Positions 1 through 64,000 of a DNA stretch of 64,000 bases are shown in pieces. The stretch is taken from NCBI GenBank assembly GCA_947623455.1, contig OX392543.1, positions 17,172,757 to 17,236,756 of the forward strand. The letters run 5' to 3'. The notes below the pieces were generated by a model. The model did no database searches. It was not told the origin of the DNA and saw only the letters and a list, made by a program, of their open reading frames with translations. Position 1 is the first letter of the stretch. Every line of letters begins with the position of its first letter. The DNA is from Mimachlamys varia (taxonomy: Eukaryota > Mollusca > Bivalvia > Pectinida > Pectinidae). A program made the translations under genes and the position numbers.

Positions 1-156
1 TACCTACGTATATATCACTGTCATTTCTACATCAAACTGCATAATCTTTGTACCTCGAAATGTCACGCGCCTCCATATGGAGGCAGCCATCTTTGACTTA
101 CAACATCAATCTTCACTTCCCTTTCATCTCACTCCTATTGTTGACCTTTGACCTAC

Positions 157-442
157 CTGTGTTTGAGTTGCTCCAGCCAATCATTGACGTCCGCCTCGTC
201 GTTGGTTACCATCAGAGTGGCAGGCGCGTCACATGTTCCATGTTCGTTGGTGATTGTAATGAGGTACGTGCCAGCATCCTTCTTCTGTACGGATCTGATT
301 TCGAGGACCTGTTCATCTGTCTCCTCATCGTAAAACACGTGGTATTTCTTATCGTCTTTGATTTTCTGCCATTTACCCTTGGACCACGCGATAGTGGGTT
401 TGGGCTCTCCGTCGGGGATACAGCGGAACATGGCCATAGCTC
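157..442 (-). CDS. e44: Ig domain 15 and following tail (last exon in window)
   Basis: The 286-nt exon is phase 1-2: AMAMFRCIPDGEPKPTIAW, EQVLEIRSVQKKDAGTYLIT and NEHGTCDAPATLMV. It continues into DEADVNDWLEQLKH and a donor CACAG/GTAGGT, so the gene goes on to the left. The W-LEQLK tail after an Ig is helix-prone and may begin a new kind of linker. Confidence 0.91.
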
Positions 443-3400
443 CTGTGGTAAATAAGTTTAAAATCATAGTGATACGGTCTCACAATATATACATGTAGAT
501 ATGGCAAATCTACTTACATCAATGGTATGAACATCCATAATGTAACCATAGCAACCAAAATAATGTAAATGATATTGATTCCAACAACCATTAAATCTCA
601 GTAAATGTGTCTATTGTAATGCAAAATGTTATAAAAAATAAGTTCATGTTTCCATTGCTGTAGTAAAATTTACATTAATTCATTTACCCCTGAAGGCACA
701 TTGACACGTTGAAAAAGTTTATAATGCAATTTCAGGGTTGGATTATTTAAAGAAATTGAGACATTGTATTCCAATTTAAAAGTTGGAATGTACAATCATG
801 AAATTTCAAGGATGAATAAGTTAAAGAGAATTGGGAGAGTGTATTTTCAACATACCTTCAAGCATGGTACATTTGAGTGGTATTTCCTTGAAGGTCGGTG
901 CGCGTCCGCGTACTGTAAGTGCGGCAGTACACAGTTCCTCGCCTCCGGAGTTAACGGCGACGGCCTTAATGAGACCCTGAAGCTCAGGTACTGCCTTGTC
1001 TATCACTAGCGAGTGTGTACGGTCACGCTTGTTGAACACGAAGTGAACACCTTCGCCCTCCTCGATCTCTTGGTCATTGATGAACCTATTGGATGGAAAA
1101 GTTAAAGTTATCTCCCTCCCTACCTGCTTAACTCATCCACCCCTGTGGACACATTTGAACTCTTCGAATTCAAAGGATGGAATAGTTCATTTTGAAGTTC
1201 CTAGGGTGAATGGGTTAAAACAGAAAAAGTAGAGTTATCTCCCTTACGGGACAGACAGTTTGCTTAGTTACAAGCTGTATGTTTCTTGACGTTGGGTTTC
1301 TGGTAAAAGGAATGAAATTTGTCCGCAAGAATTACTTAACACTTATTCAATACTTAACTAATTTCATAGAATATCTATCTAACCATTTTAGACATCTTTA
1401 AAGTTTTAGTTCTGCAGACAGTTAATCTGATTAAGATCAAATCTTGATCCCTACATTGTTGAGTCACAGAGAGGAATTTACAGAAAGGCGCGGAGATCAA
1501 ATTCAGATTTTAATCCAAACCGCATGTAATTACATACCATTTGACATCAGGAAGAGGCAGGCCTTCCACTTTACAGTCGAAGCTAACAGCGCCCTCTTCT
1601 GGTACGAGGGTGTCGGACATTTTTCTGGCAAATGAAGGTTTTCTGCCAGCTGGAAAATTAAAACAGACAATTATATTTTATTTTACAATAGTATTGACCA
1701 AAAAGAGTTTGTTTGAAATTCCAAACCCCACATACTAAATGTTGAGAAATTTGCTAAATTTCATTTTTTATCTTTTACATTGTTTTGATGGTAAATGTAT
1801 TATAATAGAAGATATAATGTTACAGCATACCATTTACAGTAACTACTAGTGAAAGGCAAAATAACCACCAGGTAAAGATGGATTCCATCTGTTATGTGCA
1901 AGTTTGGTGCATAACTATTCCATTCCACAGTACTTTCTGAATTCAACATGTAATATTTGTTTGCATTTTGACTGTCAATATATTGGCACGGCACACAAAA
2001 CAAAGGGGCTTAACTCCCCCCTACTCCCAATTCTTAAGATAATGTATGACCTTGAACACTTACGCATGACCTTGAGGCGACAGCTACATGATACCTGGCC
2101 GGCAGGATTGCTGGCGCGGATTGTGTAGAGGTCCGAGTCTGATACTTTGGTGGATGGGATCGTGAGACGGTACGTTTGGTCCTCAACCTCCAACTTGATG
2201 TCTTCACTTTCGACCAGCTCCGTCTTATCCTTCATCCTGTACAGGGTGAAAATAAAAACGAAATGTTTGAAAAGGAATGTTGACTTCATTGGTCAAAGTT
2301 AATTTTATTTGAAAATCTAAACTCCAAATTATTTCCTTTTCACATGGATCTTTTGATTGGCATCTTTTTTAAATTTTTTTTTTTCAATTAGAAGCAGGTT
2401 ACGCGTTAATTTGACATTTATGCTAAGACCTTAAGAACTCATTTCTATTTTAAATAATTTTGAATTCTAAAACAAGTACATAAGAACATGTGTTCAACCT
2501 ACAGCTAACTCTCCCCCCTCCCCCAACCATGATTTCTTTAATCTTGAGTTTATGAAATAAGCATTAGCAAATTATCTTTCCACATGAAAATGGAAAACAT
2601 ACTTCTCTAAATCAGATCAACAATACAGTAAATATGTACTATTTCTATTTATAGCCTATTGTTCTAGCCGCCGATTACAGGAACTGGTCACGATTACTTA
2701 CCAGACAATATCTGATTTGGGTTTTCTATTTCTATTGATAGCCTATTGTTCTAGCCGCCGAATACAGGAACTGGTCAGGATTACTTACCATACAATGTCT
2801 GGTTTGGGTTTCCCGGAGATGGTACATTCCATTATAACACTACTCTTCTCAACAACCTCCAAATTCTCCAGTCTCTTAATCAGTTTGGGGCCTTCCTTCT
2901 TCTCTGTAGCACAAATAAACAATATATATTGAATAAGAGTTCTCAAATTTGATATAAGATCTTTTTCTTAAATTGTGTTTTAGCCATTTACCGTGGATTT
3001 CAGGGTCAAAATTTGTTCTCATGCTGAAGCATTGGTTCCAAGCCAAAACTAACATTTTTGTAACTTGCTTGAATCATATTGATTGATCAAAAAGTCGAAT
3101 GTAAACATTGAAAACAGTTTTTGTTCGTTAATAAATGACTTGATTGTTTTCCAAATTCAACCTGTTGAATGACTATGGCTCAAGATATAAGACTTAAAAT
3201 TACAAACTTGGTGAAAAATTTAACCTCAAACCAAGATTTAATTTTTCTTTTTAGTATAAGCTACAAATGAGGAAAACTTCAAAGCTTATGACTAATTGAT
3301 AATTAAGACACAAAACAAATGTAATTTTGAGAAAAAAATGTTTATAACAAACCTTCGACAGTGAGTCTGCCCTCACAGGAGATTTCTCCGGCTTTGTTGA

Positions 3401-6400
3401 TTGCAACGGCCTTGATCTGACCTTGGTCTTCTAGTACGGTGTTGTCAATAGTTAGGATATGGGTGACATCAACGTAACCCTTACGCTCGTCCATGCGGAA
3501 CCGGATTCCGGTTTCAATTGGCTTGTCATTGATAAACCTGTAAATAAAAACAATGTCATGGGTCAAAGAGGTAATATCAACGGTAGTTCTCCAAATAACA
3601 CGGGATCCTTACAAAAAGTTATTTATAGGATACAATGTCAGAATCGTGTACACATTGGACTTCACAATTCCCGCGATTCTACTATCAAAAATCTTCTAAA
3701 CAGTAATAATTGAATCGATGCTGTTATGTAATTTGGAGAAAAATAATACTTCAAAAAAAATATTTATAATTAATTGTAATTGAAATGAATTATATTGGCT
3801 TCACAGAGATGTAACAAGTATTCTCATTGGCTAGTACTTACCATGTGACTTCTGGTTGAGGGATACCTTTGACTGCGCATTCAAATCTGACAGGACGACC
3901 AGCCTTGATGTCCCTAGAATTCACCTTACGGGTAAACTCTGGGGGCTCCGACTTGCCTGAAGGTTGAAATACAACACAAATTACTGGAAATGTTCATCAA
4001 GATATTCATCAAGCAAGATAAGACATTTGATTTTAGTTTGGGACTTAATTTATCATATTTTGGGAAACTACGCCCAATGTCAAGGGCTGTTAACTGGTTA
4101 AATCTTTATTCACCTTTCGTGAGTTTTGCCCTTACATGTAGTTCCTATTTAGGGCAATTTTTGTGAAACAATTCACTGTAAAAATATATTAAGTTTAGAT
4201 ATGGAGGGCGAAAAAGGTAAAAATTATTACAGTAAAAATTTCATTTACATTGAAACTAACGTTAGTCTACAACTACAAGATAGTACAGATTAAAAAATTA
4301 TTTGTCTTTTGTTAATTTGGCTTTTTAAAAAATATTCCAAATTGTGAGCTTAATGTAACCAAAACAAAACTCAATATAGAACTTTTTTTGCATTTGTAAT
4401 CCTGACATGATTTGTGAATTATCAAAAAGTCAGGAAGCATCTATGAAACAGCATTTGACTGTTACATCAAACCAACAAATTCTATACTAACCTTCCACGT
4501 TCACTTTAGCAGTGTGCTCTGCAGTGCCTGCTGAGTTTGTGGCGACGCATTTGAACTCGCCCTCATGATCAACGGTTGATTTCTTGATCAACAGCGTGGT
4601 TGTTTCGTCATCGTAAGAGACCTTGACCGCTGGTGTATTGATCAGCGCTTTGCCGTTGTTGAACCAGGCGACCTCTGGACGAGGTAGACCAGTGACCTTG
4701 GCAATTAAGGTCAAAGGTTTCTCCTCCATCACAGTCTGGAAAATAATTAGCGAAAATCTTAGGTAAGTTTTGAAAATGCCAAATTCTATAGGGAAACCAT
4801 CAAATAATACATCTCAATGTTTCAATTTCTAATATCAGATAAAGTGATCTTTTTCATGCCATCAAAATCTTTTTCACAATTTTTGGAACTATAGTTAACA
4901 TATCGATTATCGGGATCCCTTATATTTGTCGTTTACTTACACATTCGTCGAAGATCTCAGTGAATTCTGGTGCCTTGGACTCATCTTTGTGTCTAAGAAC
5001 CAGGGGAGACTCTGACAGGCGTTTGTCACGGGCAATTTCTGTAAAAATATGAATTCTTAAAATACAGATTTCTCTAAAAATCATTTTCACTACTACACAT
5101 ATCACTTAAAAGTTGCAAAATTAAGTTAAGAACACAATAAACTTTCTACATCACACCAGCCTTTAAGCAGAACTTGTCTTGTGTGCCTAGCAATTTGGTT
5201 CTCCCAAATAAATTATTTTTTCAATAAAATAATTTTAATATTGTTTATTTCACCAAATTTCATTGAATCAAATATGATATTTTTTATGAACTTAACAAAT
5301 TTGAAGAGTTCTGGTCTTCAGGGGTAAATGAGTTAAAACTGATCAATTTCCAGGTACAACATTTCACCTTACCTGTGACCTCTAGAGGTATTTCACAGGT
5401 GGCTTCCCCAGCCTCGTTAGTGGCGATACAGGTGTAAACACCAGAGTCTACGGTCTCCGTCTCTTTGATCTCAAAACAGTAGGTGTCCTCATATTTCTCA
5501 AAGTCGTACAAATCTTTGTCTTCAAGAATCTTGTCCTTTTTCCAGGCAACTATATGAAACAACAGTGATTTACAGTGAAACCTTGTTAAATCATAGTCAG
5601 CATTACTGTTGGAAACTTGGAGTTATCGGAGTATTCGAGTTTCGTGAGTTTGAATGCTTAGTGTGAAGTTTGGTCAGGACTGACAAAATACTTCGAATTA
5701 AGTCATACGCGTTTGAGAACACAAGGTTCAACTCTCTTTAACTATGAGATTGGAGAATATTTCTCAGCAATGAATTTATCTTATAAAAGTTTAAATGAAA
5801 TATTGTGACCAAACTCTCGACATATTTATACTTTGATATATAAATTTTATCTTTAAACAGAATAACTGTTAAAGAAGTTAGGAAAAATATAAATCTTGTT
5901 AAGCTGTTCATACGAATAATAATTTAAGAAATTGATAATAATTTATTTAGTTGTTGAGTTTACCTGTTGGTTTTGGCATTCCAACAACCTTGACGAGGAA
6001 TTGAGCACGATCGTGTTCCCTAGCAACGACCTTCTCCGGTACCTTGATGAACTCAGGGGGAGATAATTTCTCATCCTTAGGCTCTGTAAACATCCAAAAC
6101 AGGTTGACTTGTAAACTTTCATTATTACACATAGCAAATTTCATATCTTAAAATAATTATCTATTAATCTTACATATTGGTAAAAAAAGTAAGAAAAAAA
6201 ACTTGTTACAAAGGTTTTTTTAGAGATAAAAAAAATAAATAATGAAAAACATCATGAAAACAAGTGAAAATCAAGATCTAAGATGATATATCATAAGAAT
6301 ATCTGGGTTACGAACTTTAGATATACTTATTTTTGTCACAATCAACTTTTAGCACATAACGAAGTTTAAACAGATATAGCTCAATGATGAACTGGCTAAA

Positions 6401-9400
6401 TCAAAATACTTGCTGTAGAAGGCAATATATAGAAACTGTAATCAGCGCAATTATAATATTGAGGAATGCTAGCTATCATCACAAAATCTGCTTGAATATG
6501 TACATTTACAGAATTGATAGTTGGTTAAGTTCCAGCTAACAGGGAAAGTGTCTACGTCTGTTACACAGGTATCAGCTTGTTTTATCATTCAGTCCCCGTT
6601 TTTACAGCACACACAAATACTATCAAACCTGCTGGAAGTTATTTCTTATCATCTTTTCATATAAAATACAGAAACACAGAAAATATTGGCTGATCTTACA
6701 GGAGCCAAGAATATGTACCTGAAGAGGTTTTCACCTGATTCTGTGACCATGGATTAAACCATTCTAACTAACAGGTGAGATACCTGGCCTGATGCTGGGA
6801 CTCTATAGCTGACCACCCCTCTCCATGTCTATATATAGCACAGGTTACCTGTCAATCACAGGTAAGCTTTGTGAGGCTCCCACTGTTCCCTTACACCAGG
6901 TAAATATTGGGGGTGCCCTTACCGGCAGGGGCAGTGATTCCCAGGTGAGAATTACACAGGTAATTATACTATCTATCCCAAGGAGAGATGCATGACCCCA
7001 GGCTAAATTCATTCACCCCTGTAATTTCATAAAGAACTATTCCAACCTTTGATTTGGAAGAGTTCAGATGTGTCTACAGGGGCGATTGAGTTAAAATACT
7101 TACTCCAAGCTCCACAGATCTTTCTGAGCATCAACCCAATCATCATATACATCACTTCACCCTTTCTATAGCACCCTATTATACAGTAGAGACTGGGGAA
7201 AGGAGGGGGGGATTATAAGGGCATTAAGGGTTACATGTTCTAAGAGTTCTAGAAGTTTTTGAAAAACAAAACCCAGAGGTTTTAAGTTTATATGTGGACA
7301 TCCATAGGAAAGAAGGTTTTCCTCTCTGAAATAACCCAGTTACCCCTGAAACACGTTTAAAACCTTCCAATTTAAAGGTTAGAATAGTCTATTATGATAT
7401 TTTAGGGGGAAATAAGTGAAGCTTCCCAGACATAATCTAGCTGACCCCTGACCTTATCCCAGAGTACTTCTATACTGTAATATCAGCAATAGTGGAACAA
7501 CTCCAAGTATAACCCCCTAGGTTGACACCTCCTGGTAAGAAATGTTGCATATTTTTTGTAATTCATATACATATATACGGGACATGCTTTGCACTTTGTA
7601 AAAGTTACCTTCGACGAACAGTTCGACTTTACACTTGGTATTAATTAGGTACCTTTGACAAAGAGTTCGGCTTTACACTTGGTATTAATTACGTACCTTC
7701 GACGAAGAGTTCGGCTTTACACTTGGCTGCGCCTGCTTCATTCTTGGCCTCGGCAGTGTATGTTCCATCATGCTCCGGCAGAACGTCAACAATAAGAAGT
7801 GATGATTCACCATCTTCGCCGTATTCGATAGTAAATCGGTTGTCGGTTTTGGTGATTTCTTTGTCGTTTTTGTACCACAGGATCTCAGGTGTGGGTTTAC
7901 CAGTGGCGCGACATGTAAACGTCGCTTTCTCTCCGACAACTGTCTCCACCGTCTGAATCTCAACCACAAATTTAGGTGCTTCAAGCTCCTTTATCTCCTC
8001 CACTGGTTTAGCTTCAAAAGAAAATGTCAAAACTTCAATCTTTGAATTCTATACTTTTATCTGAAAATTCACTTCTAATTAACTCATGCAACCCTAAAAT
8101 TACATAATGAACTATTCCATCCTTTGAATTGGGTGAGTTCAATTGTGTCTTCAGGGGTGCATGAGTTAAGCATGAATTTACGTAGGAATATATGTAACTC
8201 ATTCAACCCTGCGAAGACACATTTGAACTCTTTCAGTCTAAAAATGTTGAATTGAGTTAAACCAACAAAAGATAATTATTTACAATGGAACACATTTATT
8301 GATGATGTCACTTGAACTATATCATCAACAGAACAATTATTGATGATGTCACCAGAAACTGTGTCTATTTTTCAACATGAAACTATTTATTTATAACTTA
8401 ATTTCATAACAGGAATGTTAATCGTAATACCTATTCATTTTTAAGATTTATGAAGGAATTCCTCAGGTTAAAAACTATGAAAACTGATTGAAACTGCACT
8501 TCATAAAGAAGACGAAAACCAACTGAAATTTGGAATTAAATGAGGTATGGTAGTTTGTCCACAACTTACCTGTGACTTGAAGTTCGGCCGTACAGGTGAC
8601 TTTACCGAATTTGTTTTCGGCCTCTACAGCGTAGGTACCAGCATCTTCGGGTGTGATGTCATACACCTCTAGGTGGTGAAGTTTTTCGTCCTCGAACACC
8701 ATGTATTTGCCCTCCTCTGTAAGCTCATGGCCGTTACATAGCCAATGTAGGTCTGGTTTAGGCTCGCCGATCACTTCGCAGTTAAAGTCTACGGTCTCAC
8801 CTTCTGTAATCTGTAGAGAAAATCAAATCGTCACATTGCTATACAATTTTTCCAGGAAGATTGGAACATCGAGCATCCCAGTATTATACAATTTCATTTC
8901 AGTAATCTTGGTAATTTTCCTTTATGGTTTTGTAGTGAAACACGTAAAATTTCAACTTTGTGATATTTTTTTCAGGTTTTGTTTGGTGGCTATGTCACAA
9001 AAAAAATATTATTATCGTAAATAATACAAGTTATTTATTTTATGCCAACAGCTGATGTTGTACCACAAAACTTGGTGTCAATAAAATATAAATATACTAG
9101 TAACAAAGATTACATATACACTGCATAGGACTATGTAAAACTTCACAAATAAATCCTTTTCTGAGTTTTTTGGATTTATCAGGCGGGTTGGTTGGGGGTT
9201 GTGTAGTTCAGAGTATCATTACTAACAAGGTCCAACTTTGATGAACTTACCGTCTGTGTTTTGATTTTGAGGACAAACTCTGGGGCATGTCCTTCCTCAG
9301 GTTTAATAACAGCGGTCTCCTCAACGGTTTCCACTTTCTTCGTTCCTGAACGAAACAAAATTCAAATTGTCATACAGAAATAGGCAAAACTAAAGATCAG

Positions 9401-12400
9401 GTGTGATCCCTTCCTAATCCATTGCTTTATCTTAAATTTAAATTGACTGAAATAAAAAATCAATTTGTCAACAAGAACTACATATAACGAAAAAAACATT
9501 TGCTAATTTAAATTTCCCCCCTTCGTTGCCATTGAAATAATTATTTTTAGCTAGTGTCAATTTTCAGCTTTGGCATACATGTATTTATTACATATGTTGT
9601 TTAATAAAACTGCATCTCAACATCATTCCTGGAAGTGTGGCGATGCTGGATGGCAAAAGTTAAAAAATTGCACAGTATAACCATCCTTGTACATTAATAC
9701 AAACACACATGCTGAAGGTTTAAAAACCATCATGCTTTTAAAGGTTGTTACCATTAAAATTAACTTTGTAACCTTAAAATAACCTCCACAGAAAAGAAAA
9801 ACTGAAAATTAAAAATAGTCTAGAAAAAACTTTGATAAAAGTTCTTCAATCAAGATGGAAGATGACATGTTTGAAAAGAATTTGGAAAATTTCCTACAAG
9901 GTGAACTCTCCAGTAACAAAACATAAATTTGGTGTGGCCTTTTTTATGAAAGGTTTTTATGAGGGGGGGGGGGTTAAAAGTAATGGAGTGATATATCACA
10001 CCTGTTTCGGGTTCCGACTCTTTAGAATTTTATTTTTATAGCTCATCCTTACCAGACTCAGCTCCTATGAATAAACCTAGTTCTGTCGGTAATTGTTTCT
10101 GACACAAGTTTACTTTTTATCCAAACAGATCAAAATTGGCCAGTTGAAGGTCTAGTCACTGACCACTTTAAATCTGGCTGGTGCTGTATACACGTAGAAC
10201 CACTTATCGTAATATCTACCAGGGTCGTGCCCTACAAACGACCTTGTACTCTCGATGTATGTCAAACCATCAAACGTGATACACCGATTTATTTAGCTTT
10301 TCACTTTTCTTCATGATTCATTTGATTCAATCTTTCGCAGACATAAACTTTTTGAAATTGTTAGCTTTATGTATTATAAACATATAATTAAGATATAATT
10401 ACAAGTTTTTTCTATTAATTGTTCTCTAAATTTATATAAGTTTTGCAATCATATTCATTTTAGGGTTTATAATCATTTAAAATTTGACTTAAAATAAGTT
10501 TTATTTATTTCACCATCATTAAATTACATGACAGTCATAGAGAGTTGATTATATTTTTATCTTCTCCTTATTCAATTCATAAATATTTGTATTTGATGTA
10601 ATGTGTATTCTTAAGTAATCACCAATAACCTATAACTAATAAAAAAAGATTTTAAAATCAACACAAAATTTATTTTCATTTTAAACAAAACAAGAGGCCC
10701 AGGGGCCTCAACGGTCATCTGACTATAAAGATCTGTTATGTAAAAGTTAATTTTTAAAAGATTTGACCTCCTTGAAAGTAGGTCAAGGTCATTTATATGA
10801 GAAAACTTTATAGCACTCCCTCCCAGGTATGCACTGGCCAAATATTGGACCCTGGGGCTTATGGAACTTAATAGATAAGAAGATTCTTAAAGCTTTTACC
10901 CATTATAACCCATGTTAACCTTTGACCCTGTCCAGTGCTCAAAGTTGACCTTTGACCTAAACACAATATATTAGAAAAAAATTTGCAATGTTGGTCTACA
11001 AAACATACCCAAGTATCAACGCTCTAGATCAAACGACTGTTTAGATAATGTTGTGGTGATTTTTTAACATATTTGACCCCTGTGACCTTGAAAGTAGGTC
11101 AAGGTCATTTATATGAGGAAACTTTATAGCACTCCTTCCCAGGTACCCACTGGTCAAATATCAGGACCCTGGGGCCTATGGTACTTGAGAAGAAGATTCT
11201 TAAAACTTTTTACCCATTATAGCCCCAGTGAACCTTTGACCCCGTTCAGCGCTTAAAGTTGAACTTTGACCTAAACACAATATATCAGAAAAAGATTTGC
11301 ATTGCCAGTCTACATATAATATATGCAAGTATCATAGGTCTAGATCATTCGGTTCATTAGATAATGTTGTGTAGATATTTTAACATATTTGACCCATGTG
11401 ACCTTGAAAGTAGGTCAAGGTCATTTATATGAGAAAACTTTAGAGTACTCCATCCCTGGTACCTACTGGCCAAATATCAGAACCCTGGGCCTTATGGAAC
11501 TTGAGAAGAAGATTCTTAAAGCTTTTTACCTATTATAACCCATGTTAACCTTTGACCCCGTCCAGCACTCAAAGTTGACCTTTGACCTAAACACAATATA
11601 TTAGAAAAAGATTCGCATTGCTGGTCTACATATCATACAAAAATATCATTGCTCTAGATCATTTAGTTCTTTAGATAATGTTGTGTAGATTTTTTAACAT
11701 ATTTGACCCCTGTGACCTTGAAAGTAGGTCAAGGTCATTTATATGAGGAAACTTTAGAACACTCTATCCCAGGTTCCTACTGGCCAAATATCAGAACCCT
11801 GGGCCTTATGGAACTTGAGAAGAAGATTCTTAAAGCTTTTTACCTATTATAACCCATGTTAACCTTTGACCCCGTCCAGCACTCAAAGTTGACCTTTGAC
11901 CTAAACACAATATATTAGAAAAAGATTCGCATTGCTGGTCTACATATCATACAAAAATATCATTGCTCTAGATCATTTAGTTCTTTAGATAATGTTGTGT
12001 AGATTTTTTAACATATTTGACCCCTGTGACCTTGAAAGTAGGTCAAGGTCATTTATATGAGGAAACTTTAGAACACTCTATCCCAGGTACCTACTGGCCA
12101 AATATCAGAACCCTGGGCCTATTGGTTAGTGAGGAAAAGATTGTCAAACGCTTTTTTTCATATTTGACCCCTGTGACCTTGAAAGTTAGTCAAGGTCATC
12201 GATATGAGGAAACTTTGTAGCACTCTATCCCAGGTGCCTACTGGCCAAATATCATTACCCTAGACCTTTTGGTTACTGAGAAGAAGATTGTTAAAGGTTT
12301 TTACATATTTGACCCCTGTGACCTTGAAAACAGGTCAAGGTCATTGAAATGAGGAAACTTTGTAGCACTCAATCCCAGGTGCCTACTGGCCAAATATCAG

Positions 12401-15400
12401 CACCTAGAGCCTTTTGGTTACTAAGAAGAAGATTGTTAAAGGAAAAGTTTACGGACGGCGGACGGCGGACGACGACGGACGAAGCATGATGGCAATAGGT
12501 CATCTTGACCCTTCGGGTCAGATGACCTAACAAAATCTGTAACCTGAAACAGATCTCATAAATGTGATCATGGTATTTTAAGAGAGACCCATAACAGACC
12601 TATTTCAGGGAATGGAAAACGTTCTGGAGCTTGTATGATGTATCTAAATATATAGAGTACATGTGCTGTACATATGTGAGTAGATTTGTGAGATTAAGTC
12701 ACCATCAGATCATTGTGTGATCAGTCTGTGTCTGAGGGCTAATTAACATGTAACCATTATAGTGTATAAAACTCAGCTTCCCCAGTCATTCCCTCCCCAG
12801 GCTCCTCACAGCTTCTCCCCCTCAACATAGTAATGGATTCCACACCCAATTGACAATTCCGAACCATGAACTTAATCAATTTCATCTTTCTCCCATGTGC
12901 TACTACCTACACAGGGACCTGTAATGATAACCGTATAAAAATAATTTTCATTATTCAGCCTTTTTGTTCCTATATTTATATAAACACATTTAACCATACA
13001 ACATTATTTAAAGTTTGCAGAAAAAAAGATAATGATGTTTCATTATTTATGTATAAGTGTCTGAAGATGTATAAAAACTTAATTTTTAAGTGTTTTTTTT
13101 TTAACATAAGGTCTGCCAAATGAGTTGAGTCATACAGCACTTTCTACTTTCAGTTTACCTGTATGATACACTACACACCTGTTATAATCTTCTTATCTTA
13201 AATCAACTGTATGTTTTGTCTGTTTTTCTATAATACCTGTGTCTATAACCCTTTCTTTTATCTAAGACATTGACTTCAAGCCTTGTTAGGCTTATAAAAA
13301 GAAACAAAATAACAGATTTGTAAATACTACAAATAAAACATTGTACAAGTATGAAAATTAATATTTACTTAAAGAATCAATTGAGCTTATTTTAAGTGTG
13401 AAGTTTATTTTCAGAGAGAGCTGGTAAATAAGGATGATTTTGACGAAGAAAGAGTAGGTAAAGAAGTTTCCTAAATCTGACCCGACTACTGGACACCCAA
13501 TGGTCACATACCATGACATATGATCAGATGTGGACTGGCTAATTCTCCTAAAAGTTTTATCTGTCTGTAAGTCTGCGGACAACAGATAAGACCTGGCAGA
13601 CATGTTGAAACAGTCCTGTCTGTCTCCACCATGGAGGAGGGGGTGTTGTAAGATAACCGTCTGGGGGAGGGGGGTTATTTCTACTGGCCTGATGGAGGAG
13701 AGGGACAGGGGATATTTTTTTTTTTTTGAGGGGGTGGGGGGTGTTTTTTTTTTTTTGCATTTTCTACTCTCTCTGCGAAAAGGATCAATATCTCTGTGTA
13801 GTTGTCTTGACAGTCCATCTACTGGGGGGGGGGGGGGGGGGGGGGGGTAGGAGGAAAGGTATATTCAACCTACTCCAAGAGGATGGGTAAAGGGGGGTTA
13901 TAAAGGAAATGAGTGGGAGATGGAGGCATGGAAGTGAAGTGAAAAAAAAAAAAAAATTGGATGGAGATCATAAGAGGTACCAAAGAATGAAACTGAGAGG
14001 GGTGGGGAGGGCAGGTGGGGGGATGGTGGTGGCGCAGGAGTTAGATTCAGATAAAAGGGCTAGTGGTGATTGAAGAAGGGAGGAGCAGCAATCTTAATAA
14101 AAGTTTTTTTCAATTTTGGTCAAGATTTCTTAATATCTTCAGATAATTTAAACCAGTACAGAACATATTAAAGACCCTACAATAATGACCTAAATAGTTT
14201 TATGGGGATGTTACACCTTAATTTTGATGAGTCTACACATTGTGGATCTATAAAAACTGTTTACACATATAGATGACGATCTAGTAGTAAAACTGAGCAC
14301 CATAAACTTTCCTAAATAAACAAAGCAATATAACTCTGTATATATGTTAACCTACATAGGGCCAGCAAGGTCTTAAACACATAGCAAGCCTATGTTTACT
14401 CTCACATGTGAATAATACAGACATTTATATTAACTTTAGGGGTCCCCCCTCACATTTCAACTTTGATCTTACGTCTCAACCTTCCATTTTTACTGGAAAA
14501 TAGACTTTGAACTTCCTTCACAAGTTTTAAGTTCCGTTTTAAATTACTGATCTTACCTCCCAATAATTTTTATTTTCCATTAAACAAGACTTTGATCACA
14601 GGTTCACCAACTTTCTGACATCAATTTCCAATAAAGTTTGGTTGTAACCAAGTGTTTTAAAGTTTGATGCATTTCATTCAATTTTTAACACTTGAAAATC
14701 CCCTGGTTTTATTTTAACAGTTTAGAATCATTTCTGTGATAAGAATTGCAGTATCTAAAATAAACATTTATACTTCTCCTTTGAGTTTTAAAAGTAAGTA
14801 AATCTTCCTTCATTTACAAGAAACCGTAGATCAAGAACTGAAGGAAGGAAGATTTTAGAGCAAAATATTTAAACCACTAACTAAAGAAAAATTATTTTTA
14901 ACGTGACAAAAATAGAAATCAAAGCCGTCTAGACCAACCTATACCAAAATATGTACAAAATATTTCATAAAAAATTGAGAAATTCAGCAAATGTATTTTT
15001 TTTTTTGAAATTTTAACTATAAACTTATCAAGACTTACCATAGTTGATATATCCAAGGATCAAATCCTCAATCTTAGCATTGCTGACAATAGTTATATAC
15101 GTTATACCTCTCCTCATGGTAGTGTTTAACACAAATATAGTTCATACAAATAAATAACTGTGGAATGAATCTCTCTCAATAAGTCATTATATACGAACAC
15201 TGGAATGTAGCCTCATCAAATTGATAAAATGTTTTCCGTTATGAAACTGAATCCTCCATCATTTTGCATCATCCTGAAGTCATCTTTATGCAGGCTTTCA
15301 TATTTTACATGCATTTTCACAATTTAGCTCCAATTTGGCTAGTTTTCAAATAATAACACAACTTTTTGTCTTGAAATGTGACTCTTTAAAAACTCTCATC

Positions 15401-18400
15401 AATTTTCATTTATCACTTCACTTTCAAACTGACACATAATTGACTATCTTAACAAGTAATCATTCATAAAATTGCTTTCAAGACTGTGCACAGAAGATAA
15501 TTGTTTTTCTGAAGAACAAAATCCACCAATTGCACCTCCATTCAGATCTTCAAGTACTCCATTGATGAAATCAACATCCAATCAAATCAATTTCCGAAAT
15601 TTGCGTTTCACAAATGTACGTACACACTCTCCAATTGTATGATTGAGAGACACACTGTTTCTTGATAAAATCCAACACGTTACAACTTTGATGGAAAAAA
15701 CAAACAAACTTTACGATCAATAAAGGTAATTTACTATCACCTGGGGTCACGACCTCTTCCCTTAACCCACAGATCTATCGTAGACACACTAAGATTAGTG
15801 ACATCATTATTTACTGTACAACATGATAGAATCTGGCTCGATCATGTGGCAAAAACATTTTCTATCATTTCTAACAAGTCTTCATGCCAATTCTTTCACA
15901 TCTGGTCAGAAACTCATCTTTGCTTAAAAAAAAAACAGTCTACAGAAAAAATCTCATTATTCCGGTAGTTTTGGCCAATATGTAAATACTTCTAAAGTAG
16001 AATCCTGAAAATATTATCCATTCTTATCCGTAAAAGTAGCTTGAATGTCAATCTGGACGAAGAAGCAGAAAGTTTGGGGTCAAACTTGGCTACAATTCAA
16101 CTGCACCACAAACATTGCTGGCAATACTGAGTTCCAATTAGACAGAAACATTGATTTATCGTAAATTCTGGTTAAAGGTATTCCTCGCCCTGGTCATCCG
16201 AAACCTACTGACAACTTCTGGCTGATAAGCAGGGATCGAATCAATCTCTCCCCTCCCTGAGATATTTTATTGTTTATATACACTAACCCATAGTACACAT
16301 GTAAACACAGGGGGTAGCCCTGTACCATACTATCAGTACCTTCAGCACAGATTTCACATGTAGACAACAGTTAACTACATCATAACGATTTTCCAGTCCA
16401 TAGATAATTGGGGAAGTGCCATCAATGTTATGCTAATTAAGATATCAACTTCTGAATCTTGTAGCAACCAATCAGCAAGCGCCATCTATCAATTAGCCCA
16501 TTCGATTCTCAATAATTGAAACCATAAATTCACCACAATACTATCCTTATCAACTTAAGCTCTTTGTAAATATTTCTCATTATTTCCTTCAGTTCCAGAT
16601 AAATCAACTGTGTTCCTGATTTTAGAAATCATAAACTTCCTGATGAAATACACCGAAATATTGAAACTTCGTAAAACAGCATATCACAAACATAATTTTA
16701 AAATCCCTTTCACACACAACATGTTATTAAAATTTCTCTCCTTAGCGATTTCAAGGGTATTCCATATCGCTTTGATTCAGGTAAATTCCATATTTTTCTT
16801 TTTCACCACAAGCATAACTCTTCTCAAATCACTCCTCCATGAAAATTTTGAATTTTACTTAGAAATCACATCCCTGTCCTGAAAATCTTGTTTCTCCTAT
16901 CTAAATATTCCATAGTTCCTCCGATACTGTCTCTGTTTATGATGTTCCCTACAGGTTCCTTACACTAAATTCCATTTTCTAAATTATTTTCTCCCATTTA
17001 CTAAACCTTATAGACATGAAAAATCTTGGTGTAAATTATTTATGCATTGTCAGCTTTAATTTCATCAAATAAAACTTCGAAAGGTGTTTATTTTTATTTC
17101 AACCGTCTCAAAAACTTAAAAACTAATTTGTCTTTTTGTCAACAAACTATTTTTGAATATTTATACATATTAAGACTTAAAATCATTAATAATAATTAAC
17201 ATTATTTTAAATTGAAAATCATTTTTGGTCTAATTAAGCTGTATGTAACTTAGAACATGATCCCTAACAGACACCAAAGACTGACATAGCTCAAATCTGC
17301 TTACCAAAAATACTCTACAGAGAGATTCCCTAAATCTCGGATTATATTATAGACCCCTTTTAACTGGAGATATAAGCTTGTTCAGGAGATTTCTATTCCT
17401 TCTGACATACAATACAATACAATGATAACTTTTGATGGTGTCCAAACATGATTTTGTCCTATAAATACCTACATTTGGTCTTTGGCCTCAATTTAAGATG
17501 TACTGGGGATATATTCCTTAAAAAAAGTTAATACCTTAATGTAGCGAGATTTTATTAGAATAAACATTTTGGAGAACTTTTTTTTCTATAAAATATTTTA
17601 TTTAGGTCACTTAATTTGAGAGTGTATGTTTGTAATCCATTTCATTTTGACATGTCTGAAATTCCACGAATTTTTCGAAAATGAATTTCAATTATATATA
17701 TCTCGGGTAGTGATAATGTGTTTGTGTACCCCCTAATATTATATCACAGCATTGGTCTAAGAATTATTTTACTTAAAAGAAAATGAAGCAGATATACATA
17801 TATATTATTATTATTATCTGTCAAATTTTTTTCCAATCTGACAAAACATTTGTTAACTTTTTCAAAATTGCATTCCCTCCTCACTCACGAGACATGTATC
17901 CTGCCCCACTCCCCCCACCCCCTTTTTTTACGATGAACCCTGCCATTACGGGAGATGTTAAAAACACACTCTATATAATGATTATCTCATGTTCTGAAGT
18001 CATTAAAACAATTAGTTTTATCACATATCTAATGCATTATCACTTTACTGCAGAATGTTTCAGATATACACATGTTGGACCAATTACACTAAAACTATGT
18101 ACATTTCTTTTTGCATCAGATTTTTTCCATATACTTACACTCATTTATCCCTGGAGATATATTTGAACTCTTCTTATTAAAACATGGTAAAAGTTTATTA
18201 TAAAATTTCAGGGGTGAACAAGATGAAATGTTGAGTAACATTTTCAGTTAAAGTGGGAGGGGGAGGGGAAGGGGGGTACAAAAAATATTACAACATATGC
18301 TTTAGCTGAAAGTGTTGCATAACTTTCTTTCTATTACGGAAATTGTCAAATCAGACTCTATAAATATCCTTTTGTAAATTAAATATTAAATCTTATATTA

Positions 18401-21400
18401 TTCAAGTAATTAACCAATTGTGTCCTTTTAAATGTCAATTATTACCCCCAAAGTGCCCCTTTAAATGCCCAACACACACCCCTTATAGTGCCCCTTTAAA
18501 TGACTATTATATATAACCCTGCTTTATACCCCTTTCATGATTATTTTTTCCTAACATTAAGAGAATATTAAGAATTATGAAAAATATCAAAATTTAGGAA
18601 AAAGTTGAAAAAATTTCTTCTGAAGTCCTAGCCATTTACTTTTGTAAATATCATAAATAGGTATTTAATACATGTACTTCAAAATAAGATTTTTTCAATT
18701 GCATAGGAAAATAAATATGTCAATAAACAATAATAGTACATGGTTCTAGACCTCAACTAGCCCTATTATACTGAATTATCTTGACTCTATTCAGAAATTT
18801 CAATAGTAATATGAATAACTTGTAAATGTTTTCATGTGGAAACAATTGTTTTTGTACACAATAAAAAAATTGTCATCAAATACACAACTATAACAATACA
18901 AGCTTGTCGGAGATAAAGATCAAAAGATTTAAATCGTTTTTACGATTGTTTTATGTAACTTTATACAGGACCATACAGAGTATTGTTTCGACACTGTTAA
19001 CATGTTGGTATGTTGACCCCCTAGGGGTCAGACAGATAAAGGAGTTACAGGATAGAGTTGTGTATTGTTAAATACTTCAATACACCATACCTGAGCGACA
19101 CAAAGGTTGGCTAGACGCTCATATCTAATTAATGATAAATATTATCGTTATTAGTAATCAGGTACAAATACACATAAGTGCCTAGTGAGTTATAGTCTGT
19201 TTCAGAAAACAAGGCATTAGTAAAATTGTAAAAATATTAGCAAAAATCTTTTTATTTAATGGTTAAAAATGAAAGCAAATTTATGCAGATAAGTGCAAAT
19301 ATATGATTTTTATAAAAAGCTGGTTAATTTTGCTGTTTGCAGATTAATTTCAGTCAAGTGGACAACTGTAAAATCAATGTCCTGTAGGTTTAGGGTTTCC
19401 ATGTAGACCCTCAATGATAAGGCCCCAGACAGACAGGGGGATGCATTTTCACATTTTTGTCCCATAGGAAATGTGCTAGGGCATTGTTATAGTCTGTTTC
19501 ATAAATCTATGGGTTTATTTCACCCAAGTGTTTTGTTAACAGATCAAAATATAAATCAAATTTAATGGATAATATTTAAAGTAGTTTAAATGTGTATTTA
19601 TTGCATTTGAATAATGTTGTATATGTCTTTTGTAAAAACCTTTTATAAACCTTCAAATAGTGAAAACAAGCCTTCCTACAGTTTAAAGACATTTAAGTAG
19701 CGAAAGGAAATGATACAGATTATGACCTTCAAAATCCTTGGAGGATCAAATTTTCATTTGCAATTCTAATGAATGAATGACTTTCAAACTCCTTTAACAA
19801 TTAATGCACAGTTGCCCTCCTATACCCTTGGCCAGCTTAGGATAAACATCTTAAGATATTGTAATCTTTAAATTTCATCTGAGGTACGCTGAGGGTTCCA
19901 CTATTTGTATAAAATATCATATGGTTTGATAACACTGTTTGTAGAACTTTTTCATGGTTTTTTTTGTATTAATTGACATTTGATTTTTTAATAGGCATAT
20001 ATCAAATCTCTTTTTTTTAACTACTTATATTTCCAATAAGATAAAATTATTTTTTACCAAACTCTTTTTGAAAAAAAAAAAGCAAATTGTAACTCCAATG
20101 TCTAAAAGTTTTTTGGATCACAGGATGGTGTGTTTAATTTACTCAAATTGAAGTATAGTTTAGAACAAGTTTATACTTTATATCAGTTTATCCACAAGCT
20201 CGGGTTGTCAGATGGCTCTCTCCTGACTGTGAAGGTAGTGTAAACTATACAAGTGTCTCTCTCTCGTGCGGAGCCTCACCAAATACCTGCTGGACATTAA
20301 TACTGGATAAGGAGAAATCGGAAACCATGACGATGATAGGTGATTATGTGTAAGGCCCTCAGGTGTGTAATACAGGTAAGAACAGACGATTTCCCTATCA
20401 TGAGTGTTGACAAAAGTCAATCATTGATCACATGACTTGCGCCTCTAAGCTCGTTACACACCTGAAAGGTATGCTACACAGGTGAGAGTCTGACAGGTAT
20501 CATACTGTTTGCTCTGTGTAAATCATTAATAGGGAAGAAAAAATCATCTCACCTGCAGATGTATGAATACATGCATTGTGTGTATTTGATAGTATAATTG
20601 ACAAAGCTATTGTGAATATTTATGAAGTCAATTTTCTAGTGGATTGACACAAAAGGATAATTACTGGCTTGTGAAATTTGATGTCAACATTTCCTGGTAA
20701 ATATTGAGCTACAACGTCAGTGTATAAATGGAGTTATTGTAATAATGTTTATTGTTTAAAGTAATCATTAATCATTTGATGGGAACTGATATTTTTATGA
20801 CTTATACTTTTGTAGAGGTTATATCTAAAATATATCAAAATAGGTTGTAGAATGGAAATTTTTATATTGACTTGCCAGCTGGTGGATATTTTGGGGGGTA
20901 AATAGCATATTTGATATAAAAGCACTTTTTGCAATTGGTAATTTAGAAATATTTAGAATAATTACAGAAATTCTGAAAATTTTACAAATCACAGCTAAAA
21001 CAGGACCTTGCCTTAACAGCAAGTTTGTATTTTTTTTAATATTGGGGTATAGTTATCTTAAAATTGTCGGTTCAGGTGTTGGGAGGGACAAGTGCTGCTC
21101 AGGGAGGGGCTTTTATATGATCAGATACGGTTTATAAATGTGAAAGAAATTCAAAAGACTTGGTCTGGTAATATCTTTTGTGTTGGTAATATGAGTAAAC
21201 TATAGTATATGGCAAAATATCTTATTGTGTGTTTCATATTAATTATTCAGGAACACCTCTTTTGTTTTAACTGTAGACAGACACACTAATCTTTTTTTTT
21301 TCAGTGTTTTGACCTCTGAACTGTAATCTCTACTTAACCTCTGTAAATGGTTCACATTCACATGCAGTTTTTTATTAGTCATCCATGACAATTTGTTTTA

Positions 21401-24400
21401 TTTGCAAAACGATCATACATCATCATTCGCATGCGTGTAACAGAAATAAAAAACTTCAAAGTCTGAATCATAAAAGTGTTTGTCTCTTATGAATTTTTAT
21501 ATGGCTGTCTTAGCGTTGCACTCTACATGGCAACAACATGGAATGTTTTATTCACAAAAATATATTCTGATCCTTTATTGTCCACAGGAGATTCGTTCTG
21601 GTGCACCAAGCAAAACACATTTGAATGTAACTCTAAATGTATTAGAATGAAGGTCAATTAGACTGTAAGATTAGGTCAAAGGTCAATGGGAATTGAGGTC
21701 AAAAGGTCAACATATAGGAATCAGGTTAAAAGGTTTAACCTGATTCCTATATGTTGACCTTTTGACCTCAATTCAGGACAGAGTTAGGGTCATTTAAGGA
21801 TGGAGTTAGAATGAATTGAGTCATTGAATGGTTTTCATTGGCTCCCTGGATACTTGAGGACTTGGCAGTTTCCTTGGTAACCTGCCTTTAACAGCTAGGT
21901 CTTCGTGGATTGCAGCAGTGCACTTTGGCTACCGTCTTGTTAAAACTACAAAGCACATTCTATTAAAGGGAGACAAATGAAGGTATTTTGCAAATTCCAA
22001 CTGTTTTCATGCATAAATTCACAACTTTCTGTCTCAATATATACAGTCTTTTTGTAATTTGCATTTATCCTTACACAAATATTGATTTCATTAGTTATCT
22101 CCCTTTAACAGAATTTCAATATTTTCTAGCTGTGCATTGATGATGATGAGGTGCAAATGAAAATGATGGCTATGGAAGGATTTAACCCATTCAACCCTTA
22201 AAGTCACATTTTGAATCTTCCAATTCGAGATTGGAATAGTTCATTATACATTTTCAGGGGTGAATGAGCTAAACAAAAGGTTAGGAAGGTTAAAAATAGA
22301 TTCAGTGTTTACTTCAGTACAGAAACACAACTCACGTCAAACACAATGCTAGATCACTTTTTACTTACCCCTGAAAACAACTTTGAATTATTCCAATACA
22401 AAGGTTGGAACAGTCCATTATCAAACATCAGGAGTGAATGTGTTGAAGTGCTCATCAAAATGTTTTCACACTTTTGCATTCATATTAATATTTAATTTTA
22501 TAATCAATTTCAACAGAAAATTTTTTATATTCCAAATCTGAAGGTTTTTCATCTTAGGAAGAGACTTGACAAATACAATGAAGTTAAAAAAAAAAAAGAA
22601 TGATTTTTTTTTAAGAATTTTGACTTGAGTCGTGTAATTGGAGCAGAAAACACAAAGCATCAGAAATGCACAACCATTGATTTGTTCCTCCCTCAATCCT
22701 CAATGCGTTCACCCTTGAAGACACATTTGAACTCTTCCAACTCTGAGTTTGGAATAGTTCATTATGATATTTCAGGGGGGAATAAGATATAAGGTTTGGA
22801 TAGGAGGAACTCAGTTAGCTGGGGGTGGACCAAAGCACTAAGCCTCATCCCCACCACCATCGCACACAGAAATAACACTACAAGCTCAACAGTTTAATGC
22901 AGAGAATCGTAAAAAGTCTTAAATTAAAATTACAATCTAGCAATAAGAAGAATATTTAAAAAGATTTTTTTTTTTTTTTCAATTTTTTTTTTTTTTCAAT
23001 TATTTTTTTTTAAATCCTCCATTCTAAATTGTTATTTTTTTTTCTATGAATTTTTAAAAATGATTAAGTTTACATTCTAAAGTTTTAAAATTTTTGTTAA
23101 TTTCTATGCATTAGAAAGGTAAGAGCTTGCAGTATGTGTAAATTTAGATATATATATAACACACATGCGAAAGGTTTCAGAAAAGGAATGTTTATTCTGG
23201 CAAAAATAATATAAATATGACAATTTGACATATTATGGAAAGAATTTATACAATTTTGCTTAAAGAGATTCATTTCTAGCTATAGTTATACATTGTTAAT
23301 AGACAGTTTTGAATGAGATGAAGATGGATATATACAAAAATGAAAGGTTATGAATGTGTAAGGATTTATAATGTATATTAACAGAATTGGAGATAAATAT
23401 TACAGAATAAATGTTTCTTTGTACAAGTTCTAAGTCTAAAGAATATTTTGATGCATTATATCTACATAATGAAAGAGTATTATTTATAAATCTATGATAA
23501 TTTTTTCTTTTTCGGACATAATTTTTGCATAAATTGAAAACTGAAAAACTTTTTATACCTTATTACTTGCAATTAATAATACCACATTTAATGAAATACA
23601 AAAGAAATTATGCTGAATTTTATTGCTAAAAAATTATTTGCAATGGTTAAAAAAATACCAATTCATTTATAATATCAATTATTTTATGATGTTTACTTAA
23701 ATATGAAAGATAAAATATTTACAAAATTCTTTGAACTAAAAACACCTCTAAATTGAAACCACAACTATCTGAAAATGATTCATTTGATAACAGGTAAATA
23801 TATAAGTATAACGGAATGTCTTTGTTGCATAATTTATTCTTAATATATCAAACTGACTTTTGTATATGTAATTGATAGTAAATCTGTAGTAAAGTAATGA
23901 TATATATTTACAAAAATATTTTGATATCTAATTGATCAAACTCTGTACAAATCATTCTCTATAATTATGCTACTGTCCATTCTAAAGTTAATGCCTATAA
24001 ATTAAATTTTGAAAATGGAAACTGGAATGGAAAACAGATGAAATAGATGAATAGCTAATTGGATTCTAATATTGAATTTAATTCTATGTTTGATTTAAAT
24101 CTATCTAAAAATCTATAAACGTACAATAACATACTAGACAATGGTCTCGTAAAAATTTCACAACCATGCGACAAACATGTGCAGGACAAAATAACGAATT
24201 TTAACAAAAAAAAAGATTGTGTCATTCTTTAACTGGATGTACAACACATAAAACACAGATAGGATGCAATTTAGTCAACATGAAAAAATTCCAAATGAAT
24301 GCAAAATATTTAAAATTGACACATATAAACTTAAACAGACACATTATTTCACAATGAATCCATGCAAGTATGGTAGACAAATAAATTTTGGACAATCATA

Positions 24401-27400
24401 GCAACTTAACCTGTTCACCCCTGAAATTTCATAATAAACTATTCCAATATTTGAAATGGAAGGGTTCAAATCTTTTTTCAGGGGTGACTGTGTTAAAATG
24501 TCCTAGTTGCAATATCATGCGAAATAACTGATCATGAAATAGAATAACTAATACCTTAATTATCATCAGCGATTTTCTATTTTTTAATTTTTAATTTACT
24601 ACCTTCTTGCTTCAATATGAATCATAATTTCTAATGCTTTTATAAAGTATTAATCCTAAATTGTTCTTATGGAATGAAAATCTAGCACTTTTGAAAATGA
24701 TATGATGAGATTCAAATTGGCTCTATTTGACAGAAATAAAAAATTTCAAAAATAGTTTCATGATTAGTAAATTTAAGTAGCCATTTTTGACATTAGGTAA
24801 AAATGTTAGCTCTTGATAAGGAATGTGTGTTATTTAAAAAATAAAATATACTGTACAGTTGGTAAAAAATATAAGAAAAATAATAACATGTAAAACAAAC
24901 AAGTTTGAAGAAAATGTTTGATCCAACATTTAAGTAGAAGCGATATGTAAATTTTGAAAATATAAATCTATATGAACTCTACTCTGTTCTTTGATTAGCT
25001 ATAGTAAATCCATTCACAAGAATTTTCACTCAAGGGAGGTCACTCATATTTCAAAATACTCATAAAAAAACCCATTCAAACACAATTCTGAAGTGCATAC
25101 TTATCCAAGACAAACTTAAAATCAACTCATAATTCATTCAACCCTAAAGACACATTTGAACTCATCCAATTCAAAGACTGAAATAGGTCATTACAAAATT
25201 TCAGGGGTGAATGAATTAATCAAATATTACTTTTGTGCCTTTCCCAAAAATTAAACTGGCCAAGAATCTGTCCCGTTCCTCACACATGACCTGGCAGTAT
25301 AATACAATTCAATTCAAGAAGAACTGATATTAAAATGTCAGATGGGGGAGATTTGCAGGCCACAACTATTACTTTTATTTAAACATTTATCAAAGTGGCA
25401 AGAAAACCTACCCTGCTGCCCCTTAAGATCACTTATAGACGTTACCCAAATTCAATGGATGTCAGTTCTATTACAAAAAACAGAGGGATGCAAGGATCGA
25501 CTATAACATTCCGACAACATTCCAACACAGGTGACCATCATACAAATATACCTTGCACGGTCAGTTGGGCGGTGCAGCTCGTATCCCCGGCAACATTCTC
25601 TGCCTTGCAAGTGAAAACAACGTCGCCATCTTCCTCGGTGACAGAGGTCACCTCCAAGGTCGCAACATTGTCATGGAAACTGGCGTGATATTTGACACTT
25701 TCTTCGATTATAGTTTGATTGGCTAACCAGGTGACCTTGGGAGTGGGTTTGCCGATGACCGTACACTCGAGAACGGCCATATGATCGATGTCCACTGAAA
25801 CGTTTGACAGGGGTTTGGTAAATTTGGGAGCCTCCAAGTTTACAAGAACTTCAGCATTACAGGTGGCAGCACCACGGTCGTTTACCGCCTTTACGGAGTA
25901 GTCTCCCTCATCTGCTGGGACGCTTTCCGCAATCTGAAGTGTTGCTGTTTCCTCGATAAACTGAATTCTGTAAACACAAAGAAAATGATTCAATGACAAG
26001 AAATTTCTTCAATGCTGTATGCGAAATATCAAAACTCAGTATTCAAATATTTCACCGATACAAAACAAGCTAAGGTTTGTTATTGGGAATCTATTAAGGG
26101 AAGACATACGTGTATCGTTCATCTGTGACTTCCTCTCCGTCCTTCAGCCATGTGACCTTAGGTTTCGGATGACCTTTTACCTGGCACTCCAATTTGATTG
26201 GTGAACCAAGTTCGATAGTCTGGTCTTCAAGTCGGACAACAAATGTAGGTGCCTCTCCTGAAAATACACAAATACAAAATACAGTATTGATTTTCTCCAA
26301 TTTGGGCCAATACAAAAAAAATTTTTTTTTAGAAATTTGATTTTTTGATATTTTTTTTTCTTTATTTTCAAAAAGGTTAGTTAATTGATGATGAGCAATC
26401 AGAAAATGAAGATTTATGCAAATCAGTATTAACTCTAACTGTTTAAACCAATCAGCATACTGCTGTGATAGTGACCGTACCTGATACTGCTGTGATAGCA
26501 ACCGTACCTGATGGATTGACGAAGAGCTCTCCCATACTGGAGGCAGTTCCAGCCTGGTTGGTTGCCTTGACAACATATTCTGCATCATCGTTGGTAACAA
26601 CATCCTTGACGATAAGTGAGGCGAAGTTTCCACGGACTTCCATCTGGAAGTGGTCGTCGGAGGTGATCTCAACACCATCCTTGAACCTAAGAGGTTAAAG
26701 GTCAAAAGTCATATGTTTGATAATTTCAGAGGTCACATGAATGGTGATTTGATCAAGCAAAGCCTGAGTAAAGTAAATCACATATTCAACTTTCACGTTT
26801 TTCACAGAAATACAAAGATGTTCAATTTAACTTCTTCATTGTCATTAAGAGAAAAAAAACCCATCTCCCTTACTTATTATGGAGTTATAAATATTTCTGC
26901 CAATATTTTCGTGTCTAATATCTAGGTGATAAATATGTTTGATGAATGTGACCTTGACAATGTGAACTTTGACCTTACCATGAGATGTCTGGGAAGGGGC
27001 TGCCGAGGACCTCCACAATGAAGGTGACAGTGTCGCCCTCGGTAACCTCCTGGTCTGATAACTCCCTCATGAATCGCGGGATGGTGACCTCCACCTCTAC
27101 AGACTCTACAGTCTTGACCTAATTAAAGTTCAAGGTTATTTAGTAAAACAATTCTTAGCTGTATCCATGCAATAAGAAATCATCTTGTTCAACAATTATT
27201 TCCACAATGAAAAAAAATCATGAAAACATTCTTGAATTGTTTTTGAATGGAAACATTTCAAAGTAAAGGAAAAATTTCAATACAGGCATATTGAAATTTT
27301 CATAAGAATTCAAGAACACTTTCATTATTTTTTTTTCTAAAATTTCACAATAGATGCAAAAAACATAAAAAGAGCTCACACCCATTCATAAAACACCACA

Positions 27401-30400
27401 GGTGAGCGACATCACCTTGTTCTGGTCACAACACCACAATACACCAATAAGGAAGGCAACAAACCCACTCAAGGAAAGATAACTCTTTTCTTAAAAGAAA
27501 ATATACTCTGATAAAACTATATTTCTAAGACAGAAATGACTGTCTTGTAATAAATGTAAAATAAAACTATATGTCTGTCTAATATCTAAATAATACATAG
27601 AGAAGTTCACTATCTATGACATTAAATATTTATTAAAAAAAAGTATTTTTGATTTCTCAGAAGAAAAAACATTCAAAACTTTTTATATTTAGAAAACAAT
27701 TTTTGGCAATATAAATGAAAATACTATAATAACTAGACTGAGCAAAAGTTCATAAAATGTTATTTGAGATATGATTTTCAATAAATGGCTGAATTACATA
27801 AAATACATCTATGGTAAGACTATTTGATACGCTGTAATACAATTCACAGACAACATCCACTCGTAAAATCCCATAGGCAGCGCAATGTCACACAACAAAT
27901 ACACTTCAATATGGAGAGCTTCAAACAAGGGGAGGCTACTATGGTGGACATTGCCCACCTGTATACTATACAGGTATGGACAAAGGAGCAGACAACTGGA
28001 TGGTGTAGATATACGGGAAAGGGCTGACTGGATAATTTATGGAGATCGGGATCATAAAGAGATGTGTATATATATAAATAAATAGAGGATTTTAGAAGTA
28101 CAATTTAGGAACAGATGAAGAAAGTGCTAGCTAGCCGGTGTGGCGTGTTCGCGGATATAGTTACATAATTTTTTGTGAATGAAAAATTTGAAAATATATT
28201 TCTAAGCCAGAATATAGCATTAGCAATATAGATCAAAATTAGAACTGTTTTCAATTAAAATATTCATTGAAATTTTTGATATTGAAGGTATTTTGTCATT
28301 CAAATTCTTATATCAATTACATCACTGATAATGTGGTTTTCCCCAAAGTTATCTTTGTGACTTTTCCAATAAATCTGCAGGAGTCTTATGTTCTGTTGAC
28401 ACCCCTTCTAGTGTGACTTTTAAATTCAGTTTTGGGATTTTAGACTTTTACCTAAGAATTGGGACATCAATAAGTTGTCTATTACAGCCGACAATCTTAA
28501 TGGTTACGACCACAAATACAGCACAACTGCATGCTCAGCGTGAAGCTTTAAAATCACACTTCAAATACAAAGCGCTTTTCTTTTTATGTGTGTCCTGTGA
28601 CATTTAAAACCTTTTCAAACCACGTCACAAATGGCAATTCATATTTAGAAGAAAAAAATCATGAAATAGGTCTAAAGTGTTATTATTAAATCATTAAGGA
28701 TGAGCGATATAAAGATGGAAGGATTAGACGACCATGACCTCAGATAAATGAAATATGGTTATGAATAATTACATAGTACCTTGTAATTTTAAGAATATTT
28801 TAGGACTTTTGTCTATAGATTTTGACTATAGTGTTGGTTAAGGCGTAAGAACGGTACCATTTACATTGATTAGTTAGAAAGCATGATCTGTCCTGATTAA
28901 ACTAATTATCTCCCATCTATTTATGATAATCGAGATTAATAATTTGCGCAAAATTACTGAGCCATAAGTAGTCTATGTGACACATGAACTTATTTTGAGA
29001 CATTGATCTCAATTTAAAGAAAAACTTTATCAACTGGAGAAATTATCTCCCTTTATCAGCTCTCCCCCGTATAAATATGTCCTCCGTTCATTACCTCTGA
29101 GATCGAGAATGATTCCTGAACCTCATCCTTCGGTCCTTCATCTAAGGAGAACGAGAACGAGACATCTTGATCCACCTCGGGTGTGATGTCAGCAGATCGA
29201 CTCTCCTCGAGCGACGATTCCTCTGGAACCGTCTCGAGAACAGACACAGTCGTTCCCTGGAACTCTTCAATGTCTTCGTAAAGCTCCTCATCTTCCTCAA
29301 TGCCTTCGGATGAGATGTCACTCGGCAGTGAAACCTCAGTATCGACAGTCATCACAACATTTAGTGGATGGTCATCAAATGAGACATCAGATTCTCTCGG
29401 TTCGGATACATCAATCTCATAAGATACTTCACCAATATCCTCATCATCAAGTCTTTCATCTTGAATCTCCGCCTCAAAAGAAAACTCTGGTGTTTGTTTT
29501 AGCTCCTGGTCTTGTTCTTCCATCAGTTCTTCAACACTCACATCAGGTTGTTTTTCCTCAAACATGATTTCCCCCCTCTTGTCTTTAGGAGCAGAGATAG
29601 TGAATTCTTCCAGAAGTTCTTCGTCGTCTGACTTTTTGTCCATGTACATCTGGACTACAACCTCCTCTCCGGGTTCTTCATCAGCTTCAAGACGCACATC
29701 AAAGTCATGTCCTGCATGCGGAGCAGATGGTTCATCTTCCTCGTCTGTTTTTAAGGTGAAGACAGCTTCGTCTACTGTAGATGTGTAAGGACGTTCATAT
29801 TCCTTGTCCTCTAATTTCGCCTCAAATGTCACGTCATCTGGCTCGACTTTGCCCTGTCTGGACATGTATTCTTCCCTGGACACAATCTCAAATGACGACA
29901 CGAAGGGCTCGTCTACCGGAACCATAGCTTCTTCAATTGGTACGCTGTCAGGCTGTAGCTTCTCCTCAACAAAGACAGTCGCATCAAATGTCTTGCCCTT
30001 AACCTCTTCTTCTTCTTCTTCCTCAGAGGTAGATGAGGAGGATGAAGTGGGGTAGACTTTGATGGGCTCTGTCTGTTTAGGAACTACATCAGGCATCGAT
30101 ACTTTACGTTGCTCCTTGTCTGTTTCAGGCTCCGAATCCGAGCTGGCAGAGGATACAATGACCTCTTCGTCTGAGAGATACTCTTCTGAACTGGAGATAG
30201 ACACGTCATCATCTTGTACCCGTCTGGGTCTCGGTACATCCTCTTCTTCATCTGATGAAGATTGAGGCAGATCCAATTTAGGGATGTCGTCCTTGGTGAC
30301 GAAGGTAAACTCATCCGTCTCGTCAACGTCCTTCTCTGGTGACCGTTCGGGGACGTCCTCTTTGAGGATGAATGTGAATTCCTCCTCAGGTTCTTGGTCT

Positions 30401-33400
30401 TTAATAATCTGGCTGTCAATACTATAATCAGCACTGAAAGTATATTCTGGTTTCTCTTCGGTATCTGACACAGCCTCCTGGGATTCATCGTCAGTATCAA
30501 CTTTTGCCTCAAAGCTAAATTGTGGTACAGATTCTTCAGCCTCGTAGAATTCTTCGTCGTCACCAACGACCTCGACCTCCTCCTTCAACAGAGTGGTTTT
30601 GGGTGAGTCACCCGCGCCTTGCGTGGCCTCCGAACGGAGGTGCCATGTGAAAACTTTTGTGCCTACTTCGTACTGTGTGTCGGGGAAGGCATGCGCAGAC
30701 TGTGTGAAAAGGAAGCAAAAGGGCAAGCGTTTACGGGCATGCTTTCTGATTAAAAAATTGGGGAAAGTCTCAATATCAAAAAATTGTTTTTTTTAAAACA
30801 AGTCTTTATATTGAAATTTGTCTTTTCATTGGAAACTGCTTTCATGTGAATTTGTTTTTTTTTCATATGAATTTGTTAACATTTTCAATCTCTGTCAATT
30901 ACATCAGAAAGAATTTTTTTACTTAATAAAACATTTTTTTATTTGAGACAGTCCCTTTGACACATTGGTGAGCATTTTGAAGGGGATGGCGGTGAATAAT
31001 TGCTCTCTAAAAATAAAAATTAGGAATAGAGTTGTTAGAATATTCTTGTCACCAGTATTTTATGTATATAGGACGTCATCAGCTTTCAATTCTTGCCCTG
31101 GCCTAAGTTATATTTGTATGAAGACAAATCATGATGCAATCCCAACCCAGCATTCCTGGCCAACATACCAAATGAATTTTTTCATCAGTATATATAATAC
31201 CATGTGAATTACCCGGTAAAGTACCCATTATTTCCTAATACTGCATTCCTTATAAATACTTTCAATTTCCCTCTAACAACAACGTTCACAACTCAACACT
31301 TCCCACTGTCTGAGGGAGGGATTCACAAATAAATAGTTGATAAATTTTAAAATAAAACACCACATAATCCCCATGCTGATGCAGAATACGTCAAAGCCTT
31401 CATAACAGAATTGGTTGATTCATTATCGCAAGAAATTTACATTAATGTAGGTATATTTTAAGAGACAAATATTCAAAGCTATGTAACTGAAAGCTGATGA
31501 TGTTATACACCTGAGACCCATGCTGTCACCATTAACGTTATATAGAACCCCAGCCATGCGGTCACCATGACAACCAGAACATGCCAAGCTTGTGAACTTT
31601 ATTCACATTTTACAATACTCAAACATTTTTTTGGTAAATTTTGTCCAAACAATAATTTTGCAGTATGCATTTTTTTGTTTTCAACTGTGCAATACTGTGT
31701 CAACGAAATACAATTATAATAAAGGTATTGCAAATCATATTTTGTAGAAAACTGGATAAGATAAGATTTTTGTTCACAAAATGTCAAAGTATTGTGTTCA
31801 ATATTTACATGCATATATCGTAAATAAAGATAAACTGAAAATATTCATGCTCAAAATTACAAAATTGAAGAAAAAATATATAAAAGGTGAAATGATAAAT
31901 GATGCTACATTTTAAAATGCTTTAATCGATGATCAAAACTAAATTTAAAACTTAAGATAATAAACAATTCTATCATTTCTAAATAAAATATTAAAAATGT
32001 TGTAAAACAATCTTGCTATTAATATTTGGGGTAAAAAAAAATATAAAGAAATAAAAATGTCCAAAATTCAGAATAAACTGGATTTTAATTGAAGAAATTA
32101 AGATTAAATTTTAACTCAGTTAAACAAAAATAACTATATATATATTATTGATATAGATTAAACAAAATATATTTTTCAAAAGCACTGTTAGTTAAAATTT
32201 TAGAGTAAATCCATTTTTACCACTAAAATATTAGTAAAAGCTGTGTTTATTTTTTTGCACTCCAAAAGTTTTCACCATAGCGCAGAAAAATATTTCAATG
32301 AAAACATATTCATATGAAAACGGATTCCAGCAGATATTTTACTAAATCATAATAAAAAAGATCAGAAGGAAATTTTTCATTGAAATCATTGAAATTGTAT
32401 TTTTGTGGGTTGGACAACAACAACACAAGTATTTTATATTATGATGAGATACTTGAAGAATTTAAAACTTCAAACATTTGGTAACATTGTAAATGTTTGC
32501 CGTTAAAAATCATATCTACAGGAATCGGTCCTATTGTTATATCTTTTCTCAGTAGAATTATCTAAATACATTTAGTCTGTTGATTTTTTTTCATATGTTT
32601 ACTATAGAAATACAATTTCTGTATTTAATATATTATTTTTTTTTAAATCTCAATAGAAATATTTTCATTTCATTAAAAAAATATTATTTATATGAAAAAA
32701 ACCACTTGTAACTTTAAATATATTGTGTACCAACCATTTCACCAGTGTAATAAATATTTAAGAATTTTTTTCAGTGAATAATGATGACATGGATACATGA
32801 AAAAAAAAAATTTAGGGCCTACCTCTTCTGAAGCGAGTTCAACCGAGACCTCGGCAGCTGTGTCTGCCTGTTCCTCTGCGAATTCTACAATAAGACAAAA
32901 TAAAACCATTAAAACAAAACGTCATAACCTTGCATTACAATAAAAAATACAAGTTAGAGACAGTTTGGAGACTGTTAAGAGTGTGATGTTGCCACCATTT
33001 AAACAGAGAAATTGTCTTGTAAGCTAACAAAGCAACTTAAATCTTTAAGTTTTAATTTTTTTTTCTGGTTTTGTGAACATCCCCATCTGTTTTGACTACT
33101 GTTTAATTATCTCCAAGAATACCAGCAACATAATAACTCTAAGTTTATAAAATTGTCAGTGAATTGACATTTCTTCAAGGTTTGACAGTAGTCATTATTA
33201 CACATGGCCTCCTGTGTGAGTTTCATCCGCTGTTAATTTTGATGGTAGCTCAGCTAATGAAATGAAGAAAAAATAAACAATATTATGACAAAAATGAAAA
33301 CGTACCAATGATATTGAGAGTTGTCGTAGCGACGGCTTCTCCCGCCCCGTTGACAGCCTTAACTGTATATTCACCAGCATCCTCTGGGAAGACTTCGGCT

Positions 33401-36400
33401 AGCTCCAGAGTGCTCTCCCCTTCCTTACTTTCCGTGACCTTGTAGATCTCGTCAGTGGCGATCGGCTCTGTGCCGTAGTACCATTGGAGGGTCGGGGCCG
33501 GTGAACCGGATGCCTTGGCGATAAACTGGACAGGTTCTCCTTCTTTTGCGACTGCCTTGTCAATCTCGACTGTGACTGAGGGAGCCACAAGGTCATCAAC
33601 CTACAATCCGCAACAACATTTGAATTTCTGCAATATTGTAAATTTCTAAAATATTACAGAAAATTATCTTTCAAAACAGAATTAAAAGATGTCGCGACAG
33701 TTACATAGTCATAAGAGATCCTAAAACAAGCATTGTATGTTTAAATAAAAGTTAATATGATCTTGGTAAAATTTTCTTCATTTGAAAGACCAATAGGTAT
33801 TAAGTCAAACGTGCAGTAAGAAATCACTCTTAGAAAGTTTTTGAACAGCAAATCAAGTGTAGACAACGATGAAATTGATGACGTCACAATAGTAAATGTT
33901 GTTATAGTCTTATAGCAACATTTGCCTTTGCAATGCATTACAAATTCATGAAAGGATGCAGAGCAAATGTAAATATCTACATGTAAAATCTCACGAAGTA
34001 GATCACCTACCTTCTGGATCTCTGACACCTGTTCCTCTGTGATGAGGCCGGCTGAGACGTCTCTGTTGGAGGAATCAAAAGATACATTAATTTGGTTCCA
34101 TAGTACAGGCACTTTATAAACTGGTGCAAGTTACGAGACGGCATGCTGTGTATTACAAATAAATCCACAGGAACAGTTCAGCCTGTTACTGAACTAATAA
34201 GGTAATAAAAACCGTGTAAACTTGTAATATTATACAAAATACTGTTTAATCACCAGGAGAAATCACTTTTGTTATCGGTCGTACTTCTTTTGAATCATAC
34301 ATGTACTTAAATATCAATATTGATTATGATTTCTGATTTTCACTTATAACGTAGAGATATCAAAACAGACGGAAGCAAACAGTCATAAAGCAAAAACACC
34401 ACTGAAAGAACGACAGTCAGTATAAACTTCACACAGTATTAATACAAATATACTGGTCAATTATCGAAACATGAATTTTGACTTTTCACTAGAATTAGAC
34501 TTTATTTTGATTGGCATAAAAAACAACACTTTCAAACAACAATATCAAAAAACCTTCATCACTCAAAACATCAATTCATTAATTATTTGATTAAATCATT
34601 TTTTCCTCATTTTCAAAAGTACCTGGCAAGAGATTAATACCTTTTTCTAGCAAAATTTATCTAGCATTTCTTCACTAGGAACATTAGATACAAACACACA
34701 TTTTATCCTCAGCAACCAAACTTCAAATCCAACTCAGTACTATGGGTCTTGTTGCCATGGTAACAGAGCCCATTTCTCACCTTGACCTCATCGTAAAAGG
34801 TCGTAATACATTTCTGAAGTCTAGAAGTCCAGGCGGAGACTTATAACTGAAACAGTTTTGTCTGTGGGAAAGGTACGCAAGGAGAAATTACAGAACTTGA
34901 CAAACTACTCGAATGTGACGCTTTACAAAATACAAGTGTAAGTATCTAAAGAGATTATATGAAAGTAAAAAATATAAACTTTATTTATTTTACAACAATT
35001 ATGAAACAAGCTATACAATTTATATTAATCACTCTTGTTGGCCTGGATGTTAGCGTGTGAGAGGTCTTATTGTGGGAGGAAACCAGAGTACCCAGAGAAA
35101 ACCCACGTGGTCGGGCAGGTGACCCGTACCTTTTCACGTCCGATCAGGGAATAGAACCTCGGTGAAAGGTAAGTGTGCTATCCACTGCACCACCCGACCC
35201 CCCCAATTATATGAAAGTAAATACCATTCATTTCAGATGGTGATCAAAAATAATAAATTTAAAAAAAACAACTCAAAATTACTTTAGTAACAACATTTGG
35301 AAAAAGATTATAAAATGCTACGAACTTTTTGTGTTCACTGCTTTTCAGCCCATTCACCCTAAAGTAACTTTGAACCATACTAGATCATAGACTGAGCAAG
35401 TCCATTATGAAATTGTAGGGGTGATCGGGTAGAAAAAACCTGAAATGCTACGTACACTTGTGTTCTGGTGACTTCAGAGGTTTCCACGGTTTCCTGGACA
35501 GAAACAACTTGTTCCGATTCTACTGTCTGTGTAACTTCCTGTGTGATGACTTCCGTTGTTGAAAAAGTCTCCTCCTGAATAACTTCTTCTGCAAAATTTA
35601 AGAAAACAATTTCATCAAATTTTCTTCGCATTGAAAGAGGGTTTGAGAAAAATCCTAAGCCAATAGTCAAAGATATTATTTCAGTTTAAATTTCTTAAAG
35701 AATGCCTTCTTTCTTCTCGCTTCAATATCGAATTGACAAATCATATGTTATAAACTTAAATTTCCTTAAAACATGAAGGGAATAAGTTTTGACGGGGAAA
35801 AAAACCCAAGAAAAATTTTAAAAATCTCAATCTATCAGGACATTACTTTCAAAACTTCCCCCCCAACCCAAAAAAAATCTGCTAAAATATTATTTTATTG
35901 CAAGTAAGTTCATTAACTCAAACATACCTGTCACTGTGAGTGTTGCTGTGGCAACAGCTTCACCAGCTTCGTTGACAGCTTTGACTGTATACTTGCCAGT
36001 GTCCTCTGGGAACACTTCTGGCAGTTCGAGAGTGCTCTCCCCTTCCTCACCCTCGGTGACCCTGTAGATCTCGTCAGTGGTGAGGACTTGGTCGTCATGG
36101 TGCCACGAAATAGTGGGGGTCGGCTTTCCTGTGACCTTTACGAAAAATTTGACGGGTTCGCCTTCTTTGGAAACCACGCTTTCGATCTTGGTCTCGAATC
36201 TTGGTGCGACCAGTTCGACCTAAATAGACAGGTTTTATAAATGTGTTTAAGGATAAATGCTACCTTAATGTCATGACAAAAGAGTTACAACAAACAAACA
36301 AACTTCAATAAAATATCATTTAAGAAGGATAGTTTGTATTTTGATGTAAGTTTACGTGATACAGGATGTGACTGGATACCAATAACACTACACTCACGTG

Positions 36401-39400
36401 ATGAAGGACATCGCGGAAGTCCACTTGTTCTGCGGTAAGGACTTCTTTCTCCGATTCCTCCACGGTCCTGAAACAATAGAAATACGCCATTGAGGAACAC
36501 ACCTGTATGAGCCACACAATCTGTTAACTTTCAAGTCATTCACAGATATAACTTCAGGGGCAACATAAACCTTTCAATTCAAAGGTTGGAAAAGTCTATA
36601 AAGAAATTTCAGGGGTGAAGAAGTTTCGCATAAAGATACTTATAACTATGATAATATGATTTTATGGAATAATCTATATTTCAACTTCTGAGTTGAATTA
36701 AAAATTAATTTGGACCCTTCAGATCAAAACAATCAACATATACTAAATGATAAAAATAATCAACATTTCTCAATGAATGACATGTTCAAATAAAAAGGAC
36801 TTTGATCACATGTATATTACAGTTTTTCAAATGCATAAATCCTGCAAAAAGAAAAAAGAGAGAAAGAGGAAAAAGAAGAAGAAGAATGATCCATCTGTTG
36901 AGGAAGACTCTGAAATAAATTCAACTCACTGTTTTTGTAAAATGTCACGGAAGTCTAATTGCTCGGCTTGGTAGCCTTGGGTTCCTACTTTCGTTGTCCT
37001 ATAGTAAACACAAACAAACCATGCAACATGCAAACACCAATCAATCTCACAGTGACAATGCATAATTTTTTTTCTTTTTCTGAAGAAAATCGTGTAATAT
37101 CGAAAATGAAGATATCTAAAAAAATTTTTAAATGTACCTGTGTTAGATAAGAATTCATCAAAAAATAATTTCAACTCCATATGTAATCTAGTATTATTTC
37201 AAACTCCACAAAAGTTTTCCTTTTAACATCAGTTATTTGATTATTTATGATACACCGTAATATCTTTCCAACTCACCATTTTATTCTGTAAATATTTCTT
37301 TGGAGATATAAAAATTAATATCAGAACTAAATCGTTCACAAAGGAGATTCAACATTATTTTTTGTTTGTTTGGCGTCACTACACAGATATCGTCCTAACC
37401 TGCCCTACTGCAGGGTGACATACTTACACCTTTTTCTGTAAGGCGTCGCGGTAGTCGACCTGCTCAGATTCGTAAGTGACCCCAACTTTTGTGGTTCTGT
37501 ATAACACATTAAACCACCATGCACATCACAATATAAATACATGCAAATCAGTCAATAATTCAAAACATTTAAAAGATGCCTTAAGTGATGAATGAAAATT
37601 ATTTCAATTTCAATAAATATTTAATCTCAGTTTTATTCTACATAGCAGTTTTTCTTCTGAGAGGAGTTGATTCCTAAAGTTGTCCCCTCTCTGGTCATAA
37701 CCTGGAGTTATATTCCCTTTGTCCCTCTTTTATAGTAAAATCTGTAGGATTTCATACCCCTTTATGGTCCAATTCTAATTTTACCCCCTCCCCCTGCCAT
37801 GTCAAGTTCTAAAGTTAGGCCCCTCTGGTCTATTCCAGAGTTATTTCCCTTGGACGTCTCTTACAGTTACCTCTACTTAGTCCTATTCTAAAGCAAAACC
37901 CAATCCTCCATCCCTTGGTCCTAATTCTCGAGCTAGCCACCTCTCCCCAAAACCTTTGTTTTATTCAAGAGTTAACTGTCCATCCCACGAACCCACAAAC
38001 CTTACTTTTATTAACCCCCTGGTCCTATTATAGAGTTATCTCTCTTGAATAATGAAGCTATCATCCCTCAACACCAGTTTTTTCTGTGCTTATCTCCCCT
38101 TTATTTAAGAAGTACTCACACTTCCCTCTGGAGGGTGTCTCTATAGTCCACCTGTTCAGAAGCATAGACTGTGCCAACCTTGGTATCGCTGTATCATCAA
38201 AACCATGCAAGTAAGTCACGCAATAGGAGACACATGCAAACATGACAGTCATCGTGTTGATTTATAGTACATAATTATACATTACACGTTATCACAGTCA
38301 TGCTATATAAACATTGTCCAATAATTGTATTTTTAATGCAACGTCCATATCCATCCATGTTAAAATGAAATAATGATTTATCAAGACAATTGAATAAGAT
38401 AATTTATGAAATTTCTTTTTTTTCTGCAATTTTGAATCTATCAGATAATCTTCATGTTAAAGTTATGTAAATTTATCTCAATAACAGTGGGAAAACAAAT
38501 CTAGATTTAAAAAAAAAAAGATTTTTCCCCCCCAAAAAGAACCGTTTAAATTACTTACACCTGACGCTGGAGTGCCTCTCTATAATCAACCTGTTCCATG
38601 GCAAAAGACGTGCCCACCTTGGTTTGCCTAGATATCAAATTTCGACAGACTCGTCAGTTTATTGTGTCAGAGCACAGTTTTAGAACAAATTGTTGGTGTT
38701 GGAATTATATTTAATTCTAAATCAACTTCTGTTCGTATCAGTTTTCTGAGAAATTCCAAATTTTCAGGCTAATTTTTTTTGTCAAATATTGATAAAGCTC
38801 TTTGATATTTTACAATTTGGAAAAACTTTCTAGAAAAAAGTTTCTAGGTTCAGTACTTACACCTGCGTTTGAAGAGCATCTCTGTAATCAACCTGTTCTG
38901 TCGCGAAGGTCGTTCCAACTTTAGTTTTCCTATTTCATCAAAGTTCATGCAGGTTAAAACACAATCATGCAATGCATAGTAAAAAAAACATGAAAGACAG
39001 TAATTCCCTCGGTCAGTCATAAAAACTTTTCGCCCGCGGTAACTTAAAAGTAAACTGTACTGTACTTGGATCAGCCCATTATGGTTCAGTGATGAAACGG
39101 TTAACAATGCATTATGCTAAAATAGTTTCATTTCTGAATTATTTTCCGAACAATATTTTTAAAAAGGGATTAACTATGTAGAATCTTACAATACTGTTTT
39201 CTTTTTTTTAATTTGAATAATTGTGCCGTATCTATAATCATTTATCGTTTATAACTTTTCCAAAAATTTTTGAACTGATATCACCAATGACTACTTACAC
39301 CTGTCGTTGGAGCGCGTCCCTATAATCCACCTGTTCCGCCTGAAAGGACGTGCCAACTTTGGTTTTCCTAACGTGTTAAAAGTTCATGCAAAATTTGACA

Positions 39401-42400
39401 ACATTCCATATATTTCCTAGATCACAAGTCACATGATATATGGCACATGACATACATGTGATTTCTTCCCCTTAACTTTATTTTGATATATTTCAAACAT
39501 CACTTATATTTAATAATTTATCTTAAAGCGTATTTATTATTCACCCCTAAAGACAGATTTTATCTCTTCCAGTTCAAAGGTTGGGCTAGTTCATTAAGAA
39601 ATTTCAAGGGTGAATGAATTAAATAAAAAACAATGGAGCTATTTTTAACCATTTTTTTTTTAAATAAGAGGCAATTTTTACAGCTTCCTTCTGGAATTTT
39701 TGCATATTTTTCAAAAGGTTTCTTTTAGAGGCTATTCGCTATACTCACACTTTGCTTTTGAGACTATCCCTAAAGTCTAATTGTTCTGCTCCAAACGATA
39801 CCCCTTCCTTAGTCCGACTGTTACCAAGGCAACAAACACATCTCATTAGCATGCACGTCATACACAAAAACACATGACGTAATACACAAAAAACAATGAT
39901 GTCATACACAGAAAACTATGATGCAATACACAAAAAAACAATTATGCAAAATACACACATTTATGATATGAAACTGAATGTTTATCATACCAGATCGGAA
40001 AGATATGATGGTGAACGCAAAGTATTTCTTTTTTCGACAAAATATAAAAGTTGGTTTAGAATTCAAGAACTGAGATACAGGAAAAAATTGTGTATAATTT
40101 GTACAGGTACACAGAGTAACAGAGTGTGTCAATATTACGATTTAAGAGATTGATTGATACTTTCAGGAGTCAGGTACTTACACCTGCGATTTGAGTTTGT
40201 CTCGGAAGTCGATTTGCTCGGCAGCATGTGATACACCAACCTTGGTTTTCCTGTTGCCAAATTTGATAATAATGAGTGAACCAAACCATTTATCGAAATT
40301 CAAAAGCTTTGGCTTGTTTTATCAAATGGGTCATTAAGCTTTAAACTAGCTAATATTATATATGACACATTCACGATTTATGTTTTAACTTAAACTTAAA
40401 TTCAATTAGTAATCCCCTCTTTCTAGCTATTATTAAATATATTTTTAATATGAGCATACATTAAAAAAATGTGACCTGTCAAACTACTTTAAAATAAATC
40501 TAGATACCGATGGAAATTCCTTTTTGAAATCTCCCCCTTATAACCATTTTTACTCACACTTAAGTTTTGAGTTTTCCCTGATTTCTCCCTAACAACCATT
40601 TTACTCACACTTAAGTTTTGAGATTTTTCCTGATCTCTCCATCACAACAATTTTACTCACACTTAAGTTTTGAGATTTACCCTGAAGTCCCCCTAACAAC
40701 CATTTTACTCACAATTCAGTTTTGAGATTTTCCTGGAACTCCCTCTAACAACCAATTAACTCACACTTCAGTTTTGAGATTTGTCGTGATTTCCCTCTTC
40801 AAACCATATAACTCACACTTTAGTTTTGAGATTTTCCCTGATCTCCCCCAAACAACCATTTTACTCACACTTCAGTTTTGAGATTTTCCCTGAAGTCCTT
40901 CTGTGCTGGTGCATGCTTTATTCCAACCCTGGTTTTTCTGTGTAACACAATCACATGCTCATTACAACAACATGCAAGAAGAATTACCTCGGATGCAAAT
41001 CATCAACAATATTCACATGTAACAACACAATTTCAAAACGTGCAATACATCCATTTATTTATTCACACTTCTGTGGTAAATCTTCATAAAAAAAAAAACA
41101 ACGAAAGATTTACTTCACAAATACATGATAAATGAGATGAATCCAAATGGCAACACATTAAGAAAAACATACTCCATCGTTGGCAAGTGAAAAGGGAATT
41201 TCATTGGTCCATTTTTTTTTCGTGCAACCAATCAATGCAAGCTATACAAATGATACATCCTGGTTTCTGTAAAGCGTAAGAATGAAGCTGATTTGTGAAT
41301 TGTCAAAGCATGCTAGAAAAATGACTGAAGCTCTTTTTTATACATTCAGAAACTTCACTCCAAGTAGTGTAATAGTTCATTGATAAATATTTGTGGTGAT
41401 ATAGAAGAAAGGGATTTTCATTGGTTGATATTTCAGCCAATAAGACACAAACACAACAGGTAAAGGAAAGGTCATTGACGGTTTAAAGGACATTTCATTC
41501 TGTGACATATTTTGCAATTCGGGAAAGAAGTCCTTACAGGTGTATATATATATATATATATATATAGGTTGTATATTTCAACGGACATCCAATCAAAAAA
41601 CATGACAGGAAAGGTCTTTGATGTTTCCAAGGACAATCAATCAGAAAGGCTATTTCATTGGATGATATATTTAGCCATTCAGGAAAATATACAAAACAGG
41701 TGAATATCATTGGTTGTATAATATTTCGATAGACATCCAATCGGAAAACACGACAGGTACGGTTTGATTTCCTGACAACATCCAATCAAAGCAAGCGTTA
41801 CAAAATACAGGTGTCACCATAGCATTTCTGTGGTGAAGTAACTCACACTTCCTTTAGATGAGCTCTGAAATCCACTTGCGGTGTTGGCTTTTTTAATTTG
41901 AAGCCAATCTTGGGTCTCCTGTGAGAGGACAGCATTTATGAAATTTACGATTTTAATTAACTGATCACCGTTATGTCACATCATGTCGAATGTTTGATTT
42001 TAGTCACATGACCTAAACTGTTATTCATTTTTAGTAAATTTTTTAATCGATAGAAACAAACAGTTAATGCGGGATGATGAAATCACTTATTATTCAGGAA
42101 TTTTGTCTTTTTTTGTTTTTTCTTCTAAAATTCAACTTTATGCACATATTCAAATTCGTCACTGCATAGCAACGCTTGTCAGCTATTGCATGGAATAAAG
42201 CTGATGCCATATTGAATGTGAATGATAAGTGATTTACAAAATTCAATTAAGTTAGTTCAGCGGATGATTTAGCTTTCTAATAAACTAAAACCAAATGTAT
42301 TATGATAATTACAAGGCAACTAAATCAAAAAGAAATTTTCAAATAATTTAACATTTGTAAAGGCAGAGATGAACAGTCATTAGTAATTCACACAGTCTAA

Positions 42401-45400
42401 TCTAATGTTAGAGAAACTAAAAAAGTGAAATTGAAATAAAATCTGTTGCATCTAATAACTTAGCTAAATTAGTTATAAAGCTCACACATCTAGAAAAAGT
42501 GAAATTGATTGTTAAGTTATTTCAATCTTGGAACAATAATTAAAAATTAATCAGTTGAATCAAAAGTCAGTTATATATGCCACCTCCTGCTAGGTCAACA
42601 TACTCTCTAACCAAAGCTTTGGCAGCTAGGTTATACTCTCTAACTTCCGCTTGGTTGCCATACTCTACTTAAGCATTGGATGCTATAATTATACTCTCTA
42701 ACTTCTGCTAGGTAAACATACTCTCTAACCAAAGCTTTGGCTGCTAGATTATAATCTCTAAATAAAGTTATAAGAAATCATGAGGTACTTACACTTCTTT
42801 TTTCAGACTATCACGGAAATCTGTCGTCTTGGGTCCTTCGTCTAGACAAACAAAATGGACATTTTTACCACCAACTCACCTAACTAACTCTCCTGATACA
42901 GAGATAAATATTTTCAATAAAACACCATGTTAAGCTATTTCCACCAGCATTAACCAATATTTTTCAGGAAAAAATAAATAAACAACTCTGACTTACTCTC
43001 TAATCATGGAGGTAAATACTTTCAATGAAATAATTAACAAAGTTGATTCCCTCAGGAGTAAATTTATAAATGTTCTCCAAACCAATTATGAACTTTTCTG
43101 ATCTATTTTGCCATAAATGTAAACATTTTCCCTGACCCCCTTCTCATATTACAGAGATACGCACCTCTGACGAGGAGTGAAACAGATACGTTGGCGTCGC
43201 CTTCCTCGTTTGACGCGGTGACCTTGTAAGTCCCGGCGTCGGCCAGTGTGACCTGGTCTAGTGTCAGACTTGTGTGGTAGGTGTTTTCCTCGGGTAGAGG
43301 CGATGTCTCCACCGTGTATTTGTCTGACGAGGTAAGTACGACTCCCTCCCGTGTCCACATAATCTGTAACGACATACAATCATTGTGAAAAGAATCATCG
43401 AACACAACCAGTGAGCGTTTATAATGTGTGATGCTTTTATGAATAGTAGGACTTCATCTGACAACCGACCAGTGAAACATAATTGTGTACACAAAGGTGT
43501 AAATACTATAAGAGTTGCCCAAAAATCGATGTTGATATGATTTCAAACAAAGATGTAACTCCATCAAAACCAGTTTTCATTTTTTCAGGCACATAATGAT
43601 CTGTTCACAAAATTCTTTGATTCTTGTCTTGCCTTATCTCTTTAAATAATCTTCTGGCATTATATTAAAACATATGTCTCAAAATTCCATTCAATCTTTT
43701 TCTGTATATTCCAAAATATTTGAATAATGTCGCATCCAGTTTGTGATTTCCTATCAACAGCTATTATCATCTAAGGACTGCCACGACTTTGTGGTGGGGA
43801 AAAGCCAGAGAACCCAAAGAAAAAACACTAATCTAAGGCAAGTACCAAACGTTGATTTAAATTTCAAATAAACACAATTTTATTATGAATATGGTACACT
43901 GTTTTGATAATAAAGTAAAATGAAGGACATTGTGTTAAACAGTCTGAACACTCTACTTACGTCTGGCTTTGGTAAAGCTCTGACCATAGCTTCAAAGTGG
44001 ACACTTGACCCGGTCTCCACGTTCTGGAACTTGGGTTTCTTATCAAAGTAGGGGGGGATGCCAGTGATGACCTCTTCAGCAGGCGCTAAAACATTACAAG
44101 TACAGGTTAAAATCCCTGATACAAAATGTCAAAAAAAATCAAAACTGTAAACCAATTTATTTTTGCGGTGACTTAATTTCGTTTTTTTCATATGAAGTGA
44201 TTATTTCTCAGCGATTTAATTATGCAATAAATTCAGGCATAAATCATATGTATATGATAGTACAGTACTCCTACAGCTGGCATACCTCTGTTTGAAACTA
44301 TTTCGCAGCGATTAATTTTCGCTAATTTTAATCAACCACGAAATACGCAAAAATAAGCTGGTTTACAGTAGTTCACTATGAAAGTTCAGTTGTGGATGAG
44401 TTAAAACAGCTAGCAACACAAACCTTCTACAATGAGCTCTGCTGACGACATGGCAGTGCCAAGTTCGTTCTTGGCCACGACTATGTATTTTCCGCCGTCC
44501 TCCACGTAAACATCAGGGATCTCCAGTACGGTAAGGTTGTCTTCGTAGGAGATATTGAATTCCTCACAAGTGGTGAGTGCCTCTTCATCTTTGTACCATG
44601 TGACCTCTGGGCGGGGATGGCCCTCAACGATGCACTGGAATCGTGCACTACCACCATCCTTGGATGTGACGTCCTCAAGTTGTTGGACGATTTCTGGTGC
44701 AGTGCGTTCCTCAAGAATTTCAGCAGCTGTACGAAATAAGGCAAAACTGGGGTAAATATTTTTCAATTTTTTTATTATTTTTTTTTATTTTTTTTTGTTT
44801 TTTTGTTTTTTTTATTTGTGAAGCTTTAGTAAATATTTATACATTTTTTTGTTTATTTTATTTTTTAGGGATTTTTTTAAGGATTTTTTTTGTGAAGCTT
44901 GTCTGGTTTTGATCCCGACTCATACTTACTGACAAGTTCTGGTGATTTGGGTTTTACAACCTCATCAGGAGCAGGAGACTTCTCCTCTTCAGAGACAGCA
45001 TCCTTCTCTTCTTCTAAAACAACAATGTAAATATAAATATAACAGAATAAAGATAATATATAAGTGTCAACATATTAATATGAATTTGAATTACGTAAAG
45101 TCCATAATTTTATTTATTTCATTTTTTTAATTATATCCTAAAAAAACATTTTTGAAATGTTTTTCTCAAATCTTACATAATCTGCCATAAGTATTTTTTC
45201 CAGGATTGAGGCTGTTCACATGCTTTTTAGAGATATTGCCCTTTGTCTGTCATATACAGTTTACAGTTTTATGGAGTTAATGCCCTTACCTGCTGTCACA
45301 AGTTTTTCCTTTTCGGACAGAACTTGTTCAATGGTAAGTTCTGCTTCAATTTCTTCTTTAGTTTCTAAGAAGACAAAAGCATAATCAAAATTATTAAGTT

Positions 45401-48400
45401 GTACTTTTAATAAAAATCTATCTTACCAATTAAAATGATAATCGATGAAATAAAGTTTTGAAAGTATTAATAGATTTTAATAGTTCATGCTAGATGTTTC
45501 ACACATGCAAATTATTTCATTCATACAGGTTAATGTTTTATTGTCATATATTTTATATAATTTTCAAAGAATATACTATTATATCTGTCTCTATGAAGAT
45601 TTATCAACTTGTATGACAGGCTAATACCCCTGCCCAACTAAAATAGACTGTCCCAAAAGGGTTTGGTCAAGTCTATTTTGCATCAGTAGGGGTGGGCACC
45701 TTTAGATATGCCGATAAATCTTCATAGCAGACAGTGAAAAAATACGGACACAATATAAGTATATATATACTGTATTCTAACTATAAACTAAATAACAATC
45801 AAACTTGTTTATATAGATCTATTAAACTGACTGAACAACAAATAAAAACATTGTAGTACTATTTCACTAGCTCACTATAAAATTGTTATCTGTCATAATT
45901 AATTATTTTCTAAATGAAAAAGTTAAAATAAGCATGATATATATATATATATAGACTAATAGTTACAGCTACTATTACAGGAAAACATGGTTACAGTATA
46001 AATCTGTTACAGCATAAATCTACTACAGTATAACTTTGTTACAGCAAAACATTGTTTAATAAAATATTAATTAATTCACAAAACCATTTTGACACCTGCA
46101 TTCCCTATATTTGTACAATGGAACAGTCCATAATATGATTTGGATGGTTCCTATTGAACAGAATAGGGGACGACACTGTCAAAATGTAATTACTAGCTGA
46201 ATAAATGTATCTATGTTAAAAATATATCTAAAGAAATAATTAATAAATTAATTAACATGGTTAAACTTTGATGTAAATGGTTAAAAAGAAAACAGAAGGA
46301 AAGAAAAAGTGCAGTGTACTGAATGATTAAAAGGAATTTCATAAAATTCTTATATTTCAACTAATTTCATTTTTTTAATTTTTTATTTGCTCTTCAAAAC
46401 AATTAACTTTTCAGACAATTTTGTAAAATAAACAAAGTTTATCCATGTAAATTGATTCATTTCAGCATAAGAAAATAACCTATTCAATCAAACAATAAAA
46501 ATAATAAAAATGAAAAATATTAAAACAAAATCAAATTACAAAACTTCCACGTTCCTAAGCTTAACTTCATGCCTTTAATTGAGCCAACTAGTGAAAACCA
46601 TGCTTCCACCCCTGTATGACCACAATAGACTATTCTATCCACTGATGTGGTTAGATCTACTGCTGTCTGGTGGGGGAGAAGGTTAATATGATAGTGTCAG
46701 CTATCATTAACCAAACAAGGCTGATACTTATGAACTTTTTTTTTTTAAACAAATTTAATAAAAAAATAAATAAATAAAATAAATTCCAAAATTTAATTTA
46801 ATCTACAATAATTTTTTTATGGAGACCAGAGGTTGATGCCCTATTTGGTTTTCAGCTAAAATATTAAGTGAGAACTAAAATTAATATCCAGACAATGTTT
46901 TCATGCCACAGAAAATACTTCATATAGCATGCTATGTATCCAGTGGCTTTAAAAAAAAATCCTAAAATTCATACACATTAATTCCCCCCCCCCCCTTCCT
47001 TCGTAACTGTTTTCTTCAAAAAGTCATCCCATACTTCAATTTCGAAAATGAAACAAATTTGATAAAATAGACCTCACAATAATATCACATTCACGCCATA
47101 TCAATACGAATATACTGAAGGAGTTAGTGACTCTTGCAATTTTCTATAAAAAAAATCTATTGTTGTATTTTCCCTGGATAAAAAGATCCAGATCTATACT
47201 TATATAAACTATCACCTGATATCTGCCAAAACCTTTAAACAATAAATATTCAATCCCAAATTGTTTGGTATTAAGTTTTCAGGATATTGTGATTTTTAAA
47301 AATTTGTGTAGCTTTTAAAAAAAAAATCCAAAATGCATAACCACAATTTTTTCTACAAGTGAAACTTGTAAATGATGACATCATTATTAGGTTAATAATG
47401 CAGTCTAAACATGTTCGTCGAAAACAAGTGTTCGCAAGACAAAATTAGTTATAACTTCGTAACAATACAATGTACCATATCAGTGTTTACGTGTGTAACA
47501 ACCAACGGCCCATTCTCCGAGCTCAGAATGGAGCTTTCTCATTGGCTGGCCTCAATATAATGCTGTGAGCTGATTGGTGCATAGTAACAACGGCATATCA
47601 TACCCTGACCTCTGGAGAAATTATTTAAATTTTAATCTGAAGTCGGATGATTTTTTTCTCTCTGACTTTCGATTAAAATCTGACTTTTGTTTACTCCAGA
47701 AATGAGAGCTTAATGTTAAGTAACTTTCAGATTTCCTGATTTCAAACATCCAACCAACATTCACTTTTTATGACCTTGAAAACATAAAACAGAAATATTG
47801 TTGTTTACAGGCATTATATTAAGAACAAATAAAGTAAAAATTATCTCCCAAACCCCATCCTCTATTGAATTGGTTATAAAAAAATTCAATTTTGAAATTA
47901 AAATTCCTTTTTGATTTTGAAATACTCATATGACTAAAAAATATATTTTTGATTGATAATATAGCTGAATATGTTTTCCAAACAAGGTCACAGAAAGTAT
48001 AACTCTGATACTGAATAATTCACCATCTTGAGTGATAATTTGTTTACTTTTAATTTGTTTTTTTAAATAAAAAATGATCATTTTCTGAAAACAAGGAATT
48101 ATCACTCGAGATTATGCACAGCATTTACCCATTCACCCCTCAAGTCTCATTTGAACTGTTCTAATTCAAAGATTGGACAAGTCTATTTCAAACAGGTAGG
48201 GGTAAATGCGAATAAATGGTTGGATGTAGGTACTGAAATCAGGAGAAGCTATTCATTCTGGGGGCGTGTCTGACATCAACATCCCGTGTCAATTTCAATC
48301 CCGGTGATTTGTGATGACAAGGTCAAACCACTAGAATCATAAAGATCCAAACACCAGCTACTACTACCTGTCACCCCTCTAATCCTCAAATAGCCTCAAC

Positions 48401-51400
48401 TCTATGGTCCGTACCATACTATTGTGATTGGAGGGGTTACAGGAAGGAATAGTATGATTCAAAACTATGATAGCAGAAAGATTGAAGAAATATATGGCCA
48501 GGATTTAAAAGGAAATTTGTCTGATAATTTTAATTGCTTTTTTTTCTCTTAATATTCCAAAATATTTCAGTGAATCATTTCTAATGGATCTCAGTGATTC
48601 TAAGGTCATTTCAAAGCAAATTTGATTTGAGAATTCAGAGGCCCATCTAATTTCTTTAAATAATTATAAAAATCTGAAAATGGTATCAGAGCGACGATAA
48701 AAAAAAAAAAAGATAGATGGGTGAATGAAATTATCATCAAATCAAAAGCTTTTCCTGAATAAAAGAACGTAAACGTTGATTTGTTTTTAAACTGCAGCTG
48801 GCCATACGCGCACAAGACAGTTATATCCATAAGCAAGTGACAAAAATGGTGCCATTCTAATAAAGAGCTTAGCGACAGACCAACAGTAACCACGGTAACA
48901 CTTGTACCTGACTCATCAGGCATAATACGCTGGCTCGCTCCCATGGTGGTGTCGCCATCTAGCTGAGAGTCAGGGGCAGATAACCCAAATTGTGATACCA
49001 CATCCTGTGATACACCAATTTCCTCAGAAATGACAGTTTCTGGAGTTTTGGCTTCCTGTTGTATTTCTTCTGGAGCTTCAATAATATCAAGTCCAGCTGT
49101 TATTTCTTCAGTAGATTTGGTTTCTTCTGGAGCCTCAGAGATTACGAGGCCCGCAGAAACATCCTCAGTGGTGTCATCTTCTTTCGATTCTGTAATTACA
49201 AGTTCCTCAGAAACTTCCTCTTTGGTTTCCACACCAACTACAATTTCCTCTGGCATTTCCTCCTTAGTTTCCTCTGGAGCCTCAACTATTTCAAGTCCAG
49301 CCGAGATTTCCTCAGTAGATTTAGGCTCTTCAGGAGCCTCAGAGATGACAAGACCTGCAGAAACATCCTCAGTTGTGTCAACAGGGGTTTCTGTAATGAC
49401 AAGTTCCTCAGAAACCTCTTCCTTGGTTTCTACAGAGACTACAATTTCCTCTGGTATTTCCTCCTTGGTTTCCTCTGGAGCCTCAGAGATGACAAGACCT
49501 GCAGAAACATCCTCAGTTGTGCCAACAGGGGTTTCTGTAATGACAAGTTCCTCAGAAACTTCTTCCTTGGTTTCCACAGAGACTACAATTTCCTCTGGTA
49601 TATCCTCCTTGGTTTCCTCAGGAGCCTCAGAGATGACAAGACCTGCAAAAACATCTTCAGTGGTGTCAACAGGGGTTTCTGTAATGACAAGTTCCTCAGA
49701 AACCTCCTCCTTGGTTTCTACAGAGACCACAATTTCCTCTGGTATTTCCTCCTTGGTTTCCTCAGGAGCCTCAACTATTTCAAGTCCAGCAGTGATTTCC
49801 TCAGTAGATTTAGGTTCTTCAGGAGCCTCAGAGATGACAAGATCTGCAGAAACTTCCTCAGTTGTATCAACAGAGGTTTCTGTCATGACAAGTTCCTCGG
49901 AAACCTCCTCTTCGGTTTCTACAGAGACCACTATTTCCTCTGGTATTTCCTCCTTGGTTTCCTCTGGAGCCTCAGAGATGACAAGACCTGCAGAAACATC
50001 CTCAGTAGTGTCGACAGGGGTTTCTATCATGACAAGTTCCTCAGAAACTTCCTCTTTGGTTTCCACAGAGACTACTATTTCCTCTGGTATTTCCTCCTTG
50101 GTTTCCTCAGGAGCCTCAACTATTTCAAGTCCAGCAGATATTTCCTCAGTAGATTTAGGCTCTTCAGGAGCATCAGAAATGACAATACCTGCAGAAACAT
50201 CCTCAGTTGTGTCAACAGGGGTTTCTGTAATGACAAGTTCCTCAGAAACTTCCTCTTTGGTTTCCACAGAGACTACTATTTCCTCTGGTATTTCCTCCTT
50301 GGTTTCCTCAGGAGCCTCAACTATTTCAAGTCCAGCAGTGATTTCCTCAGTAGATTTAGGCTCTTCAGGAGCCTCAGAGATGACAAGACCTGCAGAAACA
50401 TCCTCAGTTGTGTCAACAGGGGTTTCTGTAATGACAAGTTCCTCAGAAACTTCCTCTTTGGTTTCCACAGAGACTACTATTTCCTCTGGTATTTCCTCCT
50501 TGGTTTCCTCAGGAGCCTCAACTATTTTAAGTCCAGCAGTGATTTCCTCAGTAGATTTAGGCTCTTCAGGAGCCTCAGAGATGACAAGACCTGCAGAAAC
50601 ATCCGCAGTTGTGTCAACAGGGGTTTCTATAATGACAAGTTCCTCAGAAACTTCTTCTTTGGTTTCCACAGAGACTACTATTTCCTCTGGTATTTCCTCC
50701 TTGGTTTCCTCAGGAGCCTCAACTATTTCAAGTCCAGCAGTGATTTCCTCAGTAGATTTAGGCTCTTCAGGAGCCTCAGAGATGACAAGACCTGCAGAAA
50801 CATCCTCAGTTGTGTCAACAGGGGTTTCTGTAATGACAAGTTCCTCAGAAACTTCTTCTTTAGTTTCCACAGAGACTACAATTTCCTCTGGCATTTCCTC
50901 CTTGATTTCCTCTGGAGCCTCAGAGATGACAAGACCAGCAGAAACATCCTCAGTGGTGTCGATAGGGGTTTCGGTAATGACAAGTTCCTCAGAAACTTCC
51001 TCTTTGGTTTCTACGGAGACCACAATTTCCTCTGGTATTTCCTCCTTGGTTTCCTCAGGTGCCTCAACTATTTCAAGTCCAGCAGAGATTTCCTCAGTAG
51101 ATTTAGGCTCTTCAAGAGCCTCAGAGATGACAAGATCTGTAGAAACATCCTCAGTTATGTCAACAGGGGTTTCTGTAATGTAAAGTTCCTCAGAAACCTC
51201 ATCCTTGCTTTCTACAGAAACCACAATTTCCTCTGGTATTTCCTCCTTGGTTTCCTCGGGAGCCTCAGAGATAACAAGATCTGCAGAAACATCCTCAGTT
51301 GTGTCAACAGGGGTTTCTGTCATGACAAGTTCCTCAGAAACCTCCTCCTTGGTTTCTACAGAAACCACAATTTCCTCTGGTATTTCCTCCTTGGTTTCCT

Positions 51401-54400
51401 CAGGAGCCTCAGAGATGACAAGACCAGCAGAAACATCCTCAATGGTGTCTACAGGGGTTTCTGTAATGACAAGTTCCTCAGAAACTTCCTCTTTGGTTTC
51501 CACAGAGACTACTATTTCCTCTTGTATTTCCTCCTTGGTTTCCTCAGGAGCCTCAACTAATTCAAGTCCAGCAGAGATTTCTTCAGTAGATTTAGGTTCT
51601 TCAGGAGCCTCAGAGATGACAAGATCTGCAGAAACATCCTCAGTTGTGTCAACAGGGGTTTCTGTAATGACAAGTTCCTCAGAAACCTCCTCCTTGGTTT
51701 CTACAGAAACCACAATTTCCTCTGGTACTTCCTCCTTGGTTTCCTCAGGAGCCTCAGAGATGACAAGACCTGCAGAAACATCCTCAGTTGTGTCAACAGG
51801 GGTTTCTGTAATGACAAGTTCCTCAGAAACCTCCTCCTTGGTTTCCACAGAGACCATAATTTCTTCTGGCATTTCCTCCTTGGTTTCCTCAGGAGCCTCA
51901 GAGATGACAAGACCTGCAGAAACATCCTCAGTGGTGTCTACAGGGGTTTCTGTAATGACAAGTTCCTCAGAAACCTCTTCCTTGGTTTCCACAGAGACCA
52001 CAATTTCCTCTGGCATTTCCTCCTTGGTTTCCTCAGGAGCCTCAACTATTTCAAGTCCAGCAGTGATTTCCTCAGTAGATTTAGGTTCTTCAGGAGCCTC
52101 AGAGATGACAAGACCTGCAGAAACATCCTCAGTTGTGTCAACAGGGGTTTCTGTAATTACAAGTTCCTCAGAAACTTCCTCTTTGGTTTCCACAGAGACT
52201 ACAATTTCCTCTGGCATTTCCTCCTTGGTTTCCTCTGGAGCCTCAGAGATGACAAGACCTGCAGAAACATCCTCAGTGGTGTCGACAGGGGTTTCTGTAA
52301 TGACAAGTTCCTCAGAAACTTCCTCTTTGGTTTCCACAGAGACTACTATTTCCACTGGCATTTCTTCCTTGGTTTCCTCTGGAGCCTCAGAGATGACAAG
52401 ACCAGCAGAAACATCCTCAGTGGTGTCGACAGGGGTTTCTGTAATGACAAGTTCCTCAGAAACCTCTTTCTTGGTGTCTACGGAGACCACAATTTCCTCT
52501 GGTATTTCCTCCTTGGTTTCCTCAGGTGCCTCAACTATTTCAAGTCCAGCAGAGATTTCCTCAGTAGATTTAGGTTCTTCAGGAGCCTCAGAGATGACAA
52601 GATCTGCAGAAACATCCTCAGTTATGTCAACAGGGGTTTCTGTAATGACAAGTTCCTCAGAAACCTCCTCCTTGGTTTTTACAGAAACCACAATTTCCTC
52701 TGGTATTTCCTCCTTGGTTTCCTCGGGAGCCTCAGAGATGACAAGACCAGCAGAAACATCCTCAGTTGTGTCAACAGGGGTTTCTGTAATGACAAGTTCC
52801 TCAGAAACCTCCTCCTTGGTTTCTACAGAAACCACAATTTCCTCTGGTATTTCCTCCTTGGTTTCCTCAGGAGCCTCAGAGATGACAAGACCAGCAGAAA
52901 CATCCTCAGTGGTGTCGACAGGGGTTTCTGTAATGACAAGTTCCTCAGAAACTTCCTCTTTGGTTTCGTCAGAGACTACTATTTCCGCTGGTATTTCCTC
53001 TTTGGTTTCCTCATGAGCCTCAACTAATTCAAGTCCAGCAGAGATTTCTTCAGTAGATTTAGGTTCTTCAGGAGCTTCAGAGATGACAAGATCTGCAGAA
53101 ACATCCTCAGTTGTGTCAACAGGGGTTTCTATAATGACAAGTTCCTCAGAAACCTCCTCCTTGGTTTCTACAGAAACCACAATTTCCTCTGGTATTTCCT
53201 CCTTGGTTTCCTCTGGAGCCTCAGAGATGACAAGACCTGCAGAAACATCCTCAGTTGTGTCAACAGGGGTTTCTGTAATTACAAGTTCCTCAGAAACCTC
53301 CTCCTTGGTTTCTACAGAGACCACTATTTCCTCTGGCATTTCCTCCTTGGTTTCCTCAGGAGCCTCAGAGATGACAAGACCTGCAGAAACATCCTCAGTG
53401 GTGTCAACAGGGGTTTTGGTAATGACAAGTTCCTCAGCAACCTCTTCCTTTGTTTCTACAGAGACCACAATTTCCTCTGGTATTTCCTCCTTGGTTTCCT
53501 CAGGTGCCTCAACTATTTCAAGTCCAGCAGAGATTTCTTCAGTAGATTTAGGTTCTTCAGGAGCCTCAGAGATGACAAGATCTGCAGAAACATCCTCAGT
53601 TGTGTCAACAGGGGTTTCTATAATGACAAGTTCCTCAGAAACCTCCTCCTTGGTTTCTACAGAAACCACAATTTCCTCTGGTATTTCCTCCTTGGTTTCC
53701 TCAGGAGCCTCAGAGATAACAAGACCTGCAGAAACATCCTCAGTTATGTCAACAGGGGTTTCTGTAATTACAAGTTCCTCAGAAACCTCCTCCTTGGTTT
53801 CTACAGAGACCACAATTTCCTCTGGTATTTCCTCCTTGGTTTCCTCAGGAGCCTCAGAGATGACAAGACCTGCAGAAACATCCTCAGTGGTGTCAACAGG
53901 GGTTTTGGTAATGACAAGTTCCTCAGAAACCTCTTCCTTGGTTTCTACAGAGACCACAATTTCCTCTGGTATTTCCTCCTTGGTTTCCTCAGGTGCCTCA
54001 ACTAATTCAAGTCCAGCAGTGATTTCCTCAGTAGATTTAGGCTTTTCAGGAGCCTCAGAGATGACAAGACTTGCAGAAACATCCTCAGTTTTGTCAACAG
54101 GGGTTTCTGTAATGGCAAGTTCCTCTGAAACCTCTTCCTTAGTTTCTACAGAGACCACAATTTCCTCTTGTATTTCCTCCTTGGTTTCCTCTTGTACTTG
54201 AACAGTTTCAGAAACCTCCTGTTTGGTTTCCTCAGGAGCCTCCTTAAATACCTGTATTTCAGTTTCTGAAACTTGTAGATCTGAAGTTATTTCCTCAGTT
54301 TTTCCAGTGTCCTCTTTGGTAACATCAATTTCAATCACATCTTCTGTTGGTTGTGTTTCCTCTGTCACCTTGATTTCTGAGACTGCCTGTTTGTCAACTT

Positions 54401-57400
54401 GAGAAACTTCTAGTTCCATTGTGACTTCTTCAGTTGTTCCACTGTCCTCTTTGGTAACATCAATTTCAGTCACATCTTCTGTTGGTTGTGTTTCCTCTGT
54501 CACCTTGATTTCTGAGATTGCCTGTTTGTCGACTTGAGAAACTTCTAGTTCCATTGAGACTTCTTCAGTTTTTCCACTGTCCTCTTTGGTAACATCAATT
54601 TCAATCACATCTTCTGTTGGTTGTGTTTCCTCTGTCACCTTGATTTCTGAGACTGCCTGTTTGTCGACTTGAGAAATTTCTAGTTCCATTGTGACTTCTT
54701 CAGTTTTTCCAGTGTCCTCTTTGGTAACATCAATTTCAGTCACATCTTCTGTTGGTTGTGTTTCCTCTGTCACCTTGATTTCTGAGACTGCCTGTTTGTC
54801 GACTTGAGAAATTTCTAGTTCCATTGTGACTTCTTCAGTTGTTCCACTGTCTTCTTTGGTAACATCAATTTCAGTCACATCTTCTGTTGGTTGTGTTTCC
54901 TCTGCAAGTCTAATTTCTGAGACTGCCTGTTTGTCAACTTGAGAAACTTCTAGTTCCATTGTGACTTCTTCAGTTTTTCCAGTGTCCTCTTTGGTAACAT
55001 CAATTTCAGTCACATCTTCTGTTGGTTGTGTTTCCTCTGCAAGTTTGATTTCTGAGACTGCCTGTTTGTCAACTTGAGAAACTTCTAGATCCATTGTGAC
55101 TTCTTCAGTTTTTCCAGTGTCTTCCTTTGTCACTTCAATTTCAGTCACTTGTTCCAATGGTTGTTCATCTTCAACACCCTTAACTTTGGATGACACGGTG
55201 ATATTAACTTCTGATTGTTGTTCGTCTTTTTTAACTTCGTGTGTTATCGCAGTGACGCCACGTTCCTCTTCAAGATCTGTCACAGACTCCGACACATCTG
55301 AGATTGGTATATCTTTTACTTGTGATATAACAGTTAAATCTTGTGATTTGTCCTTGGGCTGATAAACTGTCATTTCCTCAGAAACTGTCTCTATTTCTTT
55401 TGAACTAATATCTGAAAGAGTTATCTGCCCCTGAATATCGAGAGTGGTCTCCCTCGCCACAGATAGGGTGATGTCGCTTTGACCTATCTGAGGCTGAGAC
55501 ACGTCACTTTCCACGTCAACGGCTGCTGAGAAAGGATATACATAAGACAGTGAGGTCAGGGATCAGAGGTTACATTGGGGTCAAATAGAAAGGGCAGGGT
55601 TCAAAGGTCAAATGATAAAACAGGTTGAAGAGATCAATTTCATGTCTATAAGAACAGAGTTCACAGGTTTAACTCGACACAGTAGGAAGGGGTTTTGTGG
55701 TTTGTAAGAACAAGTGAATATAAACATAAAAGTCACAAAATTACATCACGGTTGTGTACTGAAGGAAAATACTAGGCATATCGTACTGCAGCGTTATCAC
55801 TGAAAGTCAACTATGATTTTATCTCGACAATCCAAAATGAGGGCATACTGCTATGTTCGGTAGGATATCAGGAAAGTAATCAATCATTGGCAACAGAAGT
55901 ACATTCAAAATCTTATATTTACTGTTTCGGTCAAATTCTTAATATAATTTGATGTAAGAAGTACTAAACAACAAAATTACAAAAAAGTTAAAAAAAAAAA
56001 AAAAATGATAATTTGCTTAGATATTTTAACGCCAAACAGCAAAATTGCGAAATCATATTAATTAATTCCAGTAATCAATGGAGATTCTGATTTCAACTTA
56101 GTAAATTGTAAACCAACTTAATGAGAATCTTTAGAATTTATCAGCACAATTGTTGCCAGTACATGAAGAAATGTTTGTTTTTGTGCATGAGAACCCACAA
56201 CCAGGAGGAAACGGCAACAAGCAGTATCTTACCTTCAGTCTTCGATACTACGTCAATCGTCACCTCAGCTACAGACTCCTCAAGTTTTTCCTCCGGAGCT
56301 GGATAGGAAAATAGCAGAGGAATATTTAATTGATTATTATATGAGTAATAATTCTTAAATATGATTCAAATGTAAACATTATCAGAATTTTCTAACACCT
56401 CACTTATACAATACACATTAAAGTAATTTTTACATTTCAAGTTTTTCATGTATCAATGTTTACAAATTCATTATTCAAAATTCATTCATTTTCAATAAAA
56501 AATTAAATTAAATGTACTTTTATAAATTGTGTAGTTCTTTTTTTAGAAAGTTATTACTTTTATTTCCTGTAATATTTTTGCATATCAATTGCTGGTGCTT
56601 TTCTATAGAATCAAAATATTAATTTTCAAATTTTTCATGTATCAATCATCACAAATTCATAATTCAAAATTCATTCATTTTCAATAAAAATGAAATGAAA
56701 TATAATATTATATATTGTGCAGTTTTTTTAAAAAGCTATTGCTTTAATTTTTTTGGAATATTTTTGTTTATCAGTTGGTGGTGCTTTTCCTTCTGATTAT
56801 GAACATATCCTTATGGGGGTGTGCATGCTATTCTTAAGGGATACTCAAATTATACGTGTTTATGATGAAATCTCAATATTCATTCATAATTATTATAATT
56901 ATGCACAGATAAATTTTTACAATTAAATATTGGAAACCACAGTACAATACTTACCAATATCTTACAATTTAGTATTTTATCACAATAAAAAATAATCTTA
57001 GAATTGTGCATTTTTACTAATTTAAAACACATTTAAAAATTCTTGTCAGGCTTAATTATCAAGCCAATCCAAGTCATGATAAAACTTACAGTTATTAAAT
57101 TAATGTATTAATAACGGCTTAATTATTAACCTAATAATTGCGTGCCATTCCATAGCTCAAGGAACACTGTTTCATTGCAGCTATTCTTTCATAAAAATGC
57201 ATTTTAGTTGAATAAAAAAAATCTGAAATGATAACAATGGTTCTCTTCTTCGAAGCTGCCAGAAAATAAGGACTAAAAGATGGCAAATAAATAAAATAAC
57301 TTTATAAATAAAAATTTAGCAAGACACATTCAACTATTCTTTCTTAAAAACACAATTAAGTTAAAGAATAAAAGAGCTACCAGTTCTCAAATGAAACATT

Positions 57401-60400
57401 GAAACATTTTCTGACAAAATGTCCAAGAATGGTCACATATATGTTCAAAAAAAAGAAAATTTAGCAAGACACATTCAGTTAAAAATAGCATAACATTAGC
57501 ATTATATCTAAAATATGAATTAAGGTGAATACTGATCTATTACAGACAGTGTCCAACAACAACACTTAATTACCAGGCTGTGACAGAAGAAAGTCTATGG
57601 CTTTTGCAGTAGGGAGATAGTCTATGCCCTAACAGCAGGGAGATAGTCTACACCCTGAAGGAGCGAGATAGTCTAGGCCCTGACAGCAGGGAGAAAGGTT
57701 TAGATACAGTCAAACCTGACAATATAATAATATATATATCATTTTCTGAAAATTGACAAAAACTTAATTTTGTTTTTGAAAATTTGGAAAAATGTGAACT
57801 GTCTTAAACAGCTCAATGTTCAAATTTATCTTCTCTGACAGTAAATTTTTCATCATGAAATTTCCTGGTGGCAGGGTTGACTGTCATGCATGAGTAGATC
57901 ATTTCTAGCACATTGTGTTCCCTCTTTGTGAGGGTGTATATCTAACATTAGTGAATACCCAGACAAGAGACATAACTCATTTTGGCAAAGAGTTGGGAGG
58001 ATGAAGAAATAGGTATTTCTCTGCTGAGCAGTTTATCTATTTTCAAAAATCAAATAGATTGAAATTGAAAAAAAAATAAGATAATAATTTCTGATAAAAC
58101 CCTAACAAGAGATATTTGAATCTCTATCAGAATATGCTTTTTTAAACTGAAATCTGAAAATTTCATACCTTGAGAAAAATTTTTATCACTAATACTTCAT
58201 TTTAACAAAATTCATAACCTGTATCTTTCGATTTCCGCAAAACTTTCAGAATTTTTGTTTTCATTAAATAAAATATAGGACTTTCTAATCATAACAACAC
58301 ACATCAAAACATTTTCTGTTATATAGAGTTAGAGTAATGTCCCTTGTATGACTGCTGTAAATGAAAAAAGATTAATCCAATGTATTTGACACAATATCTC
58401 TGTATTTACATATGCCTTGGTGACTCCAAAGTGCAACCCAACACTTCAGGGAATGTTGTGAAATGCTACGCTATGTTATATGTTGCAAAATGATATTTTA
58501 TTTTCAACCCTGGTTGAATAATTTTCATATTGAAATATTGTTTTCAAGGAAAAGATATAATTTCAACACAGCTAAGAAATCACAACGTTCTTCAAGTAAT
58601 GGGTTTACAGGATCTTAGTATCAGAGGGTCTATTAGTCTATAAGAGCGTACGAGCCATTCCAAGTAACGCATCGCAAATAGGCGCATAGCTAGAACCCAG
58701 TTCACAATCAAAAGCAGTCTGATGGCACATCCAATCATGCCTCACCATGTGCTGGGGCAGACTTGGTCAGCTCCTGGTCAGTGCTGGTCAGCGCTGTGTC
58801 CTGTGGCCCAATATCTACCTCACTTATTTGTGAAAGGGTAGGGGTTATATCTAGATCAGAGACAGATTCACTTACAGGCAGAGCTACAGTACTCGACATG
58901 TGTTCAGGCTTCTCCTCCTCAATCACAATTTCAGCCTCAACCTGTTCTGGTTTCTCTTCCTCAAGAACAATTTCAGCTTCAACCTGTTCTGTTTTCTCTT
59001 CTTCAAGAACAATTTCAGCTTCAACCTGTTCAGGTTTTTCTTCCTCAAGAACAATTTCAGCCTCAACCTGTTCAGGTTTGTCCTCCTTAATGACAATTTC
59101 AGCCTCAACCTGTTTTTGTTTCTCTTCCTCAAGAACTATTTCAGCCTCAACCTGTTCTGGTTTCTCTTCCTCAAGAACAATTTCAGCCTCAACCTGTTCA
59201 GGTTTTTCTTCCTCAAGAACAATTTCAGCTTCAACCTGTTCAGGTTTTTCTTCCTCAAGAACAATTTCAGCCTCAACCTGCTCAGGTTTGTCCTCCTCAA
59301 TGACAATTTCTGCCTCAACCTGTTCAGGTTTGTCTTCTTCAATGACAATTTCAGTCTTAACATGTTCAGGTTTGTCTTCTTCAAGAACAATTTCAGCCTC
59401 AACCTGTTCAGGTTTGTCCTCCTCAATGACAATTTCAGCCTTTACCTGTTCAGGTTTGTCTTCTTCAATGACAATTTCAGCCTCAACCTGTTCTGGTTTA
59501 TCCTCCTCAAGAACTATTTCAGCCTCAACCTGTTCTTGTTTCTCTTCCTCAAGAACAATTTCAGCCTCAACCTGTTCAGGTTTCTCTTCTTCAAGAACAA
59601 TTTCAGCCTCAACCTGTTCAGGTTTGTCCTCCTCAATGACAATTTCAGCCTCAACCTGTTCAGGTTTGTCTTCTTCAATGACAATTTCAGTCTTAACATG
59701 TTCAGGTTTATCCTCCTCAAGAACAATATCTGCCTCAACCTGTTCTGGTTTCTCTTCCTCAAGAACAACTTCAGCCTCAACCTGTTTTGGTTTCTCTTCC
59801 TCAAGAACAATTTCAGCCTCAACCGGTTCTGTTTTCTCTTCTTCAAGAACAATTTCAGCTTCAACCTGTTCAGGTTTTTCTTCCTCAAGAACAATTTCAG
59901 CCTCAACCTGTTCAGGTTTGTCCTCCTTAATGACAATTTCAGCCTCAACCTGTTTTTGTTTCTCTTCCTCAAGAACAATTTCAGCCTCAACCTGTTCTGG
60001 TTTCTCTTCCTCAAGAACAATTTCAGCCTCAACCTGTTCTGGTTTCTCTTCCTCAAGAACAATTTCAGCCTCAACCTGTTCTGGTTTCTCTTCCTCAAGA
60101 ACAATTTCAGCCTCAACCTGTTCAGGTTTTTCTTCCTCAAGAACAATTTCAGCTTCAACCTGTTCAGGTTTTTCTTCCTCAAGAACAATTTCAGCCTCAA
60201 CCTGTTCAGGTTTGTCCTCCTCAATGACAATTTCTGCCTCAACCTGTTCAGGTTTGTCTTCTTCAATGACAATTTCAGTCTTAACATGTTCAGGTTTGTC
60301 TTCTTCAAGAACAATTTCAGCCTCAACCTGTTCAGGTTTGTCCTCCTCAATGACAATTTCAGCCTTTACCTGTTCAGGTTTGTCTTCTTCAATGACAATT

Positions 60401-63400
60401 TCAGCCTCAACCTGTTCTGGTTTATCCTCCTCAGGAACTATTTCAGCCTCAAACTGTTCTGGTTTCTCTTTCTCAAGAATAATTTCAGCCTCAACCTGTT
60501 CTTGTTTCTCTTCCTCAAGAACAATTTCAGCCTCAACCTGTTCAGGTTTGTCCTCCTTAATGACAATTTCAGCCTTTACCTGTTCAGGTTTGTCTTCTTC
60601 AATGACAATTTCAGCCTCAACCTGTTCTGGTTTATCCTCCTCAAGAACTATTTCAGCCTCAACCTGTTCTGGTTTCTCTTCCTCAAGAATAATTTCAGCC
60701 TCAACCTGTTCTGGTTTCTCTTCCTCAAGAATAATTTCAGCCTCAACCTGTTCTTGTTTCTCTTCCTCAAGAACAATTTCAGCCTCAACCTGTTCTGGTT
60801 TATCCTCCTCAAGAACTATTTCAGCCTCAACCTGTTCTGGTTTCTCTTCCTCAAGAATAATTTCAGCCTCAACCTGTTCTTGTTTCTCTTCCTCAAGAAC
60901 AATTTCAGCCTCAACCTGTTCAGGTTTCTCTTCTTCAAGAACAATTTCAGCCTCAACCTGTTCAGGTTTGTCCTCCTCAATGACAATTTCAGCCTCAACC
61001 TGTTCTGGTTTCTCCTCCTCAACAACAATTTCAGCCGCAACCTGTTCTGGTTTCTCTTCCTCAAGAACAATTTCAGCCTCAACCTGTTCTGGTTTCTCTT
61101 CCTCAAGAACTATTTCAGCCTCAACCTGTTCAGGTTTCTCTTCTTCAAGAACTATTTCAGCCTCAACCTGTTCAGGTTTCTCTTCTTCAAGAACAATATC
61201 AGCCTCAACCTGTTCTGTTTTCTCTTCCTCAAGAACTATTTCAGCCTCAACCTGTTCAGTTTTGTCTTCTTCAAGAACTATTTCAGCCTCAACCTGTTCT
61301 GGTTTCTCTTCCTCAAGAACAATTTCAGCCTCAACCTGTTCTGGTTTGTCTTCTTCAACAACAATTTCTGCCTCAACCTGTTCAGGTTTGTCTTCCTCAA
61401 TGACAATTTCAGCTTCAACCTGTTCAGGTTTTTCTTCCTCAAGAACAATTTCAGCATCAACATGTTCTGGTTTCTCTTCCTCAACAACAATTTCAGCCTC
61501 AACCGGTTCTGGTTTGTCTTCTTCAACAACTATTTCAGCCTCAACCTGTTCTGGTAGCTCTTCCTCAAGAACAATTTCAGCCTCAACCTGTTCTGGTTTC
61601 TCTTCCTCAAGATCAATTTCAGCCTTAATCTGTTCAGGTTTATCTTCTTCAATGACAATTTCAGTCTTAACATGTTCGGGTTTGTCTTCTTCAATGACCA
61701 TTTCAGCCTCAACCACATCAGGTTTGGCTTCTTCAAAAACTATTTCAGCCTCAACCTGTTCTGGTTTCTCCTCCTCAACAACAATTTCAGCCTCAACCAG
61801 CTCTGGTTTGTCCTCAATGACAATTTCAGCCTCAACCTGTTCAGGTTTGTCCTCCTCAAGAACAATTTCAGCCTCAACCTGTTCTGGTTTGTCCTCAAGA
61901 ACAATTTCAGCCTCAACCTGTTTTGGTTTCTCTTCCTCAATGACAATTTCAGCTTCAACCTCTTCTTGCTTCTCCTCCTCAAGAACAATTTCAGCCTCAG
62001 TCAGCTCTGGTTTGTCCTCAAGAACAATTTCAGCCTCAACCTGTTCAGGTTTGTCCTTCTTAATGACAATTTCAGCCTCAAACTGTTCAGGTTTTTCATC
62101 CTCAAGAATGATTTCAGCCTTGTCATCCTCAGTTTCAGCTTCATCTACAACAGGTTGTTCATCCTCTACAATATGCAGCTCCACTTGTTGCTTCCCGGCA
62201 AGCTCAACTGTGTCATCAGACACAACCTCCCATTCCGTTTCTTTACTTTCATCTTCAGATATATGTAATTCTATTTCTTGAGTAATTTCAGAAGTTTCCG
62301 GTTTCAAGCTGATGTCCAAAGTGATTTCCTCAGGAACAGGTTTCTTTTCAACCTCAACAGTTTCTTTGAAAGTTTCTTCGGGTTTTTCCTCAATTGTGAT
62401 ATCAACCTCAGAAACCTCTTCTGGTTTCTTTTCAACCTCAACTGTTTCTTTGAAGCTTTTCTCTGGAGTTTCCTCAGAAACTATTTCAGATGTTTTGGGT
62501 TTCTCAGTAATTGTGAGAGTTTCTCTTTCAGTGACTACAGTTTCCTCCTCAGGTGCAATAGTTTTAACTTCCTCAGTTTCCTCAGAAAGTGTTGTTACTT
62601 CAACAGTTGTTTCAGTAATTTCAGACGTTTCAGGTTTCAAACTGATGTCCAAAGTGATTTCCTCGGAAACAGATTTCTTTTCAACCTCAACAGTTTCTTT
62701 GAAGATTTCCTCGGGTTTTTCCTCAATTGTGATATCAACCTCAGAAACCTCTTCTGGTTTCTTTTCAACCTCAACTGTTTCTTTGAAGCTTTCCTCTGGA
62801 GTTTCCTCAGAAACTATTTCAGATGTTTCTGGTTTCTCAGTAATTGTGAGAGTTTCTCTTTCAGTGACTACAGTTTCCTCCTCAGGTGCAATAGTTTCAA
62901 CTTCCTCAGTTTCCTCAGAAAGTGTTGTTACTTCAACAGTTGTTTCAGTAATTTCGGACGTTTCAGGTTTCAAACTGATGTCCAAAGTGATTTCCTCAGG
63001 AACAGGTTTCTTTTCAACCTCAACAGTTTCTTTGAAAGTTTCTTCGGGTTTTTCCTCAATTGTGATATCAACCTCAGAAACCTCTTCTGGTTTCTTTTCA
63101 ACCTCAACTGTTTCTTTGAAGCTTTTCTCTGGAGTTTCCTCAGAAACTATTTCAGATGTTTTGGGTTTCTCAGTAATTGTGAGAGTTTCTCTTTCAGTGA
63201 CTACAGTTTCCTCCTCAGGTGCAATAGTTTTAACTTCCTCAGTTTCCTCAGAAAGTGTTGTTACTTCAACAGTTGTTTCAGTAATTTCAGACGTTTCAGG
63301 TTTCAAACTGATGTCCAAAGTGATTTCCTCGGAAACAGATTTCTTTTCAACCTCAACAGTTTCTTTGAAGATTTCCTCGGGTTTTTCCTCAATTGTGATA

Positions 63401-64000
63401 TCAACCTCAGAAACCTCTTCTGGTTTCTTTTCAACCTCAACTGTTTCTTTGAAGCTTTCCTCTGAAGTTTCCTCAGAAACTATTTCAGATGTTTCGGGTT
63501 TCTCAGTAATTGTGATAGTTTCTCTTTCAGTGACTACAGTTTCCTCCTCAGGTGCAATAGTTTTAACTTCCTCAGTTTCCTCAGAAAGTGTTGTTACTTC
63601 AACAGTTGTTTCAGTAATTTCAGACGTTTCAGGTTTCAAACTGATGTCCAAAGTGATTTCCTCGGAAACAGATTTCTTTTCAACCTCAACAGTTTCTTTG
63701 AAGATTTCCTCGGGTTTTTCCTCAATTGTGATATCAACCTCAGAAACCTCTTCTGGTTTCTTTTCAACCTCAACTGTTTCTTTGAAGCTTTCCTCTTGAA
63801 TTTCCTCAGAAACGATTTCAGATGTTTTTGGTTTCTCAGTAACTGTAAGAGTTTCTCTTTCAGTGACTACAGTTTCCTCCTCAGGTGCAATAGTTTCAAC
63901 TTCCTCAGTTTCCTCAGAAAGTGTTGTTACTTCAACAGTTGTTTCAGTAATTTCAGACGTTTCAGGTTTCAAACTGATGTCCAAAGTGATTTCCTCAGGA
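157..64000 (-). CDS. Giant titin/Stretchin-MLCK-like muscle protein gene (44 internal exons, partial at both ends)
   Basis: This is one spliced gene read right to left, listed exon by exon below (e1-e44). All 44 exons have AG acceptors and GT donors, and their phases chain perfectly, giving about 6,450 codons with no stop. Domain order is: 111-aa repeats and a 14-aa PEVK-like array (e1), 45-aa and 48/67-aa acidic repeats (e3), Ig1-Ig2, twelve DFRxxL motifs (e9-e20), Ig3-Ig4, an acidic Ser-rich segment (e26), then Ig5-Ig15. DFRxxL is the established actin-binding motif of long and smooth-muscle MLCK, and PEVK-like springs plus I-set Ig arrays are typical of titin, Stretchin-MLCK and related giants. 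I infer a cytoplasmic, actin-associated elastic filament protein of muscle. No kinase or Fn3 domain is in view, so orthology to Stretchin-MLCK rather than a titin or obscurin relative is not settled. Start and stop codons lie outside the window. Confidence 0.88.
676..749. repeat. 90-bp palindromic element, decayed copy
   Basis: Only the ends remain clear (CATTTACCCCTGAAGGCACA and ATTTCAGGGTTGGATTA). The centre has diverged. Confidence 0.5.
856..1085 (-). CDS. e43: Ig domain 14, second half, plus start of Ig domain 15
   Basis: The 230-nt exon is phase 2-1: FINDQEIEEGEGVHFVFNKR, SLVIDKAVPELQGLIKAVAV and NSGGEELCTAALTVRG finish Ig14. APTFKEIPLKCTMLE then opens Ig15. The acceptor is AATAG/GTTCAT and the donor GAAG/GTATGT. 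Confidence 0.91.
1128..1218. repeat. 90-bp palindromic element, copy
   Basis: A well-preserved copy. TTAACTCATCCACCCCTG and GTGAATGGGTTAA are the ends. The stem TGAACTCTTCGAATTCAAAG and GGAATAGTTCA surrounds the centre. Confidence 0.8.
1538..1649 (-). CDS. e42: Ig domain 14, first half
   Basis: The 112-nt exon is phase 1-2: GRKPSFARKMSDTLVPEEG, AVSFDCKVEGLPLPDVK, splitting Trp at ATG/GTATGT. The acceptor TTTCCAG/CTGGCA is preferred over the nearby GGCAG, because only it joins e41 in frame. Confidence 0.89.
2064..2236 (-). CDS. e41: Ig domain 13, second half
   Basis: The 173-nt exon is phase 2-1: MKDKTELVESEDIKLEVEDQ, YRLTIPSTKVSDSDLYTI and RASNPAGQVSCSCRLKV. The acceptor is TGTACAG/GATGAA and the donor ATGC/GTAAGT. 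Confidence 0.92.
2639..2812. repeat. 87-bp tandem duplication of the e40 donor junction
   Basis: Copies 2639-2725 and 2726-2812 differ at only a handful of bases. Each contains ATTACTTACC plus about 25 bp of exon end and about 60 bp of intron. Transcription meets the intact exon copy (2726-2812) first. Confidence 0.93.
2789..2903 (-). CDS. e40: Ig domain 13, first half (exon end duplicated downstream)
   Basis: The 115-nt exon is phase 1-2: KKEGPKLIKRLENLEVVEK, SVIMECTISGKPKPDIV, splitting Trp at the donor TATG/GTAAGT. An 87-bp tandem copy of this junction follows at 2639-2725. Using its donor would bring in TAA immediately. Confidence 0.91.
3353..3537 (-). CDS. e39: Ig domain 12, second half
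   Basis: The 185-nt exon is phase 2-1: FINDKPIETGIRFRMDER, VTHILTIDNTVLEDQG and QIKAVAINKAGEISCEG. The FINDKPIE start is shared with e43 (FINDQEIE), showing that Ig12 and Ig14 are sister domains. Confidence 0.92.
3842..3956 (-). CDS. e38: Ig domain 12, first half
   Basis: The 115-nt exon is phase 1-2: KSEPPEFTRKVNSRDIKAG, VRFECAVKGIPQPEVT, ending inside the Trp codon (ATG/GTAAGT). Confidence 0.91.
4492..4735 (-). CDS. e37: Ig domain 11, main part
   Basis: The 244-nt exon is phase 0-1: TVMEEKPLTLIAKVTGLPRP, EVAWFNNGKALI, TTLLIKKSTVDHEGEFKC and VATNSAGTAEHTAKVNVE. The acceptor is TTCCAG/ACTGTG and the donor GAAG/GTTAGT. Confidence 0.93.
4941..5038 (-). CDS. e36: linker plus start of Ig domain 11
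   Basis: The 98-nt exon is phase 1-0 and reads IARDKRLSESPLVLRHKDES then KAPEFTEIFDEC. The acceptor is TTTACAG/AAATTG and the donor TGT/GTAAGT. Confidence 0.87.
5373..5549 (-). CDS. e35: Ig domain 10, second half
   Basis: The 177-nt exon is phase 1-1: AWKKDKILEDKDLYDFEKYE, YCFEIKETETVDSGVYTC and IATNEAGEATCEIPLEV. The F-strand Cys is present. The acceptor is CATATAG/TTGCCT and the donor CACAG/GTAAGG. Confidence 0.91.
5964..6083 (-). CDS. e34: Ig domain 10, first half
   Basis: The 120-nt exon is phase 1-1: PKDEKLSPPEFIKVPEKVV, then REHDRAQFLVKVVGMPKPT. The B strand lacks Cys. The donor is AACAG/GTAAAC. Confidence 0.9.
7005..7096. repeat. 90-bp palindromic element, inverted copy
   Basis: It is read in the opposite orientation to most copies: CATTCACCCCTGTAATTTCA, GAACTATTCCAACC, then GTCTACAGGGGCGATTGAG. 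Confidence 0.75.
7331..7420. repeat. 90-bp palindromic element, copy
   Basis: TTACCCCTGAAACACG opens it, CTTCCAATTTAAAGGTTAGA is the stem core, and TTTTAGGGGGAAATAAG closes it. Confidence 0.7.
7606..7727. repeat. 44-bp tandem triplication of the e33 donor junction
   Basis: TACCTTCGAC, TACCTTTGAC and TACCTTCGAC begin at 7606, 7650 and 7694. Each is followed by the exon-end sequence GAAGAGTTCGGCTTTACACT (some changes) and, in the two outer copies, by GGTATTAATTA. Only the copy at 7694 adjoins the rest of the Ig9 exon. Confidence 0.93.
7697..8011 (-). CDS. e33: Ig domain 9 (complete; exon end triplicated downstream)
   Basis: The 315-nt exon is phase 1-1: KPVEEIKELEAPKFVVEIQ, GEKATFTCRATGKPTPEILW, SSLLIVDVLPEHDGTYTAEA and KNEAGAAKCKAELFVE. 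The donor is CGAAG/GTACGT. Read-through would give Gly-Thr-stop. Two degenerate copies of the exon end and donor follow in the intron. Confidence 0.94.
8079..8169. repeat. 90-bp palindromic element, inverted copy
   Basis: AACTCATGCAACCCTAAAAT opens it, GAACTATTCCATCC follows, and GTGTCTTCAGGGGTGCATG ends it. It is followed 20 bp on by a truncated sister copy. Confidence 0.72.
8190..8254. repeat. 90-bp palindromic element, truncated copy
   Basis: It starts AACTCATTCAACCCTGCGAA and GACACATTTGAACTCTTTCA, then breaks off to a direct GAGTTAAA end. Confidence 0.6.
8570..8810 (-). CDS. e32: Ig domain 8, main part
   Basis: The 241-nt exon is phase 0-1: ITEGETVDFNCEVIGEPKPD, LHWLCNGHELTEEGKY, LHHLEVYDITPEDAGTY and ENKFGKVTCTAELQVTG. 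The C strand carries an extra Cys (WLC). The donor is CACAG/GTAAGT. Confidence 0.93.
9251..9345 (-). CDS. e31: linker plus start of Ig domain 8
   Basis: The 95-nt exon is phase 1-0 and reads TKKVETVEETAVIKPEEGHA then PEFVLKIKTQT. It lies on the far side of a 16.2-kb intron, yet its phase fits e30 exactly. The donor is ACG/GTAAGTT. Confidence 0.88.
10691..12528. mobile_element. Non-autonomous interspersed element with internal 316-bp tandem array
   Basis: The 5' end is CAAGAGGCCC with a perfect GAGGCCC/GGGCCTC hairpin (10694-10709). The 3' end has a TGACCC/GGGTCA hairpin (12506-12520). GGTCATCTGAC (10713) and GTCAGATGACC (12517) form subterminal inverted repeats. AACAAAA flanks both sides (10684-10690, 12529-12535) as a possible target duplication. 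Inside, a GACCTTGAAAGTAGGTCAAG landmark recurs at about 10.78, 11.10, 11.41, 11.73, 12.04, 12.19 and 12.33 kb: units of about 314-316 bp and two shortened ones of about 146 bp. A GGACGGC-rich tract (12448-12482) precedes the 3' end. No transposase is coded. The end sequences are of a kind I recall from bivalve genomes. Confidence 0.75.
13710..14040. repeat. Poly-G run and purine-rich low-complexity tract
   Basis: An uninterrupted run of 24 G lies at 13824-13847, inside a G/A-rich stretch with T and A homopolymers. It has the potential to form G-quadruplex or triplex and is a likely site of length error. The apparent small reading frames here are low-complexity artefacts. Confidence 0.85.
18136..18223. 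repeat. 90-bp palindromic element, copy
   Basis: CATTTATCCCTGGAGATATA then TTTGAACTCTTCTTATTA and AATTTCAGGGGTGAACAAG. It is A+T-drifted in the stem. Confidence 0.68.
21691..21773. repeat. Perfect 39-bp inverted repeat (5-nt loop)
   Basis: The left arm 21691-21729 (AATTGAGGTCAAAAGGTCAA...) and right arm 21735-21773 are exact reverse complements with AAGGT between. The lack of any mismatch points to a recent origin or a young hairpin element. It is intronic (e30-e31). Confidence 0.93.
22181..22273. repeat. 90-bp palindromic element, copy
   Basis: TTTAACCCATTCAACCCTTA, stem AATCTTCCAATTCGAGATTG, end TTTTCAGGGGTGAATGAGC. It is one of three copies within 600 bp. Confidence 0.75.
22359..22446. 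repeat. 90-bp palindromic element, copy
   Basis: TTTACTTACCCCTGAAAACA, stem ATTCCAATACAAAGGTTGGA, end CATCAGGAGTGAATGTGTTG. Confidence 0.7.
22701..22788. repeat. 90-bp palindromic element, copy
   Basis: CAATGCGTTCACCCTTGAAG, stem AACTCTTCCAACTCTGAGTT, end TTCAGGGGGGAATAAGAT. Confidence 0.72.
24405..24497. repeat. 90-bp palindromic element, inverted copy
   Basis: TTAACCTGTTCACCCCTGAA leads to AATTTCATAATAAACTATTC, then TTTTTTCAGGGGTGACTGTG. The orientation is reversed. Confidence 0.75.
25130..25220. repeat. 90-bp palindromic element, copy
   Basis: AATTCATTCAACCCTAAAGA, stem GAACTCATCCAATTCAAAGA, end TTTCAGGGGTGAATGAATTA. It lies about 330 bp from exon e30. Confidence 0.76.
25552..25967 (-). 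CDS. e30: end of Ig domain 6 plus complete Ig domain 7
   Basis: The 416-nt exon is phase 2-1. Ig6 ends with ATLQIAESVPADEGDYSVKA and RGAATCNAEVLV. Ig7 follows without a gap: EAPKFTKPLSNVSVD, AVLECTVIGKPTPKVTW, ATLEVTSVTEEDGD and FTCKAENVAGDTSC. Ig7 has both core Cys residues. The donor is GCAAG/GTATAT. Confidence 0.94.
26110..26257 (-). CDS. e29: Ig domain 6, first part
   Basis: The 148-nt exon is phase 1-2. It codes EAPTFVVRLEDQTIELG, IKLECQV (B-strand Cys), PKVTWLKDGEEVTDERY, and splits Thr with the next exon. The acceptor is TTTTCAG/GAGAGG and the donor ACAC/GTATGT. Confidence 0.93.
26461..26514. repeat. 27-bp tandem duplication giving two identical donors at e28
   Basis: TGCTGTGATAGTGACCGTAC and TGCTGTGATAGCAACCGTAC begin at 26461 and 26488. 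Each ends in CTGAT, giving two ATCAG/GTACGG donors 27 nt apart. Confidence 0.92.
26508..26686 (-). CDS. e28: Ig domain 5, second half (alternative donor 27 nt downstream)
   Basis: The 179-nt exon is phase 2-1. It completes Trp, then FKDGVEITSDDHF, NFASLIVKDV and DDAEYVVKATNQAGTASS. The main donor is ATCAG/GTACGG at 26508. An identical ATCAG/GTACGG lies exactly 27 nt further on (exon end 26481). Using it would add nine codons (GTVAITAVS) with no stop. Confidence 0.9.
26979..27118 (-). CDS. e27: Ig domain 5, first half
   Basis: The 140-nt exon is phase 0-2 and codes VKTVESVEVEVTIPRFMREL and GDTVTFIVEVLGSPFPDIS. It ends inside the codon of the conserved C-strand Trp (TG/GTAAGG). Confidence 0.92.
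27119..29094 (-). other. Intron e26-e27 (2.0 kb)
   Basis: A+T-rich sequence with no exon-like reading frame and no clear repeat. Confidence 0.75.
29095..30699 (-). CDS. e26: large acidic Ser-rich exon (535 codons)
   Basis: A 1,605-nt exon of phase 0-0 lies between acceptor TTCACACAG/TCTGCG and donor TCAGAG/GTAATG. It is dominated by Asp, Glu and Ser, with runs such as SSSDEEEDVP, SISSSEEYLSDEE and SSSSSTSEEEEEEE and a loosely recurring EFTF or FSFEA phrase (for example EFTFILKEDVPE, EFTFVTKDDIPK, PQFSFEAKVD). The S-x-x-D/E spacing would suit casein kinase 2. No fold is recognised. It is probably disordered and phosphorylated. Symmetric phase 0 allows whole-exon skipping. Confidence 0.92.
30700..32822 (-). 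other. Intron e25-e26 (2.1 kb)
   Basis: Very A+T-rich. No coding signal, RNA gene or repeat family recognised. Confidence 0.75.
32823..32884 (-). CDS. e25: acidic linker exon (20 codons)
   Basis: The 62-nt exon is phase 1-0 and reads FAEEQADTAAEVSVELASEE, with acceptor ATTGTAG/AATTCG and donor GAG/GTAGGC. It is an alpha-helix-prone acidic linker between Ig4 and the long acidic exon. Confidence 0.82.
33306..33600 (-). CDS. e24: Ig domain 4 (complete in one exon)
   Basis: The 295-nt exon is phase 0-1, with acceptor TTGTAG/GTTGAT and donor ATTG/GTACGT. Landmarks are VDDLVAPSVTVEIDK, GEPVQFIAKA, LQWYYGTEPI, TDEIYKVTESKEGESTLELA and DAGEYTVKAVNGAGEAVATT. It matches Ig3 along its whole length. 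Confidence 0.94.
34011..34062 (-). CDS. e23: short linker exon (17 codons)
   Basis: The 52-nt exon is phase 2-0 and reads DVSAGLITEEQVSEIQK. The acceptor is CCAACAG/AGACGT and the donor AAG/GTAGGT. It resembles the EDVSAGLVI phrase of the e3 repeats, perhaps a relic of shared origin. Confidence 0.8.
35030..35203 (-). mobile_element. tRNA-derived SINE
   Basis: On the minus strand GGTCGGGTGGTGCAGTGGAT (A-box region) is followed by GAGGTTCTATTCCC (B-box-like), then GACCACGTGGGTTTTCTCTG and TACTCTGGTTTCCTCCCAC. The latter block resembles the conserved central domain of widespread metazoan SINEs (MetaSINE type), from memory. It is decayed, and lies in the intron between e22 and e23. Confidence 0.7.
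35347..35432. repeat. 90-bp palindromic element, copy beside e22
   Basis: GCCCATTCACCCTAAAGTAA opens it and TTGTAGGGGTGATCGGGT closes it. It ends only about 25 bp from the e22 donor. Confidence 0.65.
35456..35588 (-). CDS. e22: Thr/Val/Glu-rich linker exon
   Basis: The 133-nt exon is phase 1-2, with acceptor TTTGCAG/AAGAAG and donor AAGT/GTACGT. It codes EEVIQEETFSTTEVITQEVT, then QTVESEQVVSV and QETVETSEVTRTQV. It is low complexity, probably disordered, and spaces Ig3 from e23. Confidence 0.85.
35928..36219 (-). CDS. e21: Ig domain 3 (complete in one exon)
   Basis: The 292-nt exon is phase 0-1, with acceptor ATTTAG/GTCGAA and donor GACAG/GTATG. It runs from VELVAPRFETK to ATATLTVTG. Landmarks are GEPVKFFVKV (no B-strand Cys), ISWHHDD (C-strand Trp), STLELPEVFPEDTGKYTV and KAVNEAGEA. 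It is a close paralogue of Ig4 in e24. Confidence 0.94.
36398..36467 (-). CDS. e20: DFRxxL motif 12 (array end)
   Basis: The 70-nt exon reads TVEESEKEVLTAEQVDFRDV then LHH. It enters in phase 2 and exits in phase 0, closing the cassette array before Ig3. The TKVG leader is replaced by an acidic stretch. Confidence 0.87.
36520..36623. repeat. 90-bp palindromic element, copy
   Basis: The left end is altered (AAGTCATTCACAGATATAAC). The stem TTTCAATTCAAAGGTTGGAA and the end ATTTCAGGGGTGAAGAAG are clear. Confidence 0.62.
36930..36998 (-). CDS. e19: DFRxxL motif 11
   Basis: The 69-nt cassette is phase 2-2 and reads TTKVGTQGYQAEQLDFRDIL then QKQ. The motif returns to the Phe form. The acceptor is ACTATAG/GACAAC and the donor ACA/GTGAGT. 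Confidence 0.87.
37428..37496 (-). CDS. e18: DFRxxL-type motif 10 (DYR form)
   Basis: The 69-nt cassette is phase 2-2 and reads TTKVGVTYESEQVDYRDALQ then KKV, with acceptor TATACAG/AACCAC and donor AGGT/GTAAGT. Confidence 0.88.
38120..38188 (-). CDS. e17: DFRxxL-type motif 9 (DYR form)
   Basis: The 69-nt cassette is phase 2-2 and reads DTKVGTVYASEQVDYRDTLQ then REV, with acceptor GATACAG/CGATAC and donor AAGT/GTGAGT. Confidence 0.88.
38559..38627 (-). CDS. e16: DFRxxL-type motif 8 (DYR form)
   Basis: The 69-nt cassette is phase 2-2 and reads QTKVGTSFAMEQVDYREALQ then RQV, with acceptor ATCTAG/GCAAAC and donor AGGT/GTAAGT. Confidence 0.88.
38861..38929 (-). CDS. e15: DFRxxL-type motif 7 (DYR form)
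   Basis: The 69-nt cassette is phase 2-2 and reads KTKVGTTFATEQVDYRDALQ then TQV, with acceptor AAATAG/GAAAAC and donor AGGT/GTAAGT. Confidence 0.88.
39299..39367 (-). CDS. e14: DFRxxL-type motif 6 (DYR form)
   Basis: The 69-nt cassette is phase 2-2 and reads KTKVGTSFQAEQVDYRDALQ then RQV. Phe of the motif is Tyr, the first of five consecutive DYR cassettes. The close match to motif 7 suggests recent exon duplication. Confidence 0.88.
39535..39621. repeat. 90-bp palindromic element, copy
   Basis: TATTATTCACCCCTAAAGAC, stem TCTTCCAGTTCAAAGGTTGG, end TTTCAAGGGTGAATGAATTA. It is in the intron between two DFRxxL exons. Confidence 0.74.
39749..39817 (-). CDS. e13: DFRxxL motif 5
   Basis: The 69-nt cassette is phase 2-2, with acceptor GTAACAG/TCGGAC and donor AAGT/GTGAGT. 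It reads RTKEGVSFGAEQLDFRDSLK then SKV. Confidence 0.87.
40182..40250 (-). CDS. e12: DFRxxL motif 4
   Basis: The 69-nt cassette is phase 2-2, with acceptor GCAACAG/GAAAAC and donor AGGT/GTAAGT. It reads KTKVGVSHAAEQIDFRDKLK then SQV. Confidence 0.88.
40552..40914. repeat. 52-bp tandem array of a 5' splice junction (seven copies)
   Basis: The minus-strand donor GTGAGT (plus ACTCAC) recurs at 40552, 40603, 40655, 40707, 40759, 40811 and 40863. Each is followed on the plus strand by ACTTMAGTTTTGAG and TTTTCCCTGA, the end of exon e11, and preceded by AACAACCATTTT-like intron sequence. The copy at 40863 is the real exon end; the other six are partial copies without an acceptor. Confidence 0.93.
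40869..40937 (-). CDS. e11: DFRxxL motif 3 (donor region tandemly amplified)
   Basis: The 69-nt exon is phase 2-2 and reads KTRVGIKHAPAQKDFRENLK then TEV. The functional donor is taken as the copy at 40863-40868, because only it adjoins the intact cassette. The last roughly 30 nt of the exon plus donor recur six more times downstream at 52-bp intervals. Reading through the donor meets TGA at once. Confidence 0.87.
41376..41820. repeat. Diverged roughly 160-bp tandem repeats with a (TA)12 tract
   Basis: ACAGGTG, TTGGTTGTAT/GGTTGTAT, ATTTCRAYRGACATCCAATC and ACAGG recur about 160 bp apart (41536 and 41696), with an older copy upstream. An uninterrupted TA run lies at 41543-41566. It is intronic, between e11 and e10. 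Confidence 0.6.
41847..41918 (-). CDS. e10: DFRxxL motif 2
   Basis: The 72-nt exon is phase 2-2, with acceptor TCACAG/GAGACC and donor AAGT/GTGAGT. It reads RPKIGFKLKKPTPQVDFRAH then LKEV. It is one codon longer than the other cassettes and more basic. The motif is DFRAHL. Confidence 0.86.
42587..42770. repeat. About 118-bp tandem duplication
   Basis: CTGCTAGGTCAACATACTCT with CTAACCAAAGCTTTGG (42587) recurs at about 42705. A shorter TATACTCTCTAACTTCYGCT phrase is repeated between. Confidence 0.7.
42793..42841 (-). CDS. e9: DFRxxL motif 1 (short adaptor exon)
   Basis: The 49-nt exon reads EGPKTTDFRDSLKKEV. It enters in phase 1 and leaves in phase 2, so it acts as the phase adaptor between the Ig block and the symmetric 2-2 cassettes that follow. 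The motif is DFRDSL. Confidence 0.85.
43165..43363 (-). CDS. e8: Ig domain 2, second half
   Basis: The acceptor is GTTACAG/ATTATG and the donor AGAG/GTGCGT; the exon is 199 nt, phase 0-1. IMWTREG gives the conserved Trp, SLTLDQV the E strand, and DAGTYKVTASNEEGDA the F-G hairpin. It is the last Ig before the DFRxxL cassette array. Confidence 0.92.
43788..43836 (-). mobile_element. Decayed SINE central-domain fragment
   Basis: GTGGGGAAAAGCCAGAGAAC then CCAAAGAAAAAACA matches, with several changes, the GTGGGAGGAAACCAGAGTAC block of the SINE at 35.1 kb. No tRNA-like part is left. The fragment is intronic, between e8 and e7. Confidence 0.45.
43961..44085 (-). CDS. e7: Ig domain 2, first half
   Basis: The 125-nt exon starts with 2 nt of a split codon and ends in phase 0 at GAC/GTAAGTAG. 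It codes PAEEVITGIPPYFDKKPKFQ and then strands A-B ending FEAMVRALPKPD. The B strand lacks Cys. It is completed by the next exon, which begins with IMW. Confidence 0.9.
44424..44726 (-). CDS. e6: Ig domain 1 (complete in one exon)
   Basis: The 303-nt exon is phase 1-1, with acceptor GTACAG/CTGCTG and donor GAAG/GTTTGT. After AAEILEERTAPEIVQQLEDV the I-set landmarks are ARFQC (B strand Cys), VTWYKDEEAL (C strand Trp), TVLEIPDV (E strand) and DGGKYIVVAKNELG (F strand). The usual F-strand Cys is Val here, so the core disulfide pair is missing. That is common in muscle intracellular Ig domains. Confidence 0.93.
44930..45013 (-). CDS. e5: Glu/Lys/Pro-rich linker exon (28 codons)
   Basis: The acceptor is GTTTTAG/AAGAAG and the donor GTCA/GTAAGTATG; the exon is 84 nt, phase 1-1. 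It reads EEKDAVSEEEKSPAPDEVVK then PKSPELV. It is PEVK-like in composition and leads into Ig1. It can be skipped in frame. Confidence 0.87.
45290..45364 (-). CDS. e4: Glu/Lys-rich linker exon (25 codons)
   Basis: The acceptor is TTCTTAG/AAACTA and the donor GCAG/GTAAGG; the exon is 75 nt, phase 1-1. It reads TKEEIEAELTIEQVLSEKEKL followed by VTA. The charged, heptad-like spacing could form a helix or coiled-coil segment. It joins the giant repeat exon to the Ig1 region. Confidence 0.85.
45586..45732. repeat. Imperfect long palindrome (MITE-like)
   Basis: The outer arms TCTATGAAGATTTATC and GATAAATCTTCATAG pair. The inner arms CCCCTGCCCAACTAAAATAG and CTATTTTGCATCAGTAGGGG pair imperfectly. 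It is intronic between e3 and e4. Confidence 0.7.
46082..46186. repeat. Imperfect palindrome (MITE-like)
   Basis: CATTTTGACACCTGCATTCC at the left pairs with GGGACGACACTGTCAAAATG at the right. The centre is A+T-rich. It is a different family from the palindrome 350 bp away. Confidence 0.65.
48123..48214. repeat. 90-bp palindromic element, copy
   Basis: TTTACCCATTCACCCCTCAA, stem TTGAACTGTTCTAATTCAAA, end AACAGGTAGGGGTAAATGCG. Confidence 0.7.
48360..48445. repeat. Short inverted repeat
   Basis: CCTGTCACCCCTCTAATC at the left pairs at 16 of 18 positions with GATTGGAGGGGTTACAGG at the right. It lies about 460 bp beyond the e3 donor, inside the intron. Confidence 0.55.
48908..55525 (-). CDS. 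e3: giant repeat exon, 45-aa repeats then about 30 copies of a 48/67-aa acidic repeat
   Basis: A single 6,618-nt exon (2,206 codons, phase 1-1) runs from acceptor CTCAG/CAGCCG to donor GTCAG/GTACAAG at 48908. Order of content: about 125 unique codons; six regular 135-bp units coding EDVTEIDVTKEDTGKTEEV-type 45-mers with SQVDKQAVSEIK; a transition; then about 30 units of EAPEETKEEIPEEIVVSVE plus TKEEVSEELVITETPVDTT plus EDVSAGLVIS (48 aa), roughly one third of which carry an extra 19-aa block EAPEEPKSTEEISAGLEIV. A unique tail (SQFGLSAPDSQLDGD) precedes the donor. It is highly acidic with almost no aromatic residues. A second, unspliced reading continues past the donor to a stop near 48606, but that stretch loses the repeat composition and is intronic. 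I infer an extensible PEVK-like spring. Confidence 0.92.
49060..54200 (-). repeat. 144/201-bp coding tandem array (about 30 units)
   Basis: The basic unit is 48 codons (EAPEETKEEIPEEIVVSVE, TKEEVSEELVITETPVD, TTEDVSAGLVIS). About a third of units carry a 57-nt insert, EAPEEPKSTEEISAGLEIV, which itself starts like the basic unit and looks like an internal partial duplication. The insert recurs irregularly, suggesting amplification of mixed multimers. Confidence 0.93.
54290..55150 (-). repeat. 135-bp coding tandem repeat (six units)
   Basis: The plus-strand landmark CTTCTGTTGGTTGTG occurs at 54341, 54476, 54611, 54746, 54881 and 55016, always 135 bp apart (45 codons). A seventh, decayed unit lies near 55151. 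The product phrases are EIDVTKEDTGKTEEV and SQVDKQAVSEI. Confidence 0.93.
55520..55530 (-). promoter_or_regulatory. NAGNAG tandem acceptor of e3
   Basis: The minus strand reads CTCAGCAGCCG. Acceptors ending at 55526 or 55523 are both possible. The choice adds or removes a single Ala codon without changing the frame. Confidence 0.6.
55526..56232 (-). other. Intron e2-e3 (0.7 kb)
   Basis: No coding signal or repeat beyond a poly-A tract near 55990. Confidence 0.75.
56233..56298 (-). CDS. e2: short linker exon (22 codons)
   Basis: The acceptor is TATCCAG/CTCCGG and the donor GAAG/GTAAGATAC. The exon is 66 nt, phase 1-1, and reads PEEKLEESVAEVTIDVVSKTE. It is an acidic, Val-rich linker with no fold signature. 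Its symmetric phase means it can be skipped without a frame change between the two giant repeat exons. Confidence 0.82.
56299..58745 (-). other. Intron e1-e2 (2.4 kb)
   Basis: A+T-rich. It contains a diverged duplication of a TTTTCATGTATCAATSWTYA phrase (about 56445 and 56632, about 190 bp apart) and the 26-bp minisatellite. Otherwise nothing recognised. Confidence 0.7.
57608..57692. repeat. 26-bp minisatellite (about four units)
   Basis: The unit AGGGAGATAGTCTATGCCCT with AACAGC repeats with drift. It is intronic, between e1 and e2. Confidence 0.7.
58746..64000 (-). CDS. e1: giant repeat exon, 111-aa repeats then 14-aa PEVK-like array (5' end beyond window)
   Basis: The frame is open from the window edge (64000) to a donor CATG/GTGAGG at 58746, at least 1,751 codons, ending in phase 1. 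The upstream part (62305-63990) holds five 333-bp units rich in Glu, Thr, Val and Ser (TTLSEETEEV, EKKPEEVSEVDITIEEKPEE). After a short unique linker, about 62.12 to 58.90 kb holds about 75 copies of a 14-aa module, consensus EAEIVLEEEKPEQV. The last roughly 50 codons are unique and Ser/Thr-rich. Composition is dominated by Glu, Val, Lys and Pro with almost no aromatic residues and no visible Cys, as in titin PEVK springs. I infer an extensible, disordered, strongly acidic segment. The Met codons inside are not starts, because the frame continues past the edge. Confidence 0.9.
58905..62125 (-). repeat. 42-bp coding tandem array, about 75 units (14-aa PEVK-like module)
   Basis: The consensus module is EAEIVLEEEKPEQV. 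Positions vary as IVL/IVI/IVV, EEEK/EEDK and PEQV/PEHV/QEQV. Units near 62 kb are more diverged and some lack one Glu codon; inner units are almost uniform. Blocks of 20-22 monomers are themselves duplicated: a distinctive stretch at 58987 recurs 840 bp on at 59827, and the variant HVKTEIV recurs 924 bp apart (59352, 60276). Confidence 0.95.
62305..63990 (-). repeat. 333-bp coding tandem repeat (five units), with a 666-bp higher-order period
   Basis: The same landmark (plus-strand CAARCTGATGTCC) recurs at 62305, 62638, 62971, 63304, 63637 and 63970, exactly 333 bp apart (111 codons). Two sequence types occur, marked by CCTCAGGAACAGG and CCTCGGAAACAGA. They alternate over the first four units, so 62305-62970 and 62971-63636 are near-copies of each other. 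The array runs off the window. Confidence 0.93.

What the first reader, a model, noticed from the sequence alone, without database searches (positions are those of the whole stretch)
36398..42841. Twelve-exon array of DFRxxL actin-binding motifs, one motif per micro-exon
Twelve consecutive small exons (eleven of 69-72 nt or close, plus a 49-nt adaptor) each code one D-[FY]-R-x-x-L preceded by a KTKVGT...AEQ leader. DFRxxL is the known actin-binding motif of smooth-muscle and long MLCK, which carry three to five copies. Twelve separate exon cassettes, five in a DYR form, make an unusually long actin-binding ruler inside a titin-like protein. Cassettes 2-11 are phase 2-2, so any number can be spliced in or out.
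Basis: partly seen in the sequence, partly recalled or inferred. Interest (0 to 1): 0.82.

Follow-up and report, generated by a model that had tools for sequence, protein, structure and literature searches.

The report
Expanded actin-binding exon array in titin
A giant titin-like muscle gene, apparently from a mollusc, has twelve small consecutive exons that each encode a copy of a motif known as the actin-binding motif of myosin light chain kinase, apparently expanded from the few copies seen in sea-slug and mussel titins, with signals suggesting that the number may be changed by splicing.

Summary
Twelve minus-strand exons at 36398-42841 each encode one D[FY]RxxL; ten are 69-72 nt and phase 2-2, so any subset keeps the frame. 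They lie in a titin-like gene model of over 200 kb. A profile built only from MLCK repeats ranks array exons first among 10,897 ORFs of 264 kb, and the array's 99 hits among 5.8 billion proteins are MLCKs, one unnamed (only two pass E 0.001). Eight cassettes compared show pN 0.28 against pS 0.88, with unrelated introns. New here: molluscan titins carry an orthologous array between the same two Ig domains: 4 motifs in three sea slugs, 3 in a fourth, 2 plus 2 in a mussel. One KTKVG-type motif seems to have multiplied. TGCATG, the RBFOX site, lies within 60 nt upstream of 7 of 12 cassettes but 2 of 164 other exons. Likeliest reading: an alternatively spliced thin-filament tether in titin whose grip depends on the number of cassettes. 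Actin binding, splicing and any ruler role are untested.

The parts
58746..63999 (-). E/V/K/P-rich repeat exon (KPEQVEAEIVLEEE type), PEVK-like; runs on beyond the window to 74243 in the model
   Evidence: composition (E 34%, V 13%, K 9%, P 6%)
48908..55525 (-). second acidic repeat exon (about 48-aa units, SVETKEEVSEELVITETPVDTTED...), PEVK-like
   Evidence: composition (E 27%, V 14%)
43961..44085 (-). first exon of the Ig domain upstream of the array
   Evidence: orthologous Ig in five molluscan proteins
43165..43363 (-). second exon of the Ig domain upstream of the array
42793..42841 (-). cassette 1, TDFRDSL, 49 nt, phase 1>2 (5' adaptor)
41847..41918 (-). cassette 2, VDFRAHL, 72 nt, phase 2-2
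40869..40937 (-). cassette 3, KDFRENL, 69 nt, phase 2-2
40182..40250 (-). cassette 4, IDFRDKL, 69 nt, phase 2-2
39749..39817 (-). cassette 5, LDFRDSL, 69 nt, phase 2-2
39299..39367 (-). cassette 6, VDYRDAL, 69 nt, phase 2-2
38861..38929 (-). cassette 7, VDYRDAL, 69 nt, phase 2-2
38559..38627 (-). cassette 8, VDYREAL, 69 nt, phase 2-2
38120..38188 (-). cassette 9, VDYRDTL, 69 nt, phase 2-2
37428..37496 (-). cassette 10, VDYRDAL, 69 nt, phase 2-2
36930..36998 (-). cassette 11, LDFRDIL, 69 nt, phase 2-2
36398..36467 (-). cassette 12, VDFRDVL, 70 nt, phase 2>0 (3' adaptor)
35928..36219 (-). Ig domain exon downstream of the array
   Evidence: orthologous Ig in five molluscan proteins
34781..34861 (-). 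candidate thirteenth DFR exon (LLDFRNVLRPF), 81 nt, phase 2-2, between the next two Ig exons
   Evidence: open frame and joins in frame; weak profile scores
40971..40976 (-). TGCATG upstream of cassette 3
39850..39855 (-). TGCATG upstream of cassette 5
39385..39390 (-). TGCATG upstream of cassette 6
38946..38971 (-). two TGCATG upstream of cassette 7 (38946-38951, 38966-38971)
38204..38238 (-). two TGCATG upstream of cassette 9 (38204-38209, 38233-38238)
37518..37545 (-). two TGCATG upstream of cassette 10 (37518-37523, 37540-37545)
37020..37032 (-). two TGCATG upstream of cassette 11 (37020-37025, 37027-37032)

Best explanation
The twelve exons form a tandem array of MLCK-type DFRxxL modules inside a molluscan-type titin. 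It expanded from a shorter array that other molluscan titins hold between the same two Ig domains, mainly by duplication of a KTKVG..EQxDFRxxL motif. Shown: exons and phases, selection on the protein, kinship to MLCK repeats, orthology of array and flanks, TGCATG enrichment upstream. Inferred: each module docks on actin; the array tethers titin to the thin filament between the PEVK-like blocks (N-terminal side) and the Ig/Fn3 part (C-terminal side); and an RBFOX-type factor influences how many modules a muscle includes, and so how firmly titin grips the thin filament.
For: Exons and frame. Selection. MLCK kinship: 99 hits at E<=1 of 4,472 candidates, 98 named MLCK/MYLK and one unnamed quail protein; MLCK-only profile: first four hits, and 10 of the first 12 of 10,897 ORFs, are DFR exons of this locus. 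Orthology: (five molluscan proteins are the top five of 277 for both flanking Igs, which flank DFR motifs in all five). Splicing signals: (TGCATG within 60 nt upstream of 7 of 12 against 2 of 164; pyrimidine content 0.54 against 0.66). Motif as F-actin-binding in MLCK: passages of PMC3317649 and PMC6715661.
Against: No RNA, protein or binding data. Only two of the 99 MLCK hits pass E 0.001; cassettes 7 and 9 score E 54 and 35 and cassette 8 is not in the 25 hits printed, so the DYR forms are further from MLCK. Five of twelve cassettes (1, 2, 4, 8, 12) lack TGCATG, and a human micro-exon study finds RBFOX sites enriched downstream, not upstream (passages of PMC4317164). Automatic gene models may miss 69-nt exons, so the expansion relative to other molluscs could be overstated. 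The PEVK-like blocks are much more acidic than the name implies. No kinase pattern was found in the 264 kb.
Confidence: 0.7

Rival explanations
1. Mutually exclusive choice: the KTKVG-type cassettes are alternatives for the single KTKVG slot seen in sea-slug titins, so one protein carries only a few motifs and the gain is variety, not number.
For: Equal lengths and phases; sea slugs have one KTKVG-type motif at this place; shared upstream element.
Against: A scan for an RNA docking site complementary to the cassette flanks found no outlier: best window z -3.0, against -3.6 in a control intron region. Introns of 233-909 nt between cassettes impose no obvious steric exclusion (general knowledge).
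Confidence: 0.13
2. A DFRxxL-like linker array that no longer, or never, binds actin: kept as a flexible spacer or as a site for another partner.
For: No binding data; five cassettes are DYR and match the MLCK profile less well.
Against: Substitutions are fewest in the DFR core (pN 0.23, against 0.34 in the leader), and D, R and L are invariant in the 11 aligned cassettes.
Confidence: 0.15
3. Decayed or artefactual repeats without a role in the transcript.
For: The same locus does hold such debris: seven 52-bp copies of half an exon in the intron at 40529-40893.
Against: pS/pN contrast in eight cassettes, open frames, splice sites and matching phases in all twelve; orthologous motifs in five molluscan proteins.
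Confidence: 0.02

Closest known systems
DFRxxL repeats of smooth-muscle and long MLCK (vertebrates, Ciona)
   Same: AEQ[LMVI]DFRxxLxxxV in tandem at a regular step (28 aa in cow and chicken), next to Ig domains
   Different: At most 5 copies by the same pattern against 12; 28-aa step against mostly 23; no kinase pattern found here
Molluscan titin models: Elysia chlorotica P0164, Plakobranchus ocellatus P0235, Aplysia californica P0249, Elysia marginata P0264, Mytilus coruscus TTN P0229
   Same: Orthologous place: DFR motifs between the same two Ig domains
   Different: 4, 4, 4, 3 and 4 motifs, irregular steps; in Mytilus two lie between the Igs and two beyond the second
Single post-Ig D[FY]RxxL of insect titin/kettin-type proteins, mammalian titin isoforms and twitchin/projectin
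   Same: Motif directly after an Ig domain
   Different: One copy, no array
Vertebrate titin N2A-actin interaction
   Same: Proposed tether of the elastic part of titin to the thin filament that raises stiffness (passages of PMC6167357)
   Different: Another binding element (Ig80-Ig83 construct), no DFRxxL array
Nebulin repeats (recalled, no call)
   Same: Many short modules thought to follow actin subunits
   Different: Other motif, far more modules; no link tested here

Membership tests
MLCK-type DFRxxL repeat | Sequence match of the repeat unit beyond the hexamer | tested here: met
   several single cassettes (notably 7, 8, 9) do not reach significance with the MLCK-only profile
MLCK-type DFRxxL repeat | Regular tandem arrangement | tested here: met
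   Steps of 25, 22, seven of 23 and two of 24 residues
MLCK-type DFRxxL repeat | Binds F-actin | not testable with these tools
   No assay; no solved structure matched the array or the cow MLCK repeats beyond chance
Myosin light chain kinase | Kinase domain in the same protein | tested here: inconclusive
   Pattern scan of the gene strand over 264 kb found none; a motif split by an intron or lying further on would be missed
Titin | Giant protein of Ig and Fn3 domains with an elastic PEVK-like part | tested here: met
   Gene model (213 exons, 31,338 aa, of which both ends may belong to other genes); Pfam I-set and Fn3; acidic blocks
Titin | Kinase near the C terminus (recalled as a titin-family feature; see also PMC12040844 passages) | tested here: inconclusive
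RBFOX-regulated cassette exons | UGCAUG close to the exon in excess of chance | tested here: met
   upstream only, in 7 of 12
RBFOX-regulated cassette exons | Inclusion changes with RBFOX activity | not testable with these tools
   No RNA data
Mutually exclusive exon cluster | Docking site complementary to elements beside the exons | tested here: not met
   other mechanisms of exclusion were not tested

The most novel reading that the evidence does not exclude
A muscle-tunable titin clutch: an RBFOX-type factor sets how many of ten frame-neutral DFRxxL/DYRxxL exons are included, so each muscle (for example phasic or catch adductor, if the animal is a bivalve) makes titin with a thin-filament grip of graded strength. 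The grip lies C-terminal to the PEVK-like blocks, so when bound it would take those springs out of play and stiffen the sarcomere.
Probability: 0.3. Interest if true: 0.82.

Novelty: new variant of a known kind. Interest (0 to 1): 0.62.

Why it matters
Whether and where titin grips actin in active muscle is still debated for vertebrates (passages of PMC6167357). Here a titin carries a long, modular array of a motif described as F-actin-binding, each unit in its own exon with candidate control sites. If it binds, natural isoforms with different motif numbers would give a titration series for titin-actin grip and stiffness. A scallop study reports titin isoforms enriched in striated or catch muscle (passages of PMC5963113), so suitable tissue exists if the animal is a bivalve.

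Tried and rejected
Docking-site scan for mutually exclusive splicing: no outlier. PDB by sequence: nothing for the array, one chance-level match (E 0.12) for the cow MLCK repeats. Rfam: no match in the window at gathering scores. Pfam has no family for the array; DUF2501 (E 5e-4) and DUF7487 (E 0.0013) fall inside it below their curated cut-offs and were set aside. Literature searches for DFRxxL, DFR motif, molluscan titin/twitchin, scallop titin, catch muscle and titin-family evolution listed no paper whose title or abstract start concerns DFRxxL in titin; three papers in the library contain DFRxxL at all, of which I read passages of two. The library lacks most subscription journals, and I recall (from no call) reports of a DFRxxL motif in mussel twitchin, so no claim of priority is made. 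Structure prediction was not run: the spliced array is not a contiguous reading of the window. Copies elsewhere in the genome, the animal's own MLCK and its species were not settled, because the whole-genome search was answered only once.

Limits on counts: protein searches see only candidates 0.55-1.75 times the query length; only the 2,370 candidates sharing most words were scored; one search returned nothing longer than 7,855 aa although longer was allowed, so full-length giant titins may be missing from that collection.
Full report
The observation. On the minus strand twelve exons carry one D[FY]RxxL each at the stated place. With splice sites assigned they are 42841-42793 (49 nt, phase 1>2), 41918-41847 (72), then 40937-40869, 40250-40182, 39817-39749, 39367-39299, 38929-38861, 38627-38559, 38188-38120, 37496-37428 and 36998-36930 (69 each), and 36467-36398 (70, phase 2>0); the ten between first and last are phase 2-2. 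They join in frame, without a stop, from the Ig domain of 44085-43961 plus 43363-43165 to the Ig domain of 36219-35928. Steps between motifs in the protein are 25, 22, seven of 23 and two of 24 residues. Nine of twelve have the KTKVG-type leader; the first, second and last do not.

Real and under selection. Leave-one-out profiles score 11 cassettes at 12-58 bits against 5-14 bits for the best of 500 shuffles each (the 49-nt exon was not tested). Between the eight cassettes 40937-37496 synonymous sites are near saturation (pooled pS 0.88) while pN is 0.275, lower in the DFR core (0.23) than in the leader (0.34); flanking introns are at background similarity (0.31 and 0.26). The duplications are old and the copies were kept for their protein sequence.

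The gene. The window lies on a 41.7-Mb contig of an unnamed 975-Mb genome. A simple gene finder of my own, run on the minus strand of 264 kb, gives a chain of 213 exons and 31,338 aa: spectrin-like exons, Ig domains, long acidic E/V-rich blocks, the array, more Ig domains, a long Fn3-rich stretch with some Ig, then very long repeat exons. It missed one cassette (39817). Pfam finds I-set and Fn3 in the pieces tested and spectrin repeats in the first part. Exon borders are predictions, and the spectrin part and the last repeat exons may belong to other genes; the Ig-to-Fn3 part alone spans over 200 kb.

Kinship of the motif. The array region against 5.77 billion proteins (candidates of about 710-2,260 aa) gave 99 proteins at E<=1 of 4,472 candidates: 98 named MLCK/MYLK, one unnamed quail protein (P0036); 98 are vertebrate, one is Ciona savignyi; best E 1.4e-4, two below 0.001. 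By the same pattern 98 of the 99 have four or five motifs and the Ciona savignyi entry two. What is shared is wider than the hexamer: AEQ[LMVI]DFRxxLxxxV. A profile made only from 74 distinct 24-mers of these MLCKs, run over 10,897 six-frame ORFs of the 264 kb, has array exons as its first four hits (best E 4e-4), and 10 of its first 12 hits are DFR exons of this locus: nine cassettes and the candidate exon at 34861-34781; the other two are plus-strand hits. Cassettes 9 and 7 come lower (E 35, 54) and cassette 8 is not among the 25 printed.

Orthologous arrays. A query of the array with flanking Ig sequence, limited to proteins of about 2,000-6,200 aa, brought molluscan titin models. Elysia chlorotica, Plakobranchus ocellatus and Aplysia californica have four motifs each, Elysia marginata three (partial model), Mytilus coruscus four. 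None of the 277 has more than five D[FY]RxxL. By ungapped similarity cassette 1 goes with the first motif; cassettes 3-8 match the third, KTKVG-type, motif of Plakobranchus best; cassettes 9 and 10 score a little higher with the fourth Mytilus motif (54 against 48, 58 against 56); cassettes 11 and 12 go with Mytilus motifs; cassette 2 matches all weakly. The simplest history is expansion of a KTKVG-type motif in this lineage. Automatic models may miss 69-nt exons, so counts elsewhere are lower bounds. A Ciona intestinalis MLCK has its first DFR motif directly after an Ig with a similar end, so an Ig-DFR unit may be older than the split of these proteins (inference).

Splicing signals. Among hexamers in the 120 nt upstream, TGCATG ranks first against 164 other predicted exons of the locus (7 of 12 against 6 of 164, p about 1e-7 before correction for 4,096 hexamers). 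Within 60 nt it is 7 of 12 against 2 of 164; the 11 sites compare with a mean of 1.6 and a maximum of 6 in 1,000 dinucleotide shuffles of the 120-nt flanks; no TGCATG lies within 300 nt downstream. Among other exons of 140 nt or less, 1 of 18 has it (120 nt). All seven are among the ten phase 2-2 exons; cassettes 2, 4 and 8 and both adaptors have none. The ten have fewer pyrimidines before the acceptor (0.54 against 0.66, p 4e-4), though the comparison exons were chosen by a model that scores acceptors. TGCATG is described as the RBFOX site in a paper that finds it enriched downstream of regulated human micro-exons (PMC4317164, passages); a review gives an example of upstream UGCAUG promoting skipping (PMC10835012, passage). 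The direction of any effect here is unknown.

How it most likely works. DFRXXL is described as an F-actin-binding motif of smooth-muscle MLCK (PMC3317649 and PMC6715661, passages). If these modules bind, they hold titin to the thin filament between the PEVK-like blocks and the Ig/Fn3 part; stretch is then borne beyond the tether, and more modules mean a firmer grip. This parallels the model proposed for vertebrate N2A titin (PMC6167357, passages), with a different element. Every step after the sequence kinship is inference. A ruler function has no support.

What is new. The motif and titin are known, and short arrays at this place already sit, unremarked as far as I saw, in public molluscan models. 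New here are recognition of the orthologous array, its expansion to twelve mostly frame-neutral exons, and the TGCATG pattern. Searches named in Tried and rejected listed no account of DFRxxL in titin, in a library that lacks most subscription journals.

The animal. The five best proteins for both flanking Igs are molluscan and the mussel has the highest identity for both, so a mollusc, perhaps a bivalve, is likely; this was not tested further.

Noticed in passing
window 40529-40893: Seven 52-bp tandem copies of the 3' half of cassette 3 with its 5' splice site fill part of the next intron; GTGAGT is kept in every copy, frames are broken. Spare or decoy 5' splice sites, or a plain minisatellite born from an exon.
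   Followed up: partly
window 34781-34861: Candidate thirteenth DFR exon (LLDFRNVLRPF), phase 2-2 and in frame, beyond the downstream Ig, where the Mytilus model also has DFR motifs; weak by profile.
   Followed up: partly
C17, window-frame -70179 to -73910 (L009): Very long repeat exon on the same strand with five AA[KR]DFRAR[L] motifs (DFRARL), mostly 740-750 bp apart, within large repeats; not known to be part of the titin transcript.
   Followed up: no
C17, window-frame 158605-172418 (L019-L020): Spectrin-repeat exons (Pfam spectrin E 8e-14, SESTD1-type spectrin) directly upstream of the first titin Ig. I recall that a spectrin-repeat/Ig gene (CCDC141) neighbours vertebrate titin; possible old synteny.
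   Followed up: no
retrieved proteins P0102-P0104, P0105-P0129, P0143, P0149, P0152: A single D[FY]RxxL, in several cases directly after an Ig end, recurs in arthropod titin/kettin-type proteins, mammalian titin isoforms (REDFRSVLRRAPE) and twitchin/projectin (MDFRAMLKK); it may be an old titin-family feature.
   Followed up: no
window 157-442 and window-frame 127441-127627: Related post-Ig motifs with W in this gene: VNDWLEQLKH and KEDWRSRLRQAPK; Lingula titin has EDWRAQLKH.
   Followed up: no
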